Below the pieces are notes generated by a model. That model was given only the letters and a program-made list of their open reading frames with translations, had not been told where the DNA came from and did not search any database. The translations under genes were made by a program, and so were the position numbers. From NCBI GenBank assembly GCA_036365515.1, contig CM070873.1, positions 87,441,948 to 87,505,947 on the forward strand: 64,000 bases of DNA, read 5' to 3'. How positions within the stretch are numbered: the stretch's first letter is position 1; each line of letters opens with the position of its first letter. Of this stretch, positions 1-64,000 are shown one piece after another. This DNA is from Torymus aiolomorphi. Taxonomy: Eukaryota > Arthropoda > Insecta > Hymenoptera > Torymidae.

Positions 1-2905
1 TATATCAAAACTATTTTATTAATTTGATGTATTTTTAAAATAATTAAGTCATTGGGATCGCTCTTTCACAATATTGACATAGACGTTTGCCTTATTGTAC
101 TTTTATAGTTATTAGTTAGCATTAAAATGAATTTTATAAGGTAAAACAACCGTTACTGGGACACTTACGACCACCTAACTCTTATACATATGATTGAGTT
201 TATACTTCGTTTAATTCATTTCACGAATAAAATAATGTTAAAATGTTATAAAAGTTAAAAACAAAAAAGACATTTAATAGCTAGTCTATTCACCCTTGAG
301 TGGGACACGATTTTTGAGATAAATCCTAAAGTGAAACAAAGAAAAGCCCAATACTGGGACAACCTTATGGGTTCATCGAACTTGATCCTAAAGTGGGACA
401 AACTGCCGATAGTGGGACAATTTAAGGTTCTATTAGATACACTGTGTTCAAAGACCACTTTGAAAACAGTATTATATTTTCTTTTAAATACACAACATTT
501 TAAATCAAAATAGATCATATAATTGAATAAATTAGAACTTAAAAATTATTAAGGAATTTATACTTTTATAATTTAAGTTCATATGTACTAGATTATTATA
601 GTACATTTCGACGCCCGTGCGAAAGGTGATTATTTAGCTCTACTACTCGCTTCGCTCGTGCGAAAAACGTCAAATGAGCTAATAGTACATTTCGATACTA
701 GTGCGAGGATTTGATTTTCCCCTCGTGTGACTGTTTGCACCCGAGCGAAGCGAGGGTGAAAAGGTCACACGAGGAGAAAATCAACTTCTCACACAAGTGT
801 CGAACCGTATTTTTTGACACGACGTGCGAGAAGTGAGATTTTTGCACGCATCGTTTAACGCAGCGTGCGAGAAATCGAACTTCTCGCACGGAGTTTCAAA
901 AAATTCTTACGCACCAGTTTCGAACAGTATTTTATACCACGAGAGCCGAATAATCATATTGAAGTTATCATTTTGAGGTTAGAGTATATATAAATAGTAT
1001 TTATTACTGTTCCGGTATAGGGTGCACTGTTTCCGTTGTCCCAGTAATGGCTATTTTACCTTAAGCCATTTTCTCGTTAATTCAATTGTAACTCATCGAT
1101 TGATGCAAAGAATTTTGTATATTTCAACTATAATTAATTTAAATACAGCTAAAAACTGGAACAAACTAGAAAACGTTTCACAATCGATACTTTAATTTAA
1201 AAAGGAAAAATCGATTAAAAATAAAATACTTCGAATCATAAAAAATCAAGAGAACACTCTTCTGTGTTTTTTAACGTTCTACCACCCAGTCAATGTTTGG
1301 AGTCAAAATATCAAGTCGTTTTTTAAAAAATTTTGAACGAAATTAAATTGCGCTTCGGAAATAGGTTCTATAATTACCAACATATGAATACAAAAAAATT
1401 ATTAACCTCCAAATTTAAATGCAATTGTCAATATTGTCAATTGTCACCTCATAAAATGATTCCTTTATCTTTAGAGAGCCGGTACTTTTCCCTTAAAATT
1501 ATTCATATAAATATCTAAGGTACTCAGTACCAGGACAAACTGAAAATCGAACCCTATAACAGAATACCAATAAAAGACTACAATTTCTAACAAGTTCGAT
1601 GACAATATAAATTCATGAGCATTGTTTATGCTATTAACTATGTAGTCGAGTCGATATTGAATTAATTTAAGTATCCAACTAATCATCATACAGGAGGAAA
1701 AATTTTGAAGTTATTTTTAAATTATACCCCACTTAACGGGCTCCTTTTTTATTATATCCCGATAGCTGGACACATTTAAAGATATATGTCCCAGTATCAG
1801 TTCCGAACTTTGTCCCGAAATTGTCCCAAAATTGTTAAGGTTACAATTTTGAGAGTACACACATTTTTAGGTTAGACAGGCATTCGAGAATATATGAGTA
1901 AGTCAACTACAAACATTTTATTTCGGTTTCACTTTTCCGTCATCATTTTTAAAAAAAAGGATAAGACAAAATATGAAACAGATCATTTAATATACTAGCA
2001 AAATCCAAACGCGCTGCGCGCGTATTATCTTGTTTTTGAGGTTATGAATATAATTTTTTATTATGATTTCATTTTAATTTGTTTAAATGATAGAATAATC
2101 AGATAATTTTTTAAACCAAACAATTAATGTTTTTATTCTATTTTGATTTAATTATTTAGTTTAGAATAGTTTGAGAATAAAATTCAATTTCAAAAATTCA
2201 AATGTAGCGAAAGTAGCGAATCTTCGCGCCTATTCTTTACATATCAATCAAAATCAATCTTTAAATTCTTCACAACATCCGGCCATCATTTTTTTAAGAG
2301 TAGAAAAGAGTTTATCAACCAATCAGATGACACCTCAAGTAAAAAATTTACGTCTGTAACGACCAATCACAGACTACATTTAAACGGACTTATTTCGTCA
2401 TAATTCTTTTAACCCTTTCAGTTACGTAATTCAGTTGTGAAGACACGTTTTTTTTGCATATATTTGGTTATAACAATTATAAACAATTATGGATTGAAAA
2501 AAAACCATATTCGATTTAAAGTTTGTCTTTTACTACCTGAAAATACAAAAAGGATTTTGCATGGAAAAAAAAAAGGTGCCGAAATATCGGCTCCTGTGAC
2601 TGAAAGGGTTAAGAGAGGATATCCCGATTCTGGACACATTTAAAAATGTCCCAGTATCGGTTCCGAACTTTGTCCCGTTATTGCGTCCATATTCAACATC
2701 TATAGCAGCTTTTTGTGTATATCTTTTCACTTATTTTTAATAGAAAAAAGTATAAAAACGAGTTTGTTTTATCAATTAGTAAAGAAAATCCAAAATCAAC
2801 AATTATATCCAAGAGATTTAAGAAATTTCACTTATTGGTTTTAATTAAAAATTTGAATCTGAACTTTTTCCTATGCAGTTTTTGTCCCGGTACTGGGTAC
2901 TTTAG
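1..2905. repeat. Gene-free AT-rich region made of old repeats, left end
   Basis: No coding gene is recognisable here. An imperfect inverted repeat brackets about 138-1063: the left end reads aaggtaaaacaaccgttact and the right end is its near complement. Inside it, 300-440 holds repeated 'tgggaca' phrases, and 596-990 is a cluster of short palindromic modules described separately. A segment at 1755-1825 is repeated at 2618-2683 (the phrase gttccgaactttgtcccg occurs in both). At 1235-1350 there is a diverged half-copy of the foldback found complete at 8616-8996. At 2008-2050 there is a GC-rich phrase shared with the arms of the 13.8-kb palindromic element. Short ORFs here show no protein-like features. 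Confidence 0.5.
596..990. repeat. Cluster of short palindromic modules with GCGAAGC core
   Basis: Three consecutive palindromes are visible. Each has a hairpin tip of the cgagcgaagcgag type (for example about 742-754) and starts with a phrase close to tagtacatttcga. The right edge contains ttataccacgag...attttgaggttagagt, the same edge as in the modules at 3667, 8366 and 51588. They have no coding capacity and look like MITE-like palindromic elements. The superfamily cannot be told from the sequence. Confidence 0.55.
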
Positions 2906-3666
2906 CTTAAGGTGGCTTCAGCGGTCTAGTAGGCCCAAAGCTATGAAAACTTTACACATTTCAATCTGAAAACTGATAAACAGGTTCTTAACATGACGAC
3001 AAAAATTTTTGTTAGCCAATTTCCAATGTTGCAAAAGTAGATTTTGTCCACTGAAAAGAAAATCAATAAGAAATACTAATCTTTTTTGTTTTTCGTCCAA
3101 TTGAATTTGGATGGTGTAATTTTATTCCTTGTTCAACTTCAGAAGGAGGTACCAATATAAAAATTGGAAAGTTTCAAAACTTGCAAAGTTATATCTAATT
3201 GTAGATTTGTGGACAAGTGAATATCATTTTGCAGGTTTTGAAAATTTTCCAATTTTTATATCGGTACCTCCCCCTGAAATTGAACAAGGAATAAAATGAC
3301 ACCTTCCAAATTAAAATTGGATGAAAAACAAAAATGATTAGTATTTCTTATTGATTTTTTTTTTGGTGGACAAAACCTACTTTTACAACATTGGAAATTA
3401 ACAAAAAATTTTTTCGTCATGTAACCCTTTTTAACACACCCCATCGTAAAGTTCGTACTTTATCCCCGCCGAAGCGGGAAAAAAGTGCTACGTTTATTCC
3501 CTACCCCCACTCTAGTTCCCAGCGCCACGCACATGTGCCCTCACCTTCGGCACGAGCACAAACAGTGCGTTGCGCTGGCAACAGTGAGGTTAGAGAATAA
3601 ATATGCAGCACTTTTTTCCTTTTCGACGGGGAGCGAGTACGAATTTTACAATAGTTGTGTTAAAAT

Positions 3667-3852
3667 AGTACATTTCGACACGGGTGGGGAAGTCGATTAT
3701 TTAGCTGATGTGACTTTTTGCACGAGCGAAGCGAGTGCGAAAAAGCCACACCACCTAAATAATCGACTTACGCACTAGTTTCGAACGGTATTTTATACCA
3801 CGAGCGCCGAAAAATCATATCAAAGTTGTGATTTTGAGGTTAGAGTGGTATA
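3667..3852. repeat. Palindromic MITE-like module, family C, copy 1
   Basis: It starts at tagtacatttcgacacgg and ends at gaggttagagtggtata. The interior is a near-perfect palindrome around gcacgagcgaagcgagtgcg. The same 185-bp module recurs at 8366-8562 and 51588-51770. Confidence 0.7.
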
Positions 3853-3992
3853 AAATCGTATATTGCACTCGTGAATAAAGCGGGTTGTGCGAACTTGCGC
3901 GTTTGTCGCGCGAGCGAAGCCAGGGCGACAAACGCGCAGGGAGCACACAGCCCACTTTATTCCCTTGGTGCATAATATACTATTTTCCTATT
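3852..3992. repeat. Palindromic MITE-like module, family A, copy 1
   Basis: Ends read aaaatcgtatattgcactcg on the left and ggtgcataatatactatttt on the right, around a palindrome containing gcgcgagcgaag. Matching copies are at 15600-15735 (opposite orientation) and, diverged, at 48530-48660. Confidence 0.6.
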
Positions 3993-4071
3993 ATATCAGT
4001 TTTCAGATTATAATGTGGTAAGCAAATCATTGTAAAAAATGTTCATACTAGACCTCTGAAGCCATCTTAAG

Positions 4072-4758
4072 GGGATTCATGCGATTTTATAATGGGTTCA
4101 CTATTTAATTTTTATGTCATAAATTATTAAAATATAACAATGTAAGTTCACACAGATATGAAAGGCAAATACTTTCTGAACCGAAAAAGACTATTGTGAT
4201 AAAAAAATTTGTAATCAAACACGTAAATATTGTTCAATAAGTAAAAAAGTTACTTTCGCTATTTGCCAACTTTTTATTTTTCATTCGATTTTAATGTTTA
4301 ACGTCTCATTTTACTCCTTAAACATTTGTCTACAACCCATCCAGACTTATATTATGAAATAATATATACGAAGCAACATGTAACTGTTTACAGTTTAGGC
4401 ACAGTAAACTTCAAGTTTATACTGTATTGTACTGTAAACAATTACATGTGGCTTTGTATATATTATTTCATAATATAAACCTGGATGGGTTGTAGACAAT
4501 TGTTTAAGGAGTAAAATGAGACGTTAAACATTGAAATCTGATGAAAAATAAAAAGTTGGCAAATAGCGAAAGTAACTTTTTTACTCGTTGAACAATATCT
4601 ACGTGTTCGATTAACAATTTTTTATCACAATAGTTTTTTTCGGTTTAGTAAGTATTTGCCTTTCATATCTGAGTGAACTTACATTATTATATTTTAATAA
4701 TTTATAACATCAAAATTAAATAGTGAACCCATTTTCAAATCGCATGAACCCCCTTAAG
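4072..4758. mobile_element. Foldback element, about 690 bp
   Basis: Two arms of about 330 bp are complementary along their whole length, from cttaaggggattcatgcgat (4072) to atcgcatgaacccccttaag (4758). The centre is near 4410-4440. It abuts the previous foldback directly, and the two share the phrase cttaag. No ORF is present. Confidence 0.75.
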
Positions 4759-5590
4759 AGATCCGGTAGAGTTTTCAAGTAACTTGCTGTTCCCTAAAAG
4801 GGTTCCCTCTAAAGGTTTAAGAATGAAAAGTAATCCTTCAAAATTAAAATTGGACAAAAAAATTTGCTATCTTTTGTTAAATGGTTTCCCAGATACTATT
4901 CGATACATAAAATAGCATTTACAACACGTGCGGACGGTGATTGCTCAGCGAAAGAGGCTGCACTAAACTAGAAAAAAAAATGTTAAAAAACAAATTGTGA
5001 TATTAGTCTCAGATAAAAATGATAAGATTTTTTGGATTATCTTTCGATTTTTTTAATAGGCTCATTATTATTCTTGATCATTTATCGATAGACCATCTGC
5101 GAAAAAGTAGAATATTAAAAGGAAAGATTTTCAAGTCAGAACGTTACATAATATAATTACTTTTTTAGCACACCCTGGCGTAAAGTAAGGTAAAGTGCCC
5201 TATTATGAGGCAACGTCCTATATTATGGAACAGCAAAGAAAAAATTAAATTTTGGATGTAATTATATTGCGATACTACCATAAAAAAATTATATTCATAA
5301 GCATGAGTTCTAAATGCAAAAATACATACATTTGTATGATATTTTGAACCGTTTAAGATTAAAGAAAAAATAATAAAGCATTTTCACATTGAGGTTACGA
5401 AGAAAGTATCCGTTATTTGAATTCTATGACTTGAAAATCAACTGAATTCTGTTTTCTAGCTTATTTGAAAGCTTAAGAGTTGTAGATTATAAATACATGA
5501 GAATTTTTCTCAATTTGAATATAATTTAATAAATCATTTAACTGTTTCACAATACATACATTATAGTTGTTCAGAAGTCCGTATTTATCG
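4759..5590. other. Intergenic, no gene seen
   Basis: AT-rich sequence with no recognisable coding signal. About 4800-4870 resembles a fragment of the hairpin family of 2990-3430, and 5165-5190 resembles the edge of the palindromic module at 3428-3665. Confidence 0.5.
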
Positions 5591-5594
5591 TACA

Positions 5595-6722
5595 ATGATT
5601 GACGTGTTTCATCAATACGGCCTACCTTGTCCCGATTTATGGAACACTCTTTTCCTCACTATTTATTAAAAAAAAAAAAAACTTATTTGAAACTTTTTAT
5701 GCTAATAATGGAGCGATCTTCGTTCCTCAACTCGATTTTAATCAATCAAACCTAGAAAACGAATATAAGCCTTAAGGCCATGTGGAGTCCAAAATCAATC
5801 CAATTTCATTATTTAATAAATTAACTTTCAAACATTCATTTAGAAAAACACACGTCCTACCTTTATGTAAATACTATACTCAGAATTTTTTAGCAATTCT
5901 ATTAGTACTATCATGAGATATACTCGTTGAAAAATTGGATTAAAATGTTTTTATAATTAAAAAATTACTAAACAGTTTTTTGGAAAAACGCAATTTTCTA
6001 CGCCCTCCGTATATTTAATACTATACAAAGAATTTTTATTAAGCCATTCCATTAATTATTTTGATAAAGTATACTCGTTGGAAGATGATGTCGGTATCCC
6101 ACATCGCCTTAATTAAAAATCATAAGACAACATGAAAAGACTGACATGATTAATTTTGATCCCATCGTGTAGCATATCCCAAATCCAGTTGTTCGATAAC
6201 AGATTTATGGGCTGAATGACTTCACCGCAGGAAATATTTAGACTCAATGGACCATATAACTTTATATTTGACATGATTCTTTGGATTTATATTATGGTAA
6301 AAACGTTCTTTTCCTTTCATTTTAGAATAATTATTTTTTTAAATCATTTGTATTTTTTTTTTTTTAATCTTTTTTAAAAGTCCAATTTATATAACCATTA
6401 TAAATCTGAAGAATCATGTCAAATATGAAGTTGTGTCCATCGAGTGTACATATTTCCTACGGTGAATAGCCCATAAATCATTTATCGAACTGGGACCAAA
6501 ATATATGTTTATATGTTTATATTTGTTTTCTAGGCTTGATTGGTTCAAGAAAAGCTGAGGAACAGAGATTGCACCATTATTAAGCATAAAAAGTTTAAAA
6601 CATTTTTTTCTATAAATAATGTGGAAGAGTGTTTCATAATTGGGATAAAACTGATGGAACACCGGAACATTCGTTTCAACGCTGTACCATAAATACGGCT
6701 GTGTTGACGATTCTCTTTCCAT
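5595..6722. mobile_element. Foldback element with duplicated ORF remnant
   Basis: Plus-strand segments at 5600-5790 and 6170-6310 are the inverted, diverged counterpart of 6410-6722. The minus-strand copy is open for 102 codons (6414-6722). The plus-strand copy is interrupted by unrelated sequence at about 5790-6170 and by stops. I do not recognise the protein. The inverted duplication suggests a remnant of a transposable-element gene. Confidence 0.4.
6414..6722 (-). pseudogene. Unrecognised ORF remnant, 102 codons
   Basis: This open frame has a protein-like composition (aromatic and polar residues, no low complexity). A diverged, broken copy lies in inverted orientation at 5600-6310. No family motif is recognised. 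It has no clear start context, promoter or splice signals, so a decayed transposable-element fragment is the best description. Confidence 0.3.
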
Positions 6723-7190
6723 TCTTAATTATGATTTTAGCCTAATTTTACCTTTAAACAATTTTAATTGCTTTAGTAGTAGAAGTAAATATAATAAACT
6801 AATACAAAAGAGTTAATCTAATACAAAAAAGTAAAACTTAGTAAACATTGGAAAAAATAAGGTTTATACCACTCTAACCTAAAAATCGCGTTTAGAGTAT
6901 TTTTACTATATTAGATGATATATCTCTTTCCAGAAAGATTTATTTTGCTATACCAAACTTACTTAATTCAATTACATTCTTGTATGTGTAAATGAACGGC
7001 TAATAAGAATAATTCTTACGTTTTTAATTTCCACATATACGTTGTTAATAAACTTAGAATTTTGAAACCAGATAATTTCTTATTGAGATGGCATCACCAC
7101 GAAAATTCGTCATATTAATAACATTTGTTTACAATCGTTTGTTCAAATGTTATACCGTAAAAAACTATATCACATAATAATATGGTTCTT
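6723..7190. other. Intergenic, no gene seen
   Basis: AT-rich stretch between two foldback elements. No coding, RNA or repeat structure stands out. Confidence 0.4.
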
Positions 7191-7735
7191 AAAGTACCAA
7201 CAAAATTTTTTACGTAGCAACACGTGCTCTGAACTGGCCAACTCTTTATCTCCCTAGTTGCGTAATATACTATTTTCAACGAAATTTCAACATGGCAAAA
7301 GTAGATATCGATAATTAAAAAAAGTTCACCATCAATATAAATCTTTTTTATCTTTGATCTGATTCAAAATTAGAAGGGCTCATTTTGTTCCTTATGCAAG
7401 TTCATAGGGTGTCAACAGTATAAAAATTGAAAAAATTTCAAAACCTGCAAAGATACATCCACTTGTTTATAGGTTTGCGTATTTATGCGCTTTATAAACA
7501 AATAGTCGTATCTTTGCAGGTTTTCAAATTTTTCCAATTTTTATACAGTTGACTCCCTACGAAATTGCACAAGGAACAAAATGACTTCCAATTTTGAATC
7601 GGACCAGAGATAAAAAAGAGTTATATTGTTTGTTGAACTTTTTTTAATTAGCAAAATCTACTTCTTCAATGTTGAAATTTCGTTAAAAAAATTTATTTTG
7701 TTTTTTACTTTATGAACCATACTTTTATGTACCAT
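7190..7735. mobile_element. Foldback element related to the 2990-3430 hairpin
   Basis: The arms at 7284-7470 and 7500-7690 are complementary, centred near 7480. Interior phrases such as gcaaaagtagat and tataaaaattg...aaaacctgcaaag match the hairpin at 2990-3430. These are therefore two copies of one foldback family. A short insertion-like segment lies at about 7205-7280. Confidence 0.6.
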
Positions 7736-8159
7736 TTTTAAAATTATAATATGTGAAGAAACGATTGTAAATAAACTTTATTTATGTGACCAATTCTCGC
7801 GGTGAAGCCTCGACGTTCTCCGGCTCAACTTCATCAATATCGCAAAAATTTGGATATAAAAATATTATTTATGATAGAAACTTTCCATGAGACTCTATAC
7901 ACTACTCTCAAAGTAATAAAAAATGATACGTGTAAGAAAAAAAGGATTCAATACGATATTTGAAATAAATACCACTTACACGGTGTAACTATATTGGATG
8001 TACAAATAATATGGTAGTTTTCTTTGTCGCTATGTCTCTGAAATTAATACTGCTTGCCATATTGAAAATTATACTATATTATTCCTCTTGATTCTAGTTT
8101 TATGCTTTATGGTTGAAAAAAAACCACAAAGAAAACTTTTTTTACAGTAAATCAAAATG

Positions 8160-8562
8160 TATTTTATGACCGTGCGTAAGTGCTACTTTTACGCACACTT
8201 GCTAAAACAAGCATGCTCAAAAATGTCACTTAACGCACGAGGTGTCATAAAATAATGATACTTGTGCGATAAATATGATTCTGGCTCGAGTTTGAGTTTG
8301 TCGCCTAAGCGAAGCGTCGGGCGACAAACACACTCGAGCTAAAATCATGTTTATCACAAGTGTATCGAAATAGTACATTTCGACACGGGTGAGGAAGTCG
8401 ATTATTTAGCTGGTGGGACTTTTTGCACGAGCGAAGCGAGTGCGAAAAAGTCACACCACCTAAATAATCGACTTATGCACTAGTTTCGAACGGTATTTTA
8501 TACCACGGGCGCCGAAAAATCATATCAAAGTTGTGATTTTGAGGTTAGAGTGGTATAAAGTA
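8160..8562. repeat. Chain of three palindromic modules (includes family C, copy 2)
   Basis: Palindromes lie back to back at about 8167-8255, 8262-8364 and 8366-8562. The last is a close copy of the module at 3667-3852, with the cgagcgaagcgag tip. Its ends here read aaatagtac and gtactattt, which is the clearest view of the short terminal inverted repeat. Confidence 0.65.
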
Positions 8563-8615
8563 CTATTTCAAAAGAACTTAGATAGGGATTCCATGTTAAC
8601 GCTGGAACTTTTAAG

Positions 8616-8996
8616 GGGATGCCTTACTCGTACTATTACCGACCGAGCAATTCACACAGTTTCAAGCTGATTAAAAATAAAATACGTCGAATCACAAAAA
8701 ATCAAGAGAACACTCTTCTGTGTTTTTTAACGTTCTATCATCCAGTCAAAGTTTGGAGTCGAAATATCAAGCCGTTTTTTCAAAAACTTTGAACGAAATT
8801 AAATTTCGTTTGTTCAAAGTTTTTGCAGAAATGACTTGATATTTCGACTCCAAACTTTGACTGAATGATAGAACGTTAAAAAACACAGAAGAGTGTTCTC
8901 TTGATTTTTTGTGATTCGACGTATTTTATTTTTAATCAGCTTGAAACTGTGTGAATTGCTCGGTCGGTAATGGTAGGACTATGGCACCCCGTTAAG
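8616..8996. mobile_element. Foldback element, about 380 bp
   Basis: The arms pair from about aaggggatgcc on the left to ggcaccccgtt on the right, centred near 8810. Each arm carries the phrase aatcaagagaacactcttct or its complement. Diverged partial copies occur at about 1235-1350 and 51078-51165, so this is a dispersed family. Confidence 0.7.
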
Positions 8997-9425
8997 GGGA
9001 TACCTTATACCGACAGAGTTCTCTGCCGTACCGACCCCAACGTTTTTAATTAAATATTAATTGTTAAAAGATTTTTCTTTAATTCCAAGAGTCGACGCAC
9101 AAAGGCAAACTTATTACCTAATTCCCGGTCAAATTTCAGATAAATCTGTTGAAAAATAAAGACGAAATTTGAAAAATCGCAAGATGTCATATTTTGAAGT
9201 TAATATAGTAATACGCAACGTTGCGATTTTTCAAATTTCGTCTTTATTTTCCAATAGATTTATCTAAAATTTTACCAGGAATTAGATAATAAGTTTGCCT
9301 TTGTGCGTCGACTCTCAGAATTAAAGGAAAAGCTTATAACAATTAATATTTAATTAAAAACATTGTGGTCGGTACGGCAGAGAACTCTGCTGGTACTTCT
9401 GCTAATATTTCTATTTTAAATACCG
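8997..9425. mobile_element. Foldback element, about 400 bp
   Basis: The left arm contains cagagttctctgccgtaccg and the right arm its complement at about 9369-9390. The centre is near 9200. It adjoins the previous foldback through a shared ttaagggga-type edge. No coding capacity. Confidence 0.65.
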
Positions 9426-10184
9426 CTTTGGATGCCGGGCCTTGAAGCATATACTAAAAACAATAAACAAAACAACTTTCTCACCAAGTTCCACAAAAAT
9501 CACAAGAAATGTGATTTTTCGGAGAACGTCCTTAAGTGTCGCGAAACAATGAAAAAACGAATATTGATGCGAATACCACACTAATTACTCTAGCGGTATA
9601 ATGGTATACCTAATTGCACTTTACTAATATTGCTGCATCTTTTGGCTAAATCTCGAAAAAAACGCTTACCCCGAGAAGAATTTTCATTATTGTAATAAAT
9701 ATATTCTGTAAAATTTTAAACACACAAATATTTGAATATGAACTTCTTGAAGCTAAGATTGAAATACTTTAAAATCTATTTAGGAAACTAATATACCGCT
9801 ATTTTATAATTTGGATGTATTTGTTGTAAGACGAAATACAAAATAAAATAATATAATTAAAGAACAATATATTCAAATCGAATTACTACTAATTATTGCA
9901 TAGATGTGTAAAAAAAAAGTTTGAATTTTATGTTTTTTAAATTTTTACTGATTATACTATATCTGTTATAAATTGTTTCAATTATAGGTTTATCGCTTGA
10001 AAATTATTAAATAGATGCGGAGGTGTTTAAATTCGATAATTTCAATCAATTAACATAACATTTTTTTAAAAATTATCAAAAATGTAAAATAGCGTTTTAC
10101 AATAAATCTGGCAAAAAAAAAGTTTTTTGGTGAGTAAGAATTTGAAAACAAAATTAAAAGTAATGTTATTTGAATATCAAATAC
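9426..10184 (-). other. Presumed ENOPH1 intron sequence after exon 2
   Basis: Minus-strand transcription would leave exon 2 at a GT donor (10184-10183) and run into this AT-rich DNA. I looked for the next ENOPH1 exon here and in 1-9425 and saw none. Confidence 0.4.
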
Positions 10185-11733
10185 CTGCTCTTTCAGTTTT
10201 GCAAAATCAGCCTTGAATTCTTCATTATTCCAGTTTTCATCGATGTGTTTCTTCAAGAATTCACGTACGTATTGGAAAAGTGTATCCTGTAAAATAATGA
10301 GATATTCTGTAAAACTTGAAAACACTATTTTTATTTTTGGATGCAACATAATTGGCATATTGAAATGTAAGGAAAAATGCAATTGGCTTTTATTTGAAAA
10401 TTAAAATGCATTAATGATGTCAATGTATTGAAATGCCCTATGCCTTCATATATATTAAAAATATTCTGATAAGTACATAACGATTTAAAAAGCGAAACTG
10501 AATGCAAGTCTTCTTCCGCCTAGAAACAAGAGCCCCATTTTGTACTTTTTCTCTCATTCCTCCTGCGAGCAGTGTCGGCCAACCATGCGAGCTCCACATC
10601 ACTATATAGATTCATACGATCTCATCGCAACGTACCATACGATTCGGTAAGGAATTTTATGGTATGGAAAAGTCATCTATAATATTAACGCAGACGCACG
10701 GAGCCCCCGAGCCTAAGAAATAAAAATTAATCAGATTTTTTTCCTTACACATCCTCTACGAGACCGCGTCGTATCTTGGCAGCTCTTTGTTTGCTTCGTA
10801 GAATGACAAAAAGAATCATTGGAAGAGAGGGAAGGGGGGGAGGGGGGAGGAGTAGGGTAAAATTTAATCGTAGGGCTCACACATAGGGAAAAATGTGCAA
10901 AAATCTCCAACGGAAATGTAACTAGATAGAAAGAGAAAATAGAGAGGGAGAGTAAAGGAAGGAGGGGTGGCTTCTCGCGCGGAAACCGTTAGACACAGAA
11001 ATGGCTCCTCTATCCTTTCCTCCTTCGTGTCCACGAAAATGCATGACGGGAAAAAGACTTCACAGACGAAAAATTGCCATTTTCCACGTTTTTCCTTCTC
11101 TATAAGTACTTGCGCGCGCGTGGGTGTGTGCGTGTGTGCGTATATACATATATATATAAAATTTGTTGTAATTAGTCGCATAAAACGAATATTTTTTAAA
11201 AATGAAAAAAGTATGAATAAATAAATCAAGAGCACGATCGATACAACAAGCGCAAGAAGCAAGCCAGAGAGCTGAAAAGCTGAAACGCTGTTCGTGTATG
11301 GCAGCCGGGATTTTCACCTCCACCGTTGTAAAAAAAAAAATGGCTCAGACTTGGAAAAAAATGGGCTCATAAAATGAGAATAGCCCTATGAGTCGATTCC
11401 TTAATGCTTTTCTAGCGTTGTTCGTGCAATATGACGTTTGGATTAAGTGTACTTCCAGGGATATTTGCGAAAAAGCAGCGAAAATCGGGCGGCGCGTCGT
11501 TGCTCCCTCGACAAGGCGAGGCCGCGAAACCGCCGGCGCCATGCGCGGCTCTTTGTGCCCGCGGGGCCATTTTCCCGTCTCGCAAGTACTACAGCCGTAT
11601 AGATAAGCCAAAATCGTGTAAATACCTCGATGAAATTGTGTGCAGTAATTGTGCCCATGATATCCAGTAGGATCGTCGACTCTTCGCGCGGCAGCTCCTC
11701 GGCCTCGGGGGCGCTGCGTTTTTCACCAGCCAT
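10185..11733 (-). CDS. ENOPH1: Enolase-phosphatase E1-like, first two coding exons
   Basis: The family is a HAD-superfamily enzyme of the methionine salvage pathway that acts on 2,3-diketo-5-methylthiopentyl-1-phosphate in the cytosol. Exon 1 is 11626-11733 (36 codons, MAGEKRSAPE...). Exon 2 is 10185-10286 (34 codons, DTLFQYVREF...LKEQ). Both junctions are GT-AG and in phase 0. The start is the ATG at 11733; a GTG upstream is not a credible start. Residues ILLDIMGTIT align with HAD motif I of the family, usually LLDIEGTTT, and exon 2 matches the helical cap start. Two things are odd: the motif-I glutamate is methionine here, and no later exon (about 190 residues expected) was found downstream. 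It may be a gene extending past the left edge, a diverged paralogue, or a truncated copy. Confidence 0.65.
10287..11625 (-). other. ENOPH1 intron 1
   Basis: It is bounded by a GT donor at 11625 and an AG acceptor at 10287 on the minus strand. It contains a purine-rich G tract (about 10820-10855), an alternating cg/tg stretch near 11112-11145, and no other coding sequence. The ORFs in it are fortuitous. Confidence 0.6.
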
Positions 11734-13658
11734 GTTTGCGTGCACTTTTCTTCTTCCTCGCGAGCTGTCGAACCTTCAGCCTTCAGCAGCCGCAGTTATT
11801 CTTGTTATCTCGGTGCCGGCAGAAATTCCTCGGTCGCTGGAGAGGTCGGGGTGAAAATGAGAGAGTGAAAGAGCGAGAGAGAAAAGAGAGAGGAAAAAGA
11901 TGAGAGAAATTGGACGAGGAGCACGTCGATGACAACGATGCCGGAGAGCGGTGAAGGTAGAGGTAGTTGACACGCACACACTTGCTGCTCCTGCTTAGCT
12001 GCTGCACGGCTGCTCTCTGCGCTCCTCTGGCCGACCCACCGTTGAGTAGACGTATAGCTCGTTCCGTCTCTGTCTCTGTCTCGGCCTTGCCGCCGCCGCC
12101 GCTGGAAGCTCGCTAGCCGCCCGCCGCCGGCGCGTACAACCACCACACGTACGCGCGCTACTTTCGCGCGCGCGCGCGCGCGCGAGATGGAGAGAGAGCA
12201 CCAGGGAGAAAGAGGGAGGGAGAGGGGGGGGGGCGCTGCGGCCCGAAACAAAATACGATTCACGACTATGTGTGCGTGAGTTCCGTGATTCGTCGGCTCG
12301 GTTCGGCGGCCTTCGGCGCGCTCGTGCATGCACGCGCGAGACGCGAGTCGGGCTGTCGTGCTTGTGGACTGTGGAGGACGAGGACGACGACGCCGGCCCG
12401 CCGCACACATACTCATCTACATTTGCATGCGCACGTGTGTGAGTGTGTGTATGCTGGCACACGGGGAAACCTGCCCCGGCTTCTCGCGTCGGCGCGAGAG
12501 AAACGGAAAAGAGGAACGCCAGGACCGTGCGAATTTGCCAACTGGAGCTTGCCGCCTCCTGCTCTCCTATAAGGGGAGCGCGTGCTCTCTCAATGCCAGC
12601 CTACTGCTCTCGCTCCGCTGATGCACAAGTCTTTTTGTCCACACACCGGCTTTTTTCCTATACGGATCAGCACGGTCCTTTCTTTCGCTCTGCCGCGCTT
12701 TCACGGCCTCACAGCTGTGTTCTCGTTCTAGGACACGTTGAAGCGAGCTTCGCGTTTCTCAAAAATCGACTCGCTCTCGATATTCTCGGAAAAATGTTGC
12801 TATTTTTAGCTACTTCCTATTATCGCTCACATATCAATTTCTTTCTCTCCTTTAGCTTTATCACGTTATACTTAACTATTTGAGGGTGCACCAAATGATT
12901 ATTGAAAATAATGGGAAATATAACGAAAATGCAAATTTAACGTAAGGAATGTACATTTATATAATACTTTCTAAAAAGGCTGTTACATATTTTATTGTTC
13001 GCAAATATTCTGACGTAGCATGGCTTTATTACTATCAATGAGCAGTTAGAGACACTAACGGAAAAGTTGAGGAAGGTCAGGTCGGTCCGTGTAACATATG
13101 AAACTGCAAAGGTTAGAGAAAAGGGCAAAATGTAGCAAATGTTGGGAAAGTGGAGCCTAACGTACAATGCTTGTCATGCAGCGGTTAACAGCCGAAGCAT
13201 CCGCACTCTGCAGGGACAGAGTCCGAAGAAAAGGGGGAGCGAAGAACCTCCAAGTGATTCGTCCCTGCGCTCTTATTGTTGTCTCTCTCTCCCTCGCTCT
13301 CTTTTCACTCTAGCTCGGTGGCGGCTGCGACTCGCACACGGGCACGCACGACCGGCGAAAAGCTCGTGTCGGTGTGAACCGTTCGCCGGTTTCCGACCAA
13401 TGAATATACTTTCAAACGATCCTACCGGCGCGGCGCTCCCTTCACCTATACCTCTTTCCTCCCGCCGTGCCGGTCGGGGCCGGCGTCGCCGGCCCCCAGA
13501 CGGCCGCGAGCCGGCACCGGTAACTTGGAAACAGCGGGTTTCCACTCGCAAAAATTTCATCGCCCGCAAGTCTGCGCTGCCTACATGCAGAAAGCCCGTT
13601 CCATAACGCTGACGAAATTCGGAGTCACCGTCGATATTGCACTAACTTATCGACCAAC

Positions 13659-13708
<50 letters not shown>

Positions 13709-14500
13709 GCGCGCGCACACACAATTTCTATTGATCCCTAAGGAATACATGGCAATACATCTGCAAGAGCAGCTGAAAAAACAAATACTCGCGAGAGCGC
13801 AGGTAGAAATTTCTATACAGTCACAGCCAGCGCTATACAAGCATAACATGTTCGGGATCAGGAAAGGAGGGCGGCATTTAAATTGTACGGTCAGAGTCGA
13901 GAGCACACATGGTCACATGCATGCATATAGGTAAGGTGCTCGCTGCGCAGTCGGCATCCCCATCTGTGGACTGTGCGCGCTGATGGCTCGCCGTTCTGTT
14001 CTGTTTTACTGGCCGTGCTTCTCGTTTGAAGCGCCGGCGGATATACCTGCTATTAAACTGTATATCGAGTTGAATCCTATATTATTGCCAAGTTGGTCGA
14101 GCCACCACGTACCACACCAACAGAATAATGAGGCTTCCAACCCACAGGGGTAAATTGTAGCACATGATTTTTTTTTTAAATTAGAAGGGTTTACCTAGGT
14201 TTAAAACTTGGATCTCCCGCATAGAAGGCCGAGCCCAAATCCATTCAGCTGTCGCGGCTTTTGTTCGCGCTGGGCTCGCGTGTGCGGCCCGACGGGAGCA
14301 CTATATAGGCTTTTGCGCGCGGCATTTAAATGTTGACGTAAGCGGCGGCGCAAGCGCGCACGTGCGTGCCGCCACCATCGACTGACAAATGCGGTTTGCT
14401 GGCTACCGGCTGCGAACGAACACGCGACCTTACGAATCTACGCGACGTCCATACACAATGCTCTCTCATTTAAGGTGATTGCGTGCGCAGGCCGGACGAC
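11400..14500. promoter_or_regulatory. GC- and CpG-rich promoter domain upstream of ENOPH1
   Basis: Base composition changes sharply from the AT-rich surroundings to GC- and CpG-rich sequence. It holds a (cg)n run at 12166-12186, GAGA-type purine tracts at 11870-11905 and 12186-12232, and a short TATA-like cctataagggg at about 12566. The ENOPH1 start codon lies at its edge. Several ORFs of 60-200 codons occur on both strands, as expected in GC-rich DNA; they are rich in Arg, Pro, Ser and Ala and none resembles a known protein. A divergent plus-strand transcript is possible but not shown. Confidence 0.45.
13662..13722. repeat. (CA)n microsatellite running into (CG)n/(CA)n
   Basis: An uninterrupted ac dinucleotide run of more than 20 units is followed by cgcgcgcg and cacacaca. 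ORFs reading through it (poly Thr-His or Val-Cys) are artefacts. Confidence 0.95.
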
Positions 14501-15599
14501 GGCCCGGCCCAGACCATCATTATCCCAAATATAGGCATATAGCGTCACAGACTACCGGTAGTCAAAATGCTGTCCATTATCGCGCCGATCAAACGCGCCT
14601 TTGCTTGTATATACAACTTTTCAGCGAGTACACGTTCCATCAGTTTTTAATCAGTCTGACAAATCTCGAATTTTATCTGTAAAATTCTAATGCTTCGAAA
14701 AACTCGAGTTAACATTTTGAATTTCATTTCAAGGTGTCGAAAAAAATGTCTTGTATGTTTTGTGATATATAAAATAAATTTTAAAAAAACTGTTTTTATC
14801 CCATCTTTGTAAATATTTTAATTAAAAAAATTGCGAAAAAAACAAAGAAAAGCAGGATATGAAAGTATATCCTAAACTAACTAAAAAATACTATACCTTA
14901 CTAAAACTATTATAACTTACTAAATTCTGCAAATATAATGTTCGCATTGTTCGAAGTTCATGGATGTTTAATGATAGCAAAAACAAACACAATTTTTCAA
15001 AATGAAAAATAAGATTACCGGGGCAAAGCTACACAAAATTCGAACAAGAAGTAATTATAATAATGACAATATCATTAATGTATAGGTATTCAATCATTGT
15101 AATACTACTTGTACTTCTACGAAATCAATAGCTTTCGTTAGATGTACATAAGGCTCACTGCAGTTACTCGACGGTACCACCCCAGAGCTTCATAAAATCT
15201 GTGTAAGGTCTCTTAGGTTCTGCTCCCCATATTATATATTTGCTGTTATTTATGATAATTACAATACTGATTCTTAGATTAACTTTTTATCAGTACCATT
15301 TAAAATTAAGCAACGAATATATGCTCAATGTCTGTACTGACAGTATTAGCGGCATATTAACAGCGATGAATATATCAAGTAGTTCCGTTCTCTTGCTCAA
15401 CTATAAATTAAAGTTAAAGTAGGTAAATTTTATTTCTCAGTAAAGCAACTAAAAACTCCTCAGTAGGTTCAATTTCATTTTTAAAAATTGAATAAAAACT
15501 TTTCTACTCTACAGGTTTACTATTCTTGGCTACCTCTTTAAAATAATGCCATAACAAATAATCATGGTAACATCTAATTCTATTATATCAGAATTAAAA
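14500..15599. other. Intergenic, no gene seen
   Basis: Composition returns to AT-rich. No coding, RNA or clear repeat structure was recognised. Confidence 0.4.
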
Positions 15600-15735
15600 G
15601 AATAGTATATTATGCACCAAGGGAATAAAGTGGGCGGTGTGTTCCCTGCGCGAGAGTTGTCGCCTGAGCGAAGCGAGGGCGACAAACGCGCAGGTTCGCA
15701 CAGCTCACTATATTCACGAGTGCAATATACGACTT
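15600..15735. repeat. Palindromic MITE-like module, family A, copy 2
   Basis: It begins aatagtatattatgcaccaa, carries the ctgagcgaagcgaggg tip, and ends gagtgcaatatacga. It is the reverse-oriented counterpart of 3852-3992. Confidence 0.65.
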
Positions 15736-15932
15736 TTTAACACAACTATCATAAAGTTCGTACTCGTTTACCGCTGAAAAGGAAAAAAAGGCTGCATATT
15801 GATTCCCTAACCTTACTCTCGTTTCCAGCGCAACACACTAGAGTCGGGGTAGGGAATGAACGTAGCACTTTTTTCCCACTTCAGCGGGAATAAAGTACGA
15901 ACTTTATGATGGGGTGTGTTAAAAACATAATT
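15736..15932. repeat. Palindromic MITE-like module, family B
   Basis: Terminal inverted repeats are ttttaacaca...aaagttcgtact on the left and the complement at 15893-15927. A related copy lies at 3428-3665. As at that locus, families A and B are directly adjacent. Confidence 0.6.
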
Positions 15933-16617
15933 TTGAAGCTTAGGAAAAGCGCTTTTTTACTGCGAATAAATTTTATACTGCGAGTGTACTTAATATTAGC
16001 GTAATTATTATTTCACTAAACTATTTATGCCAAAAAGAACATTTTCAAGCAACATCGATCTAAAATTTGGACCTGAATCTCTTCTAGAGTGGTTGAGTGT
16101 TCTAAAACAAATTTTTTAAATATTCTTGAAATATGAGAATGTCTAACTATTATGATAATCTAACAAATTAGGTTCAGAGGTAGGGTGGTGGTACCAGTAG
16201 TCGGACATCTAATTTTCTCGATTGAAATAAATACAAGATTTTGAAGTTTAAGGCGGCGATCGCGAAGTAAATAATCTACTTTACTTAACGATTTATTAGT
16301 TTAGCATATTTTATTTTTGAGTAACTTACAATGAAAATGTCCGACAACTAGGGTATGGCCAATCACTAGTGCCACCACCCTATAAAAAACTATCTGTGCG
16401 TAATTTCATAAAAACTGGTTGATCTATGCTATCGTTCAACAATAAAGTAATATATTTTCAAACATTTTTTTCAATGACTCAAATAATTCAAAAGAAATGG
16501 TGTCTGTGTGAGTGTGTGGGTGTCTGTGCAGTGCGTGCGGGTGTGTACTATTTCCCTTTTAAAACCCTCTACATAATTCTACTCCCTATTTGGAAACTTT
16601 TTCTCATGTATAATGTA
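15933..16617. other. Intergenic, no gene seen
   Basis: AT-rich sequence with a short tg-rich stretch at 16500-16550. The 73-codon ORF there looks fortuitous. Confidence 0.4.
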
Positions 16618-18745
16618 TCATCAAACATATTCAGCCAGCGAGCATAAATTACTACTTAACGCCCAAGGGGCGTAATAGCTCATATATACAGCTCTTACAA
16701 AACTTTATAGAACCTACGCACTTTACGTCCATGTGGGAAAAATTATTTGAATTGTATAATATTATATATAAGTACATTCAAATTATTCATTGTAAATCAA
16801 ACAAACGAAAGTTGTGAAATCAATTACCGATAGTCAAGTAATGCAAACAACTCTGCGAAACAATTGTATAACTGTTCTCAGAAATGTATTCAAATTTGTT
16901 CATTCTTCTATACAAATTAAACACAAGGAAGTTCTGGAATCAGTTTATTGTAGTCAAGTACCCATAGGTTAACTTGACTGACATAATACAACTTTTAGTA
17001 CCTACTCATCAAACATATTCAGCCAGCGAGGATAAAGTACTACTTAACGCTTAACAGGCGCAATAGCTCACATACTCCTACAAAACTTTATAGAACCTAC
17101 GCACTTTACGCCCATATGGGCGAAAATTATTTTAATCATATAACTACTATGCCTTCTTTTTATTTCTAAAATTCATAAGAATTCAGATATTTACGAAAAG
17201 TCAAAGCCTATATAAAAAAATTACATAGTTACCACCATATCACCATTTTTCATTATTCTTTCTCAATTTTGAAATTTCTATAATATTACGCATCTTGGGA
17301 GGGCAATAGAAGTCTATAGAGCTGCTCTAGCAGGGGTGGTCTTCAATCTCCCATACATACTTGGCGGGCCCGACGGTTTGCAGTTTACCGGTGGGCTTTG
17401 TAAATGTAGAATACTATATTATTGCATAAATTCATTAACAATGTTTATACTTATAAGTCCACTATAAATAATTACATTGGCTCTAATTTTGAATTGATAC
17501 CGTTTAAATATAATATCCCTACATGTGCAAAATCTCATGATGTACTTCCATTACCCAAAATATTTTTCCTTGTGTCCGTTTTTTTTAAGCGGGAATCTGA
17601 TATAAAAAATACATCAAATTTATAGTCTACTCAAAAGTGCTTTAGATTTTACTAACCATTGTATAAGCCACTAATTTTTTATCCTTTTCCAACGTGTAAA
17701 TATCATGTGAGATTTTAATGAGTATTTCAGACATCAGATCTCATATGAGGTATGATATATGTGATGTCATCTGCAATTTTACATATTATGGGATCTCATG
17801 AGATCTTATATGAGATCTCATATGATATTTTCATGCGGGTTTGCACTTTCTATTTAAAAACAGAGTAATAAATTCAATACGTATTAGTATTTAATATATA
17901 GAAGCAACCTATTTATTCATTTTATCTGATCTGTAAACATATGAATATTTATATGGAAATGATCATGTCTACACCTTAAACTGCAAACCGTCGGGCCCGC
18001 CAAGTATGTATGGGAGATTGGAAGACCACCCCTGCTAGAGCAGCTCTATAGACTTCTATTGCCCTCCCAAGATGCGTAATATTATAGAAATTTCAAAATT
18101 GAGAAAGAATAATGAAAAATGGTGATATGGTGGTAACTATGTAATTTTTTTATATAGGCTTTGACTTTTCGTAAATATCTGAATTCTTATGAATTTTAGA
18201 AATAAAAAGAAGGCATAGTAGTTATATGATTAAAATAATTTTCGCCCATATGGGCGTAAAGTGCGTAGGTTCTATAAAGTTTTGTAGGAGTATGTGAGCT
18301 ATTGCGCCTGTTAAGCGTTAAGTAGTACTTTATCCTCGCTGGCTGAATATGTTTGATGAGTAGGTACTAAAAGTTGTATTATGTCAGTCAAGTTAACCTA
18401 TGGGTACTTGACTACAATAAACTGATTCCAGAACTTCCTTGTGTTTAATTTGTATAGAAAAATGAACAAATTTGAATACATTTCTGAGAACAGTTATACA
18501 ATTTTTCGCAGAGTTGTTTGCATTACTTGACTATCGGTAATTGATTTCACAACTTTCGTTTGTTTGATTTACAATGAATAATTTGAATGTACTTATATAT
18601 AATATTATACAATTCAAATAATTTTTCCCACATGGACGTAAAGTGCGTAGGTTCTATAAAGTTTTGTAAGAGCTGTATATATGAGCTATTACGCCCCTTG
18701 GGCGTTAAGTAGTAATTTATGCTCGCTGGCTGAATATGTTTGATG
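16618..18745. mobile_element. Large foldback element, copy 1
   Basis: The arms are highly similar from tcaaacatattcagccagcg (16621) to its complement near 18742, with the midpoint near 17682. Landmarks are cttggcgggcccgacggttt (about 17361) and its complement (about 17985). The centre is rich in palindromic gagatctcatatgagatct-like phrases. Each arm contains an internal duplication of an approximately 370-bp module (16650 and 17030 on the left). No transposase ORF is present. A related, diverged copy lies at 26698-28240. Confidence 0.8.
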
Positions 18746-19015
18746 AGTAGGTACGAAAAGTTGTATTATGTCAGTCAAGTTAACTTATGGGTACTTGACT
18801 ACAATAAATTGATTTCAGTACTTTCTTGTGTTTAATTTGTACAGAAAGATTAACAAATTTGAATACATTTCTGAGAACAGTCATACAGTAGTTTCCGAGA
18901 GTGGTTTGCATTACTTGACTATCGATAATTGATTTCACAACTTTCATTTGTCTGATTTGCAATGAACAATTTGAATGTACTTACTTACATATAATTTGTT
19001 CATTATACAATGACT
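18746..19015. repeat. Extra module copy beside foldback copy 1
   Basis: This is a direct, diverged copy of the module seen inside the foldback arms at 18360-18610, with landmarks gtcagtcaagttaac and ttacttgactat. Further copies of the module occur at 28240-28580 and 28720-28910. Confidence 0.6.
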
Positions 19016-19284
19016 CAAAGAAGTAAAAGACTTTTTCACTGGTATTTTTTTGATTTCTTTTACAAAATCATAAATATTATTATTTAATAGATATTATACA
19101 GAAAAAACGTCTATACTTGCCTTATTTTATACTTTCGTAGAAAGTTTTATATTAACAATATTATTATTTGTACAGTCATGAAAAAATTATTATCATTTGC
19201 AGAGAGTGCTTATTGAATAGATGAGATTGGAAGAAATAAAAAGACTAGACAAAAATTGTGTTGTTATATTTACTTACAACTTAT

Positions 19285-19290
19285 TTTATT
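19285..19290 (-). terminator. Poly(A) signal AATAAA of NOG1
   Basis: A canonical AATAAA on the minus strand lies about 65 nt downstream of the NOG1 stop codon. It is the first one met after the stop. Confidence 0.5.
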
Positions 19291-19354
19291 ATCTTATATT
19301 ACAAAAACTATCGTTATATAATTTCAAAACTTATAACAATATAAGAGTAATAAT

Positions 19355-21971
19355 TTATCGCCTATCAGTTTTTCCAACTCCTCGTTTACCAGAGAACAAG
19401 TGTTTTGGCATTTTATTTCCAATAAATCTATCCGCTTCACCTTTAAGACCTTTTTTAGCAACCTTTTTCTTGATGGCTTTATGTGCTACGTTCTTCAATT
19501 TCAATTTCATCTAAAATATAAAATAGTTAATTAGTAACTGATAATCGCAAATAATTTTTTTTTCATTATTTATGTCATTTACCGCATTATCTTTAATGCC
19601 CATTTCGTCCCTTCCCGGTCTCGAGCTACTACGAGCTCTCGACGTTGACTCCACACGTTGCCTCTTTCGATCAACATTTTGAGATACTGATCTGCTTCGT
19701 TTTCTCGTTTTTGTAAAATTGGCCTGCGAGAAATGTTTTTATGTTAATTAGATAAAAAATATTTTTGAATATAGAAAAAAAGATATAATTACGTTTTCTG
19801 TATTGTCCATGTCGACTCCAAGTTCTTCCATTTCGTTTACAAGTCTCGATACTGACCGATCACGAGATCTGGCCGCTGCGGTACGAGGCATTACCGGTTT
19901 TGTCGATTGTTTGTTCACTTTAGACTCTTCTTTCATGATCATTTTCTTTTCACGAATTTGTTTCGCTAACTCGTGAATTTCTTTCATCGTCTCTGTTAGT
20001 TCGGGAATTTTGTAATCATAAGCACCTGCAGCTATTCTCAAATCTTCTTCTTGCTCCAAGGCATTTAATTTCTAAATTCATTTTAAATAATTAAAGTAGC
20101 ATATATTTACAAAATCAATTTAATTTAAAGTAATAACAAATATTTTTAATTTTACCTCAAATATTTCAGGATCAATATAATCTGCAACGTTATGACCCTC
20201 CCACATTTCTGGGATAATATCGAATTTCTGATCACCTTCAATATCATAATTCTTTTTAAGATCCAAAACATAATCATCACCCATTTCTTCTTCGATTTCT
20301 CGCTCCAATTTATTCTTCCTCTCAGCTTTGGCAGCTTTCATTTGTTTCTTCAACAAAACGGCTTCTGGTATGCACGGAGGTCGAGATTTACCATCTCGTG
20401 GTGCTGGCAAAGCAATATGAAGACGATTCAAAATACCATCAACCTATTACAATAGAATTGAAAATAATGTAAGAGAGAATTAATCATTAAAAAAACAGAT
20501 GGTTCAGAAATAATTTTACCTTCTTTGTTTTCAATTTTTGATCAACTCTGAACTGTAAAAGCTTATCACAAGCTTCGTTCTTCACTTCCATTACCCCAAC
20601 ATCTGTAACTGTACTCATTTCAAGCACAGGAATATTTTGTTCCTCAAGTTCTTTCAATATTTGTCTTTTTTCCTCGTTAAGTTCATTTAAACTTACAATA
20701 TCAACTTTATTAGCAACTACCAATAGAGGTTTATTTTGGAAAAGAGGCTTGATTGATTCAAATAATTTCCTCTATAAAGATCCATTAAAGTATGTAATTA
20801 TTATTATTATTATTTATTATTAATGAATGATGATCACATAATTTAATATTTTATACCTGTTCATCTAAAGAATGCCCACAGTTTTCAGAGAGATCAAAAA
20901 AGTACAGTACAGCTGCTCTTATATGAGCTAAAGCTGTTACAGCCTGCATTTCAATAACATTTCTTTCTTCTAAAGGATGGTCTAAAATTCCAGGAGTATC
21001 AATTACCTGGTATCTCAAAAAATTGTGATCCGTGTGACCAACGTATAAAGATTTAGTGGTAAAGGCATAGGGCTGTACTTCAACATCTGCTCTAGTAATC
21101 TAAAAAATAAATTAATTTTTCTGTAAAAATATTAAAGTGATTCTATTTCAAAATTAAATTAATTTCATATACTCTTACTTTGTTGATGAAACTACTTTTT
21201 CCAACATTTGGAAAACCACAAATAATAATGGTTCTTGCGTAAGGGTCAATGCTTGGCAATCTGGCTAAATGCTGTCTTACTTGCTCCAAATACGTTAAAT
21301 TTGTTGCTTGTCTCTTCATTATAGTAGCCATACGACCAAGGGCAGCCTTTTTCAATTGTTTACACCGATAAAGAGAGTCTCCATATTTGAGTAATCTTAC
21401 GTATTCTTTTGCAACACTGAAAATAAAATTCAAATTATACTCAGAATGTAATAAAACATGAATTGTTGAAAAATAGAAAGGTTAGAAAGAGAAACTAACT
21501 TATCGATTAAATGTCTAGCTGTGTTGATCTGACCCAAAGCCAGTTTGTAATGGTCCTTGTCGTAGAGGACATTCATCAAGTCTGCATAAAACGGATGCAC
21601 ATCGTCCAGCTTTGGAAAGTCCTGGATAATACTGCTGAGTCGATCGTGAAAGGTCTGTTGCGAGAACTTGACTTTCCTCGTGTAAAAAGCGCGTATTCTT
21701 GAAATGGCATACTGCTTGTGTATGACAGTTGGGGTCTTACGCTGTGTCTTTGAGAAGGTGATGTCAATGAAATCCTGCAAAAGAAATTACAAATTAAAAT
21801 TACGATGCAGAACAAATTTCTTTATTTTCATAATAACGAGTTATAATATTAAAAATCTTTGCGTAAAATCGGAGCAGCCGGGCTCACAACATAACCTCTT
21901 GAAATTAAAAAAAACCAACTAACCTTGGCCGTTGGGACAACAGCAATCTTTTTGAAATTGTACAGCGCCAT
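19355..21971 (-). CDS. NOG1: Nucleolar GTP-binding protein 1 (NOG1/GTPBP4)
   Basis: This nucleolar GTPase is needed for 60S ribosomal subunit assembly. Nine exons read as one 639-aa protein, against about 634 aa in vertebrates: 21924-21971, 21500-21774, 21179-21416, 20857-21099, 20520-20771, 20156-20443, 19793-20071, 19583-19723 and 19355-19510. All introns are GT-AG and short (about 69-149 bp). The N-terminus [16 protein letters not shown] is the family signature. The N-terminal helical region (about 1-165) leads to the GTPase domain: P-loop GFPNVGKSS (175-183), DTPG (221-224) and NKVD (289-292). The region with [15 protein letters not shown] (about 430-450) and the basic C-terminal tail are also present. 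It is intact with no stops or frameshifts, and its introns are free of the repeats that fill the surrounding DNA. The start is the only in-frame ATG before the signature. Confidence 0.97.
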
Positions 21972-22182
21972 GGTGCCTGTTTAATCACAGAGTCCTAGCA
22001 AAAAACTGACACGCAAAGATCAATAACGATTGTTTTTGTAAATAGCACATGTTATTCACCCACGTGCCCGCGACTCGAAAGGACTGTTTTACCCTTATAG
22101 CATATACTTGTCAAAGTGCACTGAGATATCGAACGACGGTAGCGCCCCGGTGCAAAACAACAGCGCGGAGCCGAAACGCTCG
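21972..22182. promoter_or_regulatory. Presumed NOG1 promoter region
   Basis: The interval upstream of the NOG1 ATG is moderately GC-rich near 22130-22182. No TATA box is obvious, as is common for ribosome-biogenesis genes. The assignment rests on position only. Confidence 0.35.
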
Positions 22183-25164
22183 TGTAAGGAACTAGCGTTC
22201 CTTGGAATACAAAATGGATGCAAACCGACCTTTAAGCCCCTTTTGCAATGGGAGCAATCGATCGAACCCTTTTACACTACTCATTCATGCGTATTGCTAA
22301 CATGAGAATAAACCTTATGATTCGTGGAAATGATTGGAAATAATAATAATAGGCTAAAAATTATAACAAATACGGAGATTATTATTAATAATACTACAAA
22401 TGCTATTAAAATCTTGGGAATAATTGATGTTCTGATAATCATTTAAATAACAGAAGCAACGCTGTCATAATTTCAGGTTAAGAAACAACCATATAATAAT
22501 AATTAACAAATCATGAGCATCACCGTCGCTGATAATTAACTGTTAAAATATAAAGCTTATAATTATTTAAGAATGCGCGGTATTGTATAGCAAGCGTTGT
22601 GCGACGTATAATCGGAGGATAATAACGTTGTGCAACGTTGTGTAAATAAACAAATATAATAACTAAAAATAGTTAAGGAGTTGATTAGCAACAATCAACA
22701 TAACCGACTAAGGATATTAATAATATTAATAACAATAATTTATCACAAGAGCTAGGGATAAACAATAAAACGCAATTATAGATAATTAACAACAAATTTA
22801 AGAACAATCTCGAGTTATCCAGATAATTGGCTATTCTTGGAGGTACTGACGTGTAATAACAACAATTGTTTATAATTAAGTAGTTTTTCGGGACAATAGT
22901 AACCAAACGTTGCTCAACGCAAATTGAAGGTTAATAATATCATGCAACGTTATAAAGTTAACGAACTACGACCAATCCGAGAATGATTAATATCAATTGC
23001 AATAAATAAATAAAGCCATTATTATGCAATTATCAACGGTATTTACTAGAAAATTAGGAGTTGTGTAATAAAACGTAATTTGAACATACAATTTAATAAC
23101 TATTGGTTTATTGATTAATAATGTTAATGGTACTGATAAATAATACTAAAAATAATTGCAATTGGATAGACAATTAAGACAATATGCAACAATGTTATGC
23201 AACGTATAGTTAATAATGATAACATATAAACCTAACTTGAGAGGTTAATAAAGATTAATTAAAACAATTAAACTGAGTAATTAATAAAGTTATTAGCGAT
23301 AGTTTATCAGTTAGACTTACAATTTATTGTTTTAAGCACTTTTCATTAATAAATTGAGATCATTATGATTAATAAGGAAGAGACCGGATAAATAAATAAA
23401 GTAACAATAAATTACCGGTGATACAAGTTGCATAATATGTTGATTAATATTATTATTAATAATACGTCATTAAACGTAATCTAACATACATGACAATCTG
23501 TTGCAGAATATTCTAACGGACATTTTATTCCAAGAACTCCTAGGTAGTAAACAATTCCATGAAATTACGTAATAGGTAACCGGCCAAAAGGGAACCAATA
23601 AGAGAAGCAGTATCTCCTACCACAGAAGAAGGGGGCGGAGCCTCCTTTCAGATTTTGACGTCCTACAGCACTTCCACAGGCTATAGATGTATTTCAAGTT
23701 TTTACCACCAGAGGGAGAGGGATCATCCTCAACGGCTTTCAGGTCCGCGCTCACCATATAAAAGGGAGCCCAGTACACCGACAGGCAGTCTCGCTTAGAG
23801 AAATAATCCGATCTTGTACCTATCAGCACCCACGTATCTTCAAGAATTACGCTGAATATATATAGTTATATCAAGATCAACGTATTTTCAACGATTTTAT
23901 ATCAAGTTTCAACGGTTCTCATCAAGTGTTAACTGTTAACAAGTATTAACAAGTTTCAACAATCTTCAACGAGTTTCAACAAGTTTGAACGAGCTTTAAC
24001 CAGTTTCAACGAGTTTGGACGAGTTTCGAGAAGTTTCAACGAGTCATCAACCAGTTTCAATTACTTCGACGATCTTTCGACGAGTCAACTGCATTAAACA
24101 ACAACAAATTAACAACAACGAAAGGATCAACAACCTCACCAATCGGAGGAGGGAGAGCTGTCCTGCCCAAGGTTTTTGAGGCTGTGGTTTTCCTTGGGAC
24201 TTCAGGGTGAATACCAGGACAACGGGTGATTGAAATTGGGTCCACGGCCGTCCATATCGAAGGAAGAACCCCAATCAACACCGAATCCGACGGATAAATC
24301 AGATAACATATAAATATATATATATATTTGCAAATCGTCTCGTCTTTAAGGTCGATTAAGAGATTCGAGTCATAATAGCCAATTTAAGGATCGATAATTT
24401 ACAATTTAATACACTCTTTATATTTAACTCTGTGTTAAAGAATAACGAATTAGATAAGATTTTAAGAAGTTAAGATTATTAAGATAATTAAGATCATTTA
24501 ATATAAATTAGACTTTATTTTTAATATTTCAAATCATAATAACTAAATTCAAGGATAAATAATTTACGATTTAAAGTATATATTAATTAACTATTTATAA
24601 TTAATTCTACATTTTAAAAGCATAATAAGGTAGATAAGTCTCTAAGAATTTAAGATATAAGATTAGTAAGGTTACTTAATACAAACACGTAATAAATTCT
24701 CTTTTAAGGATTTTGAATCGCAATAACAAATTCAATTCCTTCAATTAACTTTTATATTAATTTTCGTACTTTTTACATAGCATCTAGTAAAGATAGATAA
24801 GATTTCTAAGTTAACCAGTTAATAATTAATAATTTTATGTAATAACTAATACCATCCACGAATGTAACATCAATTATATCTTTGATTAATTTAATTTAAA
24901 TTTATATTTGTGCATAAGACGACAGCGTAGTCTTTAAATCAAAATTCAAACTATAAAATAACAATTTATGTCACTTAATTTATAATTTGAGAAAGTGTAA
25001 TAAATTTATTTCTTGTGCTATTTGTACTTTTGTACTTAATTGGACGACGATCCCACTACCTATATAAAACCCTAGGGCCATTCTAGAATTTCATTTGTCA
25101 AATATTACATTCGCTTGACGCTCTATATTAAAGACTTTAGTTTATGGCCACTGGGTTCGTAACA
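22183..25164 (+). mobile_element. Candidate solo LTR, about 3.0 kb
   Basis: The segment begins tgtaagga and ends ttcgtaaca, and both edges are flanked by ctcg (22179-22182 and 25165-25168), as expected of a 4-bp target duplication. GC-rich sequence on both sides would join smoothly if the segment were removed. Inside, a TATA box (catataaaaggg, about 23755) is followed about 30 bp later by an initiator-like caggcagtctc. A second tatataaaa lies at 25061. The body is AT-rich, with many caacgtt phrases on the left and repeated caacgagttt phrases at 23930-24060. There is no primer-binding site or internal domain. The boundaries were chosen by eye and may be wrong. Confidence 0.35.
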
Positions 25165-26697
25165 CTCGGCTTCACGTTCGGCGCTCCAGTAAAGTAGCAT
25201 TATTGGGGAATTTTCAAGTTTGCTCTACTATTGGCTCGCCTCGTTTCCCGTCCTTGTTTCGTTCATTACACTATTACACCTCACTGGATCAGACCTTTTA
25301 TTAAAAGCCAGTGCGACACATTTGCATCGTATCAATCGTATGTCGTGGCAATGGCAAATAAGTAGATAAGGCCCTGGGGTGCCTTTTCCTATGGGCTTTG
25401 CCGGCTTTGCCTTTGCGCAGCAGCGCAGTTGCGTTTCTGCTTCTACTCACGTCTATCTTCGTTAAAAATCAAAATCAAAGCAAAATTGTAAACATGGCAC
25501 TACTTTTTTTAAAATCGTCATTACGTTGAAATTAGTACATTTTGACGATTTAATGATTTTTAAATTGATTTTTAAAGCTTATAATATATTCCAATTGCGA
25601 GAACTAAAAATTGATCAATTGCTTTACATAATTATTTATCGCAGTTTTAACATGAAAAACTAACTTTTGGCAGGGAGCTTACGGCCAATACAACCTTAAC
25701 ATTTCCATGCAGGGAGCTTACGGCCACTACAACCTTAACATTTCCATGCACAATCAGTTCCTGACAAACTAAACTTATAAAAACGATTTTTAACGCCTAA
25801 ATACATCTGAAATAGTCGATTTTCGCTTATCATTTAATAGGATTTAATTTGAACATTTTTGCGTAAAACAATTTCTGGTAAGTTAAACCTGAAAGAACGA
25901 TTAAAAACGCTTAAATACAATTAAAATAGTCAATTTTTGGCCATTATAGAAAATAAATAATTTTTCATGAATGAGTTACAGTTTTTGTCAAAATATAGTA
26001 TAATTAGTATTTGAGATGTAACAGTTTTTGCAATGTCGAAGATATAAAGTTCTCCTGAATAGTAGCCGTCGTGCCTCATATGTAAAAACAAAGTTTTTAT
26101 ACAGCGGGGGTTGGCGCGCGACAGTGCGCGCAGGACAGCGCCTATAGTTAAGAATAAGATTAGATTTAGTTTTAGTTAGCGAATTACGCGACTCAAATGG
26201 GCGCACAGTTAATCTGATGTTAGTCTATTATATCAGCACTTTTACTTTTGGAAAAACTATTGGTTGGTTAACGAATTTAAAATAAAATTTTAAAAAAATT
26301 ACAAGCAATAAGTTCTAAGAGAAGAAGCGGAATCTCTGGGAATATTGGTCTATGGAAAACTGTAGTGTGGCGAGATATGAGCAATATATCATTAATAATA
26401 TCTCCAATATACTGCCCATACACGTGTTACGTCGAGTTTTCGAGAGAAAATCCAACTTATATGTTTCTTAAAGAGCTTTTTGCTCGGTTTAGAGTCTGGA
26501 GTTTTAATTCCAATAGCTCAAGATCGAGCCTGATACTATACTAGCCAGAGTGAAATTAAAGAGCAACAAAGGGCGCGATGCGGTTGGTGATTTAAAGATC
26601 AAGTCGTAAATTTGTTTCGTTGATTAGATTTTTTTTTATTAGCAAATGTAGGCTAACAGATACAAGTGGTTAACCAGATGACCTAAGTAGTCTAGAT
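25165..26697. other. Intergenic, no gene seen; one 37-bp tandem duplication
   Basis: AT-rich sequence without a recognisable gene. The phrase gcagggagcttacggcca is part of a 37-bp unit present twice in tandem at about 25672-25745. Two diverged copies of a phrase like aacgcctaaatac lie near 25793 and 25905. Confidence 0.4.
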
Positions 26698-28240
26698 AGT
26701 ACCTTTTGTGTAAAATTACATTTTACGCCCACGTTGTAACTTCAAAAATATTTAGCCAGCGGGCATAAAGTACTACTTAACGCCTAAAAAGCGCAATAGC
26801 TTACATACTCCTACAAAACTTTATAGAATCTACGCACTTTACGCCCGTGTGGGTGAAAATTATTTTAATTATATAACTATTATGCCTTCCTTTTATTTCT
26901 AAAATTCATAAGAATTTTATCAGATATTTACGAAAAGTTAAAGCCTATATAAAAAAATTACATAGTTACCAACACATCCCCATTTTTCATTATTCTTTCT
27001 CAATTTTGAAATTTCTATAATATTACGCATCTTGGGAGGACAATAGAAGTCTATATAGAGCTGCTCTAGCAGTGGTGGTCTTCCAATCTCCCATACATAC
27101 TTGGCGGGCCCGACGGTTTGCAGTTTACCGGTGGGCTTTGTAGTATTCTACATTTACAAATGTAGAATACTTACTAAATTTTTGCATAAATTGATTAACA
27201 ATGTTTATACCTATAAGCCCACTATAAATAATAACATTGGCTCTAATTTTTAATTGATACCGCTTAAATATTATAATATCCCTATACAAGTGCATAATCT
27301 CATGATTTACTTTCATTACCCTAAATATTTTTCCTTGTGTCCGTCTTTTTTAAGTGGGAATGAGATAAAAAATGCATATAAATTTATAGTTTACTCAAAA
27401 GTGCTTTAGATTTTATTAACCATTTTGTAAGCCACCTATTTTAATTTTCATCCTTTTACCGTGTGTAAATATCATATACGAGATCTCATATGAGTATTTC
27501 AGACATCAGATCGCATGTGAGATATCATATATTAATGTCATCTGCAATTTTACTTATTACGGGATCTCAAATGAAATCTCGTAAGAGATCTGATGTCCGA
27601 TATTCTCATACGAGATCTGATGTCCGATATTCTCATGAGATCTCATATGATATTATCATGCGTGTTTGCACTTTCTATTTAAAAACAGAGTAATAAATTC
27701 AATACGGATCAGTATTTAATATGTAGAAGCAACCCATTTATATATTTTATCTGACCTTAAACATATTCATAGAATATTTATATGAAAATGACCATGTCTA
27801 CACCTTAAACTGCAAACCGTCGGGCCCGCCAAGTATGTATGGGAGATTGGAGGACCACCACTGCTAGAGCAGCTCTATATAGACTTCTATTGTCCTCCCA
27901 AGATGCGTAATATTATAGAAATTTCAAAATTGAGAAAGAATAATGAAAAATGGGGATGTGTTGGTAACTATGTAATTTTTTTATATAGGCTTTAACTTTT
28001 CGTAAATATCTGATAAAATTCTTATGAATTTTAGAAATAAAAGGAAGGCATAATAGTTATATAATTAAAATAATTTTCACCCACACGGGCGTAAAGTGCG
28101 TAGGTTCTATAAAGTTTTGTAGGAGTATGTAAGCTATTGCGCTTGTTAGGCGTTAAGTAGTACTTTATGCCCGCTGGCTAAATATTTTTGAAGTTACAAC
28201 GTGGGCGTAAAATGTAATTTTACACAAAAGGTACTAAAAG
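26698..28240. mobile_element. Large foldback element, copy 2
   Basis: The arms pair from agtaccttttgtgtaaaatt (26698) to its complement (ending about 28240), with the midpoint near 27470. Sequence blocks such as cttggcgggcccgacggttt are shared with copy 1 at 16618-18745. The outer about 45 bp differ from copy 1. The centre again holds repeated agatctcatatgagatct-like palindromes. Confidence 0.8.
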
Positions 28241-28912
28241 TTCTATTATGTCAGTCAAGTTAACTTACGGTTACTTGACTACAATAAATTGATTTCAGTA
28301 CTTTCTTGTGTTTAATTTGTATAGGAGAATGCACAAATATGTCAGTCAAGTTAACTTACGGTTACTTGACTACAATAAATTGATTTCAGTACTTTCTTGT
28401 GTTTAATTTGTATAGAAGAATGCACAAATTTGAATACATTTTTGAGAACAATCATACAGTTGATTCCGAGAGTTTTTTCATTACTTGACTATCGATAATT
28501 GATTTCACAACTTTCATTTGTTTGATTTGCAGTGAACAATTTGAATGTACTTACTAACATATAATTTGTTCAGCATACAATGACTCAAAGAAGTAAAAGA
28601 CTTTTTCACTGGTATTTATTTGATTCCTTTTAAAAAATCATAAATATTATTATTTTATAGATTATACAGAAAGAACGTCTATACTTGCCTTTTTTTATAC
28701 TTTCGTAGAAAGTTTTATATTATTTCAGTACTTTCTCGTGTTTAATTTGTATAGAAAGATGAAGAAATTTTAATACATTTCTGAGAACAGTCATACAGTA
28801 GTTTCCGAGAGTTGTTTGCATTACTTGACTATTGATAATTGATTTCACAACTTTCATTTGTTTGATTTGCAGTGAACAACTTGAATGTACTTACATATAA
28901 TTAATTGTTCAG
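28241..28912. repeat. Tandem copies of the foldback-associated module
   Basis: A block beginning tcagtcaagttaacttacgg occurs at 28249 and 28341, and the longer module with ttacttgactat...gatttcacaactttcat recurs at 28475 and 28820. It matches the module beside and inside the copy 1 foldback. Confidence 0.6.
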
Positions 28913-29026
28913 CATATACTTTTACTTCCATAAAAGTCGACAAATATATTTCACTGAAAAACCTCATGGCTTTTATGTTACAAAAACAAGTCATTTCATA
29001 CATAGCCGATATTTCTTTCTATCTGT

Positions 29027-29975
29027 AATCTGTATACTAAAAAATTTTCCATTGTTTATTTTACACTTTTTTTTACATCTTCTTTCTTCATTGTTTGTAT
29101 ATTATACAATCAGTTTATGAACTGAGAATCACTAAAAACTTTCTTGATATTCTTGTATAGATCAAACTTTTGACGTCTTCCACCCTGAGAAAATCATACA
29201 CGAGAATAACTGAGCACTTTTATTTTTTGAAATTTTCACAATATAACACATCCTTTTCGCTTTTCTCATTTGACATAATCTTTTAGTTTCTGTATACTAA
29301 ACAAATTTCCATTGTTTATTTTACACTTTTTTACATCTTCTTTCTTCATTGTTTGTATATTATACAACCACTTTATGAACTGAGAATCACTAAAAGCTTT
29401 CTTGATATTCTTGTATAGATCAAACTTTTGACATCTTCCACCCTGGGAAAATCATACACGAGAATAACTGAGCACTTTTATTTATTAAATTTTCACAATA
29501 TAACACATCCTTTTCGCTTTTCCTATTTGACATAATCTTTTAGTTTCTGTATACTAAAAAAATTTCCATTTTTTATTTTACACTTATTTTACATCTTCTT
29601 TCTTCATTTTTTGTATATTATACGACCAGTTTATGAACTGCGAGAATCACTAAAAACTTTATTGATATTCTTGTATAGATGAAACTTTTGACGTCTTCCA
29701 CCCTGGGAAAATCATACACGAGAATAACTGAGCACTTTTATTTTTTAAATTTTCACAATATAACACATCCATTTCGCTTTTCCTATTTGGCATAATCTTT
29801 TAGTTTCTGTATACTAAAAAAATTTCCATTGTTTATTTTACACTTATTTTACATCTTCTTTCTTCATTGTTTGTATATATTATACGACCAGTTTATGAAC
29901 TGAGAATCATCACTAAAAACTTTCTTGATATTTTCTTGTATAGATCAAACTTTTGACGTCTTCCACCCTGGGATT
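29027..29975. repeat. Four tandem repeats of about 258 bp
   Basis: Units start with tctgtatactaaa near 29030, 29290, 29546 and 29808. Each contains ccaccctgggaaaatcatac and agaataactgagcactttta. Units differ by scattered substitutions and small indels. No ORF is conserved. Confidence 0.85.
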
Positions 29976-30359
29976 AAAAACACAACCAGTTGATGAATTA
30001 AGCATTATTATTATCTGAATCTTGTATAGAAAAATATGTACTAAAAACGTCTCTGAAACATTTTGACATCTCCTACCATGAGAAAGTCATAAAATAGATT
30101 AACTGAGCACTTTCATTCCTTGAAATTTTCGCAATAACACATCATTTTTCCCCTTTTCCGTATTTCCATGTTCATTAGACATAATTTTTTCATTGGCACT
30201 TGAATAAATATGCACAACACTGATATCGGCTAAGTTTTTTAAAGATGACACGATGCTTTTTAAACCAACGCTCAAACCAATATTTCAAATCGGCATCATA
30301 AATTATATTGTAGTACGTATATATCAATAAATATTCTTCACCTCATCAAATTTCAATGA

Positions 30360-30930
30360 CTGTAAACAAATCTTGTATAATCTGTAAATATAAAAAAATT
30401 CACAAAAATTATCAATTTTTTAAAAATGATTGTAGCCATTTAACATTTTGCTGTTCAATACTTATCTAATAAAACCCCCGTTGATTGATATATGAATAGA
30501 TGAATTCTTCTGTCACCACTTACCTACTTGAGATCTTTGAATAATTAATTAATTTTAATTTTAAACTAACTCACGACGATATGATAACATTTGTAACATC
30601 TGTGTGTGTAAAGATGTGTAAGGTTAGGTCGTCATCGCCCAGACACGGGAATATATATATAAGACAAGGGAAGATGAATTCTTCGATAACCAGTTGACTA
30701 CTTGAGATCTTTGAATATATATTAATCTTGACTACTTATCTGTAAATAAAAATTTTCACAAAGTATCAAATTTTTAAAAAAATTACTATTTAACATTTAG
30801 TCATTTTAATACTTATCTAAAAAATGTTGTTGCCTCATTGATGCTCGTAAATAAATTCTTTTATTCTTTACGTCAGTCGACTTCATCAGATCTTTGATTA
30901 TTGAAACGAATATATATACCTATACTATAA
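30360..30930. repeat. Diverged tandem repeat
   Basis: The phrases 'atctgtaaat...tatcaa', 'atacttatctaa' and 'gagatctttgaat' recur in order at 30375-30550, around 30670-30720 and at 30735-30900. This suggests an old duplication. The phrase gtaaggttaggtcgt at 30615 also recurs at 30995. No gene is seen. Confidence 0.45.
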
Positions 30931-31016
30931 ACAATCATCCGTGATATTGTGTGTATGTATATATATATATATGTTATATGTTGAGAGATGCGTAAGGTTA
31001 GGTCGTTATGATGGGC

Positions 31017-31019
<3 letters not shown>

Positions 31020-31112
<93 letters not shown>
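31020..31112. repeat. (GT)n microsatellite, about 46 units
   Basis: Uninterrupted gt dinucleotide run. Confidence 0.97.
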
Positions 31113-31114
<2 letters not shown>

Positions 31115-31475
31115 GTCACGTGACAGGAAGTCGCAACACCGGATGAGAGTCTGAAACTATGGAGAAAATTTAGAATCGGAAAGTGGACATAAAAAAATTC
31201 AGCTCTCTATATCTTTTAAACGAGATAATCTTTTTAAATAAAATCTTTTGATTTGTGTATAGTAATGAAATGGCTTTCGATTAAGAGGGATATGTTATAT
31301 AGTTGAAACTAACGCAATAGGTATATAAGTGTATTGATTTTCTCGTACATCCATTTCAATGTATTCAATGTATGTATATCATCGCGCGGTCACTCCTAAG
31401 GCTCTTCTATACTTGCCTTCGGAGCGCTCCCGCGCTCCTTGATATACAAAAAACCGCTACCAATACATTGGTACT
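31113..31475. other. Intergenic, no gene seen
   Basis: This is the stretch between the microsatellite and the foldback element. Nothing coding is recognised. Confidence 0.4.
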
Positions 31476-31599
31476 TACCCTAGTAGAAAATAATCCAACC
31501 AAAATGGCTTAACTGCAACGGTTTGCCAATCTTTTTGGCCAACGAATAACAAAAATATTGATGAACGGTTGGCCAGTGGATGGTGAACTATCGATAATT

Positions 31600-32501
31600 A
31601 GAAGCATCGAATGCGTGGACTACGTCTTTGAGGTGGCCGATGATGGACTCTAGGTGGTGCGCTCCGTAGTTTTATGCATTAAGATCTCAGGGTGAATCTA
31701 ATACGTGGCCCAGGTGTTCGGAGTAGCCGATGACGATATCTATTATAGGTGGTGCACTCCGCAGTTTTTTGCATCTAGGTGTCGGAATGCATTCCATATC
31801 TGGTCTAAGTGGTCTGGGTAGCCGATGACAGAGTCTGGGTGATGCGCACCGTAGGTTTGTGGCTCTAGGTGTTGGAACTTATCGAATGCGTCGTCTAGGT
31901 GTTCCGGGTGACCGATTACGGAGTCTAGGTGGTGCGCATCGTACGTTTTTGGATGTAGGTGTTGGAACACATCGAATGCGTGGTCTAGGTCTTTGGCGTA
32001 GCCGATTACGGAATCTAGGTGGTGCGCACCGTAGATTCTTGGCTGTAGGTGTTGAATCTTATCGAATACGTGGTCCAGGTGTTCGGGGTAGCCGAAAACG
32101 ATGTCTAGGTGGTGCGCTCCGTTTTTTGCATCTAGGTGTTGAAACACATCGAATACGTGGTCTAGGTCTTTGGGAGAGCTGATCATGATGTTTAGGTAGT
32201 GCGCTCCATAGCTTTTTGGCTCCAGGTGTTGGAACGTATCGCAAACGTGGTGAACGAGGAAAACTACGGAGCGAATTACCTAGCCACCGTCATCGGTTAC
32301 CTCGACCACCTAGACCACGCATGGAATGCATTCCGACACGCAGACGCAAAAAACTATGGAACGCACCACCTAGACATCGTCATTGGCTATCACGAACACC
32401 TGGACCACGTATTCGATGAGATCCAACACATACAGCCAAGAACCTACGATGCGCACCACCTAGATTCCGTAATCGGCTACCCCAAAGACCTAGACCACGC
32501 A
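31600..32501. repeat. 90-bp tandem repeat, left part (inverted then direct)
   Basis: Units carry the phrase gcgcaccacctagactccgt or its complement every 90 bp. The orientation flips near 32225-32255, making a hairpin. Because 90 is a multiple of three, open frames run through the array on both strands, giving 30-residue peptide repeats with HLDHVFD and GAHHLDSVIGYP motifs. I see no promoter, start context or splice site, so I do not call a gene. Confidence 0.8.
32496..32501. repeat. Target-site duplication CACGCA, left
   Basis: This 6-bp sequence precedes the AGTAGATAAG terminus and is repeated exactly at 46317-46322. The surrounding 90-bp repeat reads accacgcattcgatg in uninterrupted units, so the undisturbed site can be reconstructed from neighbouring units. 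Confidence 0.85.
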
Positions 32502-33010
32502 AGTAGATAAGCTAGGCCGGTTCTGCATCAAACAAGTCCTGACGTGTCTGATGCAGAACCGGCCTAGGGTTTCTGGCTCACCCGTAATTGCACGGGCCCC
32601 ATTACCCCATGTCAGGTCCTGTCGTGTCTGATACAGAACCGGCCTAGGGTTTTTGGCTCACCCATTAACCCATAACAGGTTAAGACCTGCCTGATGCAGA
32701 ACCGGCCAAGGGTTTCTGGCTCATCCGTAATATCACGGGAAGCTAATAACCCAGGCCAGCTTGAGCCAGAACCGCCACATCGATTCTGGCTCAACTGCAC
32801 ACGTCAGGTCTTGCCCGCTGACTCTCGGTTGTCCCAATATCCTATCGCGTCAGGCCTTGCCCGGAGGGAGCGAGCCGCGGGCAGCGAGCGGCCAGCAATA
32901 GCCTGCTGCAAACGGGCAGCGGTAGCAGCCGGCGGTGGGCAGCGGGCGGCCTGCTGCTTGTCAGCCTGCAGCACTCGGCCAGCGGTTCTTATCTACTATA
33001 ACCATTAAAA
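32502..33010. repeat. Terminal GC-rich inverted repeat, left arm
   Basis: GC-rich sequence pairs with 45845-46316. Right at the terminus is a stem-loop: ggccggttctgcatca and its complement tgatgcagaaccggcc at about 32515-32566. Further copies of the phrase gatgcagaaccggcc follow, giving several potential hairpins per end. Confidence 0.75.
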
Positions 33011-33112
33011 ACTATTATGCAATCATTTAAATCTTTTTATAACCCTTTTGCTCGGGCAAAGAATACGTGTTTGTGGAAACTTTTTTCTGAATATTTTTTC
33101 CACTGCGACTGT

Positions 33113-33172
33113 TTAATTGTTTTGTATGAGTCGCTGTTGCTCGGGAGCAACGGTCGAGCTGCTTTGACCCAT
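33113..33172 (-). pseudogene. Truncated left-arm copy of the MGQSSS ORF
   Basis: It starts with the same ATG and first 13 codons as the 48-codon ORF at 45691-45837, then meets an in-frame TAA at codon 20. Homology with the right-arm copy continues past the stop, so this is a broken copy. Confidence 0.6.
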
Positions 33173-33442
33173 TGTTAGGGAATGAAAGGCTCTAACGGCT
33201 ACAACGCGTTTATATATACGACAGACTGCACCGTAGCGCCACCTAGTGGTCATGTATTAATTAAAAATTTTTTTTAAGGGGGGGTAGGAGCCCCACCTCG
33301 CTCCTATCCTGTGAGGTTCTACCTGTCTATCAACCTCTCCATTATCCTTCAAATATTTTTTTTATTCGGCATTCTCTTCCATGTTGTACACTCCATTATG
33401 GTTAGTACCATTGCGAATATTTAAAAGTTTTCACGAAAAAAA

Positions 33443-33950
33443 CGCCGGAGGGTGGATTCGAACTCACGATCTCTAGATTACTGAGCAACCACCTTACCAC
33501 TCGGCTATCGAGACATATGTATACTCATAGCTTAATTTATATTCTTATAGCGCGATGCCTTCACGGTAGTGCCGTCGGTAAGGTAGAACACTGTAGGTAA
33601 ATGAATATACTCTACCGATAAACATTAATAATTTAATATAAAAAGTTTTCATGAAAAAAACGCCGAAGGGTGGATTCGAACCTGCGATCTTCAGATTACT
33701 GAGCAGCAACTTTACCACTCGACTATCGACATATATGTATGCTCATAGCTGAATTTGTATCTAATAATAGCACGCGCAAGGCCTCAATGTTCACGGTGGT
33801 AAGGTAGAATACTGTATTAATATACTTTACTGATAAACATTAATATTTAATATAAAAAATTTTTAAGAAAAAAAACAAAATCGCCGGAGGTTGAATTTAA
33901 ACTAACGATCTTTAGATTACTGAGCAGCCACCTTACACTAGGCTATCGAG
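33443..33950 (-). repeat. Three tRNA-like units, left arm
   Basis: Units lie at about 33443-33514, 33661-33730 and 33882-33950 on the minus strand. They mirror those at 44911-45430. Each has an A-box-like tagccgagtgg (or variant), a B-box-like ggttcgaatcc (or variant) 43 nt later, and a T run just after the 3' end. Confidence 0.55.
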
Positions 33951-34069
33951 TCATATACATACTCATAGCTGAATTACGAGGACGCTGCGCGCGTATTTTG
34001 CACAATTTTGAGGTTATGAAAATTTTGTATATAGCGTATGGTTCTATGTAAAAAATTGATAGCCCCCCT

Positions 34070-34640
34070 ATTGGAATACACCCCCCAAAATTTCATCCGT
34101 TTTTCGATCCGAGCGCTCCTTCTCGAGTTATAAGTGAAAAACCAAAATTTCTACCCCCACCACAGGTTTTTGGAAATTCCGTCAACGTCATTCGATAGTA
34201 TATTAAAAGTATGTCCCCCCTATTGTTACGCCCCCAAAATTTCGTCCATTTTTCGATCCGAGTGCTCCTTCTCGAGATATAAGCGAAAAACCAAAATTTC
34301 TACGCCCACCACCGATTTTTGGAAATTCCGCCAACGTCATTCGATAGTATATTAGAAGTATGTCCCCCCTATTGTTACAGCCCCAAAATTTCGTCCGTTT
34401 TTCGATCCCAGCGCTCCTTCTCGAGATATAAGCGAAAAACCAAAATTTCTACCCCCACCACCGATTTTTGGAAATTCCGCCAACGTCATTCAACAGTATA
34501 TTAAAAGTATGTCCCCTTATTGTTACAGCCCCAAAATTTCGTCCGTTTTTCGATCCGAGCGCTCCTTCTCGAGTTATAAGCAAAAAACCAAAATTTCTAC
34601 CCCCACCACTGGTTTTCGAAAATTCTTTCAATGGACAAAT
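34070..34640. repeat. 148-bp tandem repeats, left arm
   Basis: About four units carry the phrase ccaaaatttctaccccca. The mirror copy at 44380-44790 has about three units. Short ORFs through it follow from the repeat and are not convincing genes. Confidence 0.75.
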
Positions 34641-34649
34641 TATGAGATA

Positions 34650-36249
34650 TCCCTCAGAGCTAGATAAAACGCCCCGGCCCTGCCAGGTGTACGGCAGGCC
34701 TTGAACAGGTTGCCTTAAAATTTTGATGCTTGTTCAATACTTATCTAAACCTAGGTATATGCCCTATTTTTCGAAGTATCATCCAAATAACGCTTCCGAA
34801 TTTGACAGTCCCATATACAGACAGTTCATGGGAAAATTATAAAAAATGGGCTGGAACCCGCCTGGCAACATGTTATGAACAGGCCGCATGACTCAACTGA
34901 TGTGGTTAGGCGCGAAAATTTAAAATATTTAACTCATAAAATAGAAAATAGTTTGAGACCTTTGTATTATAAAAATAATACTGATATTCTTTTACGATTA
35001 CTCCAACATTTTTGCATCACAGAAGTTTAAATTAATACTTTTTTAATATTTAGAAAAGAAATATAATGTATTAAAATATATATAGTGTGCGCTTGATTTC
35101 AGCTAGTTCTCTCCCTTTTGAAAAATAATACCTATGTTTGAATGCAAACTATTCAGGTCACATATGATTTATTTATAGTGTTTTAAACCTTCTCAAGGTG
35201 AAATAAAAATTGCAGCATATAGTTTATTTATTTGATTTCACAAACAATATTACTAACATATTACACAAGTAAAAAAAAAAAATACCTAGGTAGTTCCTTT
35301 AGTGGGACAGGGTTTTTGAGCAAAAGTTACACAAACAGCCGGTAGTGGGATAATTTGAGGTTCTGCTGGTCAATATTAGATTTTCAACACTCTACAAATA
35401 CCAAAAATAATGCTTTTTTTGCACGCAAATAATTATTGCAAAATTATAGTAAAAAAACATCATTGAACACCTCTATTCAGTGTATAAAATGTATGTAGCG
35501 ACTCATTTATATTATCCTATTATAAACAGTTTATACATGTAATAAGTCTTATAAAATAATAAATGCTCAAATTTATTGTAGAAAATGGCAATGCTATCCG
35601 TAAAATAAATAAATAAATACTACTCAATTATAGACACCCTACATACTTAAAATTTAGCGAGGCACTCAATTTTCGTATCTTGAATAATAGTTGAATGTTT
35701 ATAAACGAATTGAAAGTATAAACATTATTCAAAGAAAGAAAGATACATAGTTTTTCAGATGACTTTTATCGTTTTAAAATTGAAATGAATGAGGCGGTTG
35801 AAAGGGGAATTTTTACTTTTATTTATTGGATAATCAATTTAATACTGTCCCGGACACCCACCTGTTCTGCAGATTAGGGCTTAACATGTATAACTCGGAA
35901 AACTCAGGTACGCAAAACGTGAACTGCTACGCAGTTGAAAATCTGAGTTCGTGATCTGAGCTCGGCAGTCACTGCAGTTTTTCCGCGACTCTGAATCCTT
36001 TATATCATTCACCTTAAATAATCGGTTATTCCAGGCTCTTCATTTGTCAACAGAGCACGGCGGGAAATAGAAAAAAAATGACAGGGTATTTGAAAATATT
36101 TGTTTACCAAAATAATTTTATTGAAAATTAACACGTGGCTTAGCCAATATCTCAATTTTTAGATAATCTAGTGCAATATAACTGTGAAAGATTAATTTAT
36201 GATACTAGCATTGCGAAGTTCACTAAGAATAAAACGGATTACACCATAG
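34650..36249. other. Left-arm spacer, mirror of 42756-44340
   Basis: AT-rich sequence is shared between the arms. It contains, at about 35290-35385, a phrase family (agtgggac...ttgaggttct) also found at 300-440 of the window, and the left copy of the TATA/Inr pair described at 42997. No ORF of note. Confidence 0.5.
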
Positions 36250-37273
36250 TTAGTTCTTATTCCCATGTTTTGCTCAGCAACGAGTACTTGTAAGCGATCA
36301 ACTAATTTGTTAGGATCATCCCAACGTCGAGTTCGTATGCAGTTGTAACATCTACTCGCGAGATTTTGGGAGCAACTTCTTCCTCTTCATCATCACTAGT
36401 CCTCTGTCTCTTTTTACTTTCACGTTGATATCTCCAATTAATAAAGTTATAATTCTTACGAATTCTTCTAGGTAAATATTCATTGATTGAGAAATCTGAT
36501 GCATCTTCACTAGAATGATCAGCTTCATAATAATTATCGGTCTCGTTAGAAGTTGGAAGATGCGAGTTAACTGGTGTATCAACCGTTATGAGCTTCTTTA
36601 AAGGATTGACTATTGGTTCAAGTATCTTTTTCGCTGCCACTGGATTAGTTTGCTCAATCCTTTCACTTTTCTCTGTTCCGTTAACATTATCTTCTCGAGA
36701 TAATGGCGAGATACTTTTTACAGACGACTTTTCGAACATTGGAGCAATAAAATTATAAAATTTGTTACTCTTTAGTTTTCGAATCGACTCATTCACGCAA
36801 TAGTGCTTTTTGTGAGCGCTCGAAACTTCAATAATCATACGATAATTATCCAAATCATCTGAATTGATAAGACTTTCACCCGGAAGTTTTTTGAATAGTA
36901 ATTGCAGTAATCCTACGGACAAACGATAGTTTCGTTTCTTTATCTGGACAAAGTCGCCTTCAAATTTTATTGGAGAATTTCCGATCATAAGTAAATTTCC
37001 TCGCTTCTAAACACCATAAATATTATCCAGATATCTCCTAGAATTTCCGTTTAATTTCGTTACATATTTCTTGACTAGTATTGCAAATTTACCATTATTG
37101 GAGCTAGCTATTTTATTATGGTCAGGGCTCATATTAGATAGTTTGATTTCAGAAGTTTCCATATCATCAGCTGTATCCAGAGATTCAGAACTTTTTGTCA
37201 AACCTAATAAAGACTGTGATTTTTGTACTACTGCATCCTGAAATTTGCTAATAACATCCGGTGTGTTTGCCAT
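36250..37273 (-). pseudogene. Broken left-arm copy of the 341-codon gene
   Basis: It is nearly identical in frame to the right-arm gene at 41730-42755, but disabled in three places. Codon 89 (Tyr in the right copy) is TAG at 37007-37009. One base is missing at about 36323-36324, shifting the frame near the end. The stop codon has changed (TAT instead of TAA at the mirror position). It shares the same 5' leader with a TATA box and initiator. The lesions are absent from the other arm, so the arms diverged after duplication. Confidence 0.85.
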
Positions 37274-37284
37274 GTTTATGCTTC

Positions 37285-39940
37285 AATAGTTTAGCATCAA
37301 CTGAATAAATATACCGCCAACATCCTTTTTATACTTTTATGCTATTATAGAGTAACACCTTTTATATCATACAGTAAAAACTTTTAAACTTTTATGCTAT
37401 AGAGTAACACCTTTTTGAACTTTTATTCTATTATAGAGTAACACATTTTCATGTTGTAGAGTAACACCTTCTATGTCATACAGTTAAAACTTTTTAAACT
37501 TTGTGTCATAGAGCAATACCTTTTTTATTTCATAAAGTAGCACCTTTTTATGTCATTGAGTGACATGTTTTTTATGTCATAGAGTTACACCTTTTTTATG
37601 TCATAGAGTGACATCTGTTTTATGTTACAGAGTCATACCTTTTTTATGTCATAGAGTGACACCTTTTTTATATTATAGAGTAACACCTTTTTCATTGCTA
37701 TATAGTAACACCTTTTTGAACTTTTATGTCATAGAGTAACACCTTTTTATGTTATTTAGCATCATCTTAATAAATATATCGCCAACATCCCTTCTATATA
37801 CTTTTATACTATAGAGTGACACTATCTTGAACTTATCTGCTATTATAGAGTAGTACCTTCTATGTCAGACAATAACATCTTTTTACACTTTATGTCATAG
37901 AGTAACACATTTTTTATGTCATAGAGTAACACCTTTTTTATGTTATAGAGTCACACCTTTTTATGTCATAGAATAACACCTTTTTTATGTCATAGAGTGA
38001 CATCTGTTTTATGTTACAGAGTCATACCTTTTTTTATGTCATAGAGTAACATCTTTTGTGTCATAGAGTGACACCTTCATTGCTATATAGTAACACCTTT
38101 TTACACTTTATGTCATAGAGTAACACCTTTTTATGTTATTTAGCATCATCTGAATAAATATATCACCAACATCCTTTTTATATTTGTATACTATAGAGTA
38201 ACACCATCTTGAACTTATCTGCTATTATAGAGTAGCACCTTCTATGTCACACAATAATATCTTTTTACACTTTATGTCATATAGTAACACCTTTTTTATG
38301 TTATAGAGTCACACGTTTTGTATGTCATAGAGTAACACCTTTTTTATGTCATAGAGTAACACCTTTTTTATGTCATAGAGTGACATGTTTTTTATGTCAT
38401 AGAGTTACACCTTTTTTATGTCATAGAGTGACATGTTTTTTATGTTACAGAGTCATACCTTTTTTATGTCATAGAGTGACACCTTTTTTATATTATAGAG
38501 TAACACCTTTTTCATTGCTATATAGTAACACCTTTTTGAACTTTTATGTCATAGAGTAACACCTTTTTATGTTATTTAGCATCATCTTAATAAATATATC
38601 GCCAACATCCCTTCTATATACTTTTATACTATAGAGTGACACTATCTTGAACTTATCTGCTATTATAGAGTAGTACCTTCTATGTCAGACAATAACATCT
38701 TTTTACACTTTATGTCATAGAGTAACACATTTTTTATGTCATAGAGTAACACCTTTTTTATGTTATAGAGTCACACCTTTTTATGTCATAGAATAACATC
38801 TTTTTTATGTCATAGAGTAACACCTTTTTTATGTCATAGAGTGACATGTTTTTTATGTTACAGAGTCATACCTTTTTTTATGTCATAGAGTAACATCTTT
38901 TGTGTCATAGAGTGACACCTTCATTGCTATATAGTAACACCTTTTTACACTTTATGTCATAGAGTAACACCTTTTTATGTTATTTAGCATCATCTGAATA
39001 AATATATCGCCAACATCCTTTTTATATTTGTATACTATAGAGTAACACCATCTTGAACTTATCTGCTGTTATAGAGTAGCACCTTCTATGTCACACAATA
39101 ATATCTTTTTACACTTTATGTCATATAGTAACACCTTTTTTATGTTATAGAGTCACACCTTTTGTATGTCATAGAGTAACACCTTTTTTATGTCATAGAG
39201 TAACACCTTTTTTATGTCATAGAGTGACATGTTTTTTATGTCATAGAGTTACACCTTTTTTATGTTATAGAGTGACATGTTTTTTATGTTACAGAGTCAT
39301 ACCTGTTTTATGTCATAGAGTGACACCTTTTTTATATTATAGAGTAACACCTTTTTCATTGCTATATAGTAACACCTTTTTGAACTTTTATGTCATAGAG
39401 TAACACCTTTTTTATGTCATAGAGTAACACCTTTTTTATGTCATAGAGTGACATGTTTTTTATGTCATAGAGTTACACCTTTTTTATGTCATAGAGTGAC
39501 ATGTTTTTTATGTTACAGAGTCATACCTTTTTTATGTCATAGAGTAACAGCTTTTTTATGTCATAGAGTAACATCTTTTGTGTCATAGAGTGACACCTTC
39601 ATTGCTATATAGTAACACCTTCTTGAACTTTTATGTCATAGAGTAACACCTTTTATGTTATTTAGCATCATCTGAATAAATATATCGCCAACACCCTTTT
39701 TATACTTTTATACTATAGAGTAACACCATCTTGAACTTATCTGCTATTATAAAGTAGCACCTTCTTTGTCACACAATAACATCTTTTTACACTTTATGTC
39801 ATAGAGTAACACCTTTTTTATGTTATAGAGTCACACCTTTTTTATGTCATAGAGTAACACCTTTTTTATGTCATAGAGTAACACCTTTTTTATGTCATAG
39901 AGTAAGACCTTTTTATGCTACAGAGTAACACCTTTTATGA
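37285..39940. repeat. Promoter-like tandem array, left arm
   Basis: The basic unit of about 24-26 bp reads like tttatgtcatagagtaacac. Superimposed is a higher-order repeat that carries, on the minus strand, tataaaaagg...gatatatttattcagatgatgct. This is the TATA box, initiator and leader of the adjacent gene. Such promoter-like blocks lie near 37300, 37770, 38165, 38590, 39000 and 39675. Confidence 0.85.
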
Positions 39941-39942
39941 TG

Positions 39943-40186
39943 ACGTCTCTCTACCTATAAACTGTTCGTACACAATAAGTGGTGATAATGGTGATGATGG
40001 TGGTGATGGCGTCTCTTACCCGTAAGCTTTTCCTATATAATAAGCTCAACATCACCACTACCATCGCCATCATCACCACTTATTATATAGGAAAAGCTTA
40101 CGGGTAAGGAGACCCCATCACCACCATCACCGCCATCATCACCACTTATTGTGTACGAACAGTTTATAGGTAGAGAGACGTCATCA
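39943..40186. repeat. Central hairpin of the palindromic element
   Basis: gacgtctctctacctataaa (39943) pairs with its complement ending at 40186. A second paired block, aagcttttcctatataataag, with its complement surrounds a short loop at about 40046-40078. GAT/ATC trinucleotide runs (ggtgatgatggtggtgat and complement) fill both arms. Confidence 0.85.
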
Positions 40187-41665
40187 TAAAAGGTGTTACT
40201 CTGTAGCATAAAAAGGTCTTACTCTATGTCATAAAATAGGTGGGACGCTATAACATAAAAAAGGTGTCACTCTGTGCCATAAAAAAAGATGTTACCCTAT
40301 GACATAAAAAAGGTGTGACTCTATAACATAAAAAAGGTGTTACTATATGACATAAAGTGTAAAAAGATATTATTGTGTGACATAGAAGGTGCTACTCTAT
40401 AATAGCAGATAAGTTCAAGATGGTGTTACTCTATAGTATAAAAGTATAAAAAGGGTGTTGGCGATATATTTATTCAGATGATTCTAAATAACATAAAAGG
40501 TGTTACTCTATGATATAAAAGTTCAAAAAGGTGTTACTATATAGCAATGAAGGTGTCACTCTATGACACAAAAGATGTTACTCTATGACATAAAAAAGGT
40601 ATGACTCTGTAACCTAAAAAACATGTCACTCTATGACATAAAAAAGGTGTAACTCTATGACATAAAAAAGGTGTTACTCTATGACATAAAAAAGGTGTGA
40701 CTCTATAACATAAAAAAGGTGTTACTCTATGACGTAAAGTGTAAAAAGATGTTATTGTGTGACATAGAAGGTGCTACTCTATACTATCAGATAAGTTCAA
40801 GATGGTGTTACTGTATAGTATAAAAGTATAAAAAGGGTGTTGGCGATATATTTATTCAGATGATGATAAATAACATAAAAGGTGTTACTCTATGACATAA
40901 AAGTTCAAAAAGGTGTTACTATATAGCAATGAAGGTGTCACTCTATAACACAAAAGATGTTACACTATGACATAAAAAAGCTGTTACTCTATGACATAAA
41001 AAAAGGTATGACTGTAACATAAAAAACATGTCACTCTATGACATAAAAAATATGTCACTCTATGACATAAAAAAGGTGTTACTCTATGACATAAAAAAGG
41101 TGTCACTCTATGACATAAAGTGTAAAAAGCTGTTATTGTGTGACATGGAAGGTACTATTCTATAATAGCAGATAAGTTCAAGATAGTATTACTCTATAGT
41201 ATAAAAGTATAAAAAGGATGTTGGCGATATATTTTTTAAGATGATGCTAAATAACATAAAAAGGTGTTACTCTATGACATAAAAGTTCAAAAAGGTGTTA
41301 CTCTATAATATAAAAAAGGTGTCACTCTATGACATAAAAAAGGTATGACTCTGTAACATAAAAAAGATGTCACTCTATGACATAAAAAAGGTGTAACTCT
41401 ATGACATAAAAAACATGTCACTCTATGACATAAAAAGGTGCTACTTTATGAAATAATAAAGGATTGCTCTATGACACAAAGTTTAAAAAGTTTTAACTGT
41501 ATGACATAGAAGATGTTACTCTATAACATGAAAATGTGTTACTCTATAACATGAAAACGTGTTACTCTATAATAGAATAAAAGTTCAAAAAGGTGTTACT
41601 CTATAGCATAAAAGTTTAAAACTTATGACTGTATGATATAGAAGGTGTTACTCTATAGTAGCATA
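40187..41665. repeat. Promoter-like tandem array, right arm
   Basis: This is the inverted counterpart of 37285-39940 but only about 1.5 kb long. The basic unit is gtgttactctatgacataaa. Higher-order blocks with tataaaaaggg...tatttattcagatgatg occur near 40445 and 40828, and a diverged one near 41208. The gene-proximal block is at 41670. Confidence 0.85.
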
Positions 41666-41669
41666 AAAG

Positions 41670-41705
41670 TATAAAAAGGATGTTGGCGGTATATTTATTC
41701 AGTTG
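41670..41705 (+). promoter_or_regulatory. Core promoter of the 341-aa gene: TATA box and initiator
   Basis: TATAAAAAGG at 41670-41679 is followed by TTCAGTTG at 41698-41705, putting the initiator A (41701) 31 bp from the start of the TATA box. This is the textbook arthropod arrangement. The ATG follows at 41730, a leader of about 29 nt. Confidence 0.75.
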
Positions 41706-41729
41706 ATGCTAAACTATTGAAGCATAAAC

Positions 41730-42755
41730 ATGGCAAACACACCGGATGTTATTAGCAAATTTCAGGATGCAGTAGTACAAAAATCACAGTCTTTATTAGG
41801 TTTGACAAAAAGTTCTGAATTTCTGGATACAGCTGATGATATGGAAACTTCTGAAATCAAACTATCTAATATGAGCCCTGACCATAATAAAATAGCTAGC
41901 TCCAATAATGGTAAATTTGCAAAACTAGTCAAGAAATATGTAACCAAATTAAACGGAAATTCTAGGAGATATCTGGATAATATTTATGGTGTTTACAAGC
42001 GAGGAAATTTACTTATGATCCGAAATTCTCCAATAAAATTTGAAGGCGACTTTGTCCAGATAAAGGAACGAAACTATCGTTTGTCCGTAGGATTACTGCA
42101 ATTACTATTCAAAAAACTTCCGGCTGAAGGTCTTATCAATTCAGATGATTTGGATAATTATCGTATGATTATTGAAGTTTCGAGCGCTCACAAAAAGCAA
42201 TATTGCGTGAATGAGTCGATTCGTAAAATAAAGAGTAACAAATTTTATAATTTTATTGCTCCAATGTTCGAAAAATCGTCTGTAAAAAGTATCTCGCCAT
42301 TATCTCGAGAAGATAATGTTAACGGAAGAGAGAAAAGTGAAAGGATTGAGCAAACTAATCCAGTGGCAGCGAAAAAGATACTTGAACCAATAGTCAATCC
42401 TTTAAAGAAGCTCATAACTGTTGATACACGAGTGAACTCGCATCTTCCAACTTCTAACGAGACCGATAATTATTATGAAGGTGATCATTCTAGTGAAGAT
42501 GCATCAGATTTCTCAACCAATGAATATTTACCTAGAAGAATTCGTAAGAATTATAACTTTATTAATTGGAGATATCAACGTGAAAGTAAAAAGAGACAGT
42601 GGACTAGTGATGAAGAGGAAGAAGTTGCTTCCAAAATCTCGCGAGTAGATGTTACAACTGCATACGAACTCGACGTCTGGGATGATCCTAACAAATTAGT
42701 TGATCGCTTACAAGTACTCGTTGCTGAGCAAATCATGGGAATAAGAACTAACTAA
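41730..42755 (+). CDS. Intact 341-aa element-encoded protein, function unknown
   Basis: A single-exon ORF of 341 codons lies directly downstream of a TATA/initiator promoter. Residues about 80-180 (around YGVYKRGNLLMIRNSP, GLLQLLFKK, DDLDNYRMI, SSAHKKQY, KFYNFIAPMF) form the best-structured part. They remind me of a domain of unknown function (possibly DUF8207) common in arthropod repeat-associated proteins; this is recollection, not a search result. The rest is Ser/Asn/Asp-rich and probably disordered. The C-terminal third has a basic patch (RRIRKNYNF, 269-277) and an acidic run (DEEEEV, 294-299), suggesting nuclear or nucleic-acid contact. There is no signal peptide or membrane segment. A broken copy sits in the other arm (36250-37273), so this is the only intact copy here. 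Confidence 0.75.
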   Translation: MANTPDVISKFQDAVVQKSQSLLGLTKSSEFLDTADDMETSEIKLSNMSPDHNKIASSNNGKFAKLVKKYVTKLNGNSRRYLDNIYGVYKRGNLLMIRNSPIKFEGDFVQIKERNYRLSVGLLQLLFKKLPAEGLINSDDLDNYRMIIEVSSAHKKQYCVNESIRKIKSNKFYNFIAPMFEKSSVKSISPLSREDNVNGREKSERIEQTNPVAAKKILEPIVNPLKKLITVDTRVNSHLPTSNETDNYYEGDHSSEDASDFSTNEYLPRRIRKNYNFINWRYQRESKKRQWTSDEEEEVASKISRVDVTTAYELDVWDDPNKLVDRLQVLVAEQIMGIRTN

Positions 42756-42996
42756 GGTGAAATCCGTTTTATTCTTAGTGAACTTCGCAATGCTAGTATC
42801 ATAAATTAATCTTTCAAAGTTATATTGTGCTAGATTATCTAAAAATTGAGATATTGGCTAAGCCACGTGTTAATTTTCAATAAAATTATTTTGGTAAACA
42901 AATATTTTCAAATACCCTGTCATTTTTTTTCTATTTCCTGCCGTGCTCTGTTGACAAATGAAGAGCCTGGAATTACCGATTATTTAAGGTGAATGA

Positions 42997-43030
42997 TATA
43001 AAGGATTCAGAGTCGCGGAAAAACTGCAGT
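42997..43030 (+). promoter_or_regulatory. Second TATA/initiator pair, right arm
   Basis: TATAAAGG at 42997-43004 is followed at the canonical distance by gcagtgac, with the A at 43027, 30 bp from the TATA start. The first ATG downstream (43111) opens only 17 codons, so any transcript would be non-coding or encode a very short peptide. A mirror copy exists in the left arm near 35970-36010. Confidence 0.4.
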
Positions 43031-44379
43031 GACTGCCGAGCTCAGATTACGAACTCAGATTTTCAACTGCGTAGCAGTTCACGTTTTGCGTACCTGAGTT
43101 TTCCGAGTTATACATGTTAAGCCCTAATCTGCAGAACAGGTGGGTGTCCGGGACAGTATTAAATTGATTATCCAATAAATAATAGTAAAAATTCCCTTTT
43201 CAACCGCCTCATTCATTTCAATTTTAAAACAATAAAAGTCATCTGAAAAACTATGTATCTTTCTTTCTTTGAATAATGTTTATACTTTCAATTCGTTTAT
43301 AAACATTCAACTATTATTCAAGATACGAAAATTGAGTGCCTCGCTAAATTTTATGTATGTAGGGTGTCTATAATTGAGTAGTATTTATTTATTTATTTTA
43401 CGGATAGCATTGCCATTTTCTACAATAAATTTGAGCATTTATTATTTTATAAGACTTATTACATGTATAAACTGTTTATAATAGGATAATATAAATGAGT
43501 CGCTACATACATTTTATACACTGAATAGAGGTGGTTCAATGATGTTTTTTTTACTATAATTTTGCAATAATTATTTGCGTGCAAAAAAAGCATTATTTTT
43601 GGTATTTGTAGAGTGTTGAAAATCTAATATTGACTAGCAGGACCTCAAATTATCCTACTACCGGATGTTTGTCAAAAAACTTTTGCTCAAAAATCCTGTC
43701 CCACTAAAGGAACTACCTATGTATTTTTTTTTTTTACTTGTGTAATATGTTAGTAATATTGTTTGTGAAATTAAATAAATAAACTATATGCTGCAATTTT
43801 TATTTCACTTTGAGAAGGTTTAAAACACTATAAATAAATCATATGTGACCTGAATAGTTTGCATTCAAACATAGGTATTATTTTTCAAAAGGGAGAGAAC
43901 TAGCTGAAATCAAGCGCACACTATATATATTTTAATACATTATATTTCTTTTCTAAATATTAAAAAAGTATTAATTTAAACTTCTGTGATGCAAAAATGT
44001 TGGAGTAATCGTAAAAGAATATCAGTATTATTTTTATAATACAAAGGTCTCAAACTATTTTCTATTTTATGAGTTAAATATTTTAAATTTTCGCGCCTAA
44101 CCACATCAGTTGAGTGATGCGGCCTGTTCATAACATGTTGCCAGGCGGGTGCCAGCCCATTTTTTTATAATTTTCCCATGAACTGTCTGTATATGGGACT
44201 TTCAAATTCGGAAGCGTTATTTGGGTGATACTAAGAAAAATAGGGCATATGCCTAGGTTTAGATAAGTATTGAACAAGCATAAAAAATTTAAGGCAACCT
44301 GTTCAAGGCCTGCCGTACACCTGGCAGGGCCGGGACGTTTTATCTACCTCGATCTGAGGGATATATCATAATTTGTCCA

Positions 44380-44790
44380 TTGAAAGAATTTTCGAAAACC
44401 AGTGGTGGGGGTAGAAATTTTGGTTTTTTGCTTATAACTCGAGAAGAAGCGCTCGGATCGAAAAACGGACGAAATTTTGGGGCTGTAACAATTGGGGGGA
44501 CATACTTTTAATATACTATCGAATGGCGTTGGCGGAATTTCCAAAAATCGGTGGTGGGGGTAGAAATTTTGGTTTTTCGCTTATATCTCGAGAAGGCGCG
44601 TTCGGATCGAAAAACGGACGAAATTTTGGGGACGTACCAATAGGGGGGACATACTTCTAATATACTATCGAATGACGTTGACGGAATTTCCAAAAACCTG
44701 TGGTGGGGGTAGAAATTTTGGTTTTTCGCTTATAACTCGAGGAGCGCTCGGATCGAAAAACGGATGAAATTTTGGAGGGTGTATTCCAAT
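44380..44790. repeat. 148-bp tandem repeats, right arm
   Basis: About three units carry tgggggtagaaattttggtt. This is the mirror of 34070-34640, with one unit fewer. Confidence 0.75.
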
Positions 44791-44910
44791 AGGGGGGCTA
44801 TCAATTTTTTACCTAGAACCATATGCTATATACAAAATTTTCATAACCTCAAAATTGTGCAAAATATTTTGCGCGCGCAGCGTCCTCGTAATTCAGCTAT
44901 GACTATGTAT

Positions 44911-45430
44911 ATGACTCGATAGCCTAGTGGTAAGGTGGCTGCTCAGTAATCTAAAGATCGTTAGTTCAAATTCAACCTCCGGCGATTTTTTTTTTTTTTT
45001 TCTTAAAAATTTTTTATATTAAATATTAATGTTTATCGGTAAAGTATATTAATACAGTATTCTACCTTACCACCGTGAACATTGAGGCCTTGCGCGTGCT
45101 ATTAGATACAAATTCAGCTATGAGCATACATATGTGTCGATAGTCGAGTGGTAAAGTTGCTGCTCAGTAATCTGAAGATCGTAGGTTCGAATCCACCCTT
45201 CGGCGTTTTTTTCATGAAAACTTTTTATATTAAAATATTAATGTTTATCGGTAGAGTATATTCATTTACCTACAGTGTTCTACCTTACCGACGGCACTAC
45301 CGTGAAGGCATCGCGCTATAAGAATATAAATTAAGCTATGAGTATACATATGTCTCGATAGCCGAGTGGTAAGGTGGTTGCTCAGTAATCTAGAGATCGT
45401 GAGTTCGAATCCACCCTCCGGCGTTTTTTT
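44911..45430 (+). repeat. Three tRNA-like units with Pol III boxes, right arm
   Basis: Units lie at about 44911-44984, 45135-45206 and 45352-45423, spaced about 220 bp. The third has TAGCCGAGTGG (box A, 45359-45369) and AGTTCGAATCC (box B, 45402-45412), 43 nt apart as in a tRNA, then a T7 run from 45424. The second has a perfect GGTTCGAATCC box B. Each ends in ccggcg or tcggcg followed by an oligo-T terminator. A D-arm can form, but I could not pair the acceptor, anticodon or T stems. I therefore call them tRNA-derived (SINE-like) units rather than functional tRNAs. Confidence 0.6.
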
Positions 45431-45646
45431 CGTGAAAACTTTTAAATATTCGCAATGGTACTTAACCATAATGGAGTGTAAAACATGGAAGAGAATGCCG
45501 AATGAAAAAAATATTTGAAGGATAAGGGAGAGGTTGATAGACAGGTAGAAACCTCACAGGTTAGGAGCGAGGTGGGGCTCTCTGATCCTCCTTCAAATTC
45601 TGACCGCTAGATGGCTCTCGCAAGCAAAGTTAGTCAAGGCTTCGGT

Positions 45647-45654
45647 TATATAAG
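45647..45654 (+). promoter_or_regulatory. TATA box of the 48-aa ORF
   Basis: TATATAAG lies 44 bp before the ATG at 45691. An initiator-like tcattcc lies at about 45678, roughly 30 bp from the TATA start. Confidence 0.5.
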
Positions 45655-45690
45655 CGTGTTGCGGTCGTTAGAAGCTTTCATTCCCTAATA

Positions 45691-45837
45691 ATGGGTCAAA
45701 GCAGCTCGACCGTTGCTCCTGAGCAGCAACAACTGATACAAAACGATACAAAAAAGTCGCAGTGGAAAAAATGTTCGGAAAAATTTTCTACAAACACATA
45801 TTCTTTGCCCGAGCAAAAGTGTTATAAAAAGTTCTAA
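45691..45837 (+). CDS. Small element-encoded protein, 48 aa, myristoylation-type N-terminus
   Basis: The ORF runs ATG to TAA with 48 codons. It begins MGQSSS, which fits the N-myristoylation consensus (Gly2, Ser at position 6). A Gln-rich stretch follows (EQQQLIQ, 11-17), then a Lys/Cys-rich tail (KKSQWKKC, 21-28; EQKCYKKF, 41-48). It is preceded by a well-placed TATA box. The left-arm copy keeps the promoter-like region and the first 13 codons but has a stop at codon 20. If expressed, the predicted product is a membrane-anchored basic peptide. No homologue is recognised, and a short ORF can be accidental. Confidence 0.45.
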   Translation: MGQSSSTVAPEQQQLIQNDTKKSQWKKCSEKFSTNTYSLPEQKCYKKF

Positions 45838-45844
45838 ATATTTA

Positions 45845-46316
45845 CTAGTAGATAAGAACCGCTGGCCGAGTGCTGCAGGCTGACAAGCAGCAGGCCGCCC
45901 GCTGCCCGCCGCCGGCTGCTACCGCTGCCCGTTTGCAGCAGGCTGCCGCTGGCCGCTCGCTGCCGGCGGCTCGCTCCCCCAGGGCAAGGTCTGACTTTAC
46001 GGCTGGCCTAGAACGGGCAAAACCTGATCGAGAATCGGTAGGCCGGTTCTGGCTCAACTCGTTGGCGCGCGGGTGAGTCAGAGGCGGTATACCGATTCTG
46101 CAGATCTGGGTTATTGACTCCCCGTGCAACTACGGGTGACCCAAAAACCCTATGCCGGTTCTGCATCAACAGGTCTTGACCTGTAACATGGGTTAATGGC
46201 GCCCGTGCAATTGCGCGGGGAGGGGGAGGGGGGAAGGGGGTCCAAAAAAGCTATGCCGGTTCTGCATCAGACAAGTCTCGACCTGTTTGATGCAGAACCG
46301 GCACAGCTTATCTACT
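45845..46316. repeat. Terminal GC-rich inverted repeat, right arm
   Basis: This is the mirror of 32502-33010. The terminal stem-loop is tgccggttctgcatca...tgatgcagaaccggca at about 46254-46302, and the final bases are AGCTTATCTACT. The 94- and 68-codon ORFs through this Ala/Gly/Arg-rich DNA are not convincing. Confidence 0.75.
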
Positions 46317-46322
46317 CACGCA
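46317..46322. repeat. Target-site duplication CACGCA, right
   Basis: Exact match to 32496-32501. The 90-bp repeat continues immediately with ttcgatgtgttccaac. Confidence 0.85.
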
Positions 46323-46740
46323 TTCGATGTGTTCCAACGCCTAGATGCAAGAAACTACGGAGCGCACCACCTAGACTCCGTAATCGGTCACCCTGAACAC
46401 TTAGACGACGCATTCGATGAGATCCAACACCTACAGCCAAAAACCTACGGTGCGCACCACCTAGACTCCGTAAGCGGCTACCCCGAACACCTGGACAACG
46501 TATTCGATGAGATCCAACACCTACAGCCAAGAACCTACGGTGCGCACCACCTAGACTCCGTAATCTGCTACCCCGATCACCTAGACCACGCGTGGGATGC
46601 ATCTGACACACAGATGCAAAAAACTACGGAGCGCACTACGTAGACTCCATAATCGGTCACCCTGAACACCTAGGCGACGCATTCGATGAGTTCTAACACC
46701 TAAAGCCACAAACCTACGGCGCGCACCACCTAGACTCCGT
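46317..46740. repeat. 90-bp tandem repeat, right part
   Basis: Four to five units in direct orientation continue the array interrupted at 32501. A 118-codon frame runs through it for the same arithmetic reason as on the left. Confidence 0.8.
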
Positions 46741-46947
46741 CATGGGCCACCATTTACGAAGCTAATGAGCCATTTATTTGTATCAAGAAATCACTTTTCT
46801 TATTATAGCATTCATTGGCCAACCGCAAGGCTTATTCCGTGACGAAATAAGCGGCAATTATTACCAACCGTTGGTTAAACGGCTGGCCAAACCTTTGCGA
46901 TTTGATGAACAGATGCTGAACGGTTGGTTACCATTTCTACCAGGGTA

Positions 46948-48058
46948 GCTTTTTTAGTATACTTTTGCACGTTCATTAACAGTCAAGCCGGAGACTTTAT
47001 GTCAAGTCATTCTTTCTATCAATGATACAAAATAATCCATAAATTTTATGTTTATTCATAAAGCTCGAGAAGTGACGATTTGAAAAAATTTTGAAAAAAT
47101 TTTCATAAAATTTCACACAAATATTGCCACTATCACATACAAAATTATCTATAAATTCAAAGCTGATACATAAGGCCGTTCAAAAAAATTACAATTTAAA
47201 AATAAAAGGTTAACAAAGGTTGAACATCAAATGTCTCTTAAATTTATGAACAAAAACTTTTGCGAAAGTCATTCATACAAAAGAAATATATACCAACTTT
47301 ACATATCTACAAAATGTCAAAACAAACAAATTTTACTCCATTCATCGTGCGACAAAGAAAATCACTTTTTAAAATAAATTTTCAATGTTAAATATCTCCA
47401 AAAATAACCGAATGATCTTGATAAAAATTTCCACACATATTAGCTATATAACATACAAAATTGTCTATAAATTTCAAGATTATACCAATACATTTCTTGA
47501 CAAAATACGAATTGAAAAAAAGGTTTAAAAAATTTTAACCTCAAATATCTCTAAAATTTATGGACCAATCATTTTGCCCAAAAAGCTATAAAAAATCTAC
47601 CTCTAAAAAATTTCAAAGCGATTAAGCCAATTTTACTCTAGTTATGCAAAGACAAAGAAAATCAAGTTTTTTATAAATTTTTTTTTTTCTCAAAAAATAA
47701 TAAAAAAACAAAAATTAAAAAAAATTATACTATTCAATATTCTTTTTAACCAAAAAAATATTTATGTCAATATCTTTTTTTAATTTCGAAATATAACCTA
47801 TTTACAAAAAATTACGTTTTCATCAATAACTTGTAACTAATTATACCTATCGACTTTTTTTTGTAAATTGTAGAGAATTCTATCCTGCATAGAGTGAATT
47901 CATAATACATAAACAATATTAGTTCTAAACATTAAAAAAGTCGAAAATAAAAATTTGTAAAATTGAAAAATCACTATAAAAAAATCGATTTTGACAAAAA
48001 TAGAATATTGACCTTAGCTGTGTAAGGAAAATCTAAAAAAATGATCCTTATATGGAAT

Positions 48059-48059
<1 letters not shown>
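46948..48059. repeat. A/T-rich diverged repeat, no gene
   Basis: Two diverged units (about 47215-47400 and 47515-47690) share the phrases aaatatctc, tttatggacc/tttatgaac and ttttactc. No coding signal is seen. A related phrase occurs beyond the (GT)n tract near 59270. Confidence 0.4.
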
Positions 48060-48119
<60 letters not shown>

Positions 48120-48183
48120 TACACACGCACACACGCACACACACAAACTCACACACACACAAACTCACACACACACACACAAA

Positions 48184-48224
<41 letters not shown>

Positions 48225-48270
48225 GCACGCACGCACGAACGCACACACACGCACGCACGCGCGCGCAAAC
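48060..48270. repeat. (CA)n microsatellite with variant units
   Basis: Long ac runs are interspersed with acacgc, acaaactc and cgcacg variants. The His/Thr-rich ORFs across it are artefacts. Confidence 0.95.
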
Positions 48271-48529
48271 ATCCATCCGGATATTTTCTAAAAGTACTGT
48301 ATCTCGATTCCAAATGAGCTAAACAACATTCCTAACACATCAGACAGCTTCCCCTAGGAGGAAGCAAAAATTCAAATTTTCAAATATAATTTAAAATAAA
48401 ATATACTTCATCAGCCTAATAAGTTATCTAAATTTGATGAAGATACATTAAATATTTTCGAAGATATAAATAAAATAAAAAAGGTAACATTTTTATTAAT
48501 AACAAAAGACAGTATTGATAATTCAGACT

Positions 48530-48660
48530 TTTAAAATAGTACATTATGTAACAAGGGACTAAAGCCGCAGATTATTTCCGCAGGTGCGTTTACTGCCCGA
48601 GTGAGCGTAGCGAAGCGACTTTGCGTTGACTCCGGCGTTACATACATATAGTAATAAGTT
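48530..48660. repeat. Palindromic MITE-like module, family A, diverged copy
   Basis: It begins aatagtacattatgtaacaa, then gggactaaagccg, and has a gagcgtagcgaagcgac tip. It is comparable to 15600-15735 but diverged. Confidence 0.4.
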
Positions 48661-49634
48661 GTTTTATATTTATGTGTTATAATTTTGTTATAATTTTAAC
48701 CAAATTCACCATGCGTAAAAAATTAGACTATGTTACTTTATGCCCGCATATGGGGAAATAAAGTAAAAGAGGGAATTAGACGCGAATTTTGCCCCGCTTT
48801 TCAGACTATAAAGTTGCCATTATAGTGGAGATGGGAATAAAGGAAATTATTCACGACTAAAAGTTCTTTCTCAAACATTAGGTACATAAAATTCAATAAT
48901 AATAACTCAATTTTTTGTAAAAGATAAAAAGGAATGAAAACTAAAACATGAAAATCAACTTTTTGCTATCTTATTTTTAAAAAGACTTCACTATTGTGTA
49001 TTCGCATTCTTATAGTTATAGTTGGTTCATACGAGTTCCATTAAAAACTAACAATCATCGTCAGCGCGCATCTTTAGAACTGAAGGCTATCGTAAGCCAC
49101 TTTTCCATAAAAGCCAGATCGTATCGTCTTGAACCGTATCAGATCGGTCGCTAATTCGCAAGGGATAGCAGAATTTATATTTTTCATTATTTATAACACT
49201 TTATAAATCAATTTAAGAAGAGACACAAACAATAAAATGTATACGTTCCACTTTCATTTATGGATTTGCGTCCAATTCGATACGATCAGTAGTGACAATG
49301 CGAACCGGCTTTTGTAGAAAGTGCTATACAAAAAAATCAACTAATTTAAAACATTGTTTCATAATTTTTCACAGTTACTCTTAGTTATTCATAAATTATC
49401 TAGTCTATATTTGATAATTAACTATTTTATTAAAAAATTGATAATTTCTTCAAATAAAACAGCACTTCGATCATTTTTACGTATTTTACACTTTAAATAA
49501 TATAAAGTAATTTTTTATTTTTGAGGTAGTGGGTCTGTCAAGAACTCATTGCTGAACAACATAAGATCAAAACCCCAAGAATCAAATAAAATTTAAAGAT
49601 GAGGTATTGTTTTAAATACAATTACGAAACATCT
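48661..49634. other. Intergenic, no gene seen
   Basis: AT-rich sequence. A moderately GC-balanced patch at about 49040-49160 shows no convincing ORF. Confidence 0.35.
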
Positions 49635-50322
49635 TACTAGGAGAGTGTACTACCTAATGCGGGTTCGGGATTTTGCTCATATTATCGACATATTTTTGGA
49701 AGTGAAAATATGAAGAAAGCAACAATAGTAGACCGTAACGATCTAAAAAAACTCAAGTTATGGATATTTTGAGCCTTGTTTAAAAAAAATAGACTATTCT
49801 TCAAACAATAATTAAACAATCCGAAAAAATCATATATAGAACTTCAGAAATAGAAAACAAAACTAGAAAAAGAGAGTTTTCATCCACTTTTTTCAGAATT
49901 CAAAAATATTAATTTTTACGAAAGCTATGGTAGTTTGAAGTTCAGCAAAGAAAATTCATTATAAATTCGCAAAGATCTGCTTCTTCATTTCGCTCATATT
50001 TTAGTGCATTTTTTTGCTTAAGAACTACCATAGCTTTCGCAAAAATTAATATTTTTCAATTCTGAAGAAAGTGGATGAAAGCTTTCTTTATCAAGTTTTA
50101 TTTTCTATTTTTAAAGTTGTATAAGATTTTCTTAGACTGTTTGATTACTGTTTGGAGAACATTCTATTTTTTAACATTTTTTTGGAACAAGACACGAAAT
50201 CAATAACTTGAGTTTCTTAGAGCGTTACGGTCTATTATTGGGGCTTTCTTCATATTTTCACTTCTGAAAACATGCCCTAAAATTTGAGCAAAATCCCCAC
50301 AGGTAGTACACTCCCCTAGTTA
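49635..50322. mobile_element. Foldback element, 688 bp
   Basis: The arms pair from ttactaggagagtgtacta to its complement ending near 50322, with the centre near 49980. Arm similarity is high but imperfect. There is no ORF and no clear target duplication. Confidence 0.75.
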
Positions 50323-51587
50323 GAATATAAGAAGGTTTTTGAAAATCAAAATACTTTAAACATTTTTATCTGATTTCTTATTTTGGAGGCTTATACTATT
50401 GGTCGTTTGCCTTTCTACATAGTTTTTTAATAAATTAAAAAAAAAAAAAATAAAAACAAGCTCGTATAAGTATCCTGCTGAAAAAATCAGGTGATTAATC
50501 ACCTCTATTTTTACCTGAATATTCACCATATTTTTTTAAGTGATTAATCAGCTGATTTTGCACCTGAGTTGTTGATCAGATTTTTCACCTGATTTTTACA
50601 TGAATCATCGTATAAAATACCAATTTTCTTCCTTTCTTCTTTAAAGTTTTTTAAGGAACTTTTAGTGGTATGAAAATAAAAATTTTCCATCTAAAAACAT
50701 CAGGTGAAAAATCAGGTGAAAAATAAGGTGATTAATAATCTGGGTAATTATTGGTATTAGTAAAAATTAACTTTTAATGTAACCATAAATTAAATTTTAA
50801 TGTACTAATTTGCTTTCATAAATTTTCATAGATCATTATTTTTTAATTATTATTATTGCTATTAATTAATATTTTATCTTGTATAGTACAATAGACAAAT
50901 TAATAAATTAATTGTATATGTAATAATGGACAACGCATAATTTTCCTTTGAAGTGAATCACATTCCACTATCTTCTTATAGGCTATCAAACTTTTCCGAA
51001 ACTACTTTTTAATGGCAATGTTAACATATAAAGCCATTATCGAAAATTATATGTAAAAAACAAGTAAATCAAATGGTAAAAAAAATCAAGAGTACAATTC
51101 CCTATGTTTTATAATATTCTACCACTCTGTAAAAAGTTCAGGTCAAAATTTTAATTTGTTTTAGCGTAAACTTGTTCTTATTCAGGTAAAAATAATTACT
51201 TTAGTTGAATAATAATAATAAATTAAATCTGAGTATAGCAATGCTTTAGCAATGATTTTTAAGAAGTTTCATATTTATTTTGCAATAAAGCAGGAATAGT
51301 CCTAAGATATTGATCTACATTCTAACACTATAATTCAAATAAATATAAATTCATAAGCTGTTCATAAAAAATACTTGTATTTAAAAAATTTATACATGAC
51401 TAAAAACTACTATAAAACAAATAATTTATGTATAATTTCAATTTTTTTTGTGATCGTTGCACTGTTGAATTTCAACATGATTACATTCGCATTTTTCTTA
51501 AAGTATAATACAAAATTAATCATCATTTACTAAAGTCTCTACTTTTTACCTTACAATGATTTTAGTAAATATAAAATGTGTACTAGT
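50323..51587. other. Intergenic; cluster of 'tcaggtgattaatcacc' phrases
   Basis: At 50488-50745 the phrases atcaggtgaaaaatcaggtg, gtgattaatcacc and complements recur about ten times, suggesting a degenerate short repeat or inverted repeat. A diverged half-copy of the 8616-8996 foldback lies at 51078-51165. The rest is featureless AT-rich DNA. AATAAA on the minus strand at 51274-51279 is the first canonical poly(A) signal after CPSF2. Confidence 0.4.
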
Positions 51588-51770
51588 ACATTTAGACACG
51601 GCTGGGGAAGTCGATTATTTAGCTGGTGTGACTTTTTGCACGAGCGAAGCGAGTGCGAAAAAGTCACACCAGCTAAATAATCGACTTACGCACTAGTTTC
51701 GAACGGTATTTTATACCACGAGCGCCGAAAAATCATATCAAAGTTGTGATTTTGAGGTTAGAGTGGTATA
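51588..51770. repeat. Palindromic MITE-like module, family C, copy 3, in CPSF2 3' UTR
   Basis: It matches the modules at 3667 and 8366. 51611-51641 is the reverse complement of 51653-51684 around the gagcgaagcgag tip, a near-perfect 74-bp palindrome. It ends only about 31 bp past the CPSF2 stop codon. Confidence 0.8.
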
Positions 51771-51800
51771 AATATATTTACAGTCTCCAAACACAGTTGA

Positions 51801-54800
51801 TTACACTATTGCATACTGTTCATATAACAATTCTCGAACTCTGTAATAATCTTCAGAAAGGCAACCTTCTAAAATAATCTTCCCAGCTTCATGCTAAAAA
51901 GGTATGAAAATAATATTAACAATAAATCGAAACTTCGATTGGTTATGGCGCGTCTGCATTTGGCATGTTGCACCTTGCTACATGTGCGCCTTGCGTCAAG
52001 CAAAAAAAACTCATCCGATATCTAGCATACTCGTTACCCATGGCAAAAGATTAACATATTGAACTTCTGCATGGGTCATGAGTATACTAGATATCGTACG
52101 ATTTTTTTTTGGCTTGGCGCAAGGCGCATGCAGCAAGGTGGAACATTCCGACTGTAAACGCTCCACAAGTAAAAAAAAACATTCAAAAAGTTACACACCC
52201 TTCTGACTGCAATGGTATTATTACAGCACCATAAAACACCACCACTGAACTCAGATGGTATATTAGATTTATTCAAAATCTGCTTAAAATCTGATAATTT
52301 TAATTCATTAATGAATGCAGTTTGATGTCCAGGAACCTAAAAATATATAAGTGTCAAAAACAATTTTGAATATTTAATTTCAGAAAAATAAATTTGTCTG
52401 TATACCTCGTTAAGAGGTAGTGGTTCTAAAGTAAGTATTTTTTCTGTTCTATCAATCAAATCTTCTGATTCATTATCCATAAAAACATCTCTGCAAACTT
52501 GATCACGTGCAGTTATTAGAGCATCTACCCAAGCTACTTCCGAGTCTCCTTTTCCACGTGAAAAATTAAGACCACTTACTAGAGCATCTGTTAAGCGAAC
52601 CTAAGAAATAAAATTATTATTATTAATTATTTAAATTATATGAATAAAGTGATGAAAATTTTAATAGAAAAAAAGCAAGAGTTTATTTCAAAAGAGGATT
52701 TTCCAATTTAGCTATTCACGGAAAATCAAATTTGATTCTAACATTAAATATAATTTATTATTGCAAAAGATTGCTTTAAGAGCTATAGCTGATAGTAAAA
52801 TACACGTTTACAAATGTATTTTTCTCAACTCAGGCATAAAATAAGGCCTTTCACGTGTGAAAGTAGGAGGGAAAATTTTGCATTTCGAGCGTATTTTATG
52901 TAAGTGGTAAGAAATAGCCATTTCTATCTAAAAACAGGTGAGAAATAAATATTTCTACTCTAAAACAGGTGAGAAATGAAAATTTCTGCCTCCCTTACAT
53001 AGTTTTAGGGCAGAAATGAAAAACTGGTGAGAAATAGCTATTTCTACACTAAGACAGATAAGAAATGGCCATTTCTACCCTAAAACAGGTGAGAAATGAA
53101 AATATCTGCCTTGCTTATATTTAATTGCATATACATTTTTAATTATTTTGATTTCTAACTGCATTGCGTACGACTTGAAATGTTCAGGCTCGGGTGAGGT
53201 GTTTTCAGCATTCGACTCTGTCTCGGGCGCCTTCGGCACCCTCAACTCCGACTCGTGCAGAACACTCTCGCTAGAAATAGCTCATTTTCTCCCGTTGTTG
53301 CACAATGTACTATTGGGGTATTAGAGTATAAACTCAAATTTCTCAAGAACAATCCTCATATTTCCATGGATCTTCTAAAAGTTAATTATAACAGATACAA
53401 AAGATTTTTAAAAACAATAATTACTTGGTAAATGTGTGTTTCAGTAGTGGCATCTAATGTTTCTCCCCTAGCAGGAATGAATACACGAGCACCAACATTT
53501 TGAGCTTGCTGAGCAAGCAATTCTGTGTCTTTGGGAGATCCTCTGACTAAAACAATTCTTCGAGGACGAAGTTGTGCTAGAATTTTTTGCAAAGACTCGC
53601 CATCAGACCTCCCTTCAAAATCTATGTATGTTACAGAAGCATTGACTGCAATAGTACGAGTGGTTTGTACACATTTAGTTGGAATATCATTAGTATTTTC
53701 TGGATGCTGAACTGGTTCTTCTTGCTTAACTTCAAGATTTTCTTTGTTATCTTCAGTTTCTTGAGGTACTTCTGCTATCTTATAATCTTCAGGCCTATTG
53801 GACAAATAAAAATTTGTTTAAGTTTTCATTAACCCATTAACGCGCAAATGCACATTTTTGTGCACACATTTTCAAGTACAGAATTCTATTGGAAAAACAA
53901 AGTCATTTTTATCCAAAATCCTATATAGGGGGTTTTTGAGGGTGCTCTTTCAGAATCTGCAACTTATTTTGTAAGAAAAAGTCAGTAAGTGTATTATTTT
54001 TGAGTTTTTTTTAAAAAAAGTCAAAAAATTTAATAAAATTTTTTTTTCAAATCAATTTTTGTTACTGTTTCTGTTTTTGGATAATCATATTACCGCCAGA
54101 AATCGCGGTCCGAATGTCTGGCGTTTCCAGCAGTTCTTTTAGCAATAGCCATACAAACATCTTTAGTACCTATTTTTTTGCTCTTACCTGCTGTTGCAAC
54201 ATTGTACAAGACAGTGGCGTTGGTAATTGCTATTTGGATACCTCTGATAAAAATGACCCAAGTGACCCACTGTCTTGTACAATATTGCAACAGCAGGTAA
54301 GAGCAAAAAAATAGGTACTAAAGATGTTTGTATGGCTATTGCTAAAAGCTATTTGGGAAAAGAAAAACATGTAAAGCCCAAATTCAGTAATGCAGTTCAA
54401 TCCGCAAGTCAAAGAAACTGTTCTAACAAACTAATGTTCTCTAAGAACTAGAAAGCTCTGCAAGGTGTGTGGTTTACATTTTTGTAAAAACTGTTTTCTC
54501 TCTATACATTCAAAAGAATAGAATAAAATATAAAAAATATAAAAAATATAAAAAATATATAAAAAAAAAAGAAGAAGGTTCTCTTGCATCGTCTACCTCC
54601 CCATGGTTAGAACTGGGCAACGCTATATTTTACTACATATTTATAGTGGCAGAGTGATGATTATACAGTCTTCAATGCATTCAACGTTTTGTGTGTTTAT
54701 GTAACGCATAATTTCAAAATTTTTTTTCTCGAAAAAAATACACTTTACGAAAAAATTTTATAGAATAAAAAGTGCTTAGAATCATTCAAATGAACACGTA

Positions 54801-57382
54801 TGATTTTTTTTTCAGAAGTTTTTGAGACATTTTTTGATTTTTCAAAAATGTTAAAAATTAAAAAATTCAAAATTGGTTCAAAAACTTCTGAAAAAATTCA
54901 TACGTATTTTTTGAGTGATTCTAAGCATTTTTTGTCCTATAACATTTTTTCGTTAAGTTCATACATTTCGAGAAAAAAAATCATGAAGTTTAACATTACG
55001 CTGTTTCACAAAATCCGCCATTTTGGAAAAGCTAAAAGGGGAAAAAAGATTCACAACCAGTGTTTTGGAAACGCCAGACATTCGGACCGCGATTTCTGGC
55101 GGTAATATGATTATCCAAAAACAGAAACAGTAACAAAAATTGATTTGAAAAAAAAATTTTATTAAATGTTTTGACTTTTTTTTTAAAAAACTCAAAAATA
55201 ATACACTTACTGACTTTTTTTTACAAAATAAGTTGCAGATTCTGAAAGAGCACCCTCGAAAACCCCCTATAGAGGATTTTGGATAAAAATGACTTTGTTT
55301 TTCCAATAGAATTCTGTACTTGAAAATGTGTGCACAAAAATGTGCATTTGCGCGTTAATGGGTTAAATCAAGACACCTTATTAATGTATGAATTCAAAAC
55401 TTACTTAATTATTTCTCCATATTCATCTACTTTAATTTTTTCTTCCACAAAAGGAAACATAGGATGTTGTTTTTTACTTTGTTTGAAAAAACCTGGCTTA
55501 TGCTCTTGTTTAACAAGTAAATCATGTTTTCCTCTGCCACCTCCAACTTCTATTTCATCCTCAGACTCTGAACTAACATCAGCAGTTTCCCTAAAAAAAT
55601 TTCAATGTTTATTTGACATAAGGAACAGTTGAAATATTAGTAATTAATAAAGTTATACATTTTTTCTTGTTTCATTTGCTCTTGCTTCTGTTTTTCTTTT
55701 TTCATGTGTTCTTCTAGTTCAGATCCCTCCAATTTTACTTTCTTTTTTATCTCTAAAGTTATGTTTCTGTTTCCCCCATTTTCTACAAGATCTCTAGCGA
55801 GGGTACCTGGAGAAGTTCTGCTGGTTATTATGATACTATTTTGTGGATTGCTGCACCATTGTAGAAATAAATCACGAGAGAATCCACATTCCATATCTGG
55901 AGTGCTAGCTAATACAACCTAATTATTTCACAACAAATAAATAGAAGGTAGTTGAATATTTTAAAAATGATTTCTTATTAGTTTGTAGATCTTTATAGAG
56001 AAAAATATTTGTACAATATATTGTCATACAATATATATTTACATTCTCTTTATATTTTGTACGTATTATTATATTTAACTAAAAAATTTTAAAATGAAAA
56101 TATTATTCAAATGATGAATAAAAAAAGACTTTGAATAAAAAACACAAACTTATTCAATCAGTAATTATATTGCACATTACCTTGGGACTAGGAACTTGAT
56201 TCAATTCTGCCATGCTGTGGCATAATTGTAAATGTTTAAATTGAAATGGATTATTCCTTGCACCTTCAAAACTTTTCATCAATTTATCACTCATCCACTC
56301 AATTTGTGATTTTGCAAATTCGACAACATTATAACTGACATTATTTAACAGTGCTAAAGAATATGCAAGTAAACCAGATTCTTTGTTGCGCCATAATTGA
56401 TCCAACATATGTGCTAATTCCAAAACTCTACCAGCAGTATCCACACCTACAAGAACATTTCCTCCACCACGAAGAGTCTGAAGAATATTTGCTACAATAA
56501 CAAAAAGAAAGAATAAAATTAACCAAAAATTTTGTTGACATTTAATTAGTCTTTAGTTTATTACTCTTACTTACTCATTAGTTTTTCATCTCTTGTACGT
56601 CGCCTAGCTTGTTGGTAAGTAGCATTAAAACTATCTGTTATGAGCAATGAGGGTCTTTGTAATCTTTCTAACTCACACCCATTTAAATGTCTTTCCTTTT
56701 TGTGATTAAAGTCTACTGCATATATAATATCTTCTTCACCAACTTTTACAATTTTCCATATAGTTCCACCTATCATATGACCAGCTGGTAAAGGTGTTAA
56801 TGTGACTCCATATCCTTTACCCTTCATTGATATACTCTGATTGTATTTCAATTGTACAATTTTGTCAAAAGCTGCATCAACATCATCAAGAGTAAATAAA
56901 TTAAAATCTTCCATATTGTGACGTGACTGAAAAAAATATTTTAATATTACCTAAATACTGAATTTTAATGTGCTACATAAGTTCAATTTTTTTTTATATG
57001 TTTTACCTGATATATATCGTACATAAACATTTGCCCCATTTTATAAACAGGAATCGTTGCGTATATAGGACAATTTAGACCACATTTACCAACTAAGTAA
57101 GGCAAAGCTCCTAAATGTAATGGATCAGGATATGACAATAAAACAGCATCTATTTGATGAACATGTCTAAAAATAATTTAGAATTCATCCACATATACAA
57201 AATAAAATTTGATTTATTAAAAATAAGAAATACCTTTTCAATTCTTTAATAAAATCTTGATTAAAATTTTCATCCCATCCACAATCCAACAAAATACGTA
57301 ATTCATCTACTTGCAATATGTAACATGGTGGCGATTCATCTAAAGTTCCTGATATAGCATGTAACTTAATAATTGACGTCAT
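51801..57382 (-). CDS. CPSF2: Cleavage and polyadenylation specificity factor subunit 2 (CPSF100)
   Basis: CPSF100 is the catalytically inactive metallo-beta-lactamase/beta-CASP partner of CPSF73 in the nuclear mRNA 3'-end cleavage complex. Ten exons give 737 aa (about 780 in vertebrates): 57234-57382, 57007-57166, 56575-56926, 56181-56491, 55659-55918, 55405-55590, 53425-53794, 52406-52600, 52199-52336 and 51801-51893. All introns are GT-AG and phases agree. The N-terminus [20 protein letters not shown] and C-terminus LLYEQYAIV are family hallmarks. The usual HxHxDH zinc motif is replaced by SYPDPLHLG (61-69), as expected for this inactive paralogue. A charged linker (about 385-440) interrupts the beta-CASP region. 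Intron 6 is 1610 bp and consists almost wholly of a piggyBac-type element. Introns 7 and 9 also hold repeats. The reading frame itself is intact. Confidence 0.97.
51955..52165. mobile_element. Inverted-repeat element in CPSF2 intron 9
   Basis: The arms (ttgcaccttgct...gcgccttgcgtcaagc and complement) pair across a centre near 52055. It makes up most of the 305-bp intron. Confidence 0.65.
52795..53310. repeat. Repeat cluster in CPSF2 intron 7
   Basis: Five to six diverged units of roughly 43 bp (acaggtgagaaat...atttct) lie at 52905-53110. A GC-rich palindromic stretch around cgggcgccttcggcaccc follows at 53190-53300, and then the edge phrase acaatgtactattgg, like that of the family A modules. 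No ORF. Confidence 0.6.
53833..55362. mobile_element. piggyBac-type element in CPSF2 intron 6
   Basis: The 1530-bp element starts CCCATTAACGCGCAAATGCA and ends with its complement. Terminal inverted repeats extend over 50 bp, and TTAA flanks both ends (53829-53832 and 55363-55366), the hallmark of piggyBac. Inside are further inverted duplications (54130-54340; 54740-54960) and a transposase C-terminal remnant. The CPSF2 splice sites flanking it are intact. Confidence 0.85.
54255..54530 (+). pseudogene. Degenerate piggyBac transposase C-terminus
   Basis: A frame with ...[15 protein letters not shown]... ends at a stop near 54451. In another frame, 54459-54497 encodes [13 protein letters not shown], the cysteine-rich zinc-binding end typical of piggyBac transposases. 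The first part is also present in inverted orientation at about 54130-54230. The catalytic core is absent. Confidence 0.6.
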
Positions 57383-58060
57383 TTTTCATAAATTTATAAT
57401 AAAAAAATCTGAAATAAATATTTGACTAAGATGAATATTAGTTATTAATTATTATAGTGTTTATAGACGACTTTTTTTTTTGACAAAATAAAATTATTTA
57501 AATATAAGCTTAGTAATAATGTGATAATTATTAAACAAATGGAATCCAAAAATTGTAACCTAATAAGAAATTTTTTTAATTTATAATTATATACAAAACT
57601 CTTAACCTATAAATAATAGATACATAAAATCACATTGAATAAAAATAGAAAACATACCCAATTGAAATTTATAGATTTAATAGCGACATATATTAATTAA
57701 GCCTTTTATATAGGTTGTTTAGCGTCGCTTTTACACATCCAAAAATATTAAGATTTCAATACCTATAATCATGTTTGTGAGTCTGACATGATTCTGATCT
57801 GATGAGTCCCTTATATAAATTGAGCATTCGAGATAATCTATTTTGCCCTCGAACGATCTCGAAATCTCGAATAATCGAATCCGTCTCGAATCTCTAAAGG
57901 AGAGAAACAAAAGACGAAACAGTGGCGCGCGTAGCGCGCTGATTAACGCTAGTAAATAAAAAATGCATCCTTGCCATGGCCGACGCCATGTTGCGACGCC
58001 ATGGTGATTTTTTCTCGAATATCTCGAAATCTCGAATTTTTTGGCGCATGCGCAAATGCC
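57383..58060. promoter_or_regulatory. CPSF2 upstream region
   Basis: AT-rich next to the ATG. From about 57840 to 58020 it contains a mixed GC patch with a duplicated gacgccatg phrase and a gcgcgcgtagcgcgc palindrome (57926). No TATA box is obvious, and no divergent gene is recognised. Confidence 0.35.
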
Positions 58061-58065
58061 CTATA

Positions 58066-58311
58066 TGCCCTCTCTACAACCTATCGAATTTTTTTTTGCG
58101 TGTACGCAAAATCGTATAGATGGCGTGAGCGTTACCAGATGAGCCAACTGCTAAAAAGTTAAGGAGAAAATGTTATTTGTAGAAGTACGTGTTTCTATAA
58201 ACGAAATTTTCTCCTTAACTTTTTAGCAGTTGGCTTATCTGGTAACGCTCACGCCATCTATACGATTTTGCGTACACGCAAAAAAAAATTCGATAGGTTG
58301 TAGAGAGGGCA
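58066..58311. mobile_element. Palindromic MITE, 246 bp
   Basis: Ends are tgccctctctacaacctatcg and its exact complement at 58291-58311. The arms are nearly perfect (for example gatggcgtgagcgttacc in both) around a centre near 58185. Confidence 0.8.
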
Positions 58312-58369
58312 ATAGGGATTAGGGACTTAGGGAGTCTCTACAACCGTGCAGCGCGCGTGTGTGTGCTCG

Positions 58370-58465
58370 CCGTGTATAAGGTATACCTATATATAGGAGA
58401 GCGCTATATATAGGTATACCTTATAGGAGAGCACTATATATAGGTATACCTTATACACGAGAGGG
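58370..58465. repeat. Short tandem/palindromic repeat
   Basis: The phrases gtatacctatatataggaga and tatataggtatacctta repeat three times as overlapping palindromes. Confidence 0.7.
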
Positions 58466-58637
58466 CATATGCACGCGCAAAGTTATAGAGACACCCTTAG
58501 AGTTATGGTGGAATGGTATAGAGATAGCGTATGTGTTGTGAGCGGGAAAATATGATATATATTAATTGATAGAAATTTATAATCAATTGATAAATCGATG
58601 AAAAATTTTTATTTAAAAAAAAATATTTATTCATTAC

Positions 58638-58658
58638 GTGTGTGTGTGTGTGTGTCTG

Positions 58659-58696
<38 letters not shown>

Positions 58697-58733
58697 ATGT
58701 GTGTGTGCGTGCCTGCGTGCGTACGTGCATGCA

Positions 58734-58767
<34 letters not shown>

Positions 58768-58798
58768 GGTGAGTGGGTGGGTGGGTGTGTGTGTATGT
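58638..58798. repeat. (GT)n microsatellite, interrupted
   Basis: gt runs carry gc, ca and gg interruptions. ORFs across it are artefacts. Confidence 0.95.
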
Positions 58799-58799
58799 A

Positions 58800-60184
58800 A
58801 ACACTCGATATCTTGAAAACCATTTCACCTATTTTCGTCGGGACAAAGCTTATTCTCTTGGTCCCGAAAAAATACTCCGTTTTAATTTTTTATCGATTTT
58901 CTTTTTTTTTTATAACCAAAAAATCTTTAAATTACCTACGTTTTCTGTTTTTAATTTTCAAATTATCTTTAGTATGTCATGGAAAATATTCTTATAATTC
59001 ATAAATTAATTTTTCAAAAAATATTTGATTATCGACTCAAAATTTTATTTACTTATTACGCTTATTGAAGATAATATTTGGTATAAATTTCAAGAGATTA
59101 TCTTCATTTTTTTTTTTGAGAAAAAAATTATTTAAAAACAAAAACGCATTTTCATTGACACACGATGACAAGAATAAAAACCAATTAATCGTCCTGAAAT
59201 TTGGTATAGAGGATATAGATTTTTTATATCTCCAAACTGTTCATTGCGCAAAAAAATTGAACTGTCACGACCAAAGATATTTGAGGTTGAAAGTTTTTTA
59301 AAAATATTTTCGAATAGCGTTTTTCAGACAATATTTGATAGATAGAGAAACTTTTGTATAATACAATTAATTATTGTCATATAAAAAATTAAAAAGAGGA
59401 ATAAATACATTAGTTTGAGGAAGCTAAGTGCCAATGTATATTGGGAGCGGTTTTTTATTAGTGATGATGGTCGGATTAGTGTAAGGATCTTTTTATTTAG
59501 TTAAAATTAAAAACACGGTTTTCTCAATATAAAAATATTCATCTTGAATTTTATACCTTCACTTTGCCTTTTTATATGTTTAACATTATTAAACACAGAA
59601 AACAGATATTTTCATAATTATGTTATTGTTTATCTATCTTAGTGGCAATTTTACTTATTGAACAAAATCACAACATGAAAAAAACTTATTTAAATGAAAT
59701 TAAACTTGATTAATCTTTATCATTGTAGTGACATTCTGATACTATAGAATTGAATGAACCTTTAAATTTGTTAAAGCAGGAAACTATGGAATGGAATGAA
59801 TCACTAGAACTAAATTCAAAAGATAAAGACAAATCATATATTAAAATAACAAATACTTCTTCATACATACATTTTTTAGTCAATAAAACTATAACATAGC
59901 TTGATGAAAAACATCATAATGTTTAAATGAATTCAAAATAAGTGCATTTAAGATTGTATTGGCCGTAAGATCTCATTTAAAAATTTAAGACAAATATTTT
60001 GGTCGTATAATTTGTCGAAAACACTAATATTCTACAGTACTAAGAGTAAACAAATATGTAAAATGTTTTTTAGAACTATGAAGAAAACTTCACATCGGTT
60101 TTAGAACATTGCATTGCTCATTTCTTTCACTTTTTCGTATGACTGTACGCCTTACTACACAGTTTTTATGCTATAACTTTGATG
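58800..60184. other. Intergenic, no gene seen
   Basis: AT-rich DNA. The edge next to the microsatellite (58800-59300) has phrases like aaagatatttgaggttgaa, echoing the diverged repeat beside the (CA)n at 48060. Nothing coding is recognised. Confidence 0.35.
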
Positions 60185-60189
60185 TGAGT

Positions 60190-60366
60190 ACCAGTCGTTA
60201 CCGACGATTGCAGGGACCCGTTTTTCTCAATCAATTTTAAATTTTAAGAAAAGATCGCTCTGGTACGTTATAGTTGACTATCAAATCTATAACGTGTCAG
60301 AGAGATTTTTTGTCAAAATTCAAAATTGAATGAGAAAAACGGATCCCTGCAATCATCGGTAACTGT
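60190..60366. mobile_element. Small foldback
   Basis: gttaccgacgattgcaggga (about 60198) pairs with its complement ending at about 60363. The middle contains paired atctataacg/cgttatag phrases. Confidence 0.6.
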
Positions 60367-60374
60367 GGGGCCTC

Positions 60375-60835
60375 GCATCGTCTTAAGGGCGTCCGAAAGT
60401 CAATTAAAAATTCAAATTTCGCGCCACAATATAGCAGACGAAAAAATAAGTAATTTGCCTATAACAAATAGTAAAAACAATATTACGGAAAATCAGGACT
60501 GCATTACCCTCCGTTAATAATATCTATATTTTACAAAGTTTAAAGTTTCTATATAAATATTTCGCTGAATGGCATTTGAATAATGTCTCAAAATCAAGTA
60601 ATTCAAATGCCATTCAGCGAAATATTTATATAGAAACTGCAAACTTTGTAAAATGATAGATAATAATGTAACGGAGGGCAATGCAGTCCTGGTTTTCCGT
60701 AATATTTTTTTTTACTAATTGTAAATTTTTACTAATTGTTATAGGCAAATTACTTATTTTTTTGTCTGCTATATTATGGCGCGAAATTTGAATTTTTAAT
60801 TGACTTTCGGACCCTACTAGCTCGTAAAAGCAATT
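60375..60835. mobile_element. Foldback, about 460 bp
   Basis: The arms share gtccgaaagtcaattaaaaa and aagtaatttgcctataacaa with their complements. The centre is near 60595. The 63- and 70-codon ORFs in the two arms are near-identical by symmetry and are not called as genes. Confidence 0.7.
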
Positions 60836-61841
60836 CATTTCAATTGCAATCGATTACAAAGGTTTTCTTTTACGTATACACAAATTTACAAGAACTAAAC
60901 ACTATTTTTTCAACTTAATTTTTTCAATAACTACGACGAGTCTAGCCATGTTCAGAGAATCTCCATAAGAACCCACGTTAATTTTAAACTACAATATCTC
61001 GAAAACTAGCACGCAAATCATATTCAAATTTGCCAGAGACGTTTATAATGATATTATTGACCTACTGACGAAACTTTATTGATCTGACATTATTTTTTAC
61101 ATATAGTCCATACAACCTTAAATAATGAATTGAATAATAACATTTCTCTTGTAAATAAAAAAGAAACCGTTCATTAATTGAAGGGCCGGATGCAATAAGG
61201 GGGTTAGCGCTTGAAAACCCGTAAAAGTATTGTCCAAGTGACTAAATTTTCAATGTAGCCAAATTAATTTTTAAAAAATATCACCTTGTAGGGAATGAAA
61301 AGAAGTATTTTTACCTAGAAGGAATTTTTTTTATTCGACTTTCTTTTTAATATAAAAATTAAAAACTGAAAATTTTGTTCATCTATTTTTAATAGCTTTC
61401 AAAAACATTAATCGTCCAAACTTGGTCAAATATCATCGAAATATTTTGAAATTTGACAGGGACGTACAGAATACTCCAGCGTTGCCTATGGGATTGATAA
61501 AAGGATGTAAATCGATAATTGTTAATTATTATTTAATTGCAAATATATTGCGATCGGTAATTAAGTTTTCTTAACTTTAACGGAAAAAAGTATCGAGGGA
61601 AGTTGAAGCTAGGAAAAACTTCCAGCGAGACATTTGCTCCTTAATAGTCTAATAAGTTTCTGACAAAGTTTCAAATTGATTTAATAATAAATGACTTAAA
61701 TAGAGCGTTATTAATAAAGACGCGCGCTAGCAACATCGGCGGCGCGGCGCGGCGTGAGCTCAGACTGCGTCGCACACGTTTTTGCAGTGGCGTATCACGT
61801 TTATAAAAATTAAAGAATTATTACGTTATTACGTTATTATG

Positions 61842-61885
61842 TGTGTGTGGTGTGTGTGTGTGTGTGTGTGCGCGTGTGTGTGTGC

Positions 61886-61921
<36 letters not shown>
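61842..61921. repeat. (TG)n microsatellite
   Basis: tg dinucleotide run with a few cg substitutions. Confidence 0.95.
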
Positions 61922-62185
61922 CCTTATGGTAGTATTAATGAACATATTAAATTTTAAAGTACAAATTTATTTATTAACATACTAACAAAATATAATTATA
62001 TGTACAGTGCGTTGACTTATAAACTGTGTTTTTACGTTATATAAAACATAATATCGTTACATAATAATTCGTTAATTTTTATAAACGTGATACATCAGTG
62101 CAAAAACATGTAAACACAGGCTTAGCTCACGCCGCGCCGCGTCGCCGATGTTGTTAGCGCGCGTCTTTATTAATAACGCTCTATT

Positions 62186-62339
62186 GGCATGGTGTGGTTT
62201 GTGCACATAAGAATTATGCACATATTTATTGTGCACACTTTAGCATTCGTGTATATCTATATCTATGTGTATACTCCAATGCTAAAGTGTGCACAATAAA
62301 TATGTGCATAATTCTTATGTGCACAAACCACACCATGCC
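62186..62339. mobile_element. 154-bp palindromic MITE with 8-bp target duplication
   Basis: Ends are ggcatggtgtggtttgtgca and its complement. Flanks are gctctatt at 62178-62185 and 62340-62347. The opposite arm of the host foldback carries the uninterrupted site (complement, near 61700). The 8-bp duplication suggests a hAT- or P-type transposase acting in trans. Confidence 0.85.
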
Positions 62340-62864
62340 GCTCTATTTAAGTCATTTATTATTAAATCAAATTGAAACTTTGTCAGAAACTTATTAGACT
62401 ATTAAGGAACAAATGTCTCGCTGGAAGTTTTTCCTAGCTTCAACTTCCCTCGATACTTTTTTCTTTTAATGTTAAGAAAACGTAATTATCGATCGCAATA
62501 TATTTGCAATTAAATAATTATTAACAATTATCGATTTACATCCTTTTATCAATCCCATAGGCAACGTATTCTGCACGTCCCTGTCAAATTTCAAAATATT
62601 TCGATGATATTTGACCAAGTTTGGACGATTAATGTTTTTGAAAGCTATTAAAAATAGATGAACAAAATTTTCAGTTTTTAATTTTTATATTAAAAAGAAA
62701 GTCGAATAAAAAAAATTCCTTCTAGGTAAAAATACTTCTTTTCATTCCCTACAAGGTGATACTTTTTAAAAATTAATTTGGCTACATTGAAAATTTAGTC
62801 ACTTGGACAATACTTTTACGGGTTTTCGAGCGCTAACCCCCTTATTGCATCCGGCCCTTCAATT

Positions 62865-63004
62865 ATGCAGCTTCTTTTGTAACTTAAAAAAAAAAATCAG
62901 CGCGCGAAGCGCGCGTGTCGAACTCTAGTCTGACATAAGTTATACTTCATCCCAAAACGAGTGTTATAACTCGAGTCGGGGTCTGCGAGTAGAAAGTCAC
63001 TTCT
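62865..63004 (-). other. Short leader after the LTR primer site, truncated
   Basis: On the minus strand this follows the primer-binding site and would be the start of a retroelement internal region. It runs out at about 62930 into an agcgcgcgaagcgcgc palindrome and the foldback edge. No gag ORF is seen. Confidence 0.35.
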
Positions 63005-63017
63005 GCAATGGTCGCCA
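63005..63017 (-). promoter_or_regulatory. Retroelement primer-binding site
   Basis: The minus strand reads TGGCGACCATTGC, 3 nt after the presumed LTR end (...GGTCA, 63021). TGGCGACC matches the start of tRNA-Arg-type primer sites known in Ty3/gypsy elements; the following bases do not match as well. Confidence 0.5.
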
Positions 63018-63020
63018 AGT

Positions 63021-64000
63021 TGACCAATCAGGATGTGGGAACGTTTGCTCAATTAAGCGCTGAAGCGCAAGGAGTCGCAGGAAGTTTTAAATAAAACTCG
63101 AACTCGGAGAAATAACTTTAACTCGAGATTTATTAAATTAATTAAATACTTTATGAATTGTAACAAATAGATAGACTTTTGACCGTGATTCTATACAATT
63201 CAATTAACTCGAATTTTAATCGTAATGGCGACTGACTCAGAGACGTGGTCAGAGCTCGTGCACTAGTGCAACTGACTACACAGCTTCTCATGTACTCGGT
63301 AGCGACTGACTCGATGCCGGCGGTGTGGCCTAATTTATATTCTGGATCGTGGGTGGAGCTTTAGGTTGGTAGTGGGAGGCAGTATGGTATAGAGGCTGTA
63401 GGACGCCCACTCTGAAGTAGAGAGAGCAGCGGTGGAGAGACCTCAGACCTGAAAATAGGGTCGAGAGCGATGAGCAGTGGGTGACGGGCCGCCTCCCTCC
63501 AGTGGCGTGGGACGCCGCTAGCCCGTGATTGGTTATTGACGATGGCTCGGGCCGTTGGGCTGTTACGCCATTGCGCAATGATTCTCGGAAGTGTTTACGC
63601 TCCTCGCTAATGGATTCTCGGAAGTGTTTACACTCTTCGCTAATGGATTCTCGGAAGTGTTTACGCTCCTCGCTGATTGATTCTGGGAAGTGTTTGCGCT
63701 CCTCGCTAATGGATTCTCGGAAGTGTTTACGCTCCTCGCTAATGGATTCTCGGAAGTGTTTACGCTCCTCGGAATGCTGACTCTCTGTTTTGACCTTGGA
63801 TTGTTTTCCTTCTTAAGTGATTTTTGACCGTTGGAATTTGGCTTCTTGGTGTTGTTGACTTCGATTACCTCCCCTCTTTATCCTTGAATGCCTTGACCGT
63901 TGCTACTTGTCCTTGAGGATTTCCTAGAATCTCAGAGCAGTAAATAATTCTTGGAAGAGCTTTTCACCCTGAGCGAGCTTCCTTATTCAATTGTTAATTC
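63021..64000 (-). mobile_element. LTR of a retrotransposon, minus strand, cut by the window end
   Basis: On the minus strand a TATA box (ATATAAAT, 63333-63340) is followed about 28 bp later by an arthropod initiator (GAGTCAGTCGC, 63302-63312). An AATAAA signal lies at 63129-63134, then a CA terminus and primer-binding site. This order (U3-R-U5-PBS) defines an LTR. U3 contains 33-bp tandem repeats and reaches the window end, so the 5' boundary is not visible. Confidence 0.55.
63575..63776. repeat. 33-bp tandem repeats, six units
   Basis: Units like gattctcggaagtgtttacg are repeated about six times. The unit length is a multiple of three, so an 83-codon ORF with an 11-residue repeat runs through it. 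In context it is LTR U3, not a gene. Confidence 0.85.

Follow-up and report, generated by a model that had tools for sequence, protein, structure and literature searches.

How a mirror-image insertion with Polinton-type ends can spread through a genome is the question raised by this locus. The window, the whole stretch of 64,000 nucleotides of Torymus aiolomorphi DNA that was analysed, contains a palindromic element of 13,815 bp (32502..46316) that is best read, as a sequence-based assignment, as belonging to a family of Polinton satellites that are non-autonomous and present in high copy number. A viral nature has been proposed for Polintons (PMC4028283). No paper in the literature searched used a phrase that calls a Polinton non-autonomous, defective, palindromic or a satellite.

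Architecture and insertion site

The first-pass annotation had described AG...CT type termini and a 6-bp duplication, and both were borne out by the sequence: the element runs from AGTAGATAAG to CTTATCTACT and is flanked by exact copies of CACGCA on the left (32496..32501) and on the right (46317..46322). It had also held that the intact target could be rebuilt from the neighbouring 90-bp repeats, and joining the two flanks indeed preserved the repeat register, with 76% identity at a lag of 90 versus 22% and 24% at lags of 89 and 91, respectively.

Self-comparison aligned 34215–38882 with 44797–40182 at 93% identity and 32502–34477 with 46316–44386 at 86% identity. Measured in 200-column steps over ungapped columns only, the inner arms (33278 to 37255) were 94–99.5% identical and the outer 0.78 kb of the arms merely 65–93%. 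Both arms contain 218-bp tandem repeats (33423..33975, including a tRNA-like stretch, and 44890..45443) and 149-bp tandem repeats (34083..34625 and 44386..44797), the latter with two length differences of 55–97 columns between the arms. They also contain a 24-bp minisatellite, which extends over about 2.5 kb in the left arm (37433..39936, + strand) and about 1.4 kb in the right arm (40188..41572, - strand). Nested palindromes form the centre (39937..40190); homologous centres were found in L010, L014, L017 and L021, and no match to the centre was found in L012, whose middle was examined. The description "nearly fully palindromic" holds in that the inverted duplication is real, and has to be qualified because the ends are of different types, the 24-bp arrays are unequal and the left copy of the DUF8207 gene is broken.

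No match to integrase, PolB, ATPase or capsid proteins was obtained within the window by tblastn (E 1e-3). Nine Rfam matches in the terminal and central palindromes were rejected, all being microRNA precursor models that fitted the hairpin shape and scored below the gathering scores.

Termini common to the element and autonomous Polintons

The host genome (1.08 Gb) also contains Polintons, whose genes gave Pfam matches for integrase, PolB, a packaging ATPase of the Pox_A32 type, a double jelly roll capsid and PLA2-like proteins. Among 125 scored integrase matches (the best 125 of 13,436 candidates), 96 had no internal stop, and the PolB of these putative helpers gave nothing against PDB sequences at E 0.01. 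One helper, L028/L065, was resolved end to end as an element of 18,840 bp with the exact 6-bp duplication TATAGT, and its two ends have about 78 bp in common and no more. An ORFx-like relic was present in L014, L017 and L021.

The left terminal region of the window element (32502..33300, + strand) is a type I end, the first 300 bp of which are 98–100% identical to the Polintons L009 and L020, a terminus common with autonomous Polintons of the same genome, and 66–85% identical to the right end of the element itself. From 33302 inward, the identity is 96–100% to the element's own other arm and 46–80% to helper Polintons. The right terminal region (45570..46316, - strand) is a type III end that matches the ends of other palindromic copies at 92–94% over 390 bp; no close helper for this type was found in the sample, the best being L028 at 82–85%. 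The first-pass description of Polinton-like ends is incomplete in that the ends do not match each other: the left one is of a type common to autonomous Polintons, the right one of another type, and they are 78% alike. Seventeen elements with such termini were examined, 11 encoding Polinton structural proteins and six with satellite arms, and the terminal segments grouped across satellites and Polintons. The element is best read as a putative end-swapping Polinton satellite. Descent of whole arms from a sampled helper was rejected, because the arms match helper copies at the termini and in a distant DUF8207 homologue and otherwise have no match to them.

A terminal hairpin begins 10 nt inside each end of the window element (32512..32566, + strand, and 46252..46306, - strand), and such a hairpin occurs on most of the ends examined, in satellites and Polintons alike. 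In 26 of 32 ends, 97.2% of the cells were paired, and 39 cells were altered on both sides; shuffling gave 13.5 such cells, and the slid controls never more than 6. A simple stem within 75 nt was missing at 5 of the 32 ends. The compensated hairpin in helpers and satellites offers a concrete hypothesis for the end replication of Polinton genomes.

The putative DUF8207 gene

The first-pass annotation had held that there are no Polinton genes, a claim refuted by the presence in each arm of a gene assigned to DUF8207 (PF26634) through its homologues; its counterpart in the local Polintons is placed between the genes for ATPase and integrase. The right copy (41721..42755, + strand) is the longest open frame of the element, with 344 codons (341 when counted from its first ATG, at 41730); the left copy (36192..37282, - strand) is broken and split over several frames. 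Six homologues of the window protein, 54–79% identical to it, all carry the precomputed label PF26634.1, a family that we take to be DUF8207, and the sole significant fold match in BFVD is named DUF8207. The PF26634 profile gave no match to the window protein in the Pfam copy used, and searches of Pfam, PHROGs and PDB sequences with this protein returned just weak, irrelevant matches. In its AlphaFold model (mean pLDDT 61), a confident core is confined to about residues 80–185, and no PDB match was found for the model at E 0.001 or better. Variants of the gene within the satellite family showed no sign of constraint. A Pfam scan covered both DUF8207 frames together with a single neighbouring frame of the window, and neither DUF8207 frame matched a parvovirus Rep/NS1 or capsid family.

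Recurrence of the palindrome and likeness of the arms

Eight head-to-head pairs were found among 40 scored arm copies (the best 40 of 792 candidates), and a further genome search scored the best 40 of 1063 candidates. The same head-to-head layout is seen elsewhere on the chromosomes, which makes chance or an assembly artefact unlikely. Seven palindromic elements were resolved at both ends, with 6-bp duplications that were exact in five and agreed at 5 of 6 positions in two. Copies without such a duplication had been named as a possible refutation, and all nine elements resolved at both ends, satellites and Polintons together, had one (seven exact, two at 5/6).

Partner arms of one element differ by 0.6–1.8%. 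Of 41 private variants present in two copies, 26 were located in partner arms of the same element, a number reached in 0 of 100,000 random pairings, and element C2b (L014/15) had no private variants common to its arms in one of the comparisons. As for the hairpin-dimer genome suggested in the first-pass annotation, the private variants common to both arms of one element lend indirect support to such a putative genome. Arms with common private variants would be a chromosomal trace of fold-back replication.

The same variants are also compatible with gene conversion, a process well known between the arms of chromosomal palindromes. The element may accordingly be a passive relic of a palindrome formed once, a single origin being suggested by the centre common to L010, L014, L017 and L021, with arms kept alike after insertion by ordinary conversion instead of fold-back. 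However, conversion has erased neither the difference between the two ends of the window element nor the insertions confined to one arm (a transposase frame in L012 and an interruption in L014/15), and the shared variants are scattered over five segments, not gathered in one tract, although the numbers are small. The passive relic is considered rather improbable, and copying of the arms by fold-back before insertion is somewhat favoured.

An equally improbable alternative is that the element is a satellite virus and not a transposon, one that would be encapsidated by its helper and pass from cell to cell or from host to host like virophages or AAV. In its favour, genes for a capsid, a packaging ATPase and PLA2-like proteins are present in the local Polintons, which have ends in common with the satellite, and snap-back satellite genomes are described for AAV (PMC8235507). 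On the other side, viral contigs were scanned with the DUF8207 alignment, and none of the 524 pattern matches was confirmed as a relative. Packaging in helper capsids as such is conceivable for the satellite, if unlikely.

It is very improbable that the element is an independent transposon of another superfamily, of the foldback type or with its own unseen transposase, that acquired Polinton ends. Its inverted repeats are very long and hold tandem repeats, as in foldback elements, and its interior is unrelated to the helpers except for DUF8207, but 6-bp duplications occur on satellites and Polintons alike, the termini are almost identical to those of Polintons, and the longest open frame is of Polinton type. 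Finally, inverted duplications are a recognised artefact of long-read assembly, but mirroring of one arm by the assembler is practically excluded by partner arms that differ, unequal arrays, unlike ends, the head-to-head pairs and the seven palindromic elements with a duplication outside both ends.

Proposed mode of propagation

The first-pass suggestion of a non-autonomous relative mobilised in trans has good support from the sequence: this genome also holds Polintons that encode integrase and PolB, share the termini and are flanked by 6-bp duplications. Mobilisation of the satellite by these local Polintons is highly likely. As an overall explanation, a helper-dependent Polinton satellite with a self-complementary genome is probable. 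The satellite would provide the sequences acting in cis, namely the termini, mostly hairpin-bearing, together with a divergent DUF8207 gene in two mirror-image copies. The integrase would come from autonomous Polintons of the same genome, and presumably the protein-primed DNA polymerase likewise. During strand displacement driven by the helper, the displaced self-complementary strand may fold back at the central palindrome, and one arm of the folded strand would template or correct the other, after which the helper integrase could insert the double-stranded palindrome. The terminal hairpins may serve in recognition or in end replication.

More tentatively, and with less than even probability, the element may be an inherited satellite of a Polinton virus of animals, with a self-complementary hairpin-dimer genome. 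The helper's protein-primed polymerase would then copy it by way of a fold-back form that equalises the arms in every cycle, new hairpin ends would be acquired from helpers by template switching, and its own DUF8207 proteins would serve to exploit the helper. Because high-copy satellites coexist here with many Polinton integrase copies, helper dependence becomes directly testable, as do terminus recognition and end replication.

Comparison with known systems

Foldback transposons such as FB and Galileo are relatives of the P element with 7–9 bp duplications and very long inverted repeats containing tandem repeats. The window element is similar in its very long inverted repeats and internal tandem repeats, and differs in its 6-bp duplications and Polinton termini. 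Palindromic defective genomes of adenovirus, a linear virus with protein-primed replication, are also inverted-duplicated, but are not known to be integrated or inherited. Virophages and satellite viruses are likewise dependent on a helper; virophages encode capsids, whereas the window element has no capsid match.

The 5'- and 3'-SBG defective genomes of AAV are described as self-complementary snap-back satellites of a hairpin-ended virus (PMC8235507). They resemble the element in self-complementarity and in hairpin termini, the latter a feature of the local Polintons too. They differ in being short-lived by-products of a parvovirus, whereas the element belongs to a family that resides in chromosomes, has a gene of its own and bears the 6-bp marks of insertion. 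This resemblance may indicate a working mode, not kinship.

Compared with Polintons/Mavericks, the satellite is mirror-image, carries one gene twice and gave no match to integrase, PolB, ATPase or capsid proteins. End motifs and 6-bp duplications are described for vertebrate Mavericks (PMC8097293). The satellite has in common with Polintons/Mavericks the 6-bp duplications, the AG...CT pattern of its ends, a terminal sequence almost identical to that of Polintons in the same genome and a DUF8207 homologue.

Insertion and anatomy of the element

The element resides on contig C1 of the host genome (1.08 Gb, 21 contigs), whose size and repeats are eukaryotic in character, and spans 32502–46316 (13,815 bp), with the ends AGTAGATAAG...CTTATCTACT and CACGCA at either flank, which bears out the exact 6-bp duplication and the 13.8-kb span proposed in the first-pass annotation. 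The insertion interrupts an array of 90-bp repeats, and joining the flanks kept the repeat register (76% identity at lag 90, compared with 22% at lag 89 and 24% at lag 91). Its repeats read as open units of 30 residues and run in opposite directions, at 31605–32251 (−) and at 32252–32501 and 46317–46751 (+); a Pfam scan of one of its frames at the curated cut-off gave no match.

From the end inwards, each arm begins with some 0.8 kb of terminal region and continues with tandem repeats of 218 bp and then of 149 bp, a part lacking long frames, a gene reading towards the near end, and a 24-bp minisatellite, followed by the centre of nested palindromes (39937–40190). In 200-column steps of ungapped columns, the arms are 94–99.5% identical over the inner part (33278–37255) and 65–93% identical over the outer 0.78 kb. 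The arm gene, a DUF8207 homologue, forms a 344-codon open frame on the right (41721–42755) and is broken on the left. Within the 218-bp repeats, both arms have a tRNA-like stretch (33451–33507 (−) and 45359–45415 (+)) with A- and B-box look-alikes; ARAGORN called no tRNA in these stretches.

Elsewhere in the window, a 770-bp inverted repeat (16618–17387 and 17977–18746, 99.6% identity) with partial copies at 26.7–28.7 kb is a separate repeat family. A frame at 56570–56950 (−) matches cleavage and polyadenylation specificity factor subunit 2 (CPSF2; E 1.2e-60), and 33-bp in-frame repeats at 63580–63771 encode ERKHFRESISE units within a 160-codon frame.

Probable helper Polintons in the same genome

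A genome search with the first 599 bp of the element gave 80 matches, the best 40 of 1063 candidates being scored. The sample of ends consisted of 20 stretches (handles L0xx, paired for the two ends of one element) cut at 10 kb and representing 17 elements. Polinton structural proteins are encoded in 11 of them, hereafter helpers (L009, L018, L019, L020, and L022–L028), and the other six are satellites carrying arms of the palindromic family, both arms being seen in L010/11, L012/13, and L014/15 and one within the fetched stretch in L016, L017, and L021. A probable autonomous partner with an integrase, sought through the termini as the first-pass annotation had proposed, is present in the same genome: of the 11 helper stretches, limited to 10 kb each, 8 contain integrase, 6 PolB, and 8 a DUF8207 gene of the helper type (an 18-residue fragment in L023).

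Eight helper proteins were scanned against Pfam, and five matched (integrase, PolB, Pox_A32, PLA2-like, and double jelly roll capsid); no match was obtained for the penton-like protein, ORFx (both our own labels), or DUF8207, the last being the only one of the eight to match the window. Both ends of helper L028 (18,840 bp) were resolved and have only about 78 bp in common; for L020, a further 11 kb of sequence revealed no far end. The helper integrase gave 125 scored matches (the best 125 of 13,436 candidates) at 89–100% identity, 96 of them lacking an internal stop by our own count, irrespective of element ends.

ORFx is the terminal gene in helpers, and L020 and L028 have ORFx-like genes near either end of the gene block. 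ORFx relics (41–56% identity) lie towards the middle of three satellites (L014:6646–6877, L017:6528–6677, and L021:2408–2633). Similar frames, presumably mariner-like, are insertions into one satellite arm (L012:3873–4895) and two Polinton copies (L019:7374–8450 and L025:3727–4803).

Insertion marks and the palindromic family

Nine elements, seven satellites and two helpers, were resolved at both ends, including three of seven further pairs probed, the other four having one end beyond the fetched piece. The 6-bp duplications looked for in other copies on the strength of the first-pass annotation occur in all nine: seven are exact (window CACGCA, L009 CTTGTT, L010/11 CATAAT, L029/30 CCTCTC, L033/34 TACATC, L041/42 CATTTC, and helper L028/65 TATAGT), and two agree at five of six positions (L012/13 AGCAAA/AGCGAA and L014/15 AACGTA/AACATA).

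With an arm-internal query, the best 40 of 792 candidates were scored, all with at least 97% identity. Sixteen of these form eight head-to-head pairs spaced 3.7–9.2 kb, the window among them, and the other 24 are without a nearby partner among the scored matches. Homologues of the window centre were found in L010, L014, L017, and L021, twice and inverted in L017 and L021, and none in L012, the middle of which was covered, or in L016. Their recurrence in four elements suggests that the palindrome is ancestral and not made anew at each insertion.

The DUF8207 gene

The window protein gave six matches among 1561 candidates, all labelled PF26634.1 and 54–79% identical to it (best, 77% over 99% of the query), and a search with the alignment of these six gave 26 among 6484, 17 of which bear that label by our own count; a scan of the window protein with the Pfam copy used gave no PF26634 match. 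The homologue of local Polintons, located between ATPase and integrase, is 45–49% identical over 115 aa and shares more matching motifs. The short motif PIV(N/D)PL(K/Q)KL is placed after the core in the window protein and before the core in that of the helper. The AlphaFold model of the window protein is confident in the core only. At E 0.001 or better, BFVD gave a single match, to a DUF8207 protein from Cotesia sesamiae bracovirus; Maverick is known from bracoviruses, and such a source would fit this match.

Among arms, 19 synonymous and 74 non-synonymous variants and 5 stops were counted over the 271 codons covered, and the resulting N/S per site of 1.02 indicates that copies, once inserted, decay freely. 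The core conserved in the proteins 54–79% identical to that of the window is no more than a hint of constraint over the long term.

Terminal hairpin and probable exchange of ends

A hairpin of about 55 nt is predicted to begin 10 nt inside the end; in the window element, the DNA folding z-scores of the two ends are −8.9 and −10.2. Its 18-pair stem has 97.2% of cells paired on 26 of 32 ends, a count that leans towards structure since six ends were dropped beforehand, namely the left end of L029 (an insert ahead of the hairpin) and five without a simple stem within 75 nt (L010 left, L011 right, L022 left, L023 left, and L039 left), which may have longer loops. On the 26 ends, 39 stem cells changed on both sides, compared with 13.5 for shuffled and no more than 6 for slid versions, the independent events being fewer than 39 because related ends inherit changes jointly; seven stem pairs carry both-side changes vs 4.1 in shuffles.

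Comparison of the first 390 bp of 25 ends revealed three groups that cross the divide between satellites and helpers or span different satellites. Type I unites the window left end with helpers L009, L018, and L020 and satellites L016, L017, and L021 (91–99% identity); type II unites satellite L010/11 and the right end of L015 with helper L022 (94–97%); and type III unites the window right end with L029–L042 (92–98%), without a close helper in the sample (L028 at 82–85%). Outside these groups are L012/13 (96% identical between themselves), the left end of L014, L024, and L028. The window left end is 98–100% identical to helpers L009 and L020 for 300 bp (100-bp steps) and only 78% alike to the right end; from 33302 inward, the sequence matches the element's other arm at 96–100% and the four helpers compared at 46–80%. 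By eye, element interiors have no obvious match to the end types. The simplest reading is that ends would have recombined between helper and satellite. Since an exact duplication flanks the window element despite its unlike ends, both ends were inserted together.

Likeness of arms within one element

The first arm set covered five segments (2230 ungapped columns) with 10 or 11 arms each and four elements with both arms. Twenty-five of the 34 derived variants in exactly two arms were in same-element arms (13, 7, 5, and, for L014/15, 0), such pairs being 4 of all 55. The second set covered one 853-bp segment in 28 arms, including nine two-arm elements (window and L010 repeated, seven new); L012 and L014 had one arm each owing to an interrupted or split other arm. 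Here 26 of 41 two-arm variants were in same-element partners (9 of all 378 pairs), with all nine elements contributing, and the highest count in 100,000 random pairings was 21. Partner arms averaged 98.77% identity vs 97.65% for non-partners, and the own partner was the nearest neighbour for 13 of 18 arms.

Two explanations fit: copying of one arm into the other ahead of insertion, or conversion between the arms afterwards. Copying before insertion is tentatively favoured, given the persistence of unlike ends and of insertions in one arm.

Proposed mechanism and related systems

The open literature yielded no non-autonomous, defective, palindromic, or satellite Polinton/Maverick and no mention of DUF8207, with subscription journals and Repbase outside its scope; non-autonomous Polintons may well be described there. 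In the portions covered, a wasp survey reports abundant Polintons and leaves palindromes and inverted repeats unmentioned in the text (PMC6035795), and a giant-transposon review has no non-autonomous Polintons (PMC6431247). None of the terms looked for was present in PMC3671162.

For the whole process, we infer fold-back copying, helper insertion, and end exchange. Strand displacement by the protein-primed polymerase of a helper would release a self-complementary satellite strand, which would fold at the central palindrome, and completion or mismatch correction would then make both arms alike. The helper integrase would insert the double-stranded product with a 6-bp stagger, and template switching between co-copied helper and satellite genomes could exchange the ends. 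Judging by the part of PMC8235507 covered, the snap-back genomes of AAV are the nearest described molecules to the proposed fold-back satellite form.
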